Part shown: piece after piece, positions 1 through 60,508 of the stretch
How positions within the stretch are numbered: the stretch's first letter is position 1
Layout: each line of letters starts with the position of its first letter
Source of the DNA: Akkermansiaceae bacterium
Lineage (GTDB): Bacteria; Verrucomicrobiota; Verrucomicrobiia; Verrucomicrobiales; Akkermansiaceae
Direction of reading: 5' to 3'
Length of the DNA: 60,508 nt
NCBI GenBank assembly: GCA_029866215.1
Contig: JARWZU010000054.1
Coordinates: forward strand, 1-60,508
The notes under the pieces: model-generated
Databases searched by the model: none
Told to the model about the DNA's origin: nothing
What the model saw: only the letters and a program-made list of their open reading frames with translations
Program-made: the position numbers and the translations under genes

Positions 1-102
1 GGACCATGGTCCTCCGCGAAAGGGGATCGGCGAGGGAAGCCACCCGGCAGTTTGCCTGGCGGCCTCTCTTCGTGAAATCACGCAATAACCGAAGAGAACA
101 TC
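1..102 (+). promoter_or_regulatory. Structured leader, possible 3' part of a cobalamin-type riboswitch with an SD-masking hairpin
   Basis: The leader is cut by the window edge. It contains a GGGAAGCCAC-like segment (35-44), an imperfect stem around 39-63 and a near-perfect hairpin in which TCTCTTCG (65-72) pairs with CGAAGAGA (90-97). The 3' arm is the purine-rich ribosome binding region five bases before the ATG at 103, so the hairpin could close translation. The segment GGCAGTTTGCCTGGC loosely resembles a B12 box but does not match the consensus well. Riboswitch identity is an inference; the SD-covering hairpin is seen directly. Other kinds of leader control are equally possible. Confidence 0.4.
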
Positions 103-768
103 ATGAAAACTAGCCAATCACGGCGAGGGCTCCTCCTTGCCACCATCGCAGGCGCTTGCCTGTTTCCAAACATTTCTAAAGGTACGAACATCATCGTCGG
201 TAGCGGACTAGATGTCTCCTATTTTACGCTGGAGTCCCCGAATCTGGGCATACGCAACTATGAGGTCAACTATGCCTACAATGCGACTTCACCGCAGGAC
301 GGATATTTTCTCCTCGCGCAAATCATTCTCGCAGACCCTACAATTTCAGCGAGGCTCATGAATTATGGCTCTGGAAAAGCGCCGAACTATATCGTGGATT
401 CTATAACTTACGGTGGGGTCACGGAAACCAATGAAACGATCGACCCCTACGTGCCCTACTGGGCTCATTGGGCTTCGGGCGGCAATGCGGGATGGCCGAC
501 CGCAGCACCCATTCCCTCTGACAGCTGGACGCTTGGCTCCGGCATCTCGTCGCCCTACCGTCTTATTTCCCCTGGCTCGAGGGATGCACTATTCTTCTCT
601 GATGGAATTTCCACTCCTTCCGTTTCCGTAATTCCGGAAACTTCATCCATCATGCTCGTCATTCTGGGTTCTATTGTATCATTCAAACGTCGCCGCAAAA
701 CTGAACCCTCCGCCCCCGCGCTTTCGCTCAGTCTGGAAACGCGAGCACTACAGCCATGGCACTTCTGA
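103..768 (+). CDS. PEP-CTERM-like surface protein
   Basis: The protein has 221 residues and no recognisable enzyme domain. It begins with a basic stretch and a hydrophobic segment (about residues 9-25) that fits a signal peptide. Near residues 177-200 it has the sorting pattern PETSS, a hydrophobic span, then KRRRK, which matches the PEP-CTERM signal handled by exosortase in other Gram-negatives. About 25 extra residues follow the basic cluster, which is unusual. The gene starts at the ATG right after the hairpin leader and its end overlaps the next gene by 13 bases, so the two are probably translationally coupled. The middle, rich in Tyr, Asn and Pro, resembles other small secreted proteins of this phylum. 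The ligand is unknown. Confidence 0.75.
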   Translation: MKTSQSRRGLLLATIAGACLFPNISKGTNIIVGSGLDVSYFTLESPNLGIRNYEVNYAYNATSPQDGYFLLAQIILADPTISARLMNYGSGKAPNYIVDSITYGGVTETNETIDPYVPYWAHWASGGNAGWPTAAPIPSDSWTLGSGISSPYRLISPGSRDALFFSDGISTPSVSVIPETSSIMLVILGSIVSFKRRRKTEPSAPALSLSLETRALQPWHF

Positions 769-1868
769 AATTTACTTCAATTATCATTCTCACTGGGCTT
801 GCCTGTAATGTGAGTGCTGGGCCGTATGCGCTCGCCGTCGGCGAGCCGGGTTCCGACGCCATCTCCTCCACCGATCCGCGCTTCACCATCTGGGCATCCG
901 ATGCAGTCGTTCACCGAGGACCGGTCGACATCGACGCGCCCGATGATGCACTTGCCACCTACGGCAGTGACGCAGCGGCCACGGGCCCCGCAGACGCAAC
1001 CGTCGACGAGCCGTATCCAGTCGTTTCGCTCGGCGATGGCGGCAGCGCTGACGTGACGTTCGCCACGCCCTTTGGTGACATCCCTGGCCCAGACTTCGCC
1101 GTTTTTGAAAATAGCTTCAACACAACCTTTCTCGAGCTCGCCCACGTCGAGGTCAGCTCCGACGGCGTCCATTTCTATCGATTCCCCTCACGCTCTCTCA
1201 CCCCCGCCAGCGAAAGCTTCGCGGTCGACCCGTCGGACATCCATAATCTCGCGGGCAAATACCCTGCAGGCTACGGCACTCCATTTGACCTCGCAGAACT
1301 CCGCTCGCTCTACCCGAATCTCGACACCCAGCGGATCACCCACGTCCGCGTGGTGGACGTCGTCGGCACCAGCGCCGCCGCTCAAGGGTCATCCGATGCA
1401 GCGGGAAACATCATCATCGACCCCTTCCCCACCCCATTTCCTAGCGGCGGATTCGATCTCGATGCCGTCGGCGCGTTCAACCCAACCACCACGAGCTACT
1501 CCGCTTGGACGACAAGCCAAGGGCTGAGCGGAGCCTCGGCCACCCCCACCGCCGACCCTGACCAAAATGGAGTGCCAAACTTGATCGAATACCTCACCGG
1601 CGACGGAATCGTGACCGTGGGTGACCACACCCTGCAATTCTCCCGCCTCGCATATCGGTCCGGCGGGAACTTGAAACTGCTCGCCAGCGCCGACCTCCAA
1701 AACTGGACCACCCTCGCCGAATCCAACAACGCAGCGCCGATGTCGGTGACCGAGCCCTCAGACGCCACGCTCACGGAATCCGAAGATTTTCGCAAAGTGG
1801 TCCGCGTCCAAATCCGAGCCACCTCAGCCTACCGCTACTTTCGCCTCGCCGCAGATCTCACCCCATGA
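756..1868 (+). CDS. Secreted discoidin-like cell-surface protein
   Basis: The protein has 370 residues with a signal peptide (about residues 1-21, ending near VSAGP). The central part carries VSLGDGGSADVTF, DFAVFENSF and ELAHVEVSSDGVHFYRF. This pattern is familiar from secreted proteins of Bacteroidetes, Planctomycetes and Verrucomicrobia; in my recollection some of them lie beside B12-uptake genes, but I cannot check that here. A Ca-binding-like spacer (DPDQNGVPNLIEY, about 268-280) leads to a C-terminal beta domain ending in YRYFRLA, a tail type common in secreted verrucomicrobial proteins. It overlaps both neighbours (13 and 4 bases), so all three genes form one translational unit. A role in surface binding is an inference. 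Confidence 0.7.
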   Translation: MALLKFTSIIILTGLACNVSAGPYALAVGEPGSDAISSTDPRFTIWASDAVVHRGPVDIDAPDDALATYGSDAAATGPADATVDEPYPVVSLGDGGSADVTFATPFGDIPGPDFAVFENSFNTTFLELAHVEVSSDGVHFYRFPSRSLTPASESFAVDPSDIHNLAGKYPAGYGTPFDLAELRSLYPNLDTQRITHVRVVDVVGTSAAAQGSSDAAGNIIIDPFPTPFPSGGFDLDAVGAFNPTTTSYSAWTTSQGLSGASATPTADPDQNGVPNLIEYLTGDGIVTVGDHTLQFSRLAYRSGGNLKLLASADLQNWTTLAESNNAAPMSVTEPSDATLTESEDFRKVVRVQIRATSAYRYFRLAADLTP

Positions 1869-2641
1869 AGAGAAACGGCCATCGGCGTCGCGCCCACGGC
1901 TTCTCGCTCATCGAGTTGCTGGTGGTACTTTGCATCATCGCCTGCCTGTCCGCCATCGGATTCCAAGGTTATCGTGTCGCGCGCCTGCGCGCAAACCAGA
2001 CGGTTTCTGCGGCCCATCTGAGCCAACTCGTGACGGCCAATCTCCTCTACGCAGCAGACCAACAGACGTATTGCCCGGCCGATCTCGATGGCCGCAACCT
2101 CATCCGCTGGCACGGCCGACGCACAACCACCGGCAGCAAGTACGACCCAGAAAAAGGCCTGCTCGCCGAATACCTCGGACTCAGCCGACGGGTCGGGATC
2201 TGCCCAGAACTTCAGCGCTTGACCACCGCCTCCGCATTCAACGAATCCGGCAGCGGCGGCTACGGATACAACGACACGTTCATCGGAAATCTGCCGTCGG
2301 AAGCCAACAAACCCAACCGCCCGGCAGCGGTGAAAAATCCATCACGCACGCTGATGTTTGCCACGACTGCCTTAGCCGTCGCTGGCGGCCTGCAAGAATA
2401 CCCATTCGCCTCGCCGCCATTCTGGGTGGACTCGAACTGGAAACCCCGCGGCAAGCTCCAACCCAGCATCCACTTTCGCTTCAACGGCAAAGCACTCGTC
2501 GCATGGTGCGACGGCCACGTGACCGAAGAAATCCGCTCCGAGTCCTCATCGACAAACTTTTACCGCGGCAACAACGCATCCGCCCAAATCGGCTTCTGCG
2601 GCCCCTCGGAAAACAATGGTTGGTGGAACCCACGCAACTAA
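1865..2641 (+). CDS. Type II secretion/pseudopilin-like protein with prepilin N-terminus
   Basis: The protein has 258 residues. The N-terminus is a basic leader followed by GFSLIELLVVLCIIACLSAIGF, shown here only as a class III prepilin signal with the cleavable Gly-Phe and the Glu at +5. The rest is a globular domain rich in aromatic residues, with a late HFRFNGKALVAWCDGHV segment that is the H-x9-DG motif frequent in planctomycete and verrucomicrobial pseudopilins. The start ATG overlaps the previous stop by four bases. Such proteins are abundant in these phyla and most are not pilus subunits, so the precise role is unknown. Its coupling to two surface proteins suggests that it helps display or secrete them. 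Confidence 0.8.
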   Translation: MKRNGHRRRAHGFSLIELLVVLCIIACLSAIGFQGYRVARLRANQTVSAAHLSQLVTANLLYAADQQTYCPADLDGRNLIRWHGRRTTTGSKYDPEKGLLAEYLGLSRRVGICPELQRLTTASAFNESGSGGYGYNDTFIGNLPSEANKPNRPAAVKNPSRTLMFATTALAVAGGLQEYPFASPPFWVDSNWKPRGKLQPSIHFRFNGKALVAWCDGHVTEEIRSESSSTNFYRGNNASAQIGFCGPSENNGWWNPRN

Positions 2642-2745
2642 TTCCGCAAGCTCATAGAAATCGTACCCAGGGAGTTCTTCCCCGCCGCCAAATCAAGGCC
2701 GCTGAAATCCTTGCTCCTCAACCGCTCCTCACCTAAATTCCCGCC

Positions 2746-4356
2746 GTGCTCACGATTCACAAACTTACCAAGACTCTCGGCGGCCGCACTTTGCTCCGCG
2801 AGGCGGAAATGTCGATCAATTGGGGTGAACGCGTCGCCCTGGTCGGCCCAAACGGCGCCGGTAAATCCACCTTGTTCCGCATGATCCTCGACGAGGACTC
2901 ACCCGACGAAGGAACGATCGAGCGCGACGAATACGCCATCACCGGATATTTGCCCCAAGAAGCAGGCGAACCGACCGATGAAACCATCATCGAGATCGCC
3001 ATGGGCATCACCCCAGAAATGATCGGCCTGCTGCGGACCATCCGCGAACACGAGACCACCGGCGACCTCTCACACCCCGACTTCGCCCACGCCCAAGACC
3101 AATTCACTGCCCTCAACGGCTACCAATTAGAACCGAAGGCAAAAAAAATCCTCCACGGCCTCGGATTCCAAACCACCGACTTCAACCAACCCGCCCGCCA
3201 ATACTCCGGTGGCTGGGTCATGCGCGCACACCTCGCCCAACTCCTCGTGATGGAGCCGGACTTGCTCATGCTCGACGAGCCCACCAACCACCTCGACCTA
3301 CTCTCGCTGCTCTGGCTGCAACGCTACCTGCTCAATTACTCGGGCGCCATCCTCATGATTTCGCACGATCGTGACTTCATGGATTCGATCATCGAGACGG
3401 TCATCGAGATCGACCCCGACGCCCAGAAGCTCAATTCCTACAGCGGAAACTACAGTTCCTACCTCGAACAACGCGAAGCCCGCTACGACCAGCAGGTGCA
3501 AGCCTACCGCAACCAACAAAAGGAAATCGAACACGTCCAAGAATTCATCGACCGCTTCCGCCAAGTCGGATCGAAGGCCTCGCAGGTCCAGTCACGCATC
3601 AAGTCATTGGAAAAACTCGAGCGCATCGAGAAACCCCGCACGCCGCGCAAGCCATTCAAGTTCAACTTCCCTCAGCCGCCGCGCTCGAACCAAAAAGTGA
3701 TCGAGCTCGTAAAAGTCTGCCAAGCCTACGGCGAAAAACGAATTTACAAAGACCTCGACCTCACCATCGAGCGCAACGACCGCATCGTCCTCGTCGGCCC
3801 GAATGGCGCCGGCAAGTCCACCCTCATCAAGATTCTTGCCGACCAAATCCCCATCGATGGCGGCAAGCGCGAGCCCGGCTACGCCACCAAGATCGGCTAT
3901 TATTCGCAGCACCGCTCCGAGTCCCTCAACGAGAACAACACCGTGCTCGAAGAAGTCTTGGGCGCCTGCACCACCCTCCGTGAAGAAGAAGCGCGTTCGA
4001 TCCTAGGCTCGTTCCTTTTCCGCCGCACCGATGTCGAGAAACGCTGCGGCGTCCTCTCGGGCGGCGAGAAATCACGCCTCAACCTCGTCAAGTTCCTCGT
4101 GGATCCCCCAAATCTCCTGCTCATGGATGAGCCGACCACCCACTTGGACATCCTCTCGATCGATTCGTTGGTCCAAGCGCTCAAAGACTATCAAGGCACG
4201 CTCGTGTTCATCTCTCACGATGTCCACTTCATCCGCAGCCTCGCCCAAACCACGTTGCACATCAACCACGGCACCGTCACCCGCTACACCGGCGGCTACG
4301 ACTACTTCATCGAAAAATCGGGCCTCAAAGACGACCGCAGCGCCGTCACCGCATAA
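2746..4356 (+). CDS. ABC-F family ATPase, ribosome-associated type
   Basis: The protein has 536 residues, starts at a GTG and has no membrane segment. Two nucleotide-binding domains are seen: the first with GPNGAGKST (about 35-43), YSGGWVMRAHLAQLL and LMLDEPTNHLDL; the second with GPNGAGKSTL (about 352-361), LSGGEKSRLNLVKFL and LLMDEPTTHLDI. A charged linker of roughly 80 residues with RFR and QVQSRIKSLEKLE joins them, as expected for the P-site tRNA-interaction motif of ABC-F proteins. The family acts on the ribosome, relieving stalls or giving resistance to antibiotics; which subgroup this belongs to cannot be decided by eye. It follows the pseudopilin gene by 104 bases and probably has its own promoter. 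Confidence 0.92.
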   Translation: MLTIHKLTKTLGGRTLLREAEMSINWGERVALVGPNGAGKSTLFRMILDEDSPDEGTIERDEYAITGYLPQEAGEPTDETIIEIAMGITPEMIGLLRTIREHETTGDLSHPDFAHAQDQFTALNGYQLEPKAKKILHGLGFQTTDFNQPARQYSGGWVMRAHLAQLLVMEPDLLMLDEPTNHLDLLSLLWLQRYLLNYSGAILMISHDRDFMDSIIETVIEIDPDAQKLNSYSGNYSSYLEQREARYDQQVQAYRNQQKEIEHVQEFIDRFRQVGSKASQVQSRIKSLEKLERIEKPRTPRKPFKFNFPQPPRSNQKVIELVKVCQAYGEKRIYKDLDLTIERNDRIVLVGPNGAGKSTLIKILADQIPIDGGKREPGYATKIGYYSQHRSESLNENNTVLEEVLGACTTLREEEARSILGSFLFRRTDVEKRCGVLSGGEKSRLNLVKFLVDPPNLLLMDEPTTHLDILSIDSLVQALKDYQGTLVFISHDVHFIRSLAQTTLHINHGTVTRYTGGYDYFIEKSGLKDDRSAVTA

Positions 4357-4408
4357 CCCGTCCGGCGCAGATCAGCCCGAGCGTTTGGCTTGAAGGCCGT
4401 ATTTTCTG

Positions 4409-4426
4409 TTTGTAAGGGAAATTGAG
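4409..4426 (+). repeat. Left copy of an 18-bp near-direct repeat flanking the toxin-antitoxin pair
   Basis: TTTGTAAGGGAAATTGAG here matches TTTGTAAGGGAAATTGGG at 5298-5315, with the first 16 bases identical and the same orientation. The copies bracket the AbrB/PIN module with about 75 bases upstream and 118 downstream. They could be footprints of insertion or remnants of a dispersed intergenic repeat. Confidence 0.55.
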
Positions 4427-4500
4427 TTGGTAACTGAATTCTCCACTTCACCGGGACTGGGCTGCTTGCCAAGGGGCTTCGGATGTGGCAAGAGATATAC

Positions 4501-4764
4501 ATGAACGCCACCCTTAGTCTCGATGAAGCCGGCAGGCTGGTACTACCAAACACCGCCCTGCGGGTACTTGGAATGAAGCCGGGCGATCAAGTCCGCGCCG
4601 ATGTTAGCCCGAACCGCATCGACATTTGCTCAGAGCCTCCGGTGATGGCCCAGGGGGTGATCGAAAGTGGAGTCCTCGTGATGGCGCGGCAAGGAATCTG
4701 CATGGATGCCGCCGCCGTGCGTGCCGAACGTGACTCTCAGGCCGAACGCGCATTCCCGCGATGA
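4501..4764 (+). CDS. AbrB/SpoVT-type antitoxin of a PIN-domain pair
   Basis: The protein has 87 residues. The N-terminal half (NATLSLDEAGRLVLPNTALR, then LGMKPGDQVRADV) has the pattern of the swapped-hairpin AbrB DNA-binding fold, in which the antitoxin dimer binds its own promoter. The C-terminal tail should wrap the toxin. An in-frame ATG 18 bases upstream exists, but the ATG at 4501 has the purine stretch AAGAGA at a good distance. Its stop overlaps the start of the PIN gene by four bases, the usual layout of VapBC-type modules. Because the partner toxin is interrupted, this antitoxin may be an orphan, or may still repress its promoter. Confidence 0.8.
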   Translation: MNATLSLDEAGRLVLPNTALRVLGMKPGDQVRADVSPNRIDICSEPPVMAQGVIESGVLVMARQGICMDAAAVRAERDSQAERAFPR

Positions 4765-5180
4765 GCGCTTTTCTCGACAGCTCGGTGCTTGTCGCGGCAC
4801 TCGCGCCCGACGAGTCCAAGCACGCCGCATGCCTAGCGCTCCTGCTCCAAGGCGGCAACTGTATCTATTCCCACGCGCTGCTTTAAACCTTCTCGACCCT
4901 CACAGGCGGAAAGCTCGGGGTCAGGGTGACTCCCGATCTTGCGGCGCAGATGCTCGCAGAAACGATTCTTCCAAGGGTAACCGTGATCGAACTTTCTACC
5001 GACGAAATCATGGCGTCGCTCTCCATCGCTCAATCTCGCGGTGTACGTGGCGGCTGTGTTTATGACTACATGCACCTTCTGGCCGCGAAAAAAGGCAACG
5101 CCTCCTTGATTTACACGTTGAATATGGACGACTTCCAACATCTGCATCGCGGAGATGATCCCGAAGTTCAGCTCCCATAG
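4761..5180 (+). pseudogene. PIN-domain (VapC-like) toxin with an in-frame stop at the conserved glutamate position
   Basis: Reading from ATG 4761 gives SAFLDSSVLVAALAPDESKH (first acidic residue of the PIN site), then SHALL, then a TAA at 4884-4886. The same frame continues without another stop to 5180, with TFSTLTGGKLG, VYDYMHLLAAKK and LIYTLNMDDF, all expected PIN features. Intact members read E where the stop is (HALLETFSTLTGG pattern), so a single GAA to TAA change would explain it. Full length would be 139 residues, normal for VapC ribonucleases. The module is therefore probably a recently inactivated toxin. A sequencing error or stop readthrough cannot be excluded. Confidence 0.8.
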
Positions 5181-5297
5181 TCTCGGGAGATCGCATGCCA
5201 GCAACCGATGCCGTCCTCAAACTCTGCAAAACCTTCGCCGAATACCGCGAACATTTCAGGTAGGGAAATTACAACGAACTCCAGCCAGCAAATCGAA

Positions 5298-5315
5298 TTT
5301 GTAAGGGAAATTGGG
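5298..5315 (+). repeat. Right copy of the near-direct repeat flanking the toxin-antitoxin pair
   Basis: This copy differs from the left one at one base in 18. It is followed by a weak inverted partner (TTTCCAAATTTCCGCTTTAC, 5344-5363), so this side could also fold as a hairpin. No gene is seen between the PIN remnant and the SUMF1 gene apart from a 22-codon open frame at 5195-5263 without supporting signals. Confidence 0.5.
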
Positions 5316-5366
5316 AAAACGAAGCGGCAATTTCAGCTTTCTACTTTCCAAATTTCCGCTTTACCC

Positions 5367-5387
5367 AAAAAAACCCGCTCCTGCTGG
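5367..5387 (-). terminator. Probable intrinsic terminator of the SUMF1 gene
   Basis: Read on the minus strand, CCAGC AGGA GCGGG forms a short stem with one mismatch and is followed directly by seven Ts. It lies just after the stop codon of the SUMF1-domain gene. The stem is weak, but the T tract and position fit. Confidence 0.45.
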
Positions 5388-5389
5388 AT

Positions 5390-6373
5390 CTAGTTCACTG
5401 AACTGCGGGCCACCCGGAACCCGATGACGTTGTAAAAACCGGCCGGGTTGTCGCTGTTGCGGCTCGCGACGCGGCAGTAGAACGCTTGGCTTTCCAAACC
5501 GCCGCCCCGGTCCACCCGGAGCGTGCCCGAAGACACCCCGCGCGGATCGGTCGGGGAACCGGCATCGTACGGGCCATACCAATCCCAACACCACTGCCAG
5601 ACGTTGCCCGCCATGTCGTACAAGCCGTAGCCGTTCGCCGGGAATGAGCCCACCGGACTCGTCGCGGGTGACCTGCCTTCAACACTGCCGGTGGAGTTGC
5701 CACCGTTCGACCCCAAATCGTAGCTGTAGCTGCTGGCATCTCCGAAATAGTTCGCCTGCGTCTGGCTGATCGTGTCGCCCCACGGGAAACGTTTGCCGCT
5801 CAAGCCACCCCGCGCCGCCTTTTCCCACTCCGCCTCGGTCGGCAGACGGTAGCCATTCGCCGTCCATTTCACCTGAGCGTTGGTCACATTCACATTTCCC
5901 GTTTTGTAAATCGTCGTCTGCGCGTCGTCGGTGTAATACACTGGCGTCAGCCCTTCCTTCTGGCTACGGGCGTTGCAGTACTTCACCATCTGGTACCACG
6001 AAATCGTATGCACGGGGTGGTTGCTGGCCGTGCCTGCCCCCTCCGCCAGATCCTTGTAACCATTGCTGACCGCCCATGTCCGCACGGTGTCCCAATCCGC
6101 CTTGGTCGTCAGATTCCGCGCCATATAAAACGCACTGACATTCACCGTTTGGGTCGGAGCATCGTAGTTACCATCAAGCGCGTCGCCCATGGTGAAACTG
6201 CCGGACGGGATCAGGGAAAAGCCAGTCGGCTCGGGCGTGGTCGTTACACTTTCCCCAACAGTGCGGGCCGAGGATTTCTGCAATTTAAGGGCGCTGACAC
6301 TCTGGGCATTGAGAGAAAGGACAAGCGACACAATCGCAAGCCACAGGGACAGGGGGAAAAGTAATGTTTTCAC
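5390..6373 (-). CDS. Secreted SUMF1/formylglycine-generating-enzyme-fold protein
   Basis: The proposed product has 327 residues from a GTG at 6373. This gives a clean signal peptide (KTLLFPLSLWLAIVSLVLSL, cut near NAQS), whereas the longer frame to 6799 runs through a tandem repeat and is unlikely. The fold signature is clear: IPSGSFTMGD, VSAFYMARNLTTKADW, HPVHTISWYQMVKYCNA, YRLPTEAEWEKAARGG, GNVWQWCWDWYGPY, RVDRGGGLESQAFYCR and IGFRVAR. In true formylglycine-generating enzymes two cysteines bind copper in the GGS...C...C segment; only one is seen here (FYC). The protein is therefore more likely a binding or structural member of the fold than a sulfatase activator. No sulfatase gene lies nearby. 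Confidence 0.85.
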   Translation of the reverse strand: MKTLLFPLSLWLAIVSLVLSLNAQSVSALKLQKSSARTVGESVTTTPEPTGFSLIPSGSFTMGDALDGNYDAPTQTVNVSAFYMARNLTTKADWDTVRTWAVSNGYKDLAEGAGTASNHPVHTISWYQMVKYCNARSQKEGLTPVYYTDDAQTTIYKTGNVNVTNAQVKWTANGYRLPTEAEWEKAARGGLSGKRFPWGDTISQTQANYFGDASSYSYDLGSNGGNSTGSVEGRSPATSPVGSFPANGYGLYDMAGNVWQWCWDWYGPYDAGSPTDPRGVSSGTLRVDRGGGLESQAFYCRVASRNSDNPAGFYNVIGFRVARSSVN

Positions 6374-6840
6374 ACAATAAGATGAGGTGGTTAATAAAAC
6401 CTGATAGAAATCCTTTAGCAAGTGTCCAAGGACGTCAAGAAACTCAAGGTGAAAAGCATTTAAAATCCAAGAAAAAATGCAATCGCGCTCCCCGGCACCA
6501 ATCTTCACTGCAGATGAGAGGATCACAGGTGGGGATGCGGGGAAAACGGATGGCACGAAGGAGAAAACAAGTCGGGAGACGCGGAAAACAAGTCGGGTGA
6601 CGCGGAAAACGATTTGGGAGACGCCGAAAACAACTTTGAGCAGCCGAAAACGACTCCGGAGACGCCGAAAACAACTTTGAGAATGCGAAAACGACTCGGG
6701 AGAGGCAAAAAACAACTTTGAGAATGCGAAAACGGATCTGAAAGAGCAAAATCCAGAGCTGGTGAGGGAGCGCGTAAATCTACCCGTGCGAAAATTCAAT
6801 TCTCGCTATCCGGCACCCTCCGTGGCACGCTTCGCCGGAT
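6374..6840. other. Gene-poor stretch carrying the tandem array
   Basis: This stretch lies between the SUMF1 start and a small gene at 6841. Long open frames exist on both strands, but they run through the 20/21-bp tandem repeat and give low-complexity translations such as KTSRETRKTSRVTRK, so they are not credible proteins. Apart from the array, a promoter for the SUMF1 gene must lie here, but no convincing -35/-10 pair was recognised. Confidence 0.6.
6563..6747 (+). repeat. Nine-unit 20/21-bp degenerate tandem array (array 1)
   Basis: Nine consecutive units start at 6563, 6584, 6605, 6626, 6646, 6667, 6687, 6708 and 6728. All but one begin GAAAAC, and lengths are 21,21,21,20,21,20,21,20,20. 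After the first three, units fall into two types that roughly alternate: AAAACAACTTTGAG and AAAACGACTC(C/G)GGAG. The mix of 20 and 21 argues against a protein-coding role. The period equals two turns of B-DNA. The array lies about 190 bases upstream of the proposed SUMF1 start. The same core words recur in array 2 at 24399. Confidence 0.85.
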
Positions 6841-7020
6841 ATGGCCACGCCCAACTACGCATTCGAAAAACGCCGCCGAGAATTGGATAAAAAGGCGAAG
6901 AAGGAAGAAAAGCGCAAACAGAAACTCGCAGCTGGCACCAATGGCCCGGCCGATGCGCTGGACCAGACACCGTCTCAGCAGGACACCTCGCCCTCGCAAG
7001 CGGATCGCCCCGCGGTCTAA
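6841..7020 (+). CDS. Small basic lysine-rich protein
   Basis: ATG at 6841 opens a 59-residue protein: ATPNYAFEKRRRELDKK followed by a run of Lys, Glu and Arg to about residue 30, then a low-complexity Gln/Ser/Pro tail. Proteins beginning with NYAFEKR(Q/R)(K/R)EL and a charged helix are, to my knowledge, widespread short hypothetical proteins in several Gram-negative phyla, with no known function. The first half should be a single charged helix, possibly binding nucleic acid. It stands alone on the plus strand between the array and the next gene, with about 215 bases of apparently empty sequence after it. Confidence 0.6.
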   Translation: MATPNYAFEKRRRELDKKAKKEEKRKQKLAAGTNGPADALDQTPSQQDTSPSQADRPAV

Positions 7021-7235
7021 CTCCATTTCACCGCGTGCTGCGGGTGCCCCCATCCGCCATCCCCTCCCGCCTGCGACCCAGCGGACGCCGTGCAAACTGC
7101 AATCCCTCATGCGATCTGCAAGGGGAAATTCCAGCACATGGCTCGTGCCATAGCCGGTGAAGCATTCATTTTCATGGCCTTGCAGCGACCCACGCGATTT
7201 GGCATTGGTCCTGCAATCAAGAATTCATCCGGCAC

Positions 7236-7616
7236 ATGCCGAACCACCCCAACCCCCATGAATTCATGAACTCCTCGATCCTATCCGACAAGCACACCGC
7301 AGGCCTCATCCACCGCGTTCGCGAAGACGTTTCCCACCTCAGGGAAGACATTGGCAATCTATTGTCCCACACCACCAACGACACCATCCCAAGTCGCACT
7401 CGGGAGATCGCCGAATCCGCAAAGCAGCAAATCACCGCCGGAACCCACTACGCCGCAAGTCGCCTGAAAGATCTTGGCTCAAACCGAACTGCCGAGTGGG
7501 TGGGCGGCGCCGTCTTGCTGGGCCTCCTCGCCGCAGGTGCCTACGCGATCACTCACAATGGCCACTCGCCCCTGAAAAGCGGCTCCGGGCCATTGGACGA
7601 GTTTCAAGCGAGTTGA
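7236..7616 (+). CDS. Small membrane-anchored YqjD/ElaB (DUF883)-like protein
   Basis: The product has 126 residues, or 116 if the ATG at 7266 is used. A long helical region (about 25-75) with HRVREDVSHLREDIGNLL and repeated Arg, Glu and Ala is followed by one hydrophobic segment (AEWVGGAVLLGLLAAGAYAI, about 86-105) near the C-terminus. This matches the DUF883 pattern: a soluble helical part and a C-terminal membrane anchor. In enterobacteria such proteins associate with ribosomes at the membrane in stationary phase; for this relative that is only an analogy. It ends five bases before the stop of the convergent TrhO-RluA gene, so the two transcription units meet tail to tail. Confidence 0.6.
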   Translation: MPNHPNPHEFMNSSILSDKHTAGLIHRVREDVSHLREDIGNLLSHTTNDTIPSRTREIAESAKQQITAGTHYAASRLKDLGSNRTAEWVGGAVLLGLLAAGAYAITHNGHSPLKSGSGPLDEFQAS

Positions 7617-7621
7617 AAAAC

Positions 7622-9436
7622 TCAGCCGTGAGACACCGCAAGGTTCTCCAGCGAGGCCCAACTCGGACGCTCGGTTTCGAAGCTCATTTCCACCCGACTC
7701 AGCGGATGCTGAAACGAAAGTTTCCACGCATGCAACTCGAGTGGTGGAGCTTCCAGATCGAGCGTCTGAGTATCGCCGATCTGCTGATCCGCCAAATAAG
7801 CCGGGTCTCCGACGACCGGAAACCCAAGTTGCCAAAGATGAATCCGAATCTGGTGAGTGCGCCCGGTGCCAAGCTTGGCTTCCAACAACGAAGTGCCATC
7901 CGCAAAGCGCTGAACGACCTTGAAATCGGTACGAGTGGCAAGCCCATCAAGTTCATCAATCCGCCGAGTGCCCAACACGTCGGGCTCTGAGGAAATCGGT
8001 GCCTCAGAGAAAAACTCATCTTGTTCCGGATGGCCCTGCGCGCGGACGAGGTAGCGTTTTTCCACCGCTCCATTGAGGAATTGCTGTTGCAGCACCCGAC
8101 AAAAATGGCGGGTCCGCGCGAAGACGACGAGCCCGGTGGTGTTCGCATCCAAGCGATGAACCGGCCGTGGATACTTCGGCGCGTACGCTTGATTTAAAAT
8201 GTACTGGAGGGTGTTGCGGTGAAAACGGCCGCTCGCATGCATCGGCAACGGCGCTGGCTTATGGACCACCACGATGGCTTCGTCCTCATGCACGATCCGG
8301 ATTTCCGCTGAGACCGGCGGCTCGACGGCTGGCGGGAAAATCTGCACGATCCGCTCGCCTGCGCGCACCACATGGTCTTTGCCACGCGGCGTCCCCCCGT
8401 AATTTTGAAAACGCCCAGCCTCACAACGAGCCTCCCACTCCGCCGCTGGAACCTGCGGAAAGAGATCCACGAGAGCCTCTAGCAGCGTGCGACCATCTTG
8501 CGCTTGGGGGACGTTGATCGGGCGGCGGTTTTCTGCCGAAATCGATCCGGGCAATGGATGCGTCGTCTGGAAGATCGACTCGTGCAGCACTCCGATGCGT
8601 TCTGCCATGCGCTCGGGCGCGCTCTTGAAACAATGCGGGCAGCTAACGCCTTCCACATGCCGCGGATCTTCCTGATCCACCGCGTCCAAGGGTGCCTGAC
8701 ACGCAAAGCAAACCGCGTAACCCGACTCGCGGAGCCCAGGGTCCACCCCGACCCGCTGATCAAACACAAAGCACTCACCCTCGTAGTGATCGCCACCACA
8801 TTCCTCAAAGTACTTGAGAATCCCACCATCGAGCTGAAAAACATTTTGGAACCCCTCGTTCTCCATGAATGGCCCAGCCTTTTCACAGCGAATGCCGCCC
8901 GTGCAAAACATCACCACCGGTTGATCCTTGAGTTCTGCTGGCAATTTCCTAACGGCATCCGGAAATTCCCGGAACGTGTTGATGTGCGGAATGAGCGCGC
9001 CCTTGAAGGTTCCGAGCTTCACCTCATAATCATTCCGAGTGTCTAGCAACGTCACCGGTCGCCCTTCGTCCAACCAGCGCTTGAGTTCGGTTGCCGCCAG
9101 CTTGGGCGAGGTATAATTTGCCGGGCGGATGCTCTCGACACCGAACGCAATGATTTCCTTTTTCACCCTCACCAGCATGCGGTTGAACGGCTGGTCGTCG
9201 CTGAGGCTCACCTTGGGCTCCAGCCCTTCGAGGCCGGGGATTTGGCGGAGTTTTGCGAGTAGCAGGTGGATCGATTCCTCCGCGCCAGCCACGAAGAGAT
9301 TGATCCCCTCGGTGCTCAGCAGGATCGTCCCCTTGAGATTCCAAGACTTGCAAGCGGCGATGAGGTCCTCACGCAACTCCTTCAGCCCGGTGAGTTGAGC
9401 GAAGCGATACGTTGAAATGTTCGTGACAGCAGGCAC
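7622..9436 (-). CDS. TrhO tRNA-U34 hydroxylase fused to an RluA-type pseudouridine synthase
   Basis: The protein has 604 residues. The first half is TrhO/YceA-like: an N-terminal acylphosphatase-like domain (about 1-100), a rhodanese domain (about 105-215) with catalytic-type loop CTGGIRC (Cys178 and Cys184) and a Cys cluster CFAC...CPHC (243-269). TrhO makes 5-hydroxyuridine at tRNA position 34 in some species. The second half has a short S4-like stretch (about 315-370) and an RluA catalytic domain (about 375-600) with VHRLDANTTGL, whose Asp430 is the expected nucleophile, and GTGRTHQIRIHL. Both active sites look intact. The plus-strand DUF971 gene is divergent. The substrate of the pseudouridine synthase half cannot be told. 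Confidence 0.9.
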   Translation of the reverse strand: MPAVTNISTYRFAQLTGLKELREDLIAACKSWNLKGTILLSTEGINLFVAGAEESIHLLLAKLRQIPGLEGLEPKVSLSDDQPFNRMLVRVKKEIIAFGVESIRPANYTSPKLAATELKRWLDEGRPVTLLDTRNDYEVKLGTFKGALIPHINTFREFPDAVRKLPAELKDQPVVMFCTGGIRCEKAGPFMENEGFQNVFQLDGGILKYFEECGGDHYEGECFVFDQRVGVDPGLRESGYAVCFACQAPLDAVDQEDPRHVEGVSCPHCFKSAPERMAERIGVLHESIFQTTHPLPGSISAENRRPINVPQAQDGRTLLEALVDLFPQVPAAEWEARCEAGRFQNYGGTPRGKDHVVRAGERIVQIFPPAVEPPVSAEIRIVHEDEAIVVVHKPAPLPMHASGRFHRNTLQYILNQAYAPKYPRPVHRLDANTTGLVVFARTRHFCRVLQQQFLNGAVEKRYLVRAQGHPEQDEFFSEAPISSEPDVLGTRRIDELDGLATRTDFKVVQRFADGTSLLEAKLGTGRTHQIRIHLWQLGFPVVGDPAYLADQQIGDTQTLDLEAPPLELHAWKLSFQHPLSRVEMSFETERPSWASLENLAVSHG

Positions 9437-9568
9437 AGGGAAAAAACATCACGATCCCCGCCTCCTTGCCAGTGAAGAAATCGAATCTTTCGGGCTCAGC
9501 ACGCCAATTTGAGGAAATTCTCGGTATCGGGTGGACGCTGAACCCGGATTCGGATAACCCCGTTCCAG

Positions 9569-9892
9569 ATGAATCTGGTCTTGGAAAACGCCACCGTGAT
9601 CGGTGATGAACTCGCCCTTTCTTTTGAGGATGGATTTGAAGCCTATCTTCCCCTCCCCTTGCTTCGCCGTGCCTGCCCGTGCGCCGGCTGCCAAGGTGAG
9701 CCAGACGCACTCGGACGGGTGCTTCGCCCAGTCGTGGATCACGGCCCCAGGGCCTTCACCCTGGAGAAATTCGAAACCGTGGGCGGATATGCCATCCAAC
9801 TTTACTGGGCAGACGGTCACTCGACGGGGATTTTTAGCTACTTGTACCTCCAGAAACTAGCAGCCCTCCCACCCGCTGAGGACTTGGTCTGA
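9569..9892 (+). CDS. DUF971 protein
   Basis: The protein has 107 residues and shows the DUF971 pattern (the N-terminal domain of gamma-butyrobetaine hydroxylases, also found alone): LALSFEDGFEAYLPLPLLRRACPCAGCQ near the start, VGGYAIQLYWADGHSTGIFSYLYL in the second half. The CPCAGC cluster and the His in DGHSTG could bind zinc. Free-standing members are often found beside iron-sulfur cluster genes in other bacteria; here the neighbour is recG, 17 bases downstream, so the two are probably co-transcribed. Function is unknown. Confidence 0.8.
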   Translation: MNLVLENATVIGDELALSFEDGFEAYLPLPLLRRACPCAGCQGEPDALGRVLRPVVDHGPRAFTLEKFETVGGYAIQLYWADGHSTGIFSYLYLQKLAALPPAEDLV

Positions 9893-9909
9893 AACGTGAA
9901 CGCATCGCC

Positions 9910-11961
9910 GTGTTTTCCGCCCTCACCGACCTGGCCTCGCTGCCACTCCTTTCAGCGCGGGATTCAGCGGCACTGGCCAGCGCGGGACTGGACACACCGG
10001 CAGCCGTGCTCGCGCACTTCCCGAAGCGCCATGAAGACCGCCGACGCTTCGATGATTTTCCAAATCAGGAAACATCACACGCCGTTTGTCTGCGTGGCTT
10101 GGTGATCGATGCGTCGCTCAAGTTTGCGGGATCTCAACGGCGAATTTACGAGGTGGTGGTCATGAATGGCACGGGCGGCGTGTTCGGCTCGGGAAAAATC
10201 ACCTGCCGGTGGTTCAACATGCCTTTCATCCAAAAAATCATCGCCGCCGGGCATGAGGTGATCGTCCATGGCAAAGTCAAAGACGCGAACGGGAGGCTGA
10301 TCATCGATCACCCAGAATTTGAAATCCTCACCGACGATGGCGAGGCATCCATCCACCTCGACCGCATCGTCCCGATTTATCGCAACATCTCAGGCATCGC
10401 CCAACGTCGCCTCAGAGAGATCATTCATTTACTGCTCCATCAGATCGACCCCGCAACGCTTGAGTCGAGCCACAACCTATCCGAAAATTCCACTCGGGCA
10501 GCCGCCTTCCGAGAGATCCATTTCCCTGAGTCGATCGAACAAGCGCATTCGGCACGTCGGCGCTTCGCATTGGAAGAATTCTTCGCACTGCAGCTCAACG
10601 TCGTTTGGCGCCGATCGCGCAACGCGGAGCGCAAGGGCCGCCTGTTAGGAAACCGCACCACCTACCTCAAACAATTTTACGCGAGCCTGCCATTCGATCT
10701 CACGGGCGCACAGAAGCGGTCGATCAAGGAAATCCTCGCCGACATGCGAACCCCACGCCCGATGAATCGGCTGCTCCAAGGCGATGTGGGCTCGGGGAAA
10801 ACATTCGTCGCCATGGCGTCGATGCTTCTGGCGATCGACTCGGGTTGCCAGGCGGCGCTCATGGCGCCCACGCAAATCCTCGCGGAACAACACTACCTCA
10901 CTTTTTGTCGTTGGTTAGGACCGTTAGGAATCCGTCTCGCCTTGCGAACTGGCAACCGCGACGAAAGCAACCACCCAGCATCGCAAAGCGAGCCGCAGAT
11001 CATCATTGGCACTCATGCACTGCTCTATGACTCCATTTCATTTCGCGACCTCGGGTTTGTGGTCATCGACGAACAACACAAATTCGGCGTCGCCCAGCGC
11101 GCCTCGTTGATCCTGCAAGGCGTGGTTCCCGACGTGCTGGTCATGACAGCCACCCCGATCCCACGGACGCTCACCCTGACGATCTACGGCGATCTGGATG
11201 TTTCCGTGCTCGATGAGAAACCGCCCGGACGCGGCAAGCTCGTGACCGCGCTGCGTGTCGCCGCCAAGCAAACGGATGTCACCAAGTTCGTCAAAGAACA
11301 ACTCGGCCAAGGACGCCAAGCGTATTTGGTTTACCCATTAGTGGAGGAAAGCGAGGTCCTCAAGGCCGAGTCAGCGACCGAAGCATTTCCCAAATGGCAA
11401 AAACGCCTTGGCGCCCACCGAGTCGGCTTGATTCACGGCAAGCTGCGTCCCGAGGAAAAGGAGGCGGTCATGCAGCAATTCCGCCAGGGCGAGGTCGCCG
11501 CATTGGTGGCAACCACGGTGATCGAAGTCGGTGTCGATGTCCCGAATGCCAGCGTCATGGTGCTCCATCACGCCGAACGCTTCGGCCTCGCCCAACTTCA
11601 CCAACTCCGCGGCCGGATCGGGCGCGGTGAACACAAAGGGTACTGCATCTTACTTACCGACGGAAAGAACCCCGAGGCCTTGGAAAAACTCAAGGTGCTT
11701 GAGAAGAGCACCGACGGTTTTGAGATCGCCGAGGCCGACCTGCGACTGCGTGGGCCCGGCAACGTCCTCGGCACTCTCCAAAGCGGCCTGTCCGACCTCC
11801 GATTCAGTGACTTCCTAACGGACATTTCCCTGCTCCGCGAGGCGCGAACACTCGCCGATCAAACACTGGCAGCCGACCCCCACCTCGATGGCATCCATCA
11901 CGCCATGCGCGATTTGATCCGTCCCACCGACCACCCGTTCGACCTGCCGACCACCGCTTGA
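9910..11961 (+). CDS. recG: ATP-dependent DNA helicase RecG
   Basis: The protein has 683 residues and starts at a GTG that fits the family's N-terminus. An OB/wedge domain occupies about residues 60-160, and the helicase motor follows: GDVGSGKTFVA (Walker A), a DEQH box in VVIDEQHKFGV, MTATPIPRTL (motif III), TTVIEVGVDVPNAS and QLRGRIGRG. A C-terminal segment GPGNVLGTLQSGLSDLRF is typical of RecG. The enzyme remodels stalled forks and Holliday junctions. Length is close to that of other RecG proteins, and nothing is missing. Confidence 0.97.
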   Translation: MFSALTDLASLPLLSARDSAALASAGLDTPAAVLAHFPKRHEDRRRFDDFPNQETSHAVCLRGLVIDASLKFAGSQRRIYEVVVMNGTGGVFGSGKITCRWFNMPFIQKIIAAGHEVIVHGKVKDANGRLIIDHPEFEILTDDGEASIHLDRIVPIYRNISGIAQRRLREIIHLLLHQIDPATLESSHNLSENSTRAAAFREIHFPESIEQAHSARRRFALEEFFALQLNVVWRRSRNAERKGRLLGNRTTYLKQFYASLPFDLTGAQKRSIKEILADMRTPRPMNRLLQGDVGSGKTFVAMASMLLAIDSGCQAALMAPTQILAEQHYLTFCRWLGPLGIRLALRTGNRDESNHPASQSEPQIIIGTHALLYDSISFRDLGFVVIDEQHKFGVAQRASLILQGVVPDVLVMTATPIPRTLTLTIYGDLDVSVLDEKPPGRGKLVTALRVAAKQTDVTKFVKEQLGQGRQAYLVYPLVEESEVLKAESATEAFPKWQKRLGAHRVGLIHGKLRPEEKEAVMQQFRQGEVAALVATTVIEVGVDVPNASVMVLHHAERFGLAQLHQLRGRIGRGEHKGYCILLTDGKNPEALEKLKVLEKSTDGFEIAEADLRLRGPGNVLGTLQSGLSDLRFSDFLTDISLLREARTLADQTLAADPHLDGIHHAMRDLIRPTDHPFDLPTTA

Positions 11962-12096
11962 GGGAGCCGATGCTGCGAGATCGGTGGACGCTTCCCCGTT
12001 CAAATGGGCGTTCCAGCGGATGCATCCGGCTCGAAATCTCCGGATTTGTGCCGCCTTTGACTTGCGCGGAGGCCTCAGGGAGGCCATGGATGGGTC

Positions 12097-12864
12097 ATGG
12101 ATCGCTGGTTTCTCATCGCCGCCACCCTGCTCGCAGCCGTGGGCGGGGCCTTGGGCATGATTTCGGTCCACCGCGGCAAACGCACCCAGTGGACGGTGGC
12201 GTGGGTGGCAGCTGCCTTCCTTTGCCAGATCGGATTTCTCTCGGTACGCGGCGAATGGCGAGCTGCTTGCCCACTGATGGATCGCGGCGAAATCCTCGCA
12301 TTTCTCGCGTGGTCGCTCACGTTATTCTACCTCTGGGTGGGCCCAGCTTACCGCATCTCGTTGCTTGGGGTTTTCACCGCGCCTTTGGTGGTCATTTTCC
12401 AATCGCTCGCACTCATCCCCGGCACACTCACGGCGAATCCACTCAAGATCGTGGGTAGCAATCCGTGGCACGAGACGCACTCGGCGATGTCAGTTCTCTC
12501 TTATGGCGCTCTGGCACTGGCCGCGGTCGCGGGCATTATGTTTCTGGTATTAGACCGGCAACTGAAAGAACAACACCTGAAAAGCGGCCTATTTCGCAAC
12601 CTCCCGCCGGTTCGCGAGTTGTTAGTTTCCCTCGAGCGCCTCCTGCGGCTTGGCACATCGTTGCTCACGCTCGGAATCATCGCGGGCTTCCTGATGCCGC
12701 GTGCCGAATCCGCATGGGGCCACCTCATCGCCGCCATGGTAGTGTGGTTGAGCTATGCCGCACTCTTGGCCGTCAAACAAATCCGTGGTCTAACGGGTCG
12801 GCGACTCTCGCTCTCAGCGGTGATTTTGTTTGTCCTATCATTGGCGGTTTTCGCCTTCGTCTAA
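12097..12864 (+). CDS. hemX: CcsA/HemX-like inner-membrane protein
   Basis: The protein has 255 residues and about eight hydrophobic segments spread along its length. The pattern SNPWHETHSAMSVLSYGALALA contains the conserved Trp and His of the cytochrome c assembly (CcsA/HemX) family, whose members handle haem in the membrane or tune GluTR level. Position fits HemX: its stop TAA shares one base with the hemA start (TAATG), so translation is coupled. No system II or system I cytochrome maturation partner is visible nearby, which favours a role beside HemA. Whether it also serves in cytochrome c biogenesis cannot be decided. Confidence 0.8.
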   Translation: MDRWFLIAATLLAAVGGALGMISVHRGKRTQWTVAWVAAAFLCQIGFLSVRGEWRAACPLMDRGEILAFLAWSLTLFYLWVGPAYRISLLGVFTAPLVVIFQSLALIPGTLTANPLKIVGSNPWHETHSAMSVLSYGALALAAVAGIMFLVLDRQLKEQHLKSGLFRNLPPVRELLVSLERLLRLGTSLLTLGIIAGFLMPRAESAWGHLIAAMVVWLSYAALLAVKQIRGLTGRRLSLSAVILFVLSLAVFAFV

Positions 12865-13874
12865 TGGAACTTCTCTGCCTCGGCCTCAATCACCGCACCG
12901 CGCCCGTCGAGGTGCGCGAACGGTTCGCCGTGAGCAACAACCGCCTCGGCGAAGCCTCACACGAGTTGCTCGCCCTCGCGGATGCAAGCGAAGGCGTGGT
13001 GATTTCAACCTGCAACCGGACGGAATTTTACCTCGCCGCGCACGGTGCCGAAGAAGCATTCAAACGGATCGAAATCCGACTCACCGAAAAGATCCAACTC
13101 GACTCAAGCGTCGCGAACCATTTTTACCGCAAGGCGAAAACCGAAGCCGCACGGCACCTCTGCCGAGTCGTCAGCGGACTGGATTCCATGATGCTCGGCG
13201 AAACTGAAATCTTCGGTCAGGTCAAGCAGGCCTATCACTCAGCCTTGGAAGCAGGGGCGACGGGAACGATCTTAAACAAGGTGTTTCAACGGGCGTTCGG
13301 GGTCGGCAAGAAAGTCCGCACTGAGACGTCCATCCAAGAGGGCTCGACCTCGGTCGGTAGCGTGGCAGTCGATCTAGCAGAGAAAATTTTCGGTCATTTG
13401 AAAAACAGCGAGGTCATGATCCTCGGCGCTGGTGAAATGAGCCGAGTCACTGCACAAAGCTTGGTTTCCCGCGGTGCGAAATCGATTTTTGTCACCAATC
13501 GTTCGCTAGACCGAGCCCAAGAACTTGCAAACGAAATGGGCGGCACTGCCATCCCATTCGACGACTGGCAAAGCGTGATGGAGCGAGTGGACGTGGTCAT
13601 TTCCTCAACCGGCGCACCTCACGCGATCGTCCAACGAGCGGATGTGGAAAAGATCAGGCGCGCGAGAAAATATCGTCCCTTGTTCTTCATCGACATCGCC
13701 GTGCCACGCGACATCGATCCCGCAGTCGGAGAAATCGAGGAGGTCTATCTCTACGACATCGACACGCTAGAGCAATTGGCGGAAGAAGCGCGTGGCCGCA
13801 GACAACTGCAAATCGAACAATGCGAGCGAATCATCGAACTCGAACTCGAAAAATTGAATTTACCTGGAACCTGA
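12864..13874 (+). CDS. hemA: Glutamyl-tRNA reductase
   Basis: The protein has 336 residues from the ATG overlapping the hemX stop. It turns glutamyl-tRNA into glutamate-1-semialdehyde with NADPH, the first step of the C5 haem route. Visible motifs: GLNHRTAPVEVRERFA, ISTCNRTEFY with the catalytic Cys (about residue 50), GLDSMMLGETEIFGQVKQAY, the Rossmann loop LGAGEMS and FIDIAVPRDIDP. The C-terminus ends soon after the helix RRQLQIEQCERIIELELEKL, so most of the usual dimerisation domain (about 80 residues in E. coli) is absent. A longer open frame upstream (from 12465) lies entirely within hemX and is not the start. Confidence 0.96.
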   Translation: MELLCLGLNHRTAPVEVRERFAVSNNRLGEASHELLALADASEGVVISTCNRTEFYLAAHGAEEAFKRIEIRLTEKIQLDSSVANHFYRKAKTEAARHLCRVVSGLDSMMLGETEIFGQVKQAYHSALEAGATGTILNKVFQRAFGVGKKVRTETSIQEGSTSVGSVAVDLAEKIFGHLKNSEVMILGAGEMSRVTAQSLVSRGAKSIFVTNRSLDRAQELANEMGGTAIPFDDWQSVMERVDVVISSTGAPHAIVQRADVEKIRRARKYRPLFFIDIAVPRDIDPAVGEIEEVYLYDIDTLEQLAEEARGRRQLQIEQCERIIELELEKLNLPGT

Positions 13875-13875
13875 G

Positions 13876-14832
13876 ATGAACCAACCCACCAGCCCTATCA
13901 TCGTCGGCACTCGCGGGAGCGACCTCGCCCTCGTGCAGGCGACCGCCACCGAGGCGGCGCTTGCAGCGGCATTTCCGGGCAGGACGATCATCCGCAAGGT
14001 GATCAAAACCACGGGGGATCGACGCACGGATGTTTCGCTCGCCGAAGTCGCAAAGGCCGAGGGGACCTTCGACAAGGGGGTTTTCATCAAAGAAATCGAG
14101 GAGGCCCTGGACGCGCACGAAATCGACATCGCGGTTCACAGCCTCAAGGATTTACCAACCATCTTGGGCGACCGCTATCGCCTCGCTGCAGTTCTCGAGC
14201 GCGCGCCGGTGCGCGACGTTCTCGTCATGCGAGTGCCCGGTGGCATCGCCGCCTTGCCCGCAGGAGCCACCGTTGGCACCAGCAGTGTGCGGCGTGCCAA
14301 ACAAATCCAGTGGCTACGCCCCGACCTCATCGTGACCGACCTCCGCGGAAACGTCCCCACCCGCTTGCGCAAACTCGCTGAGGATCCCAATTACGATGCC
14401 ATCTTACTCGCCGAGGCTGGCTTGGTTCGTCTCGGATTCATTCCCGAGTTCACTTGCGGCAAGGACGATGAAATGATCGCCGGAATCGATGGCTTATTCG
14501 TAACCCGACTCGAAGAAAGCCAGTTTTTTCCCGCTGCCGGACAAGGGGCGATCGGACTCGAAGTTCGTGCCAACGATGAATCTAGTAGAATGCTCGCAGA
14601 GTCGATCGGCCACCAAGACACATGGCTTCGGATCACCGCAGAACGCGAATTTCTCCGCCTCCTCGACGGTGGATGCCATACACCTGTGGGGGTGTTCTCG
14701 ACTATTGTGAATGGGGTGATTTATCTGAATGCCCGCGTTTTCCCTGAAGCCGGAGGGCACCCGACCTCAGGTGAGGCTTCTGGCACCGACCCCATCACTC
14801 TCGCACTCGAACTTTTCAATTCACTCTCATGA
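13876..14832 (+). CDS. hemC: Hydroxymethylbilane synthase (porphobilinogen deaminase)
   Basis: The protein has 318 residues and joins four porphobilinogen units into hydroxymethylbilane. It shows GTRGSDLALVQA at the start, KTTGDRRTD, GTFDKGVFIKEIEEALD, VHSLKDLPT, SSVRRAKQIQWLRPDL, LRGNVPTRLRKL and LLDGGCHTPVGVF, whose Cys holds the dipyrromethane cofactor. The start ATG is one base after the hemA stop and the end overlaps the next gene by four bases (ATGA), so it belongs to a tightly coupled run. Confidence 0.97.
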   Translation: MNQPTSPIIVGTRGSDLALVQATATEAALAAAFPGRTIIRKVIKTTGDRRTDVSLAEVAKAEGTFDKGVFIKEIEEALDAHEIDIAVHSLKDLPTILGDRYRLAAVLERAPVRDVLVMRVPGGIAALPAGATVGTSSVRRAKQIQWLRPDLIVTDLRGNVPTRLRKLAEDPNYDAILLAEAGLVRLGFIPEFTCGKDDEMIAGIDGLFVTRLEESQFFPAAGQGAIGLEVRANDESSRMLAESIGHQDTWLRITAEREFLRLLDGGCHTPVGVFSTIVNGVIYLNARVFPEAGGHPTSGEASGTDPITLALELFNSLS

Positions 14833-16343
14833 ATCTATCAGGAACTTGTTACCTCGTCGGCGCAGGCCCCGGCGACCTCGGCCTCGTCACGCTCCGCGCC
14901 AAGGAATGCATCGAACTCGCCGACATCCTCGTCTACGATGCGCTGAGTAGCCCGGAATTGTTGAATTGGACGAAGCCCGGCTGCGAAAAAATCTACGTCG
15001 GCAAACGGGCCAAAGACCACTCGGTCCCACAAGACCAAATCAACGCGCTCATCGTCGAAAAAACCAAGGCCGGAAAAAATGTGGTCCGCCTCAAAGGCGG
15101 CGACCCGATGATCTTCGGACGCGGCGGTGAAGAAGCCGCCGAACTGGCAGCGGCTGGAGTCCGCTTCGAAATCGTCCCCGGCATCAGCTCATCGATCGCC
15201 GGGCCAGCCTACGCCGGAATCCCCGTGACCCACCGTGATCATAACACCCAACTGACCATTTTCACTGGGCATGAGGATCCCACGAAAGGATTCAGCTCCA
15301 TCGACTACGCCCAATTGGCAAAAGCACCCGGCACCAAAGTTTTCCTCATGGGCGTCGCGCGTCTTCGCGAAATCACCAGCGCATTCATCGAGCACGGAGC
15401 CACGCCCGACACCCCCATCGCCCTGACTCGCTGGGCAACCACCGGCTCACAAAAAACCATCGTCGGCACGCTGGCCAACATCGCAGACATCGCCGAAGCA
15501 CAAAATTTCAGTTCACCCGCCGTGGCCGTGATCGGCGACGTGGTCAAAGAACGCGCTAAAATCAACTGGTTCGAGAGCCGCCCCTTGTTCGGCAAGCGGA
15601 TCGTCGTCACACGCACCCGTGAGCAGGCGGGCGAACTCAGCAAAGCCCTGCGCGACTTGGGAGCGGATGTCATCGAGCTTCCAACCATTCGAATCGAAGG
15701 TCCGCCAGACCGACTAGAATTCGCAGAACTCGTGACCCATGCGCATGAATACAATTGGTTAGTGTTTACCAGCCCGAACGGCGTCGAGCGGTTCTTCGAT
15801 GCATTTTTCGCGTCCTACGGTGATGCCCGTAGCCTCGGGAGCCCGAAAATCGCAGCCATCGGGGAAGGCACCGCAAAGAAGATCCGCGAGTACCGGTTTG
15901 CCGTCGATCTGATCCCCGAACGATTTGTCGCGGAAGGGTTGATCGATGCGTTTAAGAAGGAAGACATCGAGAATCTAACCATGCTTTGGATCAAGGCGGC
16001 CGAAACCCGCGAGGTCATCGGTGACGGTCTCACCGCGCTTGGTGCCATCGTCGACGAATGCATCGCCTACCGGACCGTCGCAGAGACTGAAGACCCAACT
16101 GGCGCTCGGGCCCGTCTCGAACAAGAGGGAGCTGACCTCATCACTTTCACCTCAAGCTCAACCGTCGATCACTTTTTTGATCTCGGGATCGATTGGCCAG
16201 ATGGCTGCGGGGCCGCAAGCATCGGCCCAGTCACCAGCGAGACCCTACGCAAAAAAGGCATGAAGCCGACATTTGAGGCGTCTAAGCACGACATACCTGG
16301 ACTCACCGCTGCGATCATCAAGTACTTCAAGGCTAAACACTAA
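14829..16343 (+). CDS. cobA-hemD: Uroporphyrinogen-III C-methyltransferase fused to uroporphyrinogen-III synthase
   Basis: The protein has 504 residues. The N-terminal half (1-245) is SUMT/CobA: VGAGPGDLGLVTLRA, KGGDPMIFGRGGEEA and VPGISSSIAGPAYAGIPVTHRD. It makes precorrin-2 for sirohaem or B12. The C-terminal half (about 255-500) is the HemD synthase: RIVVTRTREQAGELSKALRDLGA, YNWLVFTSPNGVERFF, IGEGTAKKIRE and FTSSSTVDHFF. The fusion is known in other bacteria, including Firmicutes, and makes one protein both close the ring and divert it to the corrin branch. It ends the hem operon; a convergent gene lies 33 bases beyond. Confidence 0.96.
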   Translation: MNLSGTCYLVGAGPGDLGLVTLRAKECIELADILVYDALSSPELLNWTKPGCEKIYVGKRAKDHSVPQDQINALIVEKTKAGKNVVRLKGGDPMIFGRGGEEAAELAAAGVRFEIVPGISSSIAGPAYAGIPVTHRDHNTQLTIFTGHEDPTKGFSSIDYAQLAKAPGTKVFLMGVARLREITSAFIEHGATPDTPIALTRWATTGSQKTIVGTLANIADIAEAQNFSSPAVAVIGDVVKERAKINWFESRPLFGKRIVVTRTREQAGELSKALRDLGADVIELPTIRIEGPPDRLEFAELVTHAHEYNWLVFTSPNGVERFFDAFFASYGDARSLGSPKIAAIGEGTAKKIREYRFAVDLIPERFVAEGLIDAFKKEDIENLTMLWIKAAETREVIGDGLTALGAIVDECIAYRTVAETEDPTGARARLEQEGADLITFTSSSTVDHFFDLGIDWPDGCGAASIGPVTSETLRKKGMKPTFEASKHDIPGLTAAIIKYFKAKH

Positions 16344-16376
16344 CAAAACGGCTTGTGCCAAGCGACGAGGAACGAC

Positions 16377-17363
16377 TCAAGGGTCTTCCATCACCCAAGT
16401 AGGCGAAACCACTTTCGTAATCTGGAATTGCCTCGGCAGCGCATCTTTCACTCGGCTAATTTCAATCGTCGCTTGAAAGGATTGCCCTCCCTGACCTGAT
16501 ACCTTTCTCATGGCGTTAGCGACTTCCGATCCTTTCATCACGTAGCCATAGTAGATATCCTCCGTATTGGGTACGGCTATCGAATAGCTGAGCCACTGAT
16601 CATCTCCAAATGGTCCATTGAAATAGTGATCACGAGTGCCAAAAACCCTCACCACGGCCTGCTCCACTTTTTGGTCAAGGAGGTCTTTCCATGATGGCCT
16701 CGCAACAACGGCAAGGGCGTCAAAATCAATCTTCCATTTCCCTGAATCGTCCGGCGTCAAATACGCGAGGTAGCTGGTCGAATTCAAATCAAATGGATAG
16801 ACCACTTTGACACCTTCCAGCTGAAGGAATGAACCTCCAAGGCTACTCCGCCAAGTGAATTTTGGCACCACCTTCGACTGCCCTAGCATTTCCAGAAACT
16901 CGATGACCTCGGCAGGACTTGAGCTGCCCATTCGAAAGAACGACTGGAGCTTATCAACATCACGATTTTCAAGCGCACTCTTCACGAGACCAATCGCCTC
17001 TTCCCGGGACGGTGCTGGGAACGTTGAAGCGACCTTGGCTTTGACCGGCACGCGGCGCCCTGCAGAGGCCACCTTCGCATTGGCCGCCAATCGCGGCATC
17101 ACCCACATGACCACCGCGGTTGAAATCGCTCCAAGCGTCAGCAACGAAAAAATCACTGAGCCAATGATCGCCATGCGCTTCTGGGCCTGCGCCGTTGCGT
17201 CCAGCACTCTCCGCTCTCCACGTTTGCGAACCCGCCTCTCTCCGATCGCAAATCTCTCGCCTCGCACACGCCGCACCTGCCCCAAATCCGGCCCATCACG
17301 ATCCGCCCTCAGCGCCCTTCTGCTGCCTAAATTCACTCCTCGTTGGATGGATGAGTTTTTCAT
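16377..17363 (-). CDS. Membrane-anchored protein of unknown function (paralogue A)
   Basis: The protein has 328 residues from ATG 17363; a TTG start eight codons earlier is less likely. It begins with an arginine-rich cytosolic stretch of about 60 residues, one membrane segment (about 64-86, MAIIGSVIFSLLTLGAISTAVVMWV) and an extracytoplasmic domain. That domain has SREEAIGLVKSALENRDVDKLQSFFRMGSSSPAEVIEFL and then SGKWKIDFDALAVVARPSWKDLL. The same two landmarks occur in the next gene, so the two are tandem paralogues. The fold may be NTF2/DUF4878-like, judged from the kWkIDfd pattern. Function is unknown. Confidence 0.75.
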   Translation of the reverse strand: MKNSSIQRGVNLGSRRALRADRDGPDLGQVRRVRGERFAIGERRVRKRGERRVLDATAQAQKRMAIIGSVIFSLLTLGAISTAVVMWVMPRLAANAKVASAGRRVPVKAKVASTFPAPSREEAIGLVKSALENRDVDKLQSFFRMGSSSPAEVIEFLEMLGQSKVVPKFTWRSSLGGSFLQLEGVKVVYPFDLNSTSYLAYLTPDDSGKWKIDFDALAVVARPSWKDLLDQKVEQAVVRVFGTRDHYFNGPFGDDQWLSYSIAVPNTEDIYYGYVMKGSEVANAMRKVSGQGGQSFQATIEISRVKDALPRQFQITKVVSPTWVMEDP

Positions 17364-17399
17364 GAATATTCTACTCTCAAAAACCAAATGCTCATTGAA

Positions 17400-18434
17400 T
17401 CAAGAACCCTCTCCATTTGTGTCTGGAATTCGCACATCACTTGGGGTTTTGTCAAATACTTCATCTGCGACGACCCAATCTTCAGCAATGGCCTTGGTAA
17501 CTTGAAATTGTCGCTTCGCAGCCCCTTGAACTTTCTCGATTTCGAGCATCATTCTCACCTTGCCGCCCTGTTTAGATAAAGCCTTTTTGATCGCAGTCTG
17601 CTCAGGCGATCCAGCCTTGCAATACCCGAACAAAACTTCACCCCTCCCCGGCCCAACCATTCGATAACACGACCACTCATACTCATTCACAAAGGCATTA
17701 TCAAAATAGGTGTCGACTGAGACGAGTACCCTGACCTCAGCGGTATCCACTCCCCCCGTCATGATCTTGTCCCATGAAGGCTTAGATCTCTGAACATAAG
17801 CATCAAAATCGATCTTCCATTTCCCTTGATCCACTGGCGTCAATAAAGCCACCCTCTCAGGTTGAGTCTCTTTGTATAAATACGTGACCATGACTGCGCC
17901 TAACACCACTTCACTGGTTTCAACACGCTCGAGCGGGGCATACCCTTGAATGGGCCCGCATTCAGATTCGATCTGTTGGAGAGCGTCAATCACCTCCTGA
18001 GGACTTGAATCGCTGACTCGGAAAAATTCTGGAATCCTCTTCGGATCGCGGACCGCAAGGCCGTCTTTTACAAGCTGAATTGCTTTCCTCTCTGACGGAG
18101 GAATGAATTTGGAAACCACCTCCACATTTTCTGTGTTTCGAGTGCGAGGCCTCGCCACCAGTTCGTTTTCTTCAAGCTGGGGAATCACCCAGAAATAGAC
18201 AAAAAGGGTGGTAAAAACCGCGACGAAGAAACCTAGTAAGATCGACCATGACCTAATCACCTTTCGATGCTTTCGTGCCTCTCGACTTTCACTACGCCGC
18301 TTACGCCTCCCACGGAAACGCTTCGGCTCCCCCAGCCCTTTGGTCATCGCAACCCGACCCATGGTCGGGGCATCACCGACCGCCCTCTCATGGCGACTGG
18401 CACGCACCGCCCTATGGATGTCATTGGATCTCAT
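17400..18434 (-). CDS. Membrane-anchored protein of unknown function (paralogue B)
   Basis: The protein has 344 residues. Its layout equals that of paralogue A: a basic N-terminus (KRFRGRRKRRSESREARKHRK), a membrane segment near residues 63-83 (WSILLGFFVAVFTTLFVYFW) and an outer domain with SERKAIQLVKDGLAVRDPKRIPEFFRVSDSSPQEVIDAL and QGKWKIDFDAYVQRSKPSWDKIM. Both end with an ALxxQGG...QFQ(I/V)TK segment. ATGs at 18362 and 18347 are alternative starts that would shorten the basic region. It lies 36 bases upstream of paralogue A, so the pair is probably one operon with the lipoprotein gene before it. Function is unknown. Confidence 0.75.
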   Translation of the reverse strand: MRSNDIHRAVRASRHERAVGDAPTMGRVAMTKGLGEPKRFRGRRKRRSESREARKHRKVIRSWSILLGFFVAVFTTLFVYFWVIPQLEENELVARPRTRNTENVEVVSKFIPPSERKAIQLVKDGLAVRDPKRIPEFFRVSDSSPQEVIDALQQIESECGPIQGYAPLERVETSEVVLGAVMVTYLYKETQPERVALLTPVDQGKWKIDFDAYVQRSKPSWDKIMTGGVDTAEVRVLVSVDTYFDNAFVNEYEWSCYRMVGPGRGEVLFGYCKAGSPEQTAIKKALSKQGGKVRMMLEIEKVQGAAKRQFQVTKAIAEDWVVADEVFDKTPSDVRIPDTNGEGS

Positions 18435-18459
18435 CTACTCAATTCGTCGTGCCCGCAGT

Positions 18460-18963
18460 TCACGGAGGGGTTAACGTTACGCGCAGCCGATCATAACGAT
18501 CACTTGGCCGAAAAAGCCAACCCGGATTGGGATCCACCAGCTCATACCCCGTCAGCATGAACTCGTCCAAAAACTGGTTGCTGTTTGGCTCATACGCTTT
18601 CGAGCCAGTGAAGTGACCTCGCAAACGATATTCAAAATTCTGATCAAATGCATACCGCCGCCCAGTTGGTCCATTTTCTGGCAGCCGATCAGCGCTGTGC
18701 TTTTGATCTTCACGAAAGATGACCAGCTTGGCCCGATTCCATGGCTGACGCGGCTTCCGGACGTATCCCCAAAAGCGGGTTTTTTCCACGAAATAGCGCC
18801 GGCCGTAGTAGAAATCACCCACCGGCTCGTTCGCCACTTTCACGTTTCGCTCTTCCTGAGTCGGCCCTCCCATATTGGCAGAACCCAAAAGCGATGAGCC
18901 ACACTGTGTGGACAGACCACACAAGGCACTCAGCAAAATGATTCTCACCAACAACTTCTTCAT
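18460..18963 (-). CDS. Small lipoprotein of unknown function
   Basis: The protein has 167 residues from ATG 18963 (a TTG two codons earlier also opens the frame). It has a lysine start, a hydrophobic segment and a lipobox-like LSTQC near residue 21, so it should be a lipoprotein. The mature part is rich in Tyr, Arg and Phe (YYGRRYFVEKTRFWGYVRKP; YAFDQNFEYRLRGHFTG; FMLTGYELVDPNPGWLFRP). No family was recognised. It precedes the two paralogous membrane proteins on the same strand with a 25-base gap. Confidence 0.7.
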   Translation of the reverse strand: MKKLLVRIILLSALCGLSTQCGSSLLGSANMGGPTQEERNVKVANEPVGDFYYGRRYFVEKTRFWGYVRKPRQPWNRAKLVIFREDQKHSADRLPENGPTGRRYAFDQNFEYRLRGHFTGSKAYEPNSNQFLDEFMLTGYELVDPNPGWLFRPSDRYDRLRVTLTPP

Positions 18964-19078
18964 CTTCAAGATGCTAATGAGAACAATCCACCAAAATCAA
19001 GCGCAGAAAACCTAGTTACAAGCGGATTTCATGGTTTCCCCACTTGGCATTCGATCAATCACGACCGATCATGCAGCC

Positions 19079-19936
19079 ATGCCGCGCATTATCATCACCC
19101 TCGGTGACCCTGCTGGAATTGGCCCAGAGGTAATCGACCTCGCCCTAGCATCAATCGACCTTCCGAGAGGATTTAAAATTGATGTCATCGGTGACCGTCT
19201 CGCAGCTACCCCCGGTCGACCCGACACCATTTCTGCTACCGCGGCACTCGCAGCACTCAACCAAGCGGCCAACCAATTGAAAAATGGCTCAGCAGACGCA
19301 GTGGTCACTGGCCCCGTTTGCAAAGAAAACCTCCAAAAAATCGGCTTCTCCTTCCCTGGCCAAACCGAGTTCTTCGCCGATGCATTCGGAATCGCTGACT
19401 ACGCGATGATGCTCACGGGTGCAACCCTAAGCGTGGCACTCACCACCATCCACGAACCCATCTCGGCGGTGCCGCATCTCCTCACCCTCGAGCGGATCAC
19501 CCGCGTGGGATTACTCACCTCGGATTACTTAAAGCGCCGCGGCATTCCCCATCCACGCATCGCCGTCGCTGGCCTCAACCCTCACGCCGGAGAAAATGGC
19601 GCTTTCGGCGACGAGGAATCCCGAATCATCCAGCCTGCGATCGATCAACTGAATCGCCTCTCCATCGCAGACTTCTCTGGCCCCGCCGTGCCCGATGCGG
19701 TTTTCCGCGAGGCCGCTCATGGCAAGTTCGATGCGGTAATCGCAATGTACCATGATCAAGGATTGATTCCATTAAAACTATTAGATTTCGACACCGCCGT
19801 CAATGTGACCCTTGGATTGCCCAAGCCACGCACCAGCCCAGATCACGGTACCGCTTTCTCCATCGCGGGGAAAAACCTTGCGAACCCATCTTCGATGATC
19901 GCGGCCATCCGGTTGGCATGTGAACTTTGCAGTTAG
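19079..19936 (+). CDS. pdxA: 4-hydroxythreonine-4-phosphate dehydrogenase
   Basis: The protein has 285 residues from ATG 19079, chosen because PRIIITLGDPAGIGPEV starts the family; an upstream frame from 19031 adds no conserved residues. PdxA oxidises 4-phosphohydroxy-L-threonine in the DXP-dependent route to pyridoxal phosphate. Metal-binding histidines are seen in LTTIHEPIS, GLNPHAGENG and AMYHDQGLIPLK. It is shorter than typical PdxA (about 320-330); the segment after IDVIGDR is abbreviated. The gene overlaps the convergent MFS gene by four bases. It has no other vitamin B6 gene beside it. Confidence 0.93.
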   Translation: MPRIIITLGDPAGIGPEVIDLALASIDLPRGFKIDVIGDRLAATPGRPDTISATAALAALNQAANQLKNGSADAVVTGPVCKENLQKIGFSFPGQTEFFADAFGIADYAMMLTGATLSVALTTIHEPISAVPHLLTLERITRVGLLTSDYLKRRGIPHPRIAVAGLNPHAGENGAFGDEESRIIQPAIDQLNRLSIADFSGPAVPDAVFREAAHGKFDAVIAMYHDQGLIPLKLLDFDTAVNVTLGLPKPRTSPDHGTAFSIAGKNLANPSSMIAAIRLACELCS

Positions 19937-21168
19937 GGCACTGAATCACGCTTGCCAAGGCCGCGATAGAACATCGCAAAGATGACAAAGCACCCTGCGA
20001 TCATTGCTGAGAGGATCGACCAAAATTCCATCCACCCACGCCCGTCAGGCGTGACGCACGTATTTCGCAACCAGCCACACAACATCGCTCCCACCAGCGG
20101 ACCAAGCCCGCTAGAAACCAGCGCGAGCAACCCTTGAGCCTGGCCCCGCATGCCAGGATCTACTCGGCGATCCAAAAACACCTGCGCAGTGATGAAGTAA
20201 AAAGTATAACACATGCCGTGCAATGCGATGCCGCCGATGTGCCAATGAATGGACCCGCTCAAGCCTGCATAAGCACTCATCCCAAAGCGCAAAACGGAAA
20301 GCCCAAGCGCCCACAACAACACGGCCTTCACCCGGAACCGCATCATCACCGCTCCCACTAACAGCATCGCAGCGATTTCGGAAATCTGCGCAATCGTCAT
20401 GGTCGCAGTCGCATGAGGATCACCGAGCACTTGAAGCAACTCGGGAGCATACATGTAGAACGCAGAAAGCGGCACAGAAAACAATGCCGTCACGGCGAAA
20501 AAGACGAAATGATCACGCTGCTTCAGCAGCTGAAACGCATCTAACCCCAAACGACTCTTCAGCGACGTCCCACCACCCAATGGCGGCGTGTAAGGCAAGG
20601 TGAGCGCACAAACCCCCGCCAAACAACGCGTCACCGCCGCAGCATAGCCAGCCACCGGGCTGGTGTCGGCATGGAAAACATAACTCGTCATCAAGCCTGC
20701 AACTACCCACCCGATTGTGCCACCCAGTCTTACCAACGGAAACTGGCGCTCACCATTCGCCAAATGAGTCAGCGAAATGGTCGTGAGAAGCCCCCATGAG
20801 GGACCCGAGAAAATCGAGTACAGTCCTAACAGACCCACAAACCACCAAGGATTCATGCCCGCATTCAATGCCACAAACGCTGCAAGCAGGCTCCCGGCCG
20901 CAAGAAATGACAACCAGCCGTAAAGCCTCTCTGCCGAAATGCGCTGATCGGCGAGCGCACCACCAATCAACGGCGCAATCAACGAGCACAGGGTGGGCAC
21001 CACGAACATGAGTGCCACCCAGCCACCCAAACCCCGCGCCTTTAGAATATTAGTCAGTGAGGAAAGCCAAAACCCGGGAGTCATCCCTTGCAGAAAAAAC
21101 ACCAACCAGAGCCACTTAAATAAACCCTTGGGACCGGTCTGAATGACGTTCACTTCTGTCACGGCCAC
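19933..21168 (-). CDS. MFS transporter, nucleoside:H+ symporter-like
   Basis: The protein has 411 residues with about twelve membrane segments. The N-terminus FLQGMTPGFWLSSLTNILKARGLGG and PLIGGALADQRISAERLYG resemble NupG/XapB-type symporters; GGTIGWVVAGL and the long central loop fit that group. The substrate is probably a nucleoside or a similar sugar compound, but cannot be assigned. It starts at a GTG. The C-terminus ends inside the last codons of pdxA on the other strand. Upstream on the same strand lies cysS, 67 bases away. Confidence 0.85.
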   Translation of the reverse strand: MAVTEVNVIQTGPKGLFKWLWLVFFLQGMTPGFWLSSLTNILKARGLGGWVALMFVVPTLCSLIAPLIGGALADQRISAERLYGWLSFLAAGSLLAAFVALNAGMNPWWFVGLLGLYSIFSGPSWGLLTTISLTHLANGERQFPLVRLGGTIGWVVAGLMTSYVFHADTSPVAGYAAAVTRCLAGVCALTLPYTPPLGGGTSLKSRLGLDAFQLLKQRDHFVFFAVTALFSVPLSAFYMYAPELLQVLGDPHATATMTIAQISEIAAMLLVGAVMMRFRVKAVLLWALGLSVLRFGMSAYAGLSGSIHWHIGGIALHGMCYTFYFITAQVFLDRRVDPGMRGQAQGLLALVSSGLGPLVGAMLCGWLRNTCVTPDGRGWMEFWSILSAMIAGCFVIFAMFYRGLGKRDSVP

Positions 21169-21235
21169 TGGCTAATTGATCCTCCTGCGCTTGGCGAGCC
21201 GGATATGCCACGCAATCCCAAAATCAAACCCGAAC

Positions 21236-22639
21236 TCACTCACCACTCGCAGGTTCTAACGTGTAGCTCTCTTTGCCATCCTTGACCGCCCAACCTTGGT
21301 CAGCCAACTGCCCACGTAGCACGTCGGACTCCTGCCAATTTCTTGCAAGCCGGGCCTGCCAGCGAGCATCCGCAAGTGCCCGAATCGACTCCGGAATAAC
21401 CACCGCCCCCTGATCCACCTCCTCGGGCAACGTCAACCCGAGGGCCCGCATCAATCGATTGAATCCCGCCAGCGCAGCCGCGGCATCATCACCCGTTAGA
21501 TTCGATGCCTCACGCAACCCAGTGAAGATTCCACCAAGCGCACCCGGCGTGTTAAGATCGTGACTCAAACTGTCCCAAGCGCCTTGAAACGGACCGAAGT
21601 CGGCACTCGCCAGCCGGGTACCCGGAGCAGTCATGGCCGCCAGTTGACGGGCGCCCTTGGCAAGCTTTGCCAACGCTTCGCGTGCCGCCGAGAGAGACTC
21701 TAGGGTGAAATTGAGCGGCTTGCGGTAATGCGCGCCGATCAACACATACCGCAACTCCATCGCCGAAAATCCACGAGCCGCTAAATCCTCTAACGTGTAC
21801 AAATTTCCTAACGATTTCGACATCTTGCCACCATCCACTAACAAATGCGTGATGTGAAACCAATGCTCAGCAAAGTGGCCGCCACAAGCACACTCGCTCT
21901 GCGCGATCTCGTTCTCATGATGCGGGAAAACCAAATCTACCCCACCCGAATGCAAATCGAAGGTGTCACCCAAGTACTCTTGAATCATCGCCGAGCACTC
22001 AAGATGCCACCCCGGACGACCCTCACCCCATGGCGAAGCCCAAAAATTTTCACCATCCTCAGGCTTGCGACCTTTCCATAAAACAAAATCGGATAGACTA
22101 TCTTTTTCATACTCATCGGAGCTGGATCGAGCATTCTGAGTTTTCCCGATTTCAAGCTCCCGCTGGTCGAGACGCGAAAGACGACCGTATCCCGGAAACG
22201 ATGAGATTCTAAAATAAACCGAGCCGTCGTCGGAGGCATAGCCGTGCCCCTTTTCCACCAGCGCGGCGATCATTGCAATCTGTTGCGGGATGTGCTCGAC
22301 CGCACTCGGTTCGATATGCGGTGGCAGCAATCCAAGCTTTTCGCAATCGTCGTGGAACTTCACCGTCCAACCACGGGTGAATTCCTTGAGGGATTTTTCA
22401 GCTTTTTGGGAATCCCGGATAGTCTTGTCATCCACGTCCGTGATGTTGCGAACATGAAGCGTGCGAATCCCGCCGGTTTCCAACGTGCGACGCAACACAT
22501 CTTGAAGCACGAAAGTCCGGAAGTTCCCAATGTGCGCCGGCCCATAAACCGTGGGTCCACAGCAATAGAAACGAAACGTGCGCCCATCCAATGGCCGCAG
22601 GTCACGCTCGGTCCGAGTCAAGGTATCGAAAAGCCGCAT
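21236..22639 (-). CDS. cysS: Cysteinyl-tRNA synthetase
   Basis: The protein has 467 residues and charges tRNA-Cys. It shows FYCCGPTVYGPAHIGNFRTF with the HIGN signature and first zinc Cys, RNITDVDDKTIRDSQ, GRPGWHLECSAMIQEYLGD, HSGGVDLVFPHHENEIAQS and KMSKSLGN. The C-terminal anticodon region is complete. Length and motif order are those of class I CysRS. It lies downstream of the MenH-like hydrolase on the same strand with a 58-base gap. Confidence 0.97.
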   Translation of the reverse strand: MRLFDTLTRTERDLRPLDGRTFRFYCCGPTVYGPAHIGNFRTFVLQDVLRRTLETGGIRTLHVRNITDVDDKTIRDSQKAEKSLKEFTRGWTVKFHDDCEKLGLLPPHIEPSAVEHIPQQIAMIAALVEKGHGYASDDGSVYFRISSFPGYGRLSRLDQRELEIGKTQNARSSSDEYEKDSLSDFVLWKGRKPEDGENFWASPWGEGRPGWHLECSAMIQEYLGDTFDLHSGGVDLVFPHHENEIAQSECACGGHFAEHWFHITHLLVDGGKMSKSLGNLYTLEDLAARGFSAMELRYVLIGAHYRKPLNFTLESLSAAREALAKLAKGARQLAAMTAPGTRLASADFGPFQGAWDSLSHDLNTPGALGGIFTGLREASNLTGDDAAAALAGFNRLMRALGLTLPEEVDQGAVVIPESIRALADARWQARLARNWQESDVLRGQLADQGWAVKDGKESYTLEPASGE

Positions 22640-22697
22640 GCCGAGGGTTTAGGGGTCGATCCGCCTTGAGCCAAGACCAAAGAGCGCAGAAACCGAT

Positions 22698-23480
22698 TCA
22701 TTTGGCGGCCAATAGAAACTCCGCAACCCGCTCGGAGAACCACCCCTCCGCCTCCCATGGCACGCGGTGCCCCGAACTAGGGGCGACAGCAAGCACGGCA
22801 TTCGGCATCAAATCGACGGCACGCGTCGCGATCTCAAGGAATTTAAAATCATGTTCACCCACGACCCAAAGCACTGGCATGGTGATCTCCGACAAGCGCG
22901 ACCACAACGGACGCTGTGCCCCTAACGACCAGTCGACAAAGCTGCGGGCAAGCTCACGGCGCCGCGCAATGAGCGACCCACTCGCCAGAGCATCACGCAT
23001 CGGCGAGGTCCCCAGCACCGCTTGGGAATTCCACGCCTCAAGAAATTCCTGCCAATCCCCCGTCAAGACTTGGCTCGCCCATTCAGCATCGCGTGCACGC
23101 CTCGCGCGACTCTCCGCTTCGCATTCCAAGCCCGGATGCGCGGAGACAATAACAGCAGCCTGCCACGGATGCTCCGCCTCTAGCAACGCATGCAACGCAA
23201 GCCGTCCACCCATGGAGTACCCTAGCAACGCCCGCCGATTCCCACGAAAAACCTCACCCCCAGCATCCGCATGAATGGCCTTGCCAAAATCCACGAGTGG
23301 CATCGGCTCGCACTCAAGAAACCGCCACAAGTCCACAGCCCGCGAACCAATCCCACGGCCAACCATGGCTTTCGCAAAGTTTCGCCAATCCGCCGCAATC
23401 CCCACCGCACCATGCAAACACCAGCATTCCATCGTCCCCGCATCACGGCGCTCATCGGCTAGTTTAGAATACTGGATCAC
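22698..23480 (-). CDS. Alpha/beta hydrolase, MenH-like
   Basis: The protein has 260 residues. It shows CWCLHGAVGIAADWRNF (oxyanion region), RALLGYSMGGRLALHALL with the nucleophile Ser in GYSMGG (about residue 88), an acid in VVGEHDFKFLE and a final His in SSGHRVPWEAEG. The layout resembles MenH (SHCHC synthase of menaquinone synthesis) and related hydrolases, but no men gene lies nearby, so the substrate is unclear. The GTG start at 23480 is only a guess; an in-frame ATG 16 codons later precedes the first conserved strand. Confidence 0.8.
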   Translation of the reverse strand: MIQYSKLADERRDAGTMECWCLHGAVGIAADWRNFAKAMVGRGIGSRAVDLWRFLECEPMPLVDFGKAIHADAGGEVFRGNRRALLGYSMGGRLALHALLEAEHPWQAAVIVSAHPGLECEAESRARRARDAEWASQVLTGDWQEFLEAWNSQAVLGTSPMRDALASGSLIARRRELARSFVDWSLGAQRPLWSRLSEITMPVLWVVGEHDFKFLEIATRAVDLMPNAVLAVAPSSGHRVPWEAEGWFSERVAEFLLAAK

Positions 23481-23546
23481 GGCTTGGACTTGAAGTTATG
23501 CACGATGGTAGACCTTTCCCAGCACTTCGCGATCCAAAATTCCCTT

Positions 23547-23684
23547 TCTACAGTTTCCATCTTGGCCGGCACTCTGCAAAATATATCCACCTCAGGAGTC
23601 GGCAGCTCACTAGTCCAATTCGATGTCAGCCCAACCGCAAACGCCACTCTCGACGGTGGAACGGGTGACTTCACGGGCGTGGCA
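23547..23684 (+). repeat. Copy A of a 138-bp PEP-CTERM gene fragment
   Basis: This segment matches 29101-29238 at 137 of 138 bases; the difference is one C/T near the start. It encodes STVSILAGTLQNISTSGVGS and onward, part of a PEP-CTERM-type surface protein. Here it has lost the C-terminal sorting motif present in copy B. Its left end begins soon after the MenH-like gene start. Confidence 0.9.
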
Positions 23685-23723
23685 GCAGGGGTCTCATCAC
23701 TCGCCGCCATTGCAAAGCTTGGT

Positions 23724-23994
23724 TCTTCGGAACACTCGCGGGCTGGACCATGAGATGATAGGCCGCCACCCTGCGCCACAAGATCAAAGATCGCTGCGGG
23801 ATTATGTCATTCGGGTCTAGTCCTCACCCCATGATTTTCGCCATGTAGCACAACCGATTTTTCGCCCCCCCAGTCTGGAGGATTTTCGCAGGTGTGGGAC
23901 GCAAAACCTCAGTACTTACCAATGCCTGCAAGGACGGCAGCATTCTTGCAGCCGCGATGGCCGTCTTTGGAATCGGCCCTATCCGCAGCTCATC
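23724..23994 (+). pseudogene. Decayed partial copy of the DUF374 acyltransferase gene
   Basis: The segment corresponds to 29512-29785, the N-terminal half of the lysophospholipid acyltransferase-like gene, at roughly 85-90% identity by eye. It carries small indels and a TAG (23846-23848) where the intact copy has TGG in the WHNR motif. It stops around the GSIRGS region and lacks the C-terminal half. Between the PEP-CTERM fragment and this piece only about 40 bases remain, against 273 in the better copy, so a deletion joined them. No product is expected. Confidence 0.85.
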
Positions 23995-24398
23995 TTTCAT
24001 TCTGCCTAGTCTGGGTAGTCGAATGATCCACTATTCCGCAGTTAAGAGTGTTGGCGAGGAGCACAAACTCTTCTCCTGTCAGCTTTTCAGGACGGAAACC
24101 AACGTACGACGGGTTCACTCATTGGGTGAAAGAGAGCTGAGTTTCAAATCCCTTCCTGCAGGAAAGCAATCTCACCACCGTGGCAGCGACGAGGCGAGGC
24201 GCTTACTCCGCACGGCGGAAGGATGGTGCGGAATCACTTTTTGGAGTACTGCAGAGTGATCGCCGAGCTTCCCACGAACTACCCTTTGCCGCCCACCAAG
24301 CGGATTGGAACTTGGCGACCTTCCTGACGAAAAATGGGTCGGTGACCGCCTCGATGTCGGGGTCTCCCAGCGCCGTGTACGCCCCCCCCCCGTTACGC

Positions 24399-24482
24399 GA
24401 TGTAAAACAACTTTTACATCATGTTCGGATGCTTGTGCACGATGTAAAACGACCCGTGCACGATGTACAGGCACCCGTGCAC
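24399..24482 (+). repeat. Four-unit 21-bp tandem array (array 2)
   Basis: Four consecutive 21-base units start at 24399, 24420, 24441 and 24462. Units 3 and 4 are GATGTAAAACGACCCGTGCAC-like and end in GTGCAC; unit 1 reads GATGTAAAACAACTTTTACAT. The words AAAACAACTTT and AAAACGAC(C/T)C are the same as the two unit types of array 1 at 6563, although the flanks differ. A fifth, poorer unit may follow. Confidence 0.75.
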
Positions 24483-24675
24483 AACTGGACGGACGCCCCG
24501 TGCGCGAGACATGGAAAGGCAATTCCTCCGCTACTAATCGATTGATAATCAATGAGTCACACTTGAAACGGGTTGGGAATCATCTTGCCGAACCTCGGCT
24601 GCCAGTGCCCGCGCCTGACCCATTCGCATTCCAACTGCGGATTCTGGGATGATTGGGGAGCATCCCACCTCGAAA

Positions 24676-24707
24676 CAAAGAAACCCCGCCCGGAAGACCG
24701 GACGGGG
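24676..24707 (-). terminator. Intrinsic terminator of the large nucleotidase gene
   Basis: On the minus strand CCCCGTCCGG-TCTT-CCGGGCGGGG forms a strong ten-pair stem with one mismatch, followed by TTTCTTTG. It lies 31 bases after the stop codon of the gene at 24739. Confidence 0.85.
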
Positions 24708-24738
24708 CTTGGATGGTTCGTTCAAGGAAGGCCGACGA

Positions 24739-27700
24739 TCACTCGGGGAGTGCGAGGCGGTAGAATTCCTTGTCGGCGATTTTCGGGAACGTAATGTTGA
24801 GCTGGCCAGCAGATTCCCACGCCCCGAGGGTGGTGGACTTCTGGATCGGCAGGCTCAGGGTCACGTTCCCACCGCTCGCTTGGACCAGCAGATTGCCAGT
24901 GCCACGCAGGTTCTGAATAGAACTGGCGGTGTAGAGGCTGTAAGCTCCTGGGCTTGAGGTGACGTCGGTGCGTCCTGCGGTGCGGAGGCCTAGCAGCGCG
25001 GCGTTGATCTGCGAGCTGGTGTTGGCGGCATCGGGATCGAGACCGAGCGAGGCGACTTCGATGCCGTTGCTCAGGCCATCGGCATCGCTGTCGGTGGTGC
25101 CTTGGAGGATCCGGCGGTCAAGACCGACGACGGTATCGGCGGTGCCGAAGGCGGTCGGTGTCGTGAAGTGGAACGCTTTCAGGTATTCGGCGAAGGCGTC
25201 CTGTTCGGTGCCGGCGGCGGCGAAGGTGAAGCCGTTGGCACTGCCGTCCGTGGTCTGATCCACCCGGTTCGCGAACGAGGCGCCGTTGAGGCGGGCCAGG
25301 TAAGGAATCGGATAGCTGTCACCACCGAAGTCGGAGCCGGTAGTGCCGGGAATCGCGAGGAAGGTGAGGGTGACGAGGCGGACGGGGGCGTTCGGCGTGA
25401 CGAGTTCGCCGTTGTTGACGATGACCGTGGTCGGGTCGCCATTGGCATCGACGAGGGCGGCGTAGCGGATGCGGGTGCCGCCGTTGACGGCACTGATGAC
25501 GTTGGAAGCGGAGGTGAAACTCACCGGCGTTTCCGCGAGATCGGCGACGACCATGATGCCACCGAGCTGGCAGAACTGGCCGGGTGTGTTTTTCTCCGCA
25601 CCGGGGCCGTTGCTGCCGGCCACGCCGTGCTCTAGCAGGAGCTTGAGCTGGGAGTGGGTGACGGTGAGCGAGGTGAGGGCGTTGTTGAACTTCAGCGAAT
25701 CTTCCACGTCGAGGCGGGAGATGTCGCCGGCCAGCTTGCCTGCGGAGGGGTTCGCTGCGGTAGCCAGAGGGACGCCGAGGGGACTCACGGAGCCGATCGA
25801 GTTGCGGATACCGCCGCCGTTTTTCAGCGAGACGGCCACGGTGGGATCGACGGCCTTGGCATACCACAGGTTGGCGTCGGCGGAGAGATTGCCGAAGTTG
25901 GTTTCCTGCTGGCGGACGTTGGTGCGGCGGCCTTCCAGATAGACAGAGGATTTTCCGAGGACGAGGCCGTCCTTGGCGTTGATGACCGAGCCGACCGCGT
26001 CGGTGACGGCCTTCACCGTGCCACCGCGGGTGCCGGCGGCGTAGGGGTTACCGCTGGTCCAGACGCTGCTAACAGCAGCGGCGGTGACGGCGATATTGTC
26101 GCTGGCGTTGTTCACGGCAGTGATTCGGCCGGCAGCGTCGAAATCCACGACCAGTCGGCCGAGATACTGGTATTGGCCTTCACCGCTGACGATAGCGACA
26201 GGATTTCCGTCGAGGTCGGTGGCACTGAACGGATAAGCACCGGCGGAGGTGTCGCCCGGCTGGAGGATGCCGGAGTTGTTGTAGATCGTGCCCGAACCGC
26301 CGGCGACGATGATGTCGACGTGGCGGAGCTTGGTGGCGAGCAGTTTTTCGTTGTCGATCTGCTGAAGCTGGGTGGCGAGGACGATCTTGTTGCAACCGGC
26401 GGCGACGAGGGCATCTACGGTCGGCTGGAGGTGCAGCGCGAGGGCGTCAATGTTGTAGGTGCGCGGCGAGACCACCACGGCTCCGGTCGGACCGGTGACG
26501 GTGACGAGGCCGGGCGAGGAGATGTTGGCAAGGTCCGGCGGAGACACGCCGAGCACGCCGATTTTCTCACCACCGCGGACGACGATGGCGGACTTGGCGA
26601 GCTTGGCCTTAGTGGCTGCGGCGGAAACTCCAGGGTAATTCAGGAATGGATTCGGACGGAAGGCATCGACATTCCGGATCTCCGAGGTGAAGTAGGGAGC
26701 GAGGTCGGGAATCGCGGCGGGCACCGAAACGGCGGCGCTGAAGTCAAGATTCGAGCTGAGGTAAGGAAACGCGATGCCGTAGTGGCGCATCGTGGCGGTG
26801 CTGGTGCGCGGGTCGGGGACAACGATGTTTCCGAACTCCGTCGAGCCGAGGTCGAACTCGTGGTTGCCGATGCATGAGGCGTCAAAGCCCATCGCGTTGA
26901 GAATGGCGACGTCCGGACGACCGGGATTTTCCCGCAGGTCGGTGGCACCGGCGTTGTTGAAGACGTAGCCGAGCGACGTCTTCAGCGAGGGACGGGTGGA
27001 GGCGTCATTTCCGGCTGATAGAAATGCGCCAGGGATGAAGCAGTCGCCCGCGCCGATGGTGATGGAGGCGTCGTTGCCGGCAGCGTCTTCGAGTTTGTCC
27101 AACAGGGCGGCGAACTGCGAGGCGGTGGTCACGGAGGAGACGTCGGCTTCCATGTCCGAGGCATGCAGCACTTGGAGACGGAAAGCGGGAGGGTTGATTT
27201 CATAAACGCCGACACCGCCGGCCACGTTGTCTCCGATGATGCCTTCATAGCCGACGATGGCGAGCGTGGTGTTGGTCGGGCTGTCGGTGGGATCGACGAT
27301 CTGGACGGTCTCTGGCGAGATGAGGCCCTTATCGTTGCTGTTAATATAACGGACAACTTTCGGAAGTAGTGGATTGGTGATGTCCACGACGACGACGCCG
27401 TTTTGGCGCTCCATGGCGGCGACGGCGATCACGGTGCCATCGTCCAGCTTGGTCACGGCGACGGCCTCGGGCTCGGGGCCCTTGTCATCGGAGCGGGCGT
27501 CGAAGTCGGCTTTAACACCGCCGTTGTTGGCATTGTGGCGGTGCGGGTCGAGCTTGAAGAGTTCCTTTTCAAGCGGCAGGTGGGAAACGAAGCTAACGGA
27601 ATTGTCGGCCTCTTTTTTCCAAAGGCTGAGACCGCGGCTGCCCATGCTGACGATCTTGTCGAGGTCCGAAGCGGGGGTGACCGGGCCGTTGAGCGACTGG

Positions 27701-28866
27701 TCCTTGAGGATGTTGAGGCGACCGAAGTCGTTCTCTAGACTCGATGGCGTGAAACCTGAGGCGAGGCCGTAGGTGCTGACGGCAGAGGCGAACCGTTGGA
27801 TGTCGCCGTCATCGACGCGGGCGTCGCCTTCGTCGGCGGTGATGATGTAGGTGGAGCCGGCAGCGGACCAGGTGGCGAGGCCGTCCGGCATGGGGAGGCC
27901 TTTCGCGGCGTCGGTCACGTCGGAGGCCTTGTCCTTATCGGAGGCGTCGATGGTGATGTCGCGGACGCCGAGTCCGGTGATGTTGAGCCAGGTGTTGGTG
28001 GCGAGGTCGAGGACCGCGATAGCGTTATTTTCCTGGAGGCCGACAAAGAGCTGGGTGTTGTCCGGGCTGAAGGCGAGGTATTCCGGCTCGATGTGGAAAT
28101 ACTTGGCCTTGGTGTTGGCGGCTTCGAATGAGGTGTTGTCGCGTAGCCCGGCGATAAGCCCGGAGACGCCGCTGAAGTCGACGGTGTTAGGGGAAAGGGT
28201 GGTGAAGTCGAAAGTGGTGAGGTTTCCGGCGTTCACAGCGGAGGCATCAATCACGGTGACCGAGCCGGGCTGTTGGGCGCTGTCGAAATCGGCGATGTTG
28301 TTTCCGGCACCGGCCCATGCGTGCTGGGCTTCGTTGGCGATGGCAACCTTGCCGTTCTTGATGGTGATCATGTCCGGGTGATAGCCGGCGGGAAGCGAGC
28401 CGAGCACGGTGCCGGTGTTGAGATCGAAAAACACCGCGCGGCCGATCTGCGGAACGGTGGTGGTGAAATTGGTGGGAGTGCCGCCAATGCTGACGGAAAC
28501 GGTTGAGCCATTGATAGCAGTCGCCACGCCGAGTCCTGAGCCGTCCTTAGAAATTGCTACGCTGGTGACATCACTGTAAACGAAGCCAATGACGGGATTT
28601 GCGTCGAACCAGGCTGCGACGTTGACCGTCGCATGGCCATTGAAAGCATTCCCATCGTGGCGATAGAGCCTGATACCGCCAGCGGAGTTATCGGTGACGG
28701 CGAGTGTATCGTTGGAAGGTGAAAAGGAAATGACTTCGCCGGAGCCGACGGTGCCAGGAATGACTTGGTGCTGCCGGAGACCGGTGATATCGGCGGAGGC
28801 TGGAGCTTGAGTGGAACCAAGGATGGCGGCCGCAAGGAGGGGTAGTTTATGGAATCGAGGTTTCAT
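24739..28866 (-). CDS. Secreted choice-of-anchor-I beta-propeller fused to a 5'-nucleotidase
   Basis: The protein has 1375 residues from ATG 28866; a TTG twelve codons earlier is less likely because KLPLLAAAILGSTQAPASA then starts close to the N-terminus as a signal peptide. The first 550 residues form a propeller-like domain of the choice-of-anchor I type (SFSPSNDTLAVTDNSAGGIRL, LAFSPDNTQLFVGLQENN, MSPDGLAT-like repeats). The second part is a metallophosphatase of the UshA type: LQVLHASDMEADVS, IGAGDCFIPG, IGNHEFDLGS, then the C-terminal nucleotidase domain with VSLKNGGGIRNSIG and LLEHGVAG. A Ca-binding-like DSDADGLSNGIEV stretch precedes the final beta tail. It probably releases phosphate or nucleosides from extracellular nucleotides. 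It lies between the two copies of a duplicated segment. Confidence 0.88.
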   Translation of the reverse strand: MKPRFHKLPLLAAAILGSTQAPASADITGLRQHQVIPGTVGSGEVISFSPSNDTLAVTDNSAGGIRLYRHDGNAFNGHATVNVAAWFDANPVIGFVYSDVTSVAISKDGSGLGVATAINGSTVSVSIGGTPTNFTTTVPQIGRAVFFDLNTGTVLGSLPAGYHPDMITIKNGKVAIANEAQHAWAGAGNNIADFDSAQQPGSVTVIDASAVNAGNLTTFDFTTLSPNTVDFSGVSGLIAGLRDNTSFEAANTKAKYFHIEPEYLAFSPDNTQLFVGLQENNAIAVLDLATNTWLNITGLGVRDITIDASDKDKASDVTDAAKGLPMPDGLATWSAAGSTYIITADEGDARVDDGDIQRFASAVSTYGLASGFTPSSLENDFGRLNILKDQSLNGPVTPASDLDKIVSMGSRGLSLWKKEADNSVSFVSHLPLEKELFKLDPHRHNANNGGVKADFDARSDDKGPEPEAVAVTKLDDGTVIAVAAMERQNGVVVVDITNPLLPKVVRYINSNDKGLISPETVQIVDPTDSPTNTTLAIVGYEGIIGDNVAGGVGVYEINPPAFRLQVLHASDMEADVSSVTTASQFAALLDKLEDAAGNDASITIGAGDCFIPGAFLSAGNDASTRPSLKTSLGYVFNNAGATDLRENPGRPDVAILNAMGFDASCIGNHEFDLGSTEFGNIVVPDPRTSTATMRHYGIAFPYLSSNLDFSAAVSVPAAIPDLAPYFTSEIRNVDAFRPNPFLNYPGVSAAATKAKLAKSAIVVRGGEKIGVLGVSPPDLANISSPGLVTVTGPTGAVVVSPRTYNIDALALHLQPTVDALVAAGCNKIVLATQLQQIDNEKLLATKLRHVDIIVAGGSGTIYNNSGILQPGDTSAGAYPFSATDLDGNPVAIVSGEGQYQYLGRLVVDFDAAGRITAVNNASDNIAVTAAAVSSVWTSGNPYAAGTRGGTVKAVTDAVGSVINAKDGLVLGKSSVYLEGRRTNVRQQETNFGNLSADANLWYAKAVDPTVAVSLKNGGGIRNSIGSVSPLGVPLATAANPSAGKLAGDISRLDVEDSLKFNNALTSLTVTHSQLKLLLEHGVAGSNGPGAEKNTPGQFCQLGGIMVVADLAETPVSFTSASNVISAVNGGTRIRYAALVDANGDPTTVIVNNGELVTPNAPVRLVTLTFLAIPGTTGSDFGGDSYPIPYLARLNGASFANRVDQTTDGSANGFTFAAAGTEQDAFAEYLKAFHFTTPTAFGTADTVVGLDRRILQGTTDSDADGLSNGIEVASLGLDPDAANTSSQINAALLGLRTAGRTDVTSSPGAYSLYTASSIQNLRGTGNLLVQASGGNVTLSLPIQKSTTLGAWESAGQLNITFPKIADKEFYRLALPE

Positions 28867-28958
28867 GTTGTAGGTGCTTTGTTTTCTAATGAACTTCCGC
28901 AAAGTAGGGAGTGGTCATCCCATCGCAAATACTACTGCGTTACAATTTCTTCACGCAC

Positions 28959-28974
28959 GTGACGAAAATGTCAC
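28959..28974. promoter_or_regulatory. Inverted repeat upstream of the nucleotidase gene
   Basis: GTGAC-GAAAAT-GTCAC is a perfect 5-bp inverted repeat about 93 bases upstream of the ATG at 28866. It may be an operator for a dimeric regulator. The sequence is not a convincing Pho box, because the half-sites are inverted rather than spaced as direct repeats. Confidence 0.35.
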
Positions 28975-29100
28975 GCAACTAGGATGTCATCTACTCGCAA
29001 AGATTAAGGGATTCTGAGCGCCAACCAAGCTCCGATTGGGCTAGCCAATTGAATCCACGATCCTGATGAGAGATTTCCATATGCCTAAATTTTTTTGATA

Positions 29101-29334
29101 TCTACAGTCTCCATCTTGGCCGGCACTCTGCAAAATATATCCACCTCAGGAGTCGGCAGCTCACTAGTCCAATTCGATGTCAGCCCAACCGCAAACGCCA
29201 CTCTCGACGGTGGAACGGGTGACTTCACGGGCGTGGCAACACCCACATTGAGCGCCATCCCAGAGCTAAGTGCACTTGCACCCTGCGCACTTGGCAGCAT
29301 GAGCCTCATGACAGGCCGCCGTCGCAAAGCCTAA
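29101..29334 (+). pseudogene. Copy B of the PEP-CTERM gene fragment, keeping its sorting motif
   Basis: The frame reads STVSILAGTLQNISTSGVGS, a Thr/Gly-rich stretch and then IPELSALAPCALGSMSL followed by GRRRK, a PEP-CTERM-like sorting signal at the C-terminus. No signal peptide or good start precedes it: the frame opens at a TTG just before the duplicated segment. It therefore seems to be the 3' end of a gene that lost its 5' part. The first 138 bases are repeated at 23547. A strong terminator follows 20 bases after the stop. Confidence 0.7.
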
Positions 29335-29354
29335 TCGATAGAACCAACCCGAAA

Positions 29355-29389
29355 GGCGGCGCCACCCCCGTGGCGTCGCCTTTTTGTTT
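29355..29389 (+). terminator. Intrinsic terminator after the PEP-CTERM fragment
   Basis: GGCGGCGCCAC-CCCC-GTGGCGTCGCC makes an eleven-pair stem with one G-T pair, followed by TTTTTGTTT. It lies between the PEP-CTERM fragment and the acyltransferase gene, which argues that the acyltransferase starts at 29463 and not at a start inside this hairpin. Confidence 0.9.
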
Positions 29390-29462
29390 CATTGAAGCTC
29401 AAGGATCCAACGGCGAAGCTTGTCAAATGCCAGCGGGTGGCGAGACTTGCCGGACTGAACCC

Positions 29463-30134
29463 ATGGTCGCCACCAACAACTTCGAAATCCGAGGAACCCG
29501 CAAAGCGGAGATCTTCGGAACACTCGCGGGCTGGGCCATGAGATGCTGGGCCGCCACCCTGCGCCACGAATTCGACGATCGCTGCGGGATCCTGTCACCG
29601 GGATCTCATCCTCACCCGATGATTTTCGCCATGTGGCACAACCGAATTTTCACCGTCCCCCCAGTCTGGAGGATTTCCGGAGGTATGGGACGCAAAACCT
29701 CCGTGCTCACCAGTGCCAGCAAGGACGGCAGCATTCTTGCCGCCGCGATGGCCATCTTTGGAATCGGCTCTATCCGCGGATCATCGTCCAGACGCGCCGT
29801 CGCAGCCTTGATTGGCATGAAACGTGCCCTCGCAAGTGGGATCGACATCTGCATCACCCCCGACGGCCCGCGCGGCCCTCGCTACGGATTCCAACCCGGC
29901 GTCATCAAACTCGCCCAATCCTCATGCGCACCCATCGTACCCATCCACGTCAACTATTCATCAGCATGGCGACTCAAAACATGGGATGGTCTTGTCATCG
30001 CCAAACCCTTCAGCAAAGTGACCATCATTTTTGACACGATGCTTGTCGTACCCGCCAAACTCGATGAAATTCAATTCCAACACGAGGTCGCTCGGGTCCA
30101 TGCAGCCTTGATCGCCGGAGCCGATGATGCCTAA
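29463..30134 (+). CDS. Lysophospholipid acyltransferase-like protein (DUF374)
   Basis: The protein has 223 residues from ATG 29463, chosen because the longer frame runs through a terminator. DUF374 motifs are all seen: FAMWHNRIF, TSASKDGSILAAAM, RGSSSRRAVAALI, CITPDGPRGPRYGFQPG and IVPIHVNYSS. The family resembles LpxL-type acyltransferases and probably adds an acyl chain to a lipid A or membrane lipid precursor, but its substrate is not established here. The HNR and TPDGPRGP parts should form the active site. A truncated duplicate lies at 23724. folD follows after twelve bases, probably in the same transcript. Confidence 0.88.
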   Translation: MVATNNFEIRGTRKAEIFGTLAGWAMRCWAATLRHEFDDRCGILSPGSHPHPMIFAMWHNRIFTVPPVWRISGGMGRKTSVLTSASKDGSILAAAMAIFGIGSIRGSSSRRAVAALIGMKRALASGIDICITPDGPRGPRYGFQPGVIKLAQSSCAPIVPIHVNYSSAWRLKTWDGLVIAKPFSKVTIIFDTMLVVPAKLDEIQFQHEVARVHAALIAGADDA

Positions 30135-30146
30135 ACCAATCCATTC

Positions 30147-31028
30147 ATGAACCCACCTCATATCCTCGATGGCAAATCCGTCGCCGCCTCCGTCCTCGAC
30201 GAATGTCGCACCGAAGCAGCAGCGCTATTAGAAAAAGGCATTCGCCCCGGCCTCGCCGTGGTGCTCGTTGGCAACGACCCTGCCTCACAAGTCTACGTAG
30301 GCTCAAAAACCCGCACCTGCAGTGACTTGGGATTCCATTCCCTTAAAATCGAACTCCCATCCGAGACCACTCAAGAGCAACTTCTCAAAGTTGTCCATGA
30401 CCTCAATGCGGACCCATTGATTCATGGCATTCTTGTCCAATCCCCACCTCCAAAACACATCGATGAGGAAGCGATCATCCGCACCATCGATCCTCGCAAG
30501 GATGTCGATGGATTCCACCCCGAGAATGTCGCAAAACTGGTATTAGAAGACCCCACTGGCTTTGTCCCCTGTACCCCAGCGGGCTGCATGAAATTGTTAG
30601 AAGTCTCAGGCATCCCTACTGCTGGTGCCGAAGCGGTGGTGATCGGTCGCAGCATGATTGTCGGCAAACCGATGGCACTTTTACTGGTCTCAAAAATCTC
30701 GAATGCCACGGTCACCATCGCACACTCGCGATCCAACGACCTCGCTGCAATCTGCCGTCGCGCCGACATCCTCATCGCAGCCGTGGGCCGACCCGAAATG
30801 GTCAAGGCAGACTGGATCAAGCCCGGAGCCGTGGTCATCGATGTTGGAATCAACCGAGTCAGCGATCCCTCAAAAAAATCCGGCTATCGACTCACCGGCG
30901 ACGTCGCCTTTGAGGAGGTCGCCCCACTTTGTTCCGCCATCACTCCAGTCCCCGGCGGTGTCGGGCCGATGACCATCGCGATGCTCATGAAAAACACGCT
31001 GCAAGCTGCACGCCAGTTTCACCCGTAA
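30147..31028 (+). CDS. folD: Methylenetetrahydrofolate dehydrogenase/cyclohydrolase
   Basis: The protein has 293 residues and catalyses two steps of one-carbon metabolism, from 5,10-methylene- to 10-formyl-tetrahydrofolate. It shows [19 protein letters not shown] with the catalytic Lys, [44 protein letters not shown] (NADP loop) and [15 protein letters not shown]. Motifs and length are normal. Confidence 0.97.
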
Positions 31029-31039
31029 GCCATTCACGA

Positions 31040-32020
31040 ATGGAACGGCTTCGCGAGAGTCTAATTGATACTGCCTCCGGATCCCCGTCCATGGGGCACA
31101 CTCGCATGCAGGACATCGACCTTCCTATAAAGGCTGCGAGAGAAATCGCCAGTGCTCACGGTGTGGTTCCTGACCGTTGCGATATACTACAAAACGGTAG
31201 CACGTTAGTCCTCCGCCTGAGCGAGACGCTCGTCGCACGAATCGTCACCAACCTCGACGGCCCACGCCAAGGCAAAGAATGGTATGCCCGAGAAATTGCG
31301 GTTGCGGCACACCTTGCGCGCCACCAAGCCCCCGTCATTCCGCTCCACTCGGCCATTCCTCCAGAGCCATACGAACACCTCGGCTTCCCCATGAATTTTT
31401 GGCAATTTGTTACCGCCACCGGAAGTGATCCCGACCCAGAAATGATCGGCAAAACCTTGCATGATTGCCACGAGGTTTTGCTCAAATTTGACCAGCATCT
31501 TCCACACCTCGAGATTCTAGAAGAATCCATTAGAGTATTAGAATTAAAAAGTGCTCGCAATCATTTTTCACCACCTACTCTTGAACTACTCCGAGGCCAC
31601 CTTACCACCACCATCGGCACCCTCGGCCAATTCCCGTCCCAACCGCTGCATGGCGATGCTCACCTTGGCAACCTGATGAATACAACATCCGGCCTCCTTT
31701 GGACGGACTGGGAGGATACGTTCACTGGCCCAGTCGAGTGGGATCTAGCCTCGGCCATCTGGAACATATTGATTCTCGAGGAAGATCAAACCACGGTAGA
31801 TCAGATCCTTGGAGGCTACCGGCAAGCGGGCGGCGAGATCAACCCGCTTGCACTGCATCACAGCTTGATCGGGCGGGCCGCAGTGATGAGCGCGTGGTAT
31901 CCCATCCTCTATCCTCATCCATCACAAGACCGACAGATCAAATTGCAACGCCGTCTGGATTGGCTAAAGACCATGGCGTCATCAGATCAGCCAAGCAGCA
32001 GCTTAAATTGCCAAAATTGA
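31040..32020 (+). CDS. Aminoglycoside phosphotransferase-fold kinase-like protein
   Basis: The protein has 326 residues from ATG 31040, close after folD; ATGs at 31091 and 31106 are alternatives. The fold is that of APH/choline kinases: LVLRLSETLVARIVT for the N-lobe, LHGDAHLGNLMNT as the Brenner-type catalytic loop (Asp in HGDAHLGN) and LWTDWEDTFTGPVEWDLA for the metal loop. Substrates in this family range from aminoglycosides to homoserine and sugars; none can be chosen here. A phosphodiesterase gene follows after 47 bases on the same strand. Confidence 0.8.
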   Translation: MERLRESLIDTASGSPSMGHTRMQDIDLPIKAAREIASAHGVVPDRCDILQNGSTLVLRLSETLVARIVTNLDGPRQGKEWYAREIAVAAHLARHQAPVIPLHSAIPPEPYEHLGFPMNFWQFVTATGSDPDPEMIGKTLHDCHEVLLKFDQHLPHLEILEESIRVLELKSARNHFSPPTLELLRGHLTTTIGTLGQFPSQPLHGDAHLGNLMNTTSGLLWTDWEDTFTGPVEWDLASAIWNILILEEDQTTVDQILGGYRQAGGEINPLALHHSLIGRAAVMSAWYPILYPHPSQDRQIKLQRRLDWLKTMASSDQPSSSLNCQN

Positions 32021-32067
32021 TCCCCAAACGCTTTCCTTACCAAAAACTGCAGGTCATTATTCAACGC

Positions 32068-33432
32068 ATGCGCTTGGCTGTCATCAATCTCGTTGGGCTC
32101 TCCCGCTCATTGCTCGGCCCAAACATGCCCCGACTCACCGACTTTGCAGAGAGAACCGGCCTGCAATCCTACCCTCCCGCATTTCCCGCAGTGACCTGCA
32201 CCGCGCAGTCTTCCATCGTCACCGGAACATCCCCTGCAACTCATGGAATCGTTGCAAATGGATGGTACGATCGCGAAAGCACGGAAGTCCGATTCTGGAA
32301 ACAAAGCAACCATTTGGTCTACGGGGAAAAACTCTGGGACAAGTTGCGTCGAGAGATTCCGGGCTTCACCTGTGCCAAATTGTTCTGGTGGTATAACATG
32401 CATTCGACCGCCGATTTCTCGATCACTCCCCGCCCGCTTTATCCAGCAGACGGACGCAAGGTTTTCGACATTCACACGCAACCGATGGCCATGCGAGAAG
32501 CTCTCAAGAGCGACCTTGGCCCATTTCCATTTCCCGCATTTTGGGGACCGGCCGCAGGGATCGCCTCGTCTGAGTGGATCGCAGCATCAGCGAAGTGGGT
32601 CGAGGAAAAACACTCCCCGACCCTCAGCCTCGTCTACCTGCCCCACCTCGATTATTCCCTCCAAAAAGATGGCCCGCTTGCTGCCAATATCCCTGAAGAA
32701 CTCCGCAAAATCGATACCCTCGCCGGCGACCTAATCGACTACTATGAATCACGTAGTATTCGAGTACTCGTGCTTTCGGAGTACGGGATATCCCCCGTCA
32801 CCCGCGCAATCCATCTGAACCGTCTATTCCGCGAAAAAGGCTGGATCCTCATCAAGAACGAGCTGGGCCGCGAAACACTCGACTGCGGTGGCTCACGGGC
32901 GTTTGCCGTTGCGGATCACCAATTTGCCCACATCTACATTAATGATTCAAGCATCCGCGAGGAGGTACACAATCTCCTCACATCGACACTCGGGATCGAT
33001 GAAGTTCGAGATGCACGCGACTGTTGGGGAAATGGCATCGCAGCTGAACGCGCCGGTGACTTAATCGCCATCGCCGCAGAGGATTCTTGGTTTACCTATT
33101 ATTTCTGGCAAAATGACGATGTCGCACCTGACTACGCACGAACCATCGATATCCATCGCAAACCAGGCTATGATCCCTGCGAATTGTTCATTGACCCAAC
33201 CATTCGCTTCCCAAAGTGGCGGATCGCCCTATTCCTTCTGAAAAAGAAGCTCGGCCTGCGCGGACTTCTGGATGTCATTCCGCTCGATGCTTCTCTTGTC
33301 AAAGGATCTCACGGCCGAGATCGGGTTTCTCTAAAAGAACAACCGGTTCTATTAGGAACTGATTATCCTGTCACATCTGCTGAAGATGTCCATGAAGCCA
33401 TCCTGTCAGCAGCTCGAAATTTGCCCGCGTGA
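32068..33432 (+). CDS. Type I phosphodiesterase/nucleotide pyrophosphatase-like protein
   Basis: The protein has 454 residues from ATG 32068; a longer frame runs back into the previous gene and is not supported. Alkaline-phosphatase-fold landmarks: FPAVTCTAQSSIVTGTSPATHGI, where the second Thr should be the nucleophile, LPHLDYSLQKDG, VLVLSEYGISPV and AVADHQFAHIYIN. The first metal-site strand reads INLVGLSRSLLG, so the Asp that nucleotide pyrophosphatases usually have there (DGLR) is replaced. The C-terminal KGSHGRDR segment holds a late His. No signal peptide is seen, so it is probably cytosolic. The substrate is unknown. Confidence 0.8.
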   Translation: MRLAVINLVGLSRSLLGPNMPRLTDFAERTGLQSYPPAFPAVTCTAQSSIVTGTSPATHGIVANGWYDRESTEVRFWKQSNHLVYGEKLWDKLRREIPGFTCAKLFWWYNMHSTADFSITPRPLYPADGRKVFDIHTQPMAMREALKSDLGPFPFPAFWGPAAGIASSEWIAASAKWVEEKHSPTLSLVYLPHLDYSLQKDGPLAANIPEELRKIDTLAGDLIDYYESRSIRVLVLSEYGISPVTRAIHLNRLFREKGWILIKNELGRETLDCGGSRAFAVADHQFAHIYINDSSIREEVHNLLTSTLGIDEVRDARDCWGNGIAAERAGDLIAIAAEDSWFTYYFWQNDDVAPDYARTIDIHRKPGYDPCELFIDPTIRFPKWRIALFLLKKKLGLRGLLDVIPLDASLVKGSHGRDRVSLKEQPVLLGTDYPVTSAEDVHEAILSAARNLPA

Positions 33433-33498
33433 ACACTTCTCAGTTCCAGCACATCGTACTCCTTACGGATTCGAAACATCCGTCGACCGAGCCAACTG

Positions 33499-34458
33499 TT
33501 AGTTAACAGTATTCGCCGTCGTTTTAGCCGCGGGCTTGAGCAGCTCCTTGAATTCATCGCCCCACTGACGAGCAGAATCATGATTGATGTATTTTTCCAA
33601 ATGAGCGAGCATTCTTACAGAAGCGCCTACTTCGTCGCCATGGTGGAAGAGATCAACCTCCATGTCCCACTGCAGTTTTGGCTGATTTTCAGTTAGAAAT
33701 TTTTCATACTCAGGTGCCTGCAATGCGCTAGCCATTCCAATCTTTTTCGTGCCCCTAGCCTCAGGCACCCACTTTTCTGCTTTTGCCGCTTCCTGCTGGA
33801 TACGCTTAATCCAAGCCGTGCGCAACTCACCCACTCGACTGGACGTTCGAAGCGGAGGAAAGATGATCGTTTCATAAACTTGATCGAGATGGATCGGTGA
33901 CAATGCCCACTGATCTCCCTTGATCGAATCGATTCCATACACCGACGCAAACACGGTTGAAGTCACAGGCTTTCCGAGAACCGCCTCCTGCCCCTTCAGT
34001 GGATCAACATCCCGAAAAATTGCATCGACGGCCTCCTGCGCCTCGGCTGCAAGCTTCGGTCGGTCTGCTCTCTCGGATGCTGCCTCGATGGTTAGCAAAA
34101 GCCAGCGAAGTTGGTGCCGCAACGCCAGTCGCAAACTTGGAGCGGAAAGCTTGTCGGCCTCTTTATGTTTCCAATCTCTAAATTCAGCGGGTTTTTTCCT
34201 CTGCTGCTCAAAGTTTACCTTTTCTGTGCAATTTAAATAAAATTCAAACGCAGCTTCATCGCTGGCCGTCGCATTCCGATAGGCCACAATGGCGAGTCGG
34301 AACCGCGCATCCACCTTGGAATCCGTACTTTCCCTGATCTTCTCAAGTTGACCTAACAACGATTCTCGATCTGCATCAGAAAGGCCACCTGCCTGAACCT
34401 CGCTGACAGTCACGGCCAAGCAAAGCAAGTAAATCGAGATATGCATGAGTTGGGTCAT
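33499..34458 (-). CDS. Secreted protein of unknown function
   Basis: The protein has 319 residues from ATG 34458 (another ATG at 34446). A signal peptide (about 1-23, HISIYLLCLAVTVSEVQA) is followed by a largely helical, charged domain with DADRESLLGQLEKIRESTDSK, EFYLNCTEKVNFEQQRKKPAEFRDWKHK and YEKFLTENQPKLQWDMEVDLFHHG. No known family was recognised. It is divergent from the HtrA gene, the two starts being about 160 bases apart. Confidence 0.65.
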   Translation of the reverse strand: MTQLMHISIYLLCLAVTVSEVQAGGLSDADRESLLGQLEKIRESTDSKVDARFRLAIVAYRNATASDEAAFEFYLNCTEKVNFEQQRKKPAEFRDWKHKEADKLSAPSLRLALRHQLRWLLLTIEAASERADRPKLAAEAQEAVDAIFRDVDPLKGQEAVLGKPVTSTVFASVYGIDSIKGDQWALSPIHLDQVYETIIFPPLRTSSRVGELRTAWIKRIQQEAAKAEKWVPEARGTKKIGMASALQAPEYEKFLTENQPKLQWDMEVDLFHHGDEVGASVRMLAHLEKYINHDSARQWGDEFKELLKPAAKTTANTVN

Positions 34459-34618
34459 GACATAATCCGAGGCATCGGCCAAGGGAGAAGAATCCATATC
34501 CTAAAATTCATTGCGGCCACCCGCCGAGCGCGGACAAAGCGTGCCCACCCCAATCCCACCGTTTCCGCACTTGGAATTTCCAGATTTCAAGGCATGGTTA
34601 ACAAGTTCGCACTCGCTT

Positions 34619-36136
34619 ATGAATTTTGCTTTCCGTCGCATCTTGGCACTCGTTGCTGTTTTTGCCATCACCTACGGGCTCATTTCCACGCTCCGCACGT
34701 GGCGTTCCACGGGCGACTGGCGGAACATAATCCGTGGATCGTCGGAGCACTCAGGACAGTTTCAGCCAGAATCCTTTACGCTCCCTGAAAAGGCGCCTCT
34801 GAATCTCGGCGGCGTCGAATTGCTCTCAAGGCTGAACGACGAATACGCAAAACTCACCGAGGCGGTCGTACCATCGGTCGTCAGCATCGATACCGCTGGG
34901 GTCCGCAGTGAGCAATTGCTGGACATTTGGGGGCAAATCCGTGTCCGCGACTATCCAACGCAAGGACAAGGGTCTGGGGCGATCGTCACACCCCAAGGAC
35001 ATGTCGTGACAAACCACCACGTCATCGCAGGCCAGCAAAAAATTCAAGTCACCCTCCATGGTGGCAAGACCTATTCTGCTAGACTTATCGGTGAAGATTC
35101 ATTGTTGGATATCGCCGTATTGAAGATAGATTCTAATGAAACATTCACTCCACTCAAACTGGGAGATTCGTCGCAAACGAAAGTCGGTCAGATCGTATTG
35201 GCACTTGGAAATCCATTCGGCTTGGGGGAAACGGTAACCCAGGGCATCATTTCCGCGAAGGAACGCTCGATCTCGGACAGCCAGAGGGATCTTTTCCAAA
35301 CCGACGCCGCAATCAACCCAGGAAATTCAGGCGGCCCACTGGTGAATCTCCGTGGCGAGATCATCGGAATCAATGTGGCAATTTTTTCGCCAGACAAACA
35401 GAACCCAGGCTTTCAAGGGGTCGGCTTCTCGATCCCATCAAATGACGTGAAGGATGCTCTGCTCCAAATCCTTGAACGTGGACGGCCTGTCCGCGGATTC
35501 CTTGGACTGCAAATGCGCGAACTGGACCCAGCAGTCCGCAACGCACTCGGCTACGAGGGCGAATTTGGCGCAGCTGTCATGGGCGTATCACCTGGATCTC
35601 CCGCTCAGACAGCAGGCATCGAAGCATTGGACGTGGTGCAATCCATGAACCGTGAAAAAATCCACTCTGCAACTCAGTTCTTCTCACTCATTCAACGGGC
35701 AAAAGTCGGCGAGGTGATCGATCTCAAAATTTGGCGAAAGGGCCAATCCATGACCATCAAGGCTACGATCGCCGAGAGCGGTGCAGCCACAACGACCGCT
35801 GCACAGAAGCCCAGACTGGGGAGCCAGACCGGCGAGGCCAACCGAAATGAAATCCTCAAGGCGATGGGCATCAAGGTCCGAGATGCATCCGTGGCAGAGC
35901 GGATGCGTGGCTACCGCGGAGTAATAGTAACAGACGTCTCACCCGCTGGCCTCGCAACTGGCCAAGTGGAACCAGCAGACCTCATCATCGCAGTGAACAA
36001 CTCACGCGTCAGCAGCGCCAGTGATTTTCTGAGCGAGTTTACCGCTTCCGCAACGGTTGAAGACACTGTCCTGCATCTCATCCGTGATGGCCAAGTACTC
36101 CGCATTACCTTGCCCGCCCTTCCACAACCGGAATAA
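34619..36136 (+). CDS. HtrA/DegP-family periplasmic serine protease
   Basis: The protein has 505 residues from ATG 34619. One N-terminal hydrophobic segment (RRILALVAVFAITYGLIST) serves as signal or anchor. The trypsin-like domain has the triad His in VVTNHHVIAG, Asp in SLLDIAVLK and Ser in TDAAINPGNSGGPL. Two PDZ domains follow: about 285-375 (RGFLGLQMRELDPAV; GAAVMGVSPGSPAQTAG) and about 405-500 (IVTDVSPAGLATGQVEPAD). Such proteases degrade or chaperone misfolded envelope proteins. The next gene, an OmpA-like protein, starts 24 bases downstream. Confidence 0.93.
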   Translation: MNFAFRRILALVAVFAITYGLISTLRTWRSTGDWRNIIRGSSEHSGQFQPESFTLPEKAPLNLGGVELLSRLNDEYAKLTEAVVPSVVSIDTAGVRSEQLLDIWGQIRVRDYPTQGQGSGAIVTPQGHVVTNHHVIAGQQKIQVTLHGGKTYSARLIGEDSLLDIAVLKIDSNETFTPLKLGDSSQTKVGQIVLALGNPFGLGETVTQGIISAKERSISDSQRDLFQTDAAINPGNSGGPLVNLRGEIIGINVAIFSPDKQNPGFQGVGFSIPSNDVKDALLQILERGRPVRGFLGLQMRELDPAVRNALGYEGEFGAAVMGVSPGSPAQTAGIEALDVVQSMNREKIHSATQFFSLIQRAKVGEVIDLKIWRKGQSMTIKATIAESGAATTTAAQKPRLGSQTGEANRNEILKAMGIKVRDASVAERMRGYRGVIVTDVSPAGLATGQVEPADLIIAVNNSRVSSASDFLSEFTASATVEDTVLHLIRDGQVLRITLPALPQPE

Positions 36137-36160
36137 AAACCATTCATTTCAATACATCTC

Positions 36161-37474
36161 ATGATCCGCTCAAAAGTCACCTATGCTTTTCTTGGCCTCG
36201 CCGCATTGATCACCTTGTCGGCAGTGATTTTCTGGAGCCCTCGCATCGTACGCAGCGCAAACCATTTTCTAACCGATAAACAAAATTCCTCTGAAACCGC
36301 GACGTCAGAGCCCCAAGCAAATAGCCTGCAAACCAAACCCGCCGAGGAACTAACCAAGCCTTCAATAAAGCCTTCGATTACCCCCAACCTCAGGGACGCA
36401 GCAGCTCTAGTGGACCAGTTCGCAAAGGCACTTCAAACCGCCGACATCGATGGAATCTCAAAATTAATCAATAAAAGTTCACTCGATACCGCGACGCTCA
36501 ACCGGCTCAAGGAACTCTGCACAAGCCCACTTCAACTCCGTCAGATCGATCCGATCCGCGAAATCGGGGAGCTTGAAATGAACAACCATTCGCGATGGGC
36601 ATTGACCCTCGATAGCCGAGCTCCTGGAAATGACCAGATCGTCCTCGACCTGCGCCGAATGGATGGTAAGTGGATGATCGAAAAAATCACGCTCCCAAGC
36701 GCTCAAGGCACCAGAGCACCGATGACAATCTCATTAGATTCACTTGGCACCGCAGATGCCTTTCTTCAAGCGATTCTCAAGCAAGACTTCGAGGCTGCAC
36801 TACGATTTACAGATCAATCCACCATTTCAAACGCTAAGCTCGCAGCGCTTTGCATCTTATTTGAGGAAGGAAACTACCGGCTTCGCGAATCCAAGCCCCT
36901 GCGTGCAATTTTCCACCGCACAGATGCCGCAGGCTACCTGGCCTATGTTCAATCATCCGATGCGAACCAAGACGCACAGTTTTCAATCACCCTGCATCAC
37001 CCGGTGGGGAGCTCGAATTGGATCGTCTCCGAAATCAATCTCGATCAACTCTTGGCGGATTATACAAACCGCATCGCAGGGGGGGATTCCTACTTCACCC
37101 CGCTTGTTAGAAATCCAGCTGGAGGAGAGACACTCGCCATCTATTTTGAATTTGATCAAGATCAAATGAACCCTCGAACCCGCCGACAACTTGAAATCGT
37201 AGCTCGCATCTTGCTCTCGGATCCCGGCAAGAAGATCACCCTCAGCGGCCACACGGATGCCATGGGCACCAGAGACTACAACAATAGCCTATCAGGCCGC
37301 CGCGCCTCAGTCGTGCGTGACGTTCTAACAAAATTTGGCGTGAACCAAAGCCAGATCCTCACTCTTGCAAAGGGCGATAGTCAACCACGCCGACCAAATG
37401 TTTTGGAAAACGGCAAAGACAACCCGGAAGGACGCCGCGTCAACCGTCGAACCGAAATCTATTTGGATTTCTAA
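36161..37474 (+). CDS. Membrane-anchored OmpA-domain protein
   Basis: The protein has 437 residues: an N-terminal membrane segment (about 8-28), a Ser/Thr/Pro-rich linker, two similar helical/beta modules (RDAAALVDQFAKALQTADID and TADAFLQAILKQDFEAALRF, each followed by a kWmIe- or nWiVSEI-type strand) and an OmpA C-terminal domain (about 325-437) with IYFEFDQDQMNPRTRRQLE, LSGHTDAMGTRDYN and RVNRRTEIYL. The OmpA domain binds peptidoglycan through the diaminopimelate residue. The modules recall those in the two membrane-anchored paralogues at 16377-18434. It probably shares a transcript with the HtrA protease. Confidence 0.88.
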   Translation: MIRSKVTYAFLGLAALITLSAVIFWSPRIVRSANHFLTDKQNSSETATSEPQANSLQTKPAEELTKPSIKPSITPNLRDAAALVDQFAKALQTADIDGISKLINKSSLDTATLNRLKELCTSPLQLRQIDPIREIGELEMNNHSRWALTLDSRAPGNDQIVLDLRRMDGKWMIEKITLPSAQGTRAPMTISLDSLGTADAFLQAILKQDFEAALRFTDQSTISNAKLAALCILFEEGNYRLRESKPLRAIFHRTDAAGYLAYVQSSDANQDAQFSITLHHPVGSSNWIVSEINLDQLLADYTNRIAGGDSYFTPLVRNPAGGETLAIYFEFDQDQMNPRTRRQLEIVARILLSDPGKKITLSGHTDAMGTRDYNNSLSGRRASVVRDVLTKFGVNQSQILTLAKGDSQPRRPNVLENGKDNPEGRRVNRRTEIYLDF

Positions 37475-37489
37475 CACGTTTGCGACCCA

Positions 37490-39172
37490 TCAGGATTCGC
37501 CGCTCGCTCGCACGGCGATCCCCTCACGGACGATGAATAGCCGAACGATCAGTCCAGTGGTGACTACAGATGATATCGTGAGCCAAAAGTAGAAGGCAAT
37601 TGGCGCGGCACGAGCCAAATCCGGAGGCAGTTCACTCACCGAAAGCAAGGTTGCCGCTGCATAAACTGGCGAGCTGATGGGTGATATTCCAGAAACCCAC
37701 AAGGCTGCAGGAAGCAGGCGGTTGCTGGATGTGCTTAAAATGGCGCCGATCATCAGTGGGACCAAACCAACGAAAATCGTTGCAAGTGCAACCGCACGCC
37801 CGCCCTTCGACTCTAACAGAGCATGGAATCCCAATCCACCCGACATCAAAACCACCACAAAAAATGCGAGCACTTGCAAAGGAACGAAATGCCCGGGAAA
37901 CCAGCGTGATTCAATCAGTGCATGGGTGAACACATACCACCCAAAGGCACCGACTGACGCCATCACTGCCACCCACCCGATCGAGCTCGATGCATCCGCG
38001 AAGAGCGGCAACGATCCATGATTCTGCTTACGCACCCGCCGCCACCCACGAATCTGCATGTCAATTGATGGTGTAATCACTCGGGTCATCGCATATAGAA
38101 TCAATAACGTAACCATCCCGTAGAGACCGGACATGCCAACTGCCTCAATTGCCTTAGGTGCCCAGTCACTGCCTGCGAGAAACCTCCGAGCGACCTCTCG
38201 CGAGGGAAACAAATTACCAGGGTCGATCAGTGGCAACGCATTTCCCAACAAAAGAATCTGAATCCAACCAAAAAACCCAACTGCCCAAAGCTTACCAAGT
38301 AAGAGCGACTCATTACGACGCCATCTGCGACAAAGCATCGCCGCGAACGTTAGAATCACTCCACCCTGACAAAAAACCGTGAATACGGCCTCGGGAAGAT
38401 TTAACCCGAAGAACCGGACCTCTGGTGCAAGCTTTTGTCCTGTCGCAACGACGGCCGCGGCCGTACGGGGCAACAAGCCAGGCATACTTTCGAAAAAGAC
38501 GGGAGTTATGGTGAGATACTTGAAAAAAACCAGCCCGAATCGCGCCATTTGCGGGACAACCGTATAAAGACCGAACACCAGTCCAATCGACACCAGAAAT
38601 GCCCAGCGACGATTCCGAACCACCGTCCCTGTCAGCAATCCAGTGAGATGATAGGTCCACGTCGTGGTGATGAAGATCGCGTAGAGTGGCAGCCAAACAC
38701 CTAGTGCAACCTCCCCCTTCCAAAGCCCCCATGCAGTAAATGGCAAGGTTGATAAGAACATAACATATTCGCGAACCGGCAACCCAAATAAATAGCCAAG
38801 CACTTTTTGAAGCGGACTCATCGGAAGCAAGCGCTGATAGTCGATCACCCCCTCATCCGCTTCAGCCGTCATGCCACCCGAAACCTGAGCAGTACCCAAA
38901 ACAAACAAGATCAGCGCCTGAAAAACAAGGAGTGGAATCAACACACCACGCTCCGCATCCCTCGGATTCAGATGTGTCCGATCCAGCCCGATCGCACGCA
39001 AGATGAAAAATAAGAATCCGGCAATCAGAATGGTAATGAGCAAAGCAATTCCCAGCCCTTTCGATCGCAAGCGCGACTGGCAGTATCGCCTAAAAATCGC
39101 ATTTTGCCAAATCATCCAGCAACTGGGATTTTGTGGCTCAGCTAGTAGAAATTTAACAGGATCAACGCTCAT
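37490..39172 (-). CDS. ABC-2 type exporter, membrane subunit
   Basis: The protein has 560 residues with about twelve hydrophobic segments, arranged in two halves (for example GIALLITILIAGFLFFILRAIG, FLVSIGLVFGLYTVVP, VLAFFVVVLMSGGLGFHALL). An N-terminal part NAIFRRYCQSRLRSKG has the basic character of ABC-2 permeases. Its start overlaps the ATPase gene stop by four bases (ATGA), so the two are translated together and form an exporter. The substrate is unknown. It is the last gene of a four-gene operon. Confidence 0.8.
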   Translation of the reverse strand: MSVDPVKFLLAEPQNPSCWMIWQNAIFRRYCQSRLRSKGLGIALLITILIAGFLFFILRAIGLDRTHLNPRDAERGVLIPLLVFQALILFVLGTAQVSGGMTAEADEGVIDYQRLLPMSPLQKVLGYLFGLPVREYVMFLSTLPFTAWGLWKGEVALGVWLPLYAIFITTTWTYHLTGLLTGTVVRNRRWAFLVSIGLVFGLYTVVPQMARFGLVFFKYLTITPVFFESMPGLLPRTAAAVVATGQKLAPEVRFFGLNLPEAVFTVFCQGGVILTFAAMLCRRWRRNESLLLGKLWAVGFFGWIQILLLGNALPLIDPGNLFPSREVARRFLAGSDWAPKAIEAVGMSGLYGMVTLLILYAMTRVITPSIDMQIRGWRRVRKQNHGSLPLFADASSSIGWVAVMASVGAFGWYVFTHALIESRWFPGHFVPLQVLAFFVVVLMSGGLGFHALLESKGGRAVALATIFVGLVPLMIGAILSTSSNRLLPAALWVSGISPISSPVYAAATLLSVSELPPDLARAAPIAFYFWLTISSVVTTGLIVRLFIVREGIAVRASGES

Positions 39173-40119
39173 AAAATTCGGTTAGTTTCTGCCACTCGAA
39201 CGAGAATATCCTCAAACGAGGAATGCTTCTCCTGAAAGGCACTCATTCGGAATCCCATTTGAATCATGCCTTCTAGCAAATCCGCTTGGCCGTCAGCGGT
39301 TCCTTCAAATCCGAAAATCAACTCCTGCCCATTAATCCGGAGGTCATAAACCGAGCCTTGCTCCCCCAACCACGATGCCGCTTCTTCATGCCGTGCCAAG
39401 ATCCTAACGGTGATGGTTTTCTCATTTTTGCCAAGCTGAGCTCTAACATCATCAGCCGAACCAGACGCAAGCAGCTTTCCGCGATTCATCACGCAAAGCG
39501 ATGAACACATTTCCGCAAGCTCCCCAAGAATGTGAGAACTCACAAAAACCGTTGCCCCAGTTGCCGCCAACCTTCTGAGCGCATGACGCAAATCTCGCCG
39601 CGCCAGTGGATCAAGCCCACTTGCAGGCTCGTCGAGTATCAAAACCTTGGGTCGATGAAGCAGCGTCTTGGCCAAAACGACTCGCTGGGTTTGGCCTCGT
39701 GATATCTCTCGGCACCAGCTCTCACGCTGACCCGTTAGTCCAACCTCTTCCAAACACTCCGCCACACGATCGCGGCGCTGTGCTCGAGTTCCAAGCCCAT
39801 AAGCTGCTGCATGAAATTCTAGAAACTCCCACACTTTTAAATCTGAAGGAACCGGAGCTAAGTCAGGCATGTAACCTACAATGCGCCTCGCAGCTTCAAT
39901 ATTCTCTAGTATATCGACACCGCCAAGGATCACCTCTCCGTAGGTCGGCTCCATCAGCGTAGCAAGCACTCGAAACGTGCTGGTCTTCCCTGCTCCATTT
40001 GGGCCTACCAACCCAAAGACCTCACCCTCAGACACCGATAAAGTCAAGTCGTCCACGGCAACATAGTTGCCATAGTCCACCCGCAGATAGCGGATATCGA
40101 TTGCTGTCGATTTTTGCAT
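39169..40119 (-). CDS. ABC transporter ATP-binding protein
   Basis: The protein has 316 residues. Visible motifs: VGPNGAGKTSTFRVLATLMEP (Walker A), YMPDLAPVPSDLKVWEFLEFHAA (Q-loop region, with P-D in place of a Gln-Glu pair), ISRGQTQRVVLAKTLLHRP (variant signature SRGQ), LILDEPASGLDPLARRDL (Walker B) and FVSSHILGELAEMC (H-loop). The C-terminal extension of about 100 residues fits ABC-2 exporter ATPases. It is coupled to the permease downstream and lies six bases after the anchored protein upstream. Confidence 0.9.
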   Translation of the reverse strand: MQKSTAIDIRYLRVDYGNYVAVDDLTLSVSEGEVFGLVGPNGAGKTSTFRVLATLMEPTYGEVILGGVDILENIEAARRIVGYMPDLAPVPSDLKVWEFLEFHAAAYGLGTRAQRRDRVAECLEEVGLTGQRESWCREISRGQTQRVVLAKTLLHRPKVLILDEPASGLDPLARRDLRHALRRLAATGATVFVSSHILGELAEMCSSLCVMNRGKLLASGSADDVRAQLGKNEKTITVRILARHEEAASWLGEQGSVYDLRINGQELIFGFEGTADGQADLLEGMIQMGFRMSAFQEKHSSFEDILVRVAETNRIL

Positions 40120-40125
40120 CGTATG

Positions 40126-41073
40126 TTAGAAATCAAAGAGATCGGATGCATGCCAATCGGCTGGCAAAGTGAGACCGATCGCTTCCATCTCGCGCTGAGC
40201 CGTTGCACGTTGTTTTTCCTGCTCCGCCTGGTAGGCCTTCTGCTGCTCCGGTTTTAGCAACGCCAGAATGGCATCTTGCCGAGACAGACCGGTGGCAAGA
40301 CCACCTCGTTCAACACCAAGCCCCTCAAATTGCATCGAAGGATCAAAGTCTCTTGCCCCACGGGCCATGACCGCAAAGGCTGCACCACGCTGGCTGTCAT
40401 CAAGATGCACGATTGAATCTAACCTCGTCACTTTCATGTCCGCCTCCTCCTGGACTCTTGAGACCTTTTCTAGCATATGATCTGATTGAAACTCCCTCAA
40501 CTTCTCACCGGTAAGCGTGCGCTCCATGAAGGCAGACAATCCATCGTCGGCGCGAAACTCGGCAGAAGCTTTGCCAATGTCGTCGAGTCTGGTGCCCTCT
40601 TGAGTAAGTAGGTTGGTGTATCGCTTCGCGGCATCCTCCGCATTTTGGTTGAGCCATTTCGTCAATGCCTCTTGCTGGGCGGGATCCATTGAATACTTGC
40701 GCGTCAACTCGCCAACCTTTGCATCGGTTTGTCGCTGCAGTTCTTTCACACGGATACGATCCAACAATGGAGAAAAGTCGCGGATCAGCGGCTGGGTCGC
40801 ACGAAATAGATCATCCGGACTCACCGGTTTACCGTCGCGGATATTCTCCGCGATTAGGCGCGCGCCATCCGCCAACGTTTTCCTCGCCTGATGGCCACGC
40901 GGGTCTCTTGACTCATAAACTACTAATCGATTGTTGGCATGCTTGAGCTCAGCCTCCAACTTGCCAGCTCGCTCCTCGGCCGATCCAACTGGCGGAGGCA
41001 TGCTCTGGATGAAGAGCGTTGCTCCTACAGCTCCAACTATAATTCCTAAACTGAGTGAAAGTACAAATCGCAT
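40126..41073 (-). CDS. Membrane-anchored Spy/CpxP-like protein
   Basis: The protein has 315 residues from ATG 41073. An N-terminal hydrophobic segment (FVLSLSLGIIVGAVGATLFI) anchors a helical extracytoplasmic part. Two stretches resemble Spy/CpxP-type LTxxQ repeats: YSMDPAQQEALTKWLNQNAEDAAKRY and LLKPEQQKAYQAEQEKQRATAQREM, with another similar one at HLDDSQRGAAFAVM. In Spy and CpxP such repeats form a curved helical chaperone. The relation is only suggested. Its place in an ABC exporter operon points to a partner or sensor role. Confidence 0.6.
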   Translation of the reverse strand: MRFVLSLSLGIIVGAVGATLFIQSMPPPVGSAEERAGKLEAELKHANNRLVVYESRDPRGHQARKTLADGARLIAENIRDGKPVSPDDLFRATQPLIRDFSPLLDRIRVKELQRQTDAKVGELTRKYSMDPAQQEALTKWLNQNAEDAAKRYTNLLTQEGTRLDDIGKASAEFRADDGLSAFMERTLTGEKLREFQSDHMLEKVSRVQEEADMKVTRLDSIVHLDDSQRGAAFAVMARGARDFDPSMQFEGLGVERGGLATGLSRQDAILALLKPEQQKAYQAEQEKQRATAQREMEAIGLTLPADWHASDLFDF

Positions 41074-41112
41074 GGAGTGATGAAGTGGTCTTTGGATAAG
41101 CAAAACATGAAA

Positions 41113-42306
41113 TTATTTCAGCTCGCGGCGAAGCTCTACGATGCTATCACGAATTTCAAAGATTGTTAGGCGGATTTCCTCCAGCGATGCCATCAGAGCG
41201 GGATCCCGAGTCCCTTCCATCAACTGCTGGCAGGCACGAACAGCTTCATTGAGCCAGTTGATGCAACGCTTGAGGACCGCAAGTACAAATCCCGTTTCAG
41301 GCTCGTAGTCGCTATCATTTCCAAACAACACCCCTGCAAGTTTACCACTCACTTGAAGCAGGTTGGTAACGAGTTGATAGGATGGCGTGCCTGGACCTTC
41401 ATCGCGCTTGATCACGTCCATCGCAAGCATCGCCAACGACTGGGCCTTGGCTTGCAACGGGTGATCCTCTCCTTTTCCAGACGAATCGTCGGCAAGCTTT
41501 TTAAAATCGTCTTCACTTTCCTCGTCATCTATCGACAGGAACCCATCTGCTGGATCATACCCCGCACCTTGATCCGGAAAATCATCCTCTTCCGCTTCGT
41601 CACGCTCCGCTAATGCATCTAACAGCCCATCCCAGCCCATCACAAACGCTTCCTTCTGCTCGCTATCGACGTCTTCCATGTATTTCTCCAAAACCTCTTG
41701 GTACGCGTCCGTCAAACGATCCGATTCTTTCAACCGCTCTTCCCAGGCAAACTCATCGAGTTCCTCAGCCGATTCTGGCTCGGGCCCCTCGGAATCACGC
41801 CGACGAATCACCTGAGCCATGAAATCTCGCATCGCATGCAGATTGGCGAGTTTCTGCGCCTCTTCTGCGTCCGCATCCATCTCCCACTCGTGAGGAGAAA
41901 TCGCGAGCTGATAGCCCGCAGTCTCAATGACCACGCGGCCATTGATTTCACTAAACCACTCAAGATAGAGTGTGTTCCTCCACTCGAAGGGGATCTCTAG
42001 GCGCTCACGATAGAGCTCGTTCAATTCTTCTTCGCTCACAGTCGGCACGCGGCTCTTTCGCGATGCCGTCATGTCTCCTACGATCCCAGCTTGATCAACA
42101 TCAAGAGAGCCTAATCCCTGCATCGGCTTCGGGTCTGGATTTTCAAACTGCAACCTCGTGCCGGCAAGATCACGCCAACAGTCGCCATTCAACGATAAGA
42201 TCAAGGGCTCATCACGCCCCGCCAGCCAGATGCGCCCCGTCGTTTCCCCCTCGACAGTGTTGTCGATTTCTCCCTGCGCGACCGCATCTTCTATCCTCCA
42301 TGCCAT
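41113..42306 (-). CDS. Acidic cytosolic protein of unknown function
   Basis: The protein has 397 residues from ATG 42306; a TTG six codons earlier is an alternative. There is no signal peptide. It starts AWRIEDAVAQGEIDNTVEGETTGRIWLAGRDEPLILSLNG, a beta-rich domain, and continues as a strongly acidic, helical chain (EEDDFPDQGAGYDPADGF, DDEESEDDFKKLADD) with a helical C-terminus. To my knowledge similar long acidic proteins are found as hypothetical proteins in Verrucomicrobiota; no function is known. It is the first gene of the four-gene operon and is divergent from the 1387-residue fusion protein gene. Confidence 0.65.
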   Translation of the reverse strand: MAWRIEDAVAQGEIDNTVEGETTGRIWLAGRDEPLILSLNGDCWRDLAGTRLQFENPDPKPMQGLGSLDVDQAGIVGDMTASRKSRVPTVSEEELNELYRERLEIPFEWRNTLYLEWFSEINGRVVIETAGYQLAISPHEWEMDADAEEAQKLANLHAMRDFMAQVIRRRDSEGPEPESAEELDEFAWEERLKESDRLTDAYQEVLEKYMEDVDSEQKEAFVMGWDGLLDALAERDEAEEDDFPDQGAGYDPADGFLSIDDEESEDDFKKLADDSSGKGEDHPLQAKAQSLAMLAMDVIKRDEGPGTPSYQLVTNLLQVSGKLAGVLFGNDSDYEPETGFVLAVLKRCINWLNEAVRACQQLMEGTRDPALMASLEEIRLTIFEIRDSIVELRRELK

Positions 42307-42535
42307 GGCTTGGAGTTTCCGCAATTCCTGCTCCTCCCGTCAAGCCAGTGTCTGGGACGATTTTTAGGGCCGCCCGGGCAGACCCTGCTAAATGCATGGA
42401 CTCAACCACCCTCGCTGTTCCACAATCTCCTCAGGTTCAGTTACCAACAACCGCCAAGGACGTGCCAAAGAACGAAAGACCTCGCGCGAATTCTCGTACT
42501 CACCTGCGTACTCACTCAGTTAACCGACCATCCAT

Positions 42536-45500
42536 ATGAACAAACCCAAATTTGCAGCCCGCTTTTTTACAACCATCACCGCGCTGCTAGTCGGCTGCGG
42601 AGTAAGCCATGCCGCCGAATGGTTGAATCTTCCTGCCAAGCAAGGCACAGCCAATGGTAAAAAAGTCGTCCTCATCTCTGGCGACGAAGAATACCGAAGC
42701 GAAGAATCCTGCCCAATGCTCGCAAAAATCCTCAGCCAAAAATTTGGATTCAACTGCGTCGTGTTGTTTTCGATCAACCCAGATGGAGGATACATCGACC
42801 CAAATTTCCGCGAAAACATCCCCGGCTTGTCTGAACTCGATTCGGCAGATCTATTGATCATCGGAACCCGCTTCCGTGAATTACCCGACGACCAGCTCGC
42901 GCATTTCGCCAGTTTTCTCAATGCGGGCAAGCCTGTCATCGGCTTCCGCACCGCGACCCACGCATTCACTGGCCCTGCCATGGCCGGCGATTTTAAATGG
43001 TCTAATTTTGGAATCAATATCCTCGGTGAAAAGTGGGTCAGCCATCACGGCAAACACAAATCCGAAGGAACGCGCAGCGTCGTCGAAGAAGCAAACGCGA
43101 CCAACGAGATCTTACAGGGGGTCGGTGAGATTTTCGCCACCACCGATGTGTATGGCATCGCCAATCTCGACCAACATGCTGCGACAATCCTCCTGCGAGG
43201 TGCCGTGACCCAATCCCTCAAGCCCTCGTCAAAAAATCTCGAGGGCCCCAAGAACAATCCAATGATGCCGCTCGCGTGGCTCCGAGACTACATCGCACCA
43301 AACAAGAAAGCTAAAGGCAAAGCCTTCTGCACCACGCTCGGGGCCAGCGTGGATTTTGCCGATGAGAATCTCCGCCGCCTCATGATCAACGCATCTCTCC
43401 AGCTCACCGGTTTGAGAATTCCAACGACGGCCGACGTCAAGGTGGTCGATCCATTCACTCCGAGCGAATACCGCGCAATCACCGAAAAGAATTTCTACAA
43501 GAACCGGAACCTAAAGCCTGACGATTACGCACTCGGTAAAAGTCCGGCCACCCAAGAAAAAACTGATAAGACCGAAGCCCTCCATCGCCACGCGCCAAGC
43601 ATTGAAGCACCTAGCGCGATTTCCATTAGAGCGCAAACCGTCGCTGCGCCTGCACTTGGTGAAAGACTGGTGCTAATTGGCAATGGCCTAGCAGAAAGGG
43701 ATCTCTATTACAACCGACTCGAAGCCGAATTTTATCTTCGCTACCCTGACAAACAATTGATCATCCGCAACATGGGACGTCCCGGGGACACGCCGGCATT
43801 CCGGCCCCATCCGAGTCGGAAGTCCCAGTGGGCATTTCCAGGTGCCGAGAAATTCCGCCCAGAGTTTGCTAAACACAGCGGCGAAGGATTTTTCCCAACC
43901 CCAGACCAGTGGCTCACCCACGTAAAAGCAGATACCATCGTCGCCTTCTTCGGCTACAATGAGTCATTTGATGGCCCATCCGGAGTTGAAAACTATCAAT
44001 CGGAGTTAGAAGCATTTGTCCAGCACACGCTCAGCAAAGCTTACAATGGCAGCACCGCGCCACGTCTCGTACTCGTCTCTCCCATCGCCTATCAAGATCT
44101 TTCAAGCACCAAGCAACTGCCTAACGGATCCGCAGAGAACGCAAACCTCGAGCTCTACACTGCCGCCATGGAAAAGGTAGCTAAAAGCCATTCGCTGACG
44201 TTCATTAATCTCTTCCACCCGACCGAAACCCTGTATTCCACCACCAAAGCCGCACACACCTCATATGGGTTCATTCCGAACGATGCAGGCTACCAAAAAC
44301 TTGCCAGCATCCTTGCCAACGGCATTTATGGACAACAACCCCACGTCTCAAAAGCAAATCCGAGTATTCTCCGCGATGCCGTAATTCAGAAAAACTGGTT
44401 CTGGAGTAACGACTTCAACATCCTCAATGGCGTTCATTCCCACGGACGCCGCTACAAGCCATTCGGCCCACAAAACTATCCCGACGAGGTTCTGAAAACC
44501 CGCGAAATGACCGCACTGCGCGACACGCTCATCCACAACATCGCCACAGGGAAAACCTCTAGCCTCGCAGTCGACGATTCAAAAACACACACCCTTCCGC
44601 CGGTAGAATCCAATGTCGACACCAAGCCAAACTATCTCTACGGCCAAGATGCAGAAAAAGCTCTCGCCGTTCCCGAAGGCTACCAAGTCAAACTTTTTGC
44701 ATCTGAGCAAGAATTCCCAAATCTCGCAAAACCCATGCAAATGTCATTCGACAACCGCGGCCGTCTATGGGTCGCCACCATGCCAACCTACCCAGCATAC
44801 CGGCCAGGCGATCCGCTACCAAATGACAAAATCCTTATCTACGAAGACACGAATGGCGATGGAAGCGCCGACAAAGAAACGGTATTCGCAGACAAACTCC
44901 AATTACCCATCGGATTTGAATTTGCGCCAGAAGGAGTCTATGTCTCGCAAGAGCCTAATTTGATACTTCTTCGCGACACTGATGGCGATGATCGTGCGGA
45001 TGTTAGTGAAATCGTGCTCGGTGGATTTGATACGCATGACACTCACCATGCCATCAGCGCTTATTGCGCAGATCCCTCTGGTGCATTCTTGATGGGTGAG
45101 GGAGTTTTCCTCCACTCAAACGTCGAAACTGCATACGGACTTGTTAGAGGAATGAATGGAGGCTTTTTCCGCTTCAATCCGCAGCTGAGTCAGTTAGAGA
45201 GAACTGCCCAACTCAGCGTCCCAAACCCTTGGGGAATTGCCTTCGATGACTGGGGACAAGATTTCTTCCTCCACACCTCTGGCACAAGCATCAACTGGAT
45301 GCTACCGGCTTCAGTAAAACCAACTTACGGCAGCCAATGCCCCTCAACCGCAAGCCTCGCCCCGAAAGGCCAAGCAGTCCGCCCAACCTCCGGGCTTGAG
45401 TTCGTTTCATCCCGCCACTTCCCTGACGCGGTCCAAGGTGACATGCTTCTCTGCAACAACATCGGGTTCCTTGGAATCAAACAGCACGCGATCGTCGATG

Positions 45501-46699
45501 ATGGGACTGGCTACAAAACCGATTTTCGCCAAGACTTACTGAGATCATCCGATGCAAATTTCCGCCCTGTGGATCTCGAGTTTGCACCCGACGGTTCACT
45601 CTATGTCATCGATTGGCACAACACGCTCATCGGACACATGCAGCACAACGCCCGTGACCCACTGCGCGATCACGTCCACGGCAGAATCTATCGGATCACA
45701 TACCCATCACGCCCACTCGTCGAGGCAGCCAACATCGCAGGCGCCCCGATCGCGAAATTGTTAGAAAATCTAAAGCTACCCGAATACCGTACACGGTATC
45801 GGACCCGCCGTGAACTTCGCTCACACCCTGCAGAACAAGTGATTCCTGCCATCCAAAAATGGATCGTAACCCTCGATCCACAAAATCCACGCTATGAACA
45901 CCATCTGCTCGAAGCACTCTGGACAACCTGGGGATTAAATCAAGTCAGCACCGACCTCGTCCAACGTTTGATTGAATCCAAGGATTACCACGTCCGCGCT
46001 GCTACCGTTCGGGTGATTCGTTACAATGCCTCACAGGTCCCAGATCATGCAACATTGCTTGAAAAGGCCGCCAGCGATCCTCATGGCCGAGTTCGGTTAG
46101 AAGCAATCATCGCTGGATCATGGCTCAACGATGATATCGGCAAAGAAGTCATCAAGATTGCCTCGGCCCAGCCGCTTGACGACTGGAACCGTGCTGCAGC
46201 CAAGACCGCAAGCACCCGCATCGAGGGTAGCAAAGAGACTGCTGAAGATGAACACCCAGCACCAGCACCGCCCCCTCACTTGAACGATTCAGAGAAGAAA
46301 CAGTTTCTAGCAGGTCATGAGATTTATTTCCGCGATGCCCACTGCGCGACCTGCCATCAGCCTGATGGCAAGGGCATCGATCCCGCATTCCCACCTCTTG
46401 CAAAAAGCCCTTGGGTCGCTGGCGATCCTACCCGCACGATCAAGGTAACCCTCCATGGACTGATGGGACCTCTTGAAATCAATGGAAAACACTACCCAGG
46501 ACAAGTGCCGATGACGCCATTCGGAGGCATCCTCAAGGATGATGAAGTCGCAGCAGTTCTCACATACATCCGCAATACCTTCGGTAACACCGGTAGTGCA
46601 GTCAGCCCGCAAGAAGTGAGCAAGGTCCGCGATGCATCCAAGTCCCAAAAGCTTTTCTACTCACCCTCAGAACTTCTCAAAGAGCATCCTCTCAACTAA
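42536..46699 (+). CDS. Secreted ThuA-SGNH-dehydrogenase-cytochrome c fusion
   Basis: The protein has 1387 residues. Order: signal peptide (about 1-28); ThuA/glutamine-amidotransferase-like domain (about 38-265; VLISGDEEYRSEESCPMLAK, LIIGTRFRELPDDQL, KPVIGFRTATHAF); an SGNH hydrolase-like domain (about 380-610; RLVLIGNGLAERDLYYNRL, FFGYNESFDGPSG); a PVC-type dehydrogenase propeller (about 690-1060; YQVKLFASEQEFPNLAKPMQ, FAPEGVYVSQEPN, LEFAPDGSLYVIDWHN); a HEAT-like helical part; and a cytochrome c domain whose CATCH haem site starts at residue 1270, with Met in LMGPLEINGK or VPMTPFGG as possible ligand. It should oxidise a sugar or glycoside in the periplasm. The substrate is unknown. Confidence 0.88.
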   Translation: MNKPKFAARFFTTITALLVGCGVSHAAEWLNLPAKQGTANGKKVVLISGDEEYRSEESCPMLAKILSQKFGFNCVVLFSINPDGGYIDPNFRENIPGLSELDSADLLIIGTRFRELPDDQLAHFASFLNAGKPVIGFRTATHAFTGPAMAGDFKWSNFGINILGEKWVSHHGKHKSEGTRSVVEEANATNEILQGVGEIFATTDVYGIANLDQHAATILLRGAVTQSLKPSSKNLEGPKNNPMMPLAWLRDYIAPNKKAKGKAFCTTLGASVDFADENLRRLMINASLQLTGLRIPTTADVKVVDPFTPSEYRAITEKNFYKNRNLKPDDYALGKSPATQEKTDKTEALHRHAPSIEAPSAISIRAQTVAAPALGERLVLIGNGLAERDLYYNRLEAEFYLRYPDKQLIIRNMGRPGDTPAFRPHPSRKSQWAFPGAEKFRPEFAKHSGEGFFPTPDQWLTHVKADTIVAFFGYNESFDGPSGVENYQSELEAFVQHTLSKAYNGSTAPRLVLVSPIAYQDLSSTKQLPNGSAENANLELYTAAMEKVAKSHSLTFINLFHPTETLYSTTKAAHTSYGFIPNDAGYQKLASILANGIYGQQPHVSKANPSILRDAVIQKNWFWSNDFNILNGVHSHGRRYKPFGPQNYPDEVLKTREMTALRDTLIHNIATGKTSSLAVDDSKTHTLPPVESNVDTKPNYLYGQDAEKALAVPEGYQVKLFASEQEFPNLAKPMQMSFDNRGRLWVATMPTYPAYRPGDPLPNDKILIYEDTNGDGSADKETVFADKLQLPIGFEFAPEGVYVSQEPNLILLRDTDGDDRADVSEIVLGGFDTHDTHHAISAYCADPSGAFLMGEGVFLHSNVETAYGLVRGMNGGFFRFNPQLSQLERTAQLSVPNPWGIAFDDWGQDFFLHTSGTSINWMLPASVKPTYGSQCPSTASLAPKGQAVRPTSGLEFVSSRHFPDAVQGDMLLCNNIGFLGIKQHAIVDDGTGYKTDFRQDLLRSSDANFRPVDLEFAPDGSLYVIDWHNTLIGHMQHNARDPLRDHVHGRIYRITYPSRPLVEAANIAGAPIAKLLENLKLPEYRTRYRTRRELRSHPAEQVIPAIQKWIVTLDPQNPRYEHHLLEALWTTWGLNQVSTDLVQRLIESKDYHVRAATVRVIRYNASQVPDHATLLEKAASDPHGRVRLEAIIAGSWLNDDIGKEVIKIASAQPLDDWNRAAAKTASTRIEGSKETAEDEHPAPAPPPHLNDSEKKQFLAGHEIYFRDAHCATCHQPDGKGIDPAFPPLAKSPWVAGDPTRTIKVTLHGLMGPLEINGKHYPGQVPMTPFGGILKDDEVAAVLTYIRNTFGNTGSAVSPQEVSKVRDASKSQKLFYSPSELLKEHPLN

Positions 46700-46740
46700 T
46701 ATCCCAACCGAGGCGACTACATTCCAATGAGTCCCCGTGC

Positions 46741-48120
46741 TCAGCGGGATTGAGCCACATCACCCTCCTTACCTGAGGGTCTGTAGATGTTGAATTCGAC
46801 TCTTGAGAATGAAGAGATGTTTAGTTTTGCCTTCCCAAAATTCTGACTAGAACCCATCAGAAATCCACCTTTCATCCCGTCGAGGTGGAACACAAGAGAG
46901 GATCCATCAGCAAGGTGGCCGCGAACATCACCGCTCACACGCTTGCAACGCTCGAGACTCGCGGGTTTTAGTGCCACAGCGCACAATCTTTCTAAAGGAA
47001 CGACAACCTCGCTGAATGCCGTCCTGATTTTCACCATTCCTTTTTCAATCGAGACCACTTCACCCGAAATGGTATCACCATTCCTCAACTCCATGCGGCC
47101 AGCAGCATCATTCACGGTAGCACCGACCTTCGGAGTATCATCATCGCGCGGACCAAGATCTTGATCCAGCATCGCCTGCGCCCCAGCCACAGGATCCAAC
47201 TCTCCATCCCACTTACTTACCCGAATGCCTGAAATCTCCACGGGCGAAGCACTGGTCGAAATGAAATGAACCACTCCTCCACCCGAATCTGATACCACAT
47301 TTGAATCAGTCCAAACATCCACCACCTTACCATCTACAAGAAGACAGAACTTGCCAGACTTCAAACTCGCACAGATCTCAATCCGAGCTTCTTCGCTTTC
47401 CTCTAACAGAGTTACGTTAGGAGTGTGCCCGAGAAATTTTTGCCCGTTGCATCTCCGAAAATAAACCGATCTCTGCTGAAACGTAACCTCATAGCCACTG
47501 GTGGGGTGATCACTTCCTGTATCATTTGAAAAAAGAATAAGCTTGAGCCCCAAGCCGCCATTCCACGCGGCATCAAAGGCGATGCGACATTCGTCTGGCA
47601 AGCCAACGTCTCGCGCAATTCCCCCAGGCGCTTTCGAGGCAAACATCGAATGCCGATAAGTCCACGCGGGACTCTCACCGGATTGCCTCCAACCATTTAG
47701 TCCGCTGGGCCCCTTAAAGAGAAAATTCGTAGGCTCGCTGATCGTCACACTCTCGACCATGAGTCGCTTGAACGTCATGCGCCCCGCAAAACCAGTGTCC
47801 AATACGATTGAATCCGCACTCACCGCTGCCAATTGCCCTCGGACTGCATCTCCATTCGTCAACCTCACCAAGGCCTCGGACCGATCATCAAGCTGGGGTA
47901 ATTCTACAGTTTGTCTGAACTCGATTACGTTTTTCATTAAAAACGTAGCGGGCTTCTCAAGCATGGGCGATTTCCAAACCAGCCACTCTCCATCGATTGA
48001 TTCGACCGAGCCAGACAACACATCATGGTTGCCGAGCTGGATCATCGAGTCCAAGGAATCCTCGGCAAAGACAATGCACGACGAAAAACTAATCAACAAC
48101 AACATCCGCAAGAGTTTCAT
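46741..48120 (-). CDS. Secreted protein with RLxNGD modules (paralogue 2)
   Basis: The protein has 459 residues from ATG 48120, with a signal peptide (KLLRMLLLISFSSCIVFA). It contains about 45-residue beta modules with LxNGDxxxG: ALVRLTNGDAVRGQLAAVSA (about 88-107) and RMELRNGDTISGEVVSIEKG (about 340-360), and between them a LamG/concanavalin-like part (WRQSGESPAWTYRHSMFA; IAFDAAWNGGLGLKLILF; RIEICASLKSGKFCLLVDGKVVDVW). The modules resemble Sm-like barrels. The start overlaps the stop of the related gene upstream by four bases. It is the last gene of a five-gene operon. Function is unknown. Confidence 0.75.
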   Translation of the reverse strand: MKLLRMLLLISFSSCIVFAEDSLDSMIQLGNHDVLSGSVESIDGEWLVWKSPMLEKPATFLMKNVIEFRQTVELPQLDDRSEALVRLTNGDAVRGQLAAVSADSIVLDTGFAGRMTFKRLMVESVTISEPTNFLFKGPSGLNGWRQSGESPAWTYRHSMFASKAPGGIARDVGLPDECRIAFDAAWNGGLGLKLILFSNDTGSDHPTSGYEVTFQQRSVYFRRCNGQKFLGHTPNVTLLEESEEARIEICASLKSGKFCLLVDGKVVDVWTDSNVVSDSGGGVVHFISTSASPVEISGIRVSKWDGELDPVAGAQAMLDQDLGPRDDDTPKVGATVNDAAGRMELRNGDTISGEVVSIEKGMVKIRTAFSEVVVPLERLCAVALKPASLERCKRVSGDVRGHLADGSSLVFHLDGMKGGFLMGSSQNFGKAKLNISSFSRVEFNIYRPSGKEGDVAQSR

Positions 48121-49463
48121 TCGTTTAAAGTTTCCTCGGGTTGATTTCCAATCCAATCCAATACAGATATCGCAGCTTGCTCAAATTTTAATACACCGAG
48201 CAGCGGATGCACTGCAGTCGCCTGACCGTCGAAAAGAGCAATGGAAGCAAGCCCCAGCCTCTCATGTTCATGCAATTTTACCCTAACTACGATTCGATTC
48301 CTCGATTCAAACTCACGCTCCGGTCTTGCAAAACATACCTTCAATAGATCAGACTCCTCAAGCTCAGTAGTCTGCTCATCGGAACCACTCTTAAGTGAAT
48401 ACGCAAAGCCGCCATTTTCCAAGGCAGTCACACTCAGTCGGCCACTCCAAATTTCCTCATCACGACTTAGTACCCTGTCAGATCGGGAATACACCTCATC
48501 TTCGCGAAGATCCGATATGATCTCTTGACCTGTTTCAAATAGCTGAATTCCAAAAACCTCCTGCACCGAGCCTGCGGCAGCAGCACTCAAGAGTAATAAA
48601 CCGCCCCCAGTTGTAGCATCTTGCACTGGATCGACCCCGCTCGCTTCAAGCGCCCCATCTAGAAACAAATCAAGTCTCGACGTCTTGCGGTCCACTCGAA
48701 TTTCTATATCTACCTGATTCTTTGGAAACTCATACGGCCTTCGAGGCGACATCATCACCGAGTGGAAATGTTTTCCTTTACTCGACTCCCTCTTGATTTC
48801 AAAACCCGCACTGTTGAATTGTAAACAATAACGATCTATCCGCTCGACCTCTGGAGACATTGGATCTGCAAAATACAGCTGGAACGCAGGATCGGCCTGC
48901 CAACGCAGCGTGAACTTCACGCCGAATTGCTGCGGCAATTCAAATGGCTTTCCGGCAACGGCCGCCCCATTCGCGCTAAGCACGCCCTTCACCACCCTCC
49001 ACGCCCCAAGCGATCCAATCTTTGGGACCCATTCATCGTCTGTGTTAGGTCCCACATAAATCATCCTTTTTTCACGAATTCCAAATTGAATGGATTCAAC
49101 TAGCTCGCGAGGAATGGTTAAATGCCCCAGTGCCTGAGAGGACACTTGCAGGTCAGCGTCACTCAAACCTGTAACGCTTGCAAGGAACTGGTCACCATTC
49201 CTCAACCGAACCATAGCACTCAGCGTGCTTGATTCGGTCGCGGCCTCAGCGAATCTAACCTTCTTTACCGAGTTCGCCTTTAGAAGAAGTGGCTCTATGG
49301 CTAGTGGAGATCTGAGCTCAATCACCCCATTTTCATGAATCGCTTGGATCACTCCAGACAAATGCGAACCATCCGACTGCATCACTTCGTCAGCGCGCAG
49401 GCACCCAAGACCAGCACCAATCATCACTGATCCTATAAACCAATTTAAACACGAACTTAGCAT
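48117..49463 (-). CDS. Secreted protein with RLxNGD modules (paralogue 1)
   Basis: The protein has 448 residues with a signal peptide (WFIGSVMIGAGLGCLRA). It is related to the next gene: the module SAMVRLRNGDQFLASVTGLS and a LamG-like part (TLRWQADPAFQLYFADPMS; DIEIRVDRKTSRLDLFLDGALEASG) occur in the same order. A first module lies near residues 28-55 (MQSDGSHLSGVIQAIHENG). Its C-terminus, RIVVRVKLHEHERLGLASIALF, is separate. It lies five bases after the prenyltransferase-repeat gene. Together with paralogue 2 it may form a surface complex. Function is unknown. Confidence 0.75.
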   Translation of the reverse strand: MLSSCLNWFIGSVMIGAGLGCLRADEVMQSDGSHLSGVIQAIHENGVIELRSPLAIEPLLLKANSVKKVRFAEAATESSTLSAMVRLRNGDQFLASVTGLSDADLQVSSQALGHLTIPRELVESIQFGIREKRMIYVGPNTDDEWVPKIGSLGAWRVVKGVLSANGAAVAGKPFELPQQFGVKFTLRWQADPAFQLYFADPMSPEVERIDRYCLQFNSAGFEIKRESSKGKHFHSVMMSPRRPYEFPKNQVDIEIRVDRKTSRLDLFLDGALEASGVDPVQDATTGGGLLLLSAAAAGSVQEVFGIQLFETGQEIISDLREDEVYSRSDRVLSRDEEIWSGRLSVTALENGGFAYSLKSGSDEQTTELEESDLLKVCFARPEREFESRNRIVVRVKLHEHERLGLASIALFDGQATAVHPLLGVLKFEQAAISVLDWIGNQPEETLNE

Positions 49464-49467
49464 GATA

Positions 49468-50487
49468 TCACTTTTCGTAGATCGGGAGGAATCGATAGTT
49501 CAATGCGAGCGATAACAAAGCACCGGCCGTGCTGAACGAAGGACCTTGGTTGCCCAAGAATGACCCGTCGGTAGATTGTATCGCCGCAAGGTAGCGGATA
49601 TTGCGGCGATTCCACTCTTTCCATGCAATTTCGTCGGCGTGGAACAATGCTTGTGCCATATAATACTCAAAATAAAATGGATAGAGCCGATCGCGAAAAT
49701 CCATATTTTTTTTCAGATACTCCACGCTTGCACGATATCCACTAGAATCGACCTCCTTAGCGAGCCCAAAACATAGAGCACTGATGGCTGTCAAGGTCGG
49801 CCTGCCGCTTGATGGTGCGGTATATCCTTGCGAGCCGTCTTTGCAACGACATGACGCAAGATAAGCAAGACCCTTCCGAATGGCTTCATCGGGCACCGAG
49901 ATTCCAGCGTTGCGAGCAGCGAATAATGCCACCATTTGACACCCAGTTACCGTGGTGTCCGCATCCACGCTTTCAGGCGTGTAGCGCCAGCCACCGAATC
50001 GATTGCCTTTCTGCGAACGGATGATCAAATCAACCGCTTTTTTAAGTGCACTTGCAATTCTTGGATCCTCAAGTACTCCATAGGATTCTGCTAGAGCCTT
50101 TGCAGCAAACGCATGATTGTACATGCTTGATCCAATGTAGCCCGTTTTCTCGTCTTGCTGGGAAATAATATAGTCGATCCCGAGGCGAATATTCTTGGCG
50201 TATGGCCCGTTGTTCGGATCTTCACCATGTGCAAGAAAGGATGCAACACATAGAGCAACAACCCCAGGTTCAGCACCAACAGTTCCACCCCAAGAGCCTG
50301 TGGAATCTTGAGATTTCGCAAGGTATTCAAGTCCTCTTGTATAGATTGACTCAGCTTGCACCGGAATAATATCATCTTGGCGAATCGGTGAATCCTGCGC
50401 CCATACGGATGCCATGAAGGCAATGGAGAAAGCCAGAATTCTACTCAGGTTCACCAACGAGAAAATCATTATGTTCACCGCAATCAT
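49468..50487 (-). CDS. Secreted protein with prenyltransferase/squalene-cyclase repeats
   Basis: The protein has 339 residues with a signal peptide (LSRILAFSIAFMASVWA, ending near AQDS). Several alpha-toroid repeats are visible: GLEYLAKSQDSTGSWGG, GIDYIISQQDEKTGYIG, LIIRSQKGNRFGGWRY, GLAYLASCRCKDGSQGY and YLAAIQSTDGSFLGNQG. The stretch SVDADTTVTGCQMVALF is in the position where squalene-hopene cyclases have DxDD, with DADTT here, so cyclase activity is doubtful. The fold also occurs in thioester and peptide-binding toroids. Secretion means that it acts in the periplasm or on the surface. It overlaps the upstream gene by four bases. Confidence 0.82.
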   Translation of the reverse strand: MIAVNIMIFSLVNLSRILAFSIAFMASVWAQDSPIRQDDIIPVQAESIYTRGLEYLAKSQDSTGSWGGTVGAEPGVVALCVASFLAHGEDPNNGPYAKNIRLGIDYIISQQDEKTGYIGSSMYNHAFAAKALAESYGVLEDPRIASALKKAVDLIIRSQKGNRFGGWRYTPESVDADTTVTGCQMVALFAARNAGISVPDEAIRKGLAYLASCRCKDGSQGYTAPSSGRPTLTAISALCFGLAKEVDSSGYRASVEYLKKNMDFRDRLYPFYFEYYMAQALFHADEIAWKEWNRRNIRYLAAIQSTDGSFLGNQGPSFSTAGALLSLALNYRFLPIYEK

Positions 50488-51107
50488 TTTTGTTTTTTCT
50501 CAGCCCCTCGGTTGTACAAATCTAATATCTTTTTGAATTCTTCGGGCAATTCATGCCCCGCATTGCCACTTGCCTTTGGTACTCGGCGCGCTTCACCCTT
50601 GCCACCTGCAGATTCCGCAATCGGGTTCCCCGTTGCATCCGAAGCGCCGTTAGCCCCTTCCCCGCCTTGATCCGGACTCCCTGCACCTTTATTTTTGCTA
50701 TCTTTATCGGCATCAGGTAATTTTCCCATCATTCGCTCCATCATATCCATCATCGCACCACCCGATTGCCCACTACCTTGCTGTTTTTGCTTTTCCTTAG
50801 CGGCTGCGTGAATCATCTCGATGACCTCAGTTTGCGTCGCGATGGTCCGTCCACCGGTGTCACCGCTGGCGAGTTGCTCCGTCGCCTCATCCATGATTTT
50901 TTCAACGTCATTGAACAACTCGATCACCTGAGGAACCGTCTGCTCGATCTTCAATTGTTGCACATCCGCAGACAACTCGTCTTGTCGGTCAGCCACTTGG
51001 CTAGCTCCCTCACGGTGTGCTCTAGTAGAGGTTTTAATTGAGATCTCCTCCGAGGTAGCTCTCCCTAACACCAGAAGCAAGCAGGTAAATAAAATTGGCC
51101 GATTCAT
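50484..51107 (-). CDS. Secreted helical, low-complexity protein of unknown function
   Basis: The protein has 207 residues with a signal peptide (RPILFTCLLLVLGRATS). Residues 25-110 are a charged helix that probably forms a coiled coil (REGASQVADRQDELSADVQQ; VPQVIELFNDVEKIMDEATE). Then a Met/Gly/Ser-rich linker (GAMMDMMERMMGKLPDADKD, GSPDQGGEGANGASDATGN) leads to a short helix ELPEEFKKILDLYNRG at the C-terminus. Both ends overlap neighbours by four bases. It may be a bridge between the DUF4175-like membrane protein and the secreted toroid protein. Function is unknown. Confidence 0.7.
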   Translation of the reverse strand: MNRPILFTCLLLVLGRATSEEISIKTSTRAHREGASQVADRQDELSADVQQLKIEQTVPQVIELFNDVEKIMDEATEQLASGDTGGRTIATQTEVIEMIHAAAKEKQKQQGSGQSGGAMMDMMERMMGKLPDADKDSKNKGAGSPDQGGEGANGASDATGNPIAESAGGKGEARRVPKASGNAGHELPEEFKKILDLYNRGAEKKQK

Positions 51108-53752
51108 GGCTTCTTAGTTTGGTTCAGTGAATTGGGCGGGGTGCGTCTGGCTTGTTCGAGCACGCGAGTCTGCCCCCTGAGGTCTTGCTCCTGTTGGACA
51201 AGTTTCATAACCCGCAGCATAAACTCGAAATCCTCATCTTCTGGGCTCACTCTGCTGTCCCCCACCCCATTACCAGATCGGTCATTTTCACCCTCCAGTT
51301 TCTTCGCCCATTCATCGAGCTGGCGCGCCCACTTCCTTGAATTCTCAGTGGCCATGAATGCATGATTGATTGTCAACAAGCTCCGGATGTCTTCAAGGCC
51401 GACATCTAGGCGCGATGATCGCATTTCATCAAGAATCTGCTTAAACGATTCGCCCTTGGTACGACCAAAATAACTGGCTAGATCTTCCTGCAACCAACGC
51501 AAATCGGATGCGGTGTTCGCCTGTTGCATGGAAGCTTGTTTCAGGCGCCGCTGATCAGCTGGATCCAGTTTCGACATCCGCACCCCAAGCACACTCGGAA
51601 ATACATCCACCAGAGCACTCGCCAACGCCGATTGCTCGCCAGCCGCTTTTTTAAGCCGATTAACAAACGTGCCAGCCTCAAATCGTCGGTTCGCCTCGTT
51701 TATCTTTGCAATGGCATCCTGCATTTTTTCTACCGCCTTGGTTTGCTCTTCCACGGCACGCGAGACGTCAGTGCTTGTCTTTTCTTCGGTGTTCGAACGC
51801 TCCTGCGCATCACCAATCTTATTTTTCACCGCAGGTAGATCGTTCTGATAAAGCTCCTGCATCGGCTTCAGAGATTCCGCGATTTTTTGTAGAGTGGCTT
51901 TGGGGATCTCACCATTGCGGGTCGAATCTTTCATAAGACTTTCCATCCGCTCTGTTAGGTCTTCCATGCGAATTTTACTCTCAGCCTCCGCCTGCTCTTG
52001 GCCCTCCAGACGCTTTTGGCTCGGCGCGTCTTGAAGCGCTTTTCCATCGAGGCGCATCAGCCGCTGGTTTTCATCTAGCAGCTCTTGCTCGCGGCGAGCG
52101 AGGTCTTCGAATTCAGTGACAATTCGATCAAACTTGCCTTTTAACATCTGTGCATGTTCGTCGCGAGTCAGCACGTAAAGAGTGATGGGCTCGGAGTAAA
52201 CACGCCTCCGCTTGGGGTATGCATCTTCGCAATACCCTCGGAGCATAATTTTCTGTGGTCCAATCCCAAAAGCCGCTGGCGAAAACGCTACAGCCCTCGT
52301 GAATCTCTGACCCTCGTTCGCTCCATCCAACAAATCAAAAGAACCTCTCGCGAGGGTCTCGGCAGTCATGCGATTCGAATCACCTTCCCATTCGATACCA
52401 GCCTCTTTCACCCCGAAATCATCCTCGGCCGATAGCTCGAAATCGAGAGTCTCCTCTGGCAACATGACTTTTTGCCGATCGATTCCCTGGAGATAGCAAG
52501 ATGGCGCGATGTCCTTCGATGCGGCAACGAGCAGATGGTAGCCAGACTCTCCCTCAAGACTGTGGGTATCGACCCATGAAAATGGAATCTCAAACGGCAC
52601 TGTGCCAACATCGATAGGTGAGGTCCTCGCCATATTACTCGAAATTTCTAACAATCCGCTAGATGATCTGAACTCTTCGTCATCTTCCGGTGGTCCTCCA
52701 GAGCGCTTTGCTTGAGTGGGCCCAAATTTTGCTGATCCAAGTGGCCGATTGATGGTTAGATTTATGTTTAGCTGAGACCCTGCAACCACGTTAAGAGTGC
52801 CCGTGCTTAGATCAGTCGTTTTTGAGCCTAGGTTTAGATAGCTTGGATAAGTGATAGTTGCGAGCGCGGATTCAACTGCCGGACGTGCTATCGGAATCAC
52901 CCGCACCTCGTGACGAAGATCTCCCACCTTAAACGTCACGTTCCGAGGCTCTTGCTGTCCAGGAAAGACGAATCGGTAAGCATTCGATTTGAGCCGCGAC
53001 ATCACCACGGGCTGCGTGCCAATTTTTCCAAACGCACTTGTGGGGTGCTGCTCCGAACCAAGATCTAACCGGAGGGTGATCTCAAACGACTCTCCCGCTG
53101 CGACCACGCGAGATGTAGGCGGGTTTGCCAAGCGGGTGAAGGTGTAACGCTCAGTTTTCGACCACGGCAGGAGTAGTCGTTGCAGCGCGTTGAGTCCAGC
53201 ACGAGGGGTCCAAGTGACGACCATGGCAGCGATTCCTGCCAGCGCAACCACGCTTACCACCCATATCCGCTGCTTTCTGATGGGCAGGGCTGCATCCAAG
53301 TTGCATCGCTCAACTTCTAGCGCAACTGACTCCATCGCCGCCTCGAGCAGGCGTGACGAATGACCATTTTCATTGACACCCTCCCGTTGAAGCTCGAGCA
53401 CTCCAAGCAGACGATCGCCCAGCCCGGGGTAACGCCGCGCGATCAATCGAGCAAGCTGGTCTTGTTTGCGCTGCTTCCACAACCAACGGTGCAACCAATA
53501 GGGCGCAAAGACCATGGAAAGCGAGCCACCTAACAAGAGAATCACCAAACGAAAAATGACCGGCGTCTGCCAAACGCGATCAATTCCATAGACTAACAGG
53601 AACGACGCGAGCAAGCCAATCCCCCCTGCAGCAAGAGCCTCAATGATCTTTGCGCGCCACAGCTGGCCACGGAACTCATCTAGCTGATGCCGAAGCCCAT
53701 CAGGGATGGTCCCATTCGATTCAAGTCCTGGAGGTTTGAATGGATCAGCCAT
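51104..53752 (-). CDS. DUF4175-like membrane protein with long coiled coil
   Basis: The protein has 882 residues: two close membrane segments (about 37-58 and 66-86) and a third near 165-183, followed by an extracytoplasmic region of roughly 700 residues. After the third segment come beta-rich parts (LANPPTSRVVAAGESFEITL; ATITYPSYLNLGSKTTDLS), an Ig-like part with EETLDFELSAEDDFGVKEAGIEWEG, and long helices (TEFEDLARREQELLDENQRL; RAVEEQTKAVEKMQDAIAKI). The layout matches DUF4175-type proteins known from Planctomycetes, Verrucomicrobia and Alphaproteobacteria, whose function is not known. It is the first gene of the five-gene operon, 153 bases after the RbsD gene. Confidence 0.8.
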   Translation of the reverse strand: MADPFKPPGLESNGTIPDGLRHQLDEFRGQLWRAKIIEALAAGGIGLLASFLLVYGIDRVWQTPVIFRLVILLLGGSLSMVFAPYWLHRWLWKQRKQDQLARLIARRYPGLGDRLLGVLELQREGVNENGHSSRLLEAAMESVALEVERCNLDAALPIRKQRIWVVSVVALAGIAAMVVTWTPRAGLNALQRLLLPWSKTERYTFTRLANPPTSRVVAAGESFEITLRLDLGSEQHPTSAFGKIGTQPVVMSRLKSNAYRFVFPGQQEPRNVTFKVGDLRHEVRVIPIARPAVESALATITYPSYLNLGSKTTDLSTGTLNVVAGSQLNINLTINRPLGSAKFGPTQAKRSGGPPEDDEEFRSSSGLLEISSNMARTSPIDVGTVPFEIPFSWVDTHSLEGESGYHLLVAASKDIAPSCYLQGIDRQKVMLPEETLDFELSAEDDFGVKEAGIEWEGDSNRMTAETLARGSFDLLDGANEGQRFTRAVAFSPAAFGIGPQKIMLRGYCEDAYPKRRRVYSEPITLYVLTRDEHAQMLKGKFDRIVTEFEDLARREQELLDENQRLMRLDGKALQDAPSQKRLEGQEQAEAESKIRMEDLTERMESLMKDSTRNGEIPKATLQKIAESLKPMQELYQNDLPAVKNKIGDAQERSNTEEKTSTDVSRAVEEQTKAVEKMQDAIAKINEANRRFEAGTFVNRLKKAAGEQSALASALVDVFPSVLGVRMSKLDPADQRRLKQASMQQANTASDLRWLQEDLASYFGRTKGESFKQILDEMRSSRLDVGLEDIRSLLTINHAFMATENSRKWARQLDEWAKKLEGENDRSGNGVGDSRVSPEDEDFEFMLRVMKLVQQEQDLRGQTRVLEQARRTPPNSLNQTKKP

Positions 53753-53905
53753 TGCGCGTCACGCGTTGGATCAGATGTTGCTGGGATTGGGGGGATTTTT
53801 CAAATTGAGATTGAATTATCGAGAGCATTCTTGCAAATCCCAGGTTCGGCATGCGCTCAACGATTTGATCTATCAAAGACCAAGGCAGAACGCGAGCCAA
53901 CCACC

Positions 53906-54295
53906 TCACTCAGACTCTAAAATGATGTTGCCATAGGGCGTCGGGTCACCAGTACGGATGAGCCCGATCGCATGAGGTACCCGCTTTTTAAAGTCCACAT
54001 GCGCCTCACGGGTCAGCGGGATCTTGCCAAAGGATCTTGAAAATTTCTCGACGGTCTCGCGAGAATTGCTGGCAACAAACTCGTCCGCTTGCCAGATCCG
54101 CCCAACTTTGAAAACTGGAGTCAGTAGGTCGAGCACATCAAGCACGGTCGGAATCCCCTTGGTCAGGGAGATGTCCACCGTCTCAATTTCGAGCCAAAAT
54201 GGAAAGGCCCAGTCCGCGATGACCAAGGTGTTGGTGTGACGGATGCGGGCAATCAGGTGGAGGAGATCAGGATTTAAAATTCCAGTGTGGAGCAT
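53906..54295 (-). CDS. RbsD/FucU-family sugar mutarotase/pyranase
   Basis: The protein has 129 residues from ATG 54295; a GTG three codons earlier is possible. The family catalyses anomeric or ring-form change of ribose or fucose. LHTGILNPDLLHLIARIRHTNTLVIADWAFPF matches the N-terminal signature, with the catalytic His in RHTN, although Asn replaces the usual Asp after HT. The C-terminal AIGLIRTGDPTPYGNIILES is typical. No ribose or fucose transporter lies nearby. It is followed by the DUF4175 operon on the same strand. Confidence 0.85.
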   Translation of the reverse strand: MLHTGILNPDLLHLIARIRHTNTLVIADWAFPFWLEIETVDISLTKGIPTVLDVLDLLTPVFKVGRIWQADEFVASNSRETVEKFSRSFGKIPLTREAHVDFKKRVPHAIGLIRTGDPTPYGNIILESE

Positions 54296-54434
54296 GGTTA
54301 GCACTTGGTTGAATCTCCGGTAACTTCCCCAATTCGAGGCGATCCGTCAATCCGGTTCCAAGCACCCGCACCAATCCGATCGCTCTTGGCGGCGCAGACC
54401 CGTCCAAGGCGATCACCAACCACCATGGCTTCCG

Positions 54435-55358
54435 TCAAGGAAGCACCGGCGTTCCCATCCAGTTGCTGGCCGTCATCCGATAAAACATCTTTCCGCTCGT
54501 CACTTGAATCGGCCATGAAAACTCAACATCGCCCGCCGAGCTGACCGTGGATTGACTTGGCGAAACAGGACCTGCGTCCACCCAATGGATGAGATCGCTG
54601 CTCATCGAAACCAAGAACTCAGGCGAAGATCCAAGATCTGAAGCAGGAAACTTCCACTTCAGGCACGGCACCCCTGGTACCGATGAATTCGCACTGGTAG
54701 AGCCCATGGCAACGTTAGCGGGCAACGGAGGCGGCGCGATCTTCACCGCCAACTCACTGGATAACTCGCTTTCGAGACCCGTGGTGCCAATCGCACTCAC
54801 CACAAAGTAGTAGGTTTTTCCAAATTCGAGATCAGCAACTGGAAATGTAGTCAGAGAACCGACGTTATAGGACGACGTGTAGTTTCTGCTAGAATTTCCG
54901 ACTTGGACCCGATAGCCCGCAACCGTCGAGTCGCTGACGGGATTCCATGCTAGATTGAGCGAATGAAGGCCACCTGGTGGCAATGGTGCTGCCGTCTGGA
55001 ACGAAACCTCTGAGGAGAAATTGCTTTCCAGCCCAGTATTTCCCACGGCCGTGACTACGACATAGAAGGTGCTACCCGCAGCCAATCCTGGCAAAACAAG
55101 GCTGGTACCCGAACCGGCATCAAGGACCGTCGTGTACTGGTTACTACTCGTGCCGACATGGACTCTATAGCCGACAACGCCCACTTCGGGAACTGCGTCC
55201 CATCCGAGCTCGACCGATTGAAGGTCGGCGGTTGACGCGTTTGCGGTATCAATGTTTCCTAACAAATAGCTAACAGCACTCAGTGACAATGCCGCGATGG
55301 TCTTTTTACCATAGTTTTTCTGGGCGGGGTTTGAGTAGGCGAATGGGTTAAATTTCAT
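54435..55358 (-). CDS. Secreted fibronectin type III protein
   Basis: The protein has 307 residues from ATG 55358. A signal segment (KTIAALSLSAVSYLLGNIDTANA) is preceded by about 20 polar residues. Two fibronectin III domains follow, alike in sequence: ELGWDAVPEVGVVGYRVHVG (about 52-71) and NLAWNPVSDSTVAGYRVQVG (about 138-157), each with a later YVVVTAVG- or YFVVSAIGTTGLES-type strand. The C-terminal quarter (LKWKFPASDLGSSPEFLVSMSSD; YRMTASN) is a beta tail similar to those of other secreted proteins in this window. Function is unknown, probably adhesion. Confidence 0.8.
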   Translation of the reverse strand: MKFNPFAYSNPAQKNYGKKTIAALSLSAVSYLLGNIDTANASTADLQSVELGWDAVPEVGVVGYRVHVGTSSNQYTTVLDAGSGTSLVLPGLAAGSTFYVVVTAVGNTGLESNFSSEVSFQTAAPLPPGGLHSLNLAWNPVSDSTVAGYRVQVGNSSRNYTSSYNVGSLTTFPVADLEFGKTYYFVVSAIGTTGLESELSSELAVKIAPPPLPANVAMGSTSANSSVPGVPCLKWKFPASDLGSSPEFLVSMSSDLIHWVDAGPVSPSQSTVSSAGDVEFSWPIQVTSGKMFYRMTASNWMGTPVLP

Positions 55359-55545
55359 GCCCAAACTTCATCCATCGGGGCAGTTTCGGTAGATAGTGGA
55401 TCCCTCGAGTTGTGGTAAGCATTGAGCCGCGCCGCGTGTCAGTCATTCACCCGACGCGGCTTGGCAGTTCTACACATGTGAGAAAACCCGTCCGCCGCCG
55501 ATTCAGTGCTGGAATCCATCCATAGGATCAACTCATGCTGTGTTC

Positions 55546-56592
55546 ATGACTGCAGCCGATGCCGGATTCTCGATGCCTCCCGAATGGTCTCCTCAAGATG
55601 CCATCTGGCTTTCTTGGCCGGTGAATGACCCTAGGCATTGGGGCGGCACCAAGCGCAACACGATGCAGGCAAAGTTCGCCGAAATCACCGCCGCCATTTC
55701 AAACTTCGAGCCCGTGCGCATCAACGCGCCAAAGGCTGACCACGTGATGATCCTTGACGCGTGCCACCGCGCGATGGCCGTGCCTGAGCGCATCGAACTC
55801 TTCGACCATCCACACAATGACGTCTGGTGCCGCGATCATGGGCCCATCTTTGTAAAAAACCCCTCCACAGGGGAAGTGGCCGTCACCGACTGGGAATTCA
55901 ACGCATGGGGCGGGAAATTTTCACCTTGGGATCAGGACAATGCCATCCCGCGCCAGGTCGCTGAGTCGCTCGGTCTTCGCCGATTTGACGGAGGAATGAT
56001 CCTCGAGGGCGGCGCGATCGAGGTTAACGGCAAGGGTCAACTTCTAACCACAGAGGCAGTGTTACTGAACCCTAACAGAAATTCAAGCCTTAGCCGTGGG
56101 GAGATCGAACAACGTCTCTGCGACAGCCTCGGCGTGACTGAGATCCTCTGGCTCAAGCAAGGCATCGAGGGCGACGATACCGATGGGCACATTGATGACC
56201 TTGCACGTTTTATTGATCCGCAAACGATTGTGGCGTGCGTGGATACTGATGCGAGTTCCCCGAATAGAGCGATCCTTGCCGAAAACTTGGCACGCTTGAA
56301 TTCATTTCATGGGCCTAACGGAAAACCCTTCGACGTCGTGACCCTCCCACTTCCTGAGGCCTGTGCGGTGGCGGGCTGGAGACTACCCATTCTTCCGGCG
56401 TCTTACGTGAATTTCCTAATCGTCAATGGTGGCGTTCTAGTACCGACGTTTCGCCAACCCAAGAATGATGACCACGCCCTAGGAGTCCTTCGCGAGTTGT
56501 TTCCAAGTCGGCAAGTAATCGGTATCGACTGCCTTGATCTCGTCGAAGAAGGCGGGACGCTTCATTGCATTTCGCAGCAGCAACCTGCTTAA
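55546..56592 (+). CDS. aguA: Agmatine deiminase
   Basis: The protein has 348 residues from ATG 55546; a GTG two codons earlier is the other choice. It converts agmatine to N-carbamoylputrescine on the way to putrescine. Motifs: WSPQDAIWLSWPVNDPRHWGG, DVWCRDHGPIFV, GGMILEGGAIEVNGKGQLL, GIEGDDTDGHIDDLARFI and EGGTLHCISQQQP, whose Cys is the nucleophile. The other putrescine genes are not in this window. It is convergent with the cytochrome/LRR gene, only two bases apart. Confidence 0.95.
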   Translation: MTAADAGFSMPPEWSPQDAIWLSWPVNDPRHWGGTKRNTMQAKFAEITAAISNFEPVRINAPKADHVMILDACHRAMAVPERIELFDHPHNDVWCRDHGPIFVKNPSTGEVAVTDWEFNAWGGKFSPWDQDNAIPRQVAESLGLRRFDGGMILEGGAIEVNGKGQLLTTEAVLLNPNRNSSLSRGEIEQRLCDSLGVTEILWLKQGIEGDDTDGHIDDLARFIDPQTIVACVDTDASSPNRAILAENLARLNSFHGPNGKPFDVVTLPLPEACAVAGWRLPILPASYVNFLIVNGGVLVPTFRQPKNDDHALGVLRELFPSRQVIGIDCLDLVEEGGTLHCISQQQPA

Positions 56593-56594
56593 TG

Positions 56595-58142
56595 TTAAGA
56601 AGAAATTCCTCGGATGATTTCACACGCCGGCAAGCTTTTCTGGAGTGTTTGGATCGCGCCGTCACTGACCTCAGTTTTCCACAGGTAGAGGCGCCTCAAT
56701 CGAGACAGTCCGGAAAGTTTGAGCACCCCGCCATCCGTTACCTTGGTGCCATAGAGATTGACGGATTCGAGATCGGGCATTGCCAGCAAGGTGTCAATGC
56801 AGGCATCAGTCACACGAGTTTCTGATAGACGGATCATCTTCAAGTTTTTCCCGGGTGCCATTTGAGCCACTCCTAAATCAGACACCTGAGTTCCTGCTAG
56901 ATCCAGTGAAGTCAAATGATCACCGACGGCTTCGAGCGTCTTGAGATCGGCATCGTTAAAATTGCGACGTAGCGAAGCCGCAGTGAAAATCAGCTTGTCG
57001 GATTGCTGGGATTCAAAGGTGATCGCACCAGGAAACATCGTCGCTATTTTCTCAACCTTCAGGCGCAAACCATCGTCCATCACCTCCGAACGTGCCATCG
57101 CTGGACTCTTTGATGCCGCCGCCGATACAGTCGTAGGCAACAATGCCATCGCCGCTCGGATGTTTTCCGGCACGTCGGATTCGCCCACTGACTTGGTTCG
57201 GTCGGCACCTTGGTCTATCCACCATTTGATGATGGCGAGCTCGTGTTCCTCAACCTCTGACTCACCCTCGGGCGGCATGTGCTCCTCGTCACTTTTTGGC
57301 AAAGTCATCCGGACGAAAATGTTACTGTCTAACGCATTTCCCGGAACGAGGCCTGCGCCTTCTTTGCCTCCTCGCAACAGCAACTCATAGGAATCCATCC
57401 TAAACTTGCCCTTGGACTTTCCTTCCTTGTGACACTGAATGCAGCGACGCTCGAGAATCGGCTCGACGACGGCAGCATAAAACTGCTGATCTTGGGACGA
57501 TTTCGCCGGGGCGATCACCGCCTCACTTTTGACGGTTGGCTTTTGCTCATGCCCTAACCACTGGCGAATTGGCACAGGAGCATATTCTGTAAGATAATCT
57601 TCTCCGTGAGTCACGGAAGCACCCTGATGACTGGCAAAAGCCATCACCCCCACGCTCCCAAACAAAAGCAGGCGGTAAAAAATTGCATGACCGCCAGTCG
57701 CGAGGGTCCATTCTTTACAAATCCAAGTTCCGATCGCAGCCACCGCAAAGGCAATTCCGCCCCAAAGGTGGCGCTCCACCAATTCACTGCCCTTGAACTG
57801 GACTTCGCCTTGGTAAAGCAAAAATCCGGCAACCACCGCAACCACTGCGCTCACCGCCCCAAAAAATAGCGGAAACGTCGATTCCTCTGGATCAGCAACA
57901 CGCCGCCTACCAAAGATCGCCGCAAGCTCGTGAACCAGAATGAGCACAAAGACTCCAATCGGCAAATGAAGGATAACGGGATGAAAACGCCCAAGAAAAC
58001 GCACCAGATCTGGCATCTTTTCCCCATGGGGTGGGCCCACCCAAAAAGGCGTGATCACCAAACTCATGGCAACGAGGAGGCCAAAAATGCTAAGCGTCCA
58101 TAGTCTTTTCCCCGGAAACGGGCGCCGTGGCTCTTTGCTCAT
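56595..58142 (-). CDS. Membrane protein with DUF2231-like, cytochrome c and leucine-rich repeat domains
   Basis: The protein has 515 residues. About five membrane segments occupy residues 14-195 and begin with HPVILHLPIGVFVLILVHELAA, the DUF2231-like pattern whose histidines may bind haem. A Planctomycetes-type cytochrome c follows with ILERRCIQCHKEGKSKGKFR (CIQCH haem site) and MPPEGESEVEEHELAIIKWW. The C-terminus (about 395-515) is leucine-rich repeat: DHLTSLDLAGTQVSDLGVAQ, KMIRLSETRVTDACIDTLL, SVNLYGTKVTDGGVLKL. The domain set is common in Planctomycetes and Verrucomicrobia and suggests electron transfer tied to a binding surface. Confidence 0.88.
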   Translation of the reverse strand: MSKEPRRPFPGKRLWTLSIFGLLVAMSLVITPFWVGPPHGEKMPDLVRFLGRFHPVILHLPIGVFVLILVHELAAIFGRRRVADPEESTFPLFFGAVSAVVAVVAGFLLYQGEVQFKGSELVERHLWGGIAFAVAAIGTWICKEWTLATGGHAIFYRLLLFGSVGVMAFASHQGASVTHGEDYLTEYAPVPIRQWLGHEQKPTVKSEAVIAPAKSSQDQQFYAAVVEPILERRCIQCHKEGKSKGKFRMDSYELLLRGGKEGAGLVPGNALDSNIFVRMTLPKSDEEHMPPEGESEVEEHELAIIKWWIDQGADRTKSVGESDVPENIRAAMALLPTTVSAAASKSPAMARSEVMDDGLRLKVEKIATMFPGAITFESQQSDKLIFTAASLRRNFNDADLKTLEAVGDHLTSLDLAGTQVSDLGVAQMAPGKNLKMIRLSETRVTDACIDTLLAMPDLESVNLYGTKVTDGGVLKLSGLSRLRRLYLWKTEVSDGAIQTLQKSLPACEIIRGISS

Positions 58143-58262
58143 ATATTTTGGGTTTTATGTTGGATCACACCACATGTTCGATGACAGTCCGAAAATTTCA
58201 AACACCAATCTACCGTTGAAATCACCCCCATTCCTTTGGGCTGCGGCCCAAGCAGAATGATC

Positions 58263-60149
58263 TCACTGAAGGCCACTCAGCGAGCGAAGAATCGCTTTCC
58301 GGACAGGCTGGCTCGACAAATTTCCGAGGTGGCCACCATCGGGCAATATCGTCAGCTGCGATTTTTTGAAAGTGCGCTCTAACCAGTCCACATCGTTTGG
58401 CGTTAGCAGAAAATCATTCCGATTCGCCAACACTCGAATCTTCGGTTGGAGCCGAAGTTGCTCCTCGTGTGACCGAAGATTTCCCTCACGCGTGAGATCA
58501 GAAACACGAATTCCTTTTTCCAGACAGTAAGAGACCGCGAATTGGCGCAAATAATCCTCAAAGGAATAACCCATGATTTCTTGATAACTTGCATCCCGCC
58601 TGAACGGATTGATCGGTTTTTGTAGCTCATGTCGGTCATGCCGCTTGTGGCAACTGTAGATAATGTCACGCAGCGTGAGGCGGAAGGTCATGCCGATAAG
58701 ATACTTGGATTCAACCTCATCAAAAACTGGCCCGCTAGGAGCCGGCCCCACCATCGCTCCGATCATTGCCGCCTTTTGAAATGCATTGTCGACGCGACGT
58801 TGTCTCTCCTCCTTTGGCCAGGCAAGAGGCGCGTTTTGAAACGCATCCACACACTGCACTCCGTGACGAAGATCCACCGGCGAATCAATTGCGAGGTAGC
58901 GATCGAATCGCAGAAGATCGGAATTGTGAGAGCTCTCGCCAGCGGCGAGGCGCAATGTAAGAAAGCCACCCATCGAGCAACCGACCAATGCCCGCTTACC
59001 AAGCTTGCCGTGATACTTCGCTGCTAGAGCACGATCCATTTCCGTGAGGGCGACATGCAGGTCGTGGCTGTCGTTTGGAGGGTAAACCGGCAGGTCGGAA
59101 GACGAAGCCTGCTCCATGAATTCCGGATGAAAAACACTGGTGGTCGTAACCACCGAGAATCCGTTCTGATAGAGATACTCTGCCAACCAGAGGGTCGTGT
59201 CGGACAGCCGATGCGAGCTGAGACCTGGTGAAACATAGACCACCGGCGCGGTGCTGGGCTGCAGCCAATAGTTGAATTTAAGCTTCCTACCCGTGGACGG
59301 AATGCGAACACTCATGAGCCGTCCGCTAGCAGGGAAATCTGGGTTTTGGCATTTAGCTTGGATGACTCCAAAGGTCTGAAGTGTCGCCGAATCGACTGGC
59401 CCACGAACCTGCCAATCCGGCTTCTGATCCTTGGTGGCGTGAGTCCACGCATCCTTGGTGAGGGCGTACGAATCATACTCCGGCTGAATCATGCGGACCC
59501 TATCCTCGATTTGATCCGACAACCGATTGAAGGTTGAACCATAGGAAGCCGCCATCAGGCTTTCGCTGTAGTTCCATGGCGCTGCAGCCCGGTCTGCAAA
59601 AGAACCGACCGCGTGGCGATCATCACTCGGCCCTAACAGAGGCAAAATCAGATATGAGTTCGGTTTCCACCCCCATTTCCCAAAGGTTTGGCTAAAGTCC
59701 GCATTGGACTTGGGCATCTTGAGGGTACTGGCGACATCAAAAAATCCACCCACTCCGGCGGTGGTATTGCAAATGAATCTCCGAGTTTCATCTCCGGCAC
59801 CTGTCCACCGCCCTTGCAATGCATGATTGAGCACACGCCCCGGATAGGTGATGTTGCGGCTAAAGTTTGCGATCGACCCCCGCACTGGCTTGGGAACCAC
59901 CGTCCGATACATTCTCCCAACCGGCTGCATCACGCCGAGGAGAATCCCTCGGTTCACCTCCCAAATGCTGCGATTCAGCGGCTCAAGCGGATCGCTCATC
60001 ACCGTGGGAAGTGGCGTCGCTGAAAGTGAAGCATCCAAATTTTCCGCCCGAATCATCGGACAGATCCAGATCAACGCCGCGACTGAAGCACACAGGCTGC
60101 CCGAGCGGGGGGCTGACAACCGAGGATATGACTTAAATTTAAAATTCAT
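58263..60149 (-). CDS. MlaA-like outer-membrane lipid-transport domain fused to an alpha/beta hydrolase
   Basis: The protein has 628 residues. After a signal peptide (about 15-35) the first half (50-250) is MlaA/VacJ-like: DPLEPLNRSIWEVNRGIL, VPKPVRGSIANFSRNITYPG, FICNTTAGVGGFFDVAS, DFSQTFGKWGWKPNSYLILP and LLGPSDDRHAVGSFAD. No lipobox is seen. The second half (about 290-628) is a serine hydrolase: VVYVSPGLSSHRLSD, LVGCSMGGFLTL with nucleophile Ser392, and HLGNLSSQ for the late His. MlaA removes phospholipids from the outer leaflet; an attached hydrolase could degrade them. This is an inference. No other mla gene is in this window. Confidence 0.85.
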   Translation of the reverse strand: MNFKFKSYPRLSAPRSGSLCASVAALIWICPMIRAENLDASLSATPLPTVMSDPLEPLNRSIWEVNRGILLGVMQPVGRMYRTVVPKPVRGSIANFSRNITYPGRVLNHALQGRWTGAGDETRRFICNTTAGVGGFFDVASTLKMPKSNADFSQTFGKWGWKPNSYLILPLLGPSDDRHAVGSFADRAAAPWNYSESLMAASYGSTFNRLSDQIEDRVRMIQPEYDSYALTKDAWTHATKDQKPDWQVRGPVDSATLQTFGVIQAKCQNPDFPASGRLMSVRIPSTGRKLKFNYWLQPSTAPVVYVSPGLSSHRLSDTTLWLAEYLYQNGFSVVTTTSVFHPEFMEQASSSDLPVYPPNDSHDLHVALTEMDRALAAKYHGKLGKRALVGCSMGGFLTLRLAAGESSHNSDLLRFDRYLAIDSPVDLRHGVQCVDAFQNAPLAWPKEERQRRVDNAFQKAAMIGAMVGPAPSGPVFDEVESKYLIGMTFRLTLRDIIYSCHKRHDRHELQKPINPFRRDASYQEIMGYSFEDYLRQFAVSYCLEKGIRVSDLTREGNLRSHEEQLRLQPKIRVLANRNDFLLTPNDVDWLERTFKKSQLTILPDGGHLGNLSSQPVRKAILRSLSGLQ

Positions 60150-60242
60150 CAGGAGATTTACAGACTGCCGGGAGCCTAGCTTACGTCATTTTCGGGTAAA
60201 GTCCTATTAAGAAGAACCTGCTCAGAAGAAATTGAGCTCGAT

Positions 60243-60296
60243 GGGCCCCGCTCGGCCTTAGCAAATCGGCACCGCGTGAGCATCCTCGCGGGGCCC
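60243..60296. repeat. Nine-bp perfect inverted repeat in the gap before the MlaA fusion gene
   Basis: GGGCCCCGC (60243-60251) and GCGGGGCCC (60288-60296) are exact inverted copies with a 36-base spacer. The structure lies after the terminator of the collagen-like gene and about 95 bases before the MlaA-hydrolase start, so it may be an attenuator or operator for that gene. Nothing else was recognised in 60150-60302. Confidence 0.5.
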
Positions 60297-60302
60297 GACC
60301 AC

Positions 60303-60336
60303 AAAAAAACCGCAGACTGCACCGGGCAGACTACGG
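60303..60336 (-). terminator. Intrinsic terminator of the collagen-like gene
   Basis: On the minus strand CCGTAGTCTGC-CCGGT-GCAGTCTGCGG pairs over eleven positions with one wobble and one mismatch, followed by seven Ts. It lies 38 bases after the stop codon of the partial gene at 60374. Confidence 0.85.
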
Positions 60337-60373
60337 TTTTAAAATTTGCAGGTCACATTAGACCCAAGAAGAC

Positions 60374-60508
60374 TTATTGAGCAGGAGGTGCTGGTGGTGG
60401 GCCTTCGCCGCCCTTAGGGCCTTTTTCACCCTTGGGACCTTTGGGGCCCTTTTCGCCCTTAGGACCTTTGCCGCCTGGTGGAAGTTGCTCGCCGGCATCT
60501 TTCGCCGC
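60374..60508 (-). CDS. Collagen-like protein, C-terminal part only
   Basis: The gene is cut by the window edge. The visible 44 residues include nine Gly-x-y triplets (GGKGPKGEKGPKGPKGEKGP and onward), charged with Lys and Glu as in many bacterial collagens, and end in a Pro/Ala tail before the TAA. Charge pairs of the PKGEKG type stabilise triple helices without hydroxyproline. It is probably a surface or spore-coat-like filament protein, but signal and anchor lie outside the window. A terminator follows. Confidence 0.8.
   Translation of the reverse strand, partial: AAKDAGEQLPPGGKGPKGEKGPKGPKGEKGPKGGEGPPPAPPAQ

Follow-up and report, generated by a model that had tools for sequence, protein, structure and literature searches.

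Five genes on the minus strand of the window (the whole 60,508-nucleotide stretch analysed here, from an Akkermansiaceae bacterium) probably code for one arm, comprising membrane and exported proteins, of a MoxR-VWA envelope system of the Bat/cmd type. The other half of the proposed system, a set of MoxR, DUF58, BatA and VWA3 genes, is located on a different contig of the same genome (C4, positions 36163-42561; the window is contig C36), and, at the level of sequence, a partnership between the two halves is well supported by co-occurrence, gene order and a tree. The observations cover gene content, homology, co-occurrence, the joined order in relatives and gene splitting. We infer from them a biochemical role in envelope maintenance or in the maturation of exported proteins.

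The five open reading frames are tightly packed. P0001 (51104..53752, 882 aa) combines three hydrophobic helices with three Ig-like domains and a long helical part, and is followed by the coil protein P0002 (50484..51107, 207 aa), the exported alpha-alpha toroid P0003 (49468..50487, 339 aa; SQHop_cyclase_C/prenyltransferase-like), the LxNGD/LamG-like protein P0004 (48117..49463, 448 aa), and P0005 (46741..48120, 459 aa), which has a signal peptide, beta modules and a ConA-like lectin jelly roll. The full P0005 reading frame is 48156-46741; with the in-frame ATG at 48120 used as the start, the four junctions are an overlap of 4 bases, an overlap of 4, a gap of 4 and an overlap of 4, exactly as the original prediction had it. 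Among the readable junctions of 36 named homologous loci, a start that yields a 4-base overlap is available at 18/24 P0001/P0002 junctions and 15/25 P0002/toroid junctions, and the remainder vary, with gaps of up to 265 bases. The 153-base gap (53753..53905) between an RbsD/FucU-like gene and P0001 contains no promoter-like site in a promoter scan, the region 46500-54000 contains one, outside that gap, versus 5.9 expected by chance, and the promoter and terminator scans together yielded no more than chance. The description of all five products as membrane or secreted proteins holds for P0001, P0003 and P0005 (the latter two with a strong hydrophobic stretch at the N-terminus by hydropathy), while P0002 and P0004 are signal-peptide-like by eye only, their N-terminal hydropathy lying under the cut-off used. 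The nearest named relatives at the locus are Akkermansiaceae.

Co-occurrence was assessed in 59 genomes (the source genome and 58 relatives) and in a second sample of 145 drawn from the phylum. P0001, the toroid and BatA have orthologues in 52, 51 and 52 of the 59 genomes, respectively, with one mismatch genome that is 57% complete, and in 23, 23 and 24 of the 145, counts in which the genomes are not independent across the tree and the cut-offs were placed at visible gaps after the lists had been seen. One P0001 orthologue (genome G008) is a contig-end fragment. All three genes are jointly absent from 5/15 genomes of a related genus (g18). The genes co-occur well beyond the source genome (52 of the 59 genomes for P0001 orthologues, 51 for the toroid, and 45 when any P0005 match at E <= 1e-3 is counted), and this wide co-occurrence supports the predicted envelope complex, tethered to the membrane and comprising an exported toroid together with lectin-like components.

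Thirteen of the searched genomes carry BatA, P0001 and the toroid on the same strand in a span of at most 14 kb, and five of these stretches were read. The order MoxR-DUF58-BatA-VWA3-P0001-coil-toroid-LamG is found in L071, L075 and L076 (VWA3 is two ORFs in L076), and L070 and L074 have the joined order from DUF58 onward, where the stretches read begin. The BatA gene of L070 was missed in the ORF scan because one long ORF covers its place, and a separate BatA search finds it. In the phylum sample, BatA, P0001 and the toroid share one contig within 12.5 kb in 9 of 23 carriers. The toroid lacks an upstream P0001 within the stretch in 10 of the 36 named loci, and a full P0001 and BatA are present elsewhere in the genome in all nine of the corresponding genomes that were searched. 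The five genes had been taken for a strict, self-contained unit and for an undescribed stand-alone system. Neither view is supported by the comparison, since relatives place the same genes after those for MoxR, DUF58 and BatA and one more VWA-like gene, P0002 is a piece of what was ancestrally one protein with P0001, and the number of LamG-like genes varies.

A scaffold or adhesion complex standing alone, in which P0001 would tether the toroid and glycan-binding lectin-like proteins with no link to MoxR, would account for the export of the products, for the toroid and LamG genes that lie together away from P0001 in some relatives, and for the resemblance of the modelled P0005 jelly roll to carbohydrate-binding domains. 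It is distinctly unlikely in view of the joint presence and absence with BatA in both samples (59 and 145 genomes) and the joined operons of relatives.

At the C4 locus (L091), the MoxR gene (6163-7344) matches PF07726 (AAA_3) over the whole profile (E = 3.9e-62) and has no match to a simple Walker A pattern. The DUF58 gene (7307-8275) matches PF01882 (E = 7.1e-48), and BatA (8331-10331) matches PF07584 (E = 3.5e-19). A DxSxS motif is common to the DUF58 protein (DASGS at 113), BatA (DRSSS at 97) and the second membrane protein, VWA3 (DNSQS at 78), which is named a VWA protein from this motif alone; neither BatA nor VWA3 has a Pfam VWA domain. The same genomes contain several paralogous MoxR systems. 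In a DUF58 tree the source genome's copy and the split and joined copies of relatives fall on one side (support 97/99) versus 11 paralogues on the other. MoxR, DUF58, BatA and VWA3 adjoin in 12 of the 20 stretches read around BatA, some of which end at a contig edge, and in L130 BatA stands alone.

P0001, whose Ig-like domains lie at about residues 205-529 and helical part at about 530-870, was originally called DUF4175-like. Its general layout, hydrophobic helices plus a further long stretch, presumably resembles that family. Membership was rejected because no match exceeds the family cut-off: P0001 has no Pfam or NCBIfam match to DUF4175, a profile search of the source genome gave no match to PF13779, and one of the 22 members of a P0001 alignment matches it at E = 7e-4. 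P0001 is thereby set apart at the HMM level from DUF4175 (PF13779) proteins such as AdvA of Acinetobacter baumannii (PMC7481262). Foldseek matches of P0001 suggested an analogy with complement and alpha-2-macroglobulin, which was dropped because Ig-like domains are common, Z scores in the structure comparison were at most 9.3, often with high rmsd, and the toroid has no thioester motif. That motif in alpha-2-macroglobulin and complement is GCGEQ, which on reading is absent from the P0003 sequence.

An HMM of the P0002 family (46 sequences) was searched against 13 sequences of P0001 homologues and matched 10 of them, in nine cases at the C-terminal end of an ORF 1048-1320 aa long (E = 4e-20 to 1e-14). 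In L045/L102, P0001 and P0002 are fused in one 1037-aa ORF. By homology, P0002 is the split-off C-terminal end of longer P0001 homologues, the two having been one protein ancestrally.

The toroid carries the predicted DADTT at residues 175-179, and D175, A176 and D177 are invariant in 23 aligned orthologues. The suggestion that DADTT stands in place of DxDD is plausible in itself, and the alignment register against SHC is ambiguous: one suboptimal alignment (hit 7) places DADT at the SHC DVDD or next to it, and better-scoring alignments fall in other registers. P0003 has sequence similarity to solved cyclases, its SQHop_cyclase_C match is over the cut-off (34.1 vs 26.1 bits), and it does not reach the cut-off of the hopene-cyclase model TIGR01507 (35.6 vs 431.1 bits). 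It shares the alpha-alpha toroid Pfam domain with squalene-hopene and oxidosqualene cyclases, and differs from them in being one toroid, exported and lacking DxDD. The Pfam match, the invariant residues and the suboptimal alignment would suit a working enzyme that uses acid catalysis in the manner of class II terpene cyclases on an isoprenoid carrier located outside the membrane, but the single exported domain, the shortfall against the hopene-cyclase cut-off and the registers of the better-scoring alignments render this highly improbable. At E <= 1e-50, a hopene cyclase was found in 6/115 genomes of the phylum and none in the source genome.

The AlphaFold model of P0005 confirms the predicted architecture of LxNGD beta modules repeated on either side of a LamG-like core: one pair of small beta modules precedes the jelly roll (about residues 131-307) and a second pair follows it. 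The jelly roll matches 1oq1 (VIA Z = 18.4) and CBM66 structures (Z = 17.0-17.1), and the best 50 matches listed have Z = 15.1-18.4 and rmsd 2.3-3.7 over 146-176 residues. As modelled, P0005 has a ConA-like lectin fold with putative sugar binding, and the four small LxNGD modules flanking the jelly roll distinguish it from known ConA-like lectin, LamG and CBM66 proteins. P0004 aligns with P0005 at 18% identity. There are three LamG-like genes in 21 of the 36 named loci and two in 4 (including both nearest relatives); 11 have fewer matches, several of them ending at a contig edge. A toroid orthologue has no LamG-like match alongside in L126 and L128.

In other families of the order, the RLxNGD/LamG modules form one protein. 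Nine of ten such long LamG proteins have a C-terminal thioredoxin-type (AhpC/TSA) domain with WCGPC in the consensus, that of L070 has a PPIC (prolyl isomerase) domain beside it, and the tenth (L073) has no Pfam match. Such a hint comes from relatives only, because Pfam finds neither a thioredoxin nor an isomerase domain in the lectin-like proteins of the window. These domains point to the maturation of exported proteins as the system's job. They would also suit a periplasmic redox or disulfide system whose exported arm relays reducing power or restores the fold of exported proteins that are damaged, as would the one glutaredoxin match in a paralogous MoxR system and the original Bacteroides aerotolerance proposal as recounted in PMC3557215. 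This reading is unlikely, given the window's proteins, the L073 protein and, in that source, Leptospira bat mutants that are not oxidant-sensitive.

For the preferred reading, a Bat/cmd-type system with an exported arm, we propose the following working. The cytoplasmic and inner-membrane arm would consist of the MoxR AAA+ ATPase, the DUF58 protein, the BatA-type membrane protein and VWA3. P0001 would be an inner-membrane anchor projecting its three Ig-like domains and coil, with P0002 as the separated end of that coil and the toroid and two lectin-like proteins outside the inner membrane. ATP cycles of MoxR, relayed by the VWA proteins, would change or load P0001, which would hold the toroid-lectin set, and this set may bind, mature or hold an envelope client, either a glycan-bearing or a folding protein. 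In relatives this set has a thioredoxin-type domain built in, and in one a prolyl isomerase domain as well. The physical complex, its direction of work, its client and its envelope role are all conjectural in this scheme. A bolder and doubtful extension is that the set is the missing effector arm of Bat-type MoxR systems, a trans-envelope folding or assembly machine in which cytoplasmic ATP hydrolysis would act on an exported toroid-lectin complex by way of the membrane VWA proteins and a strut formed by the Ig-like domains and coil, with glycan- or disulfide-bearing envelope proteins as clients.

The cmdA-D genes of Rhizobium leguminosarum form a MoxR-DUF58-VWA set. The C4 locus resembles these and the Bat operons in its MoxR ATPase, DUF58 protein, BatA-type protein and further membrane protein, both of the latter with DxSxS; it differs in that the operon of relatives runs on into genes for a membrane protein with Ig-like and coil parts, for the exported toroid and for lectin-like proteins, and in that it is cut in two in the source genome. 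Envelope and shape defects are described for the cmdA-D operon in PMC5700661, whereas Leptospira biflexa bat mutants, according to PMC3557215, have no oxidative-stress or shape defect and Bat function is disputed. MoxR/VWA pairs act as remodelling chaperones, and NorQ/NorD, RavA/ViaA and CbbQ/CbbO likewise pair an AAA+ MoxR protein with a VWA partner bearing a MIDAS motif; NorQ and NorD are most likely cytosolic with a known client (PMC9976466), whereas here the VWA-type proteins are in the membrane and there are exported parts. Searches of the open-access literature returned no MoxR-VWA operon described with toroid and LamG-like genes in a title or abstract opening.

The role of Bat-type MoxR-VWA operons is treated as an open question in PMC3557215 and PMC5700661. 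The ATP-driven half in the same genome supplies named candidate partners for otherwise unexplained window proteins, and a fragmented operon can hide a likely working unit when one window alone is read. Order, tree and joint retention tie the exported proteins to the Bat-type system, Akkermansia genomes included: homologous loci come from genomes listed under Akkermansia muciniphila (L119, L120, L122) and, for L127, under Akkermansia sp.

The five genes (P0001 to P0005) run on the minus strand from 53752 down to 46741, and ORF reading and translation bore out both the set and its predicted tight spacing, with junctions that overlap by 4 bases, overlap by 4, leave a gap of 4 and overlap by 4, if the last gene starts from the ATG at 48120. 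The source genome comprises 88 contigs (3,025,235 bases in total), and the closest named relatives of the toroid protein (P0003) at this locus, in metagenome assemblies labelled Akkermansiaceae, are 91% (L094) and 87% (L095) identical to it, which suggests this family for the source genome. P0003 carries a SQHop_cyclase_C toroid domain (Pfam, 34.1 bits vs a cut-off of 26.1); the other four proteins have no Pfam match over cut-off, and none of the five has an NCBIfam match over cut-off. HMM evidence contradicts the DUF4175 label originally given to P0001, and its AlphaFold model (mean pLDDT 80.1, pTM 0.51) shows helices to residue 194, including three hydrophobic stretches, followed first by three Ig-like beta domains and then by a long helical region. 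The beta modules expected around a LamG-like core are present in the P0005 model (pLDDT 78.3, pTM 0.64), where a jelly roll is preceded by two small beta modules and followed by two more, and residues 131-307 resemble ConA-like lectin folds, with Z of 15 to 18 among the matches listed.

P0001, the toroid, P0005 and DUF58 were mapped in a first set of 59 genomes (the source genome and 58 relatives), and 33 stretches were read, plus 20 further ones around BatA. The original prediction treated the five genes as a strict unit; stretch L075 carries on one strand MoxR, DUF58, BatA, a second VWA-like membrane protein (VWA3, designated VWA solely on its DxSxS motif), a long P0001 homologue, coil genes, the toroid and a long LamG protein. 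L071 has the same order, as does L076, with VWA3 as two ORFs, and L070 and L074 follow it from DUF58 onward, where the stretches read end. The source genome holds MoxR-DUF58-BatA-VWA3 on another contig (G000:C4:36163-42561), with no P0001 after it and next to ORFs that, by eye, appear to encode ribosomal proteins S13 and S11; Pfam identifies AAA_3, DUF58 and BatA domains both there and in L075. Of the 20 BatA-centred stretches, 12 contain all four genes of this run, and the other 8 each lack at least one member, partly owing to contig ends. Small unrelated ORFs, some reading like toxin-antitoxin, KilA-N or four-helix proteins, break up the MoxR-DUF58-BatA run in several genomes of one genus (L136-L138, L144, L149).

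A phylum sample of 145 genomes shares the source genome and G039 with the first set. BatA, P0001 and the toroid lie within 12.5 kb on one contig in 9 of its 23 carriers; BatA and P0001 are hundreds of kb or more apart on one contig in six (G079, G082, G085, G091, G168, G170) and on separate contigs, some at contig ends, in the remainder. Four more joined cases within 14 kb in the first set (G038, G049, G051, G053) bring the total to 13.

Orthologue cut-offs were placed at natural E-value gaps, chosen after the lists were seen. Among the 59 genomes, P0001 occurs in 52 (counting a contig-end fragment in G008), BatA in the same 52 and the toroid in 51, the sole mismatch being G025 (57% complete). 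The seven genomes without any of the three belong to five genera, of which two, g1 and g10, also have members that carry all three. Across the 145 genomes, P0001 and the toroid occur in the same 23 and BatA in those 23 plus G177 (89% complete); of the 15 genomes of genus g18 in this sample, 10 have all three and 5 have none. Fisher tests of P0001 vs BatA, which ignore shared ancestry, gave 3e-9 (59 genomes) and 8e-26 (145). The match coordinates of L119, recorded as A. muciniphila, are those of G088 of g18.

The toroid has no P0001 match despite more than 1 kb upstream in the stretch at 10 of 36 named loci (L108, L111-L113, L116-L118, L123, L126, L128; the L123 stretch reaches only about 1 kb upstream). 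Searches of nine genomes from these ten loci (L108 excepted) and of four further genomes found P0001 and BatA in all 13, and the parts are therefore kept even when not adjacent. L126 and L128 show no LamG-like match beside the toroid (the L128 stretch is 1.9 kb there). A small gene that by eye resembles truncated haemoglobin directly precedes the toroid-LamG genes in L111, L112, L116 and L118, where P0001 is not adjacent.

A tree of 35 DUF58 proteins sets 24 apart by a branch supported at 97/99, namely those of the C4 locus (1), joined loci (5) and loci apart from P0001 (18, counting L147, which has a P0001 fragment in divergent orientation beside its DUF58). On the other side are 11 proteins from paralogous systems, two of them from the source genome and two (L093, L084) flagged for long branches. 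L092 (G000:C17) and L093 (G000:C38) are two more MoxR-DUF58-VWA-BatA sets of the source genome, in a layout with two VWA proteins. The paralogous MoxR-DUF58-BatA-VWA-P1-like systems L081-L090 have different ends, either a HEAT-repeat protein with a glutaredoxin match or a separate gene whose match to DUF4175 only just exceeds the cut-off.

An HMM of the coil protein P0002, built from 46 family sequences, matches 10 of 13 P0001-homologue sequences, at the C-terminal end of nine long ones (E of 4e-20 to 1e-14 within that set, 1e-17 to 4e-12 over all ORFs) and in a separate short ORF in L080. As for the other three, L068 and L069 have their own P0002 gene and the main ORF of L080 adjoins the matching short one. 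Fused ORFs of 1037 aa occur in L045 and L102, which are probably from the same genome. LamG-like genes number three in 21 of the 36 named loci, two in four (L094, L095, L101, L105) and fewer in 11, several of these cut by contig ends. In other families of the order they form a single protein of 1013 to 1257 aa; nine of ten such proteins contain an AhpC/TSA-thioredoxin-type domain, which lies close to the C-terminus in all eight for which its position was read; the L070 protein among the nine has a PPIC isomerase domain as well, and that of L073 has no Pfam match.

Those pairs of MoxR ATPase and VWA partner that have been studied are described as remodelling chaperones (PMC9976466). Bat operons have been linked to aerotolerance and to reduction in the periplasm, which work in Leptospira did not confirm (PMC3557215). 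Rhizobium leguminosarum cmdA-D mutants show defects of envelope and shape (as retold in PMC5700661), and effects of MoxR and BatA on stress survival are reported for Riemerella (PMC11834572). PMC7159879 concerns different MoxR-vWA systems; searching its main text for the terms DUF58, prenyltransferase and LamG found none of them. Search listings of the open-access literature yielded no account of a MoxR-VWA operon with toroid and LamG-like genes. The parts are those of a known type of system, and the five genes are probably the exported arm by which the MoxR-VWA system would act on envelope clients, both complex and client being putative.

Convergent with the operon is a gene for a 1387-aa PVC-type heme-binding protein (42536-46699, plus strand) with ThuA, GDSL lipase, DUF7133, HEAT and cytochrome c matches. 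Over its residues 49-234 the product of 58263-60149 (minus strand) has a below-cut-off NCBIfam match to an MlaA-like phospholipid-binding lipoprotein, and the part after it has weak alpha/beta-hydrolase-type matches, a possible fusion. The start of 23894-24259 (plus strand) nearly copies the GRKTSVLT..KDGSILAAAMA.FGIG stretch inside 29370-30134 (plus strand) and then diverges, so that from sequence it looks like a partial, broken duplicate. By eye, 7622-9436 (minus strand) reads like a fusion of a rhodanese-type protein and a pseudouridine synthase.
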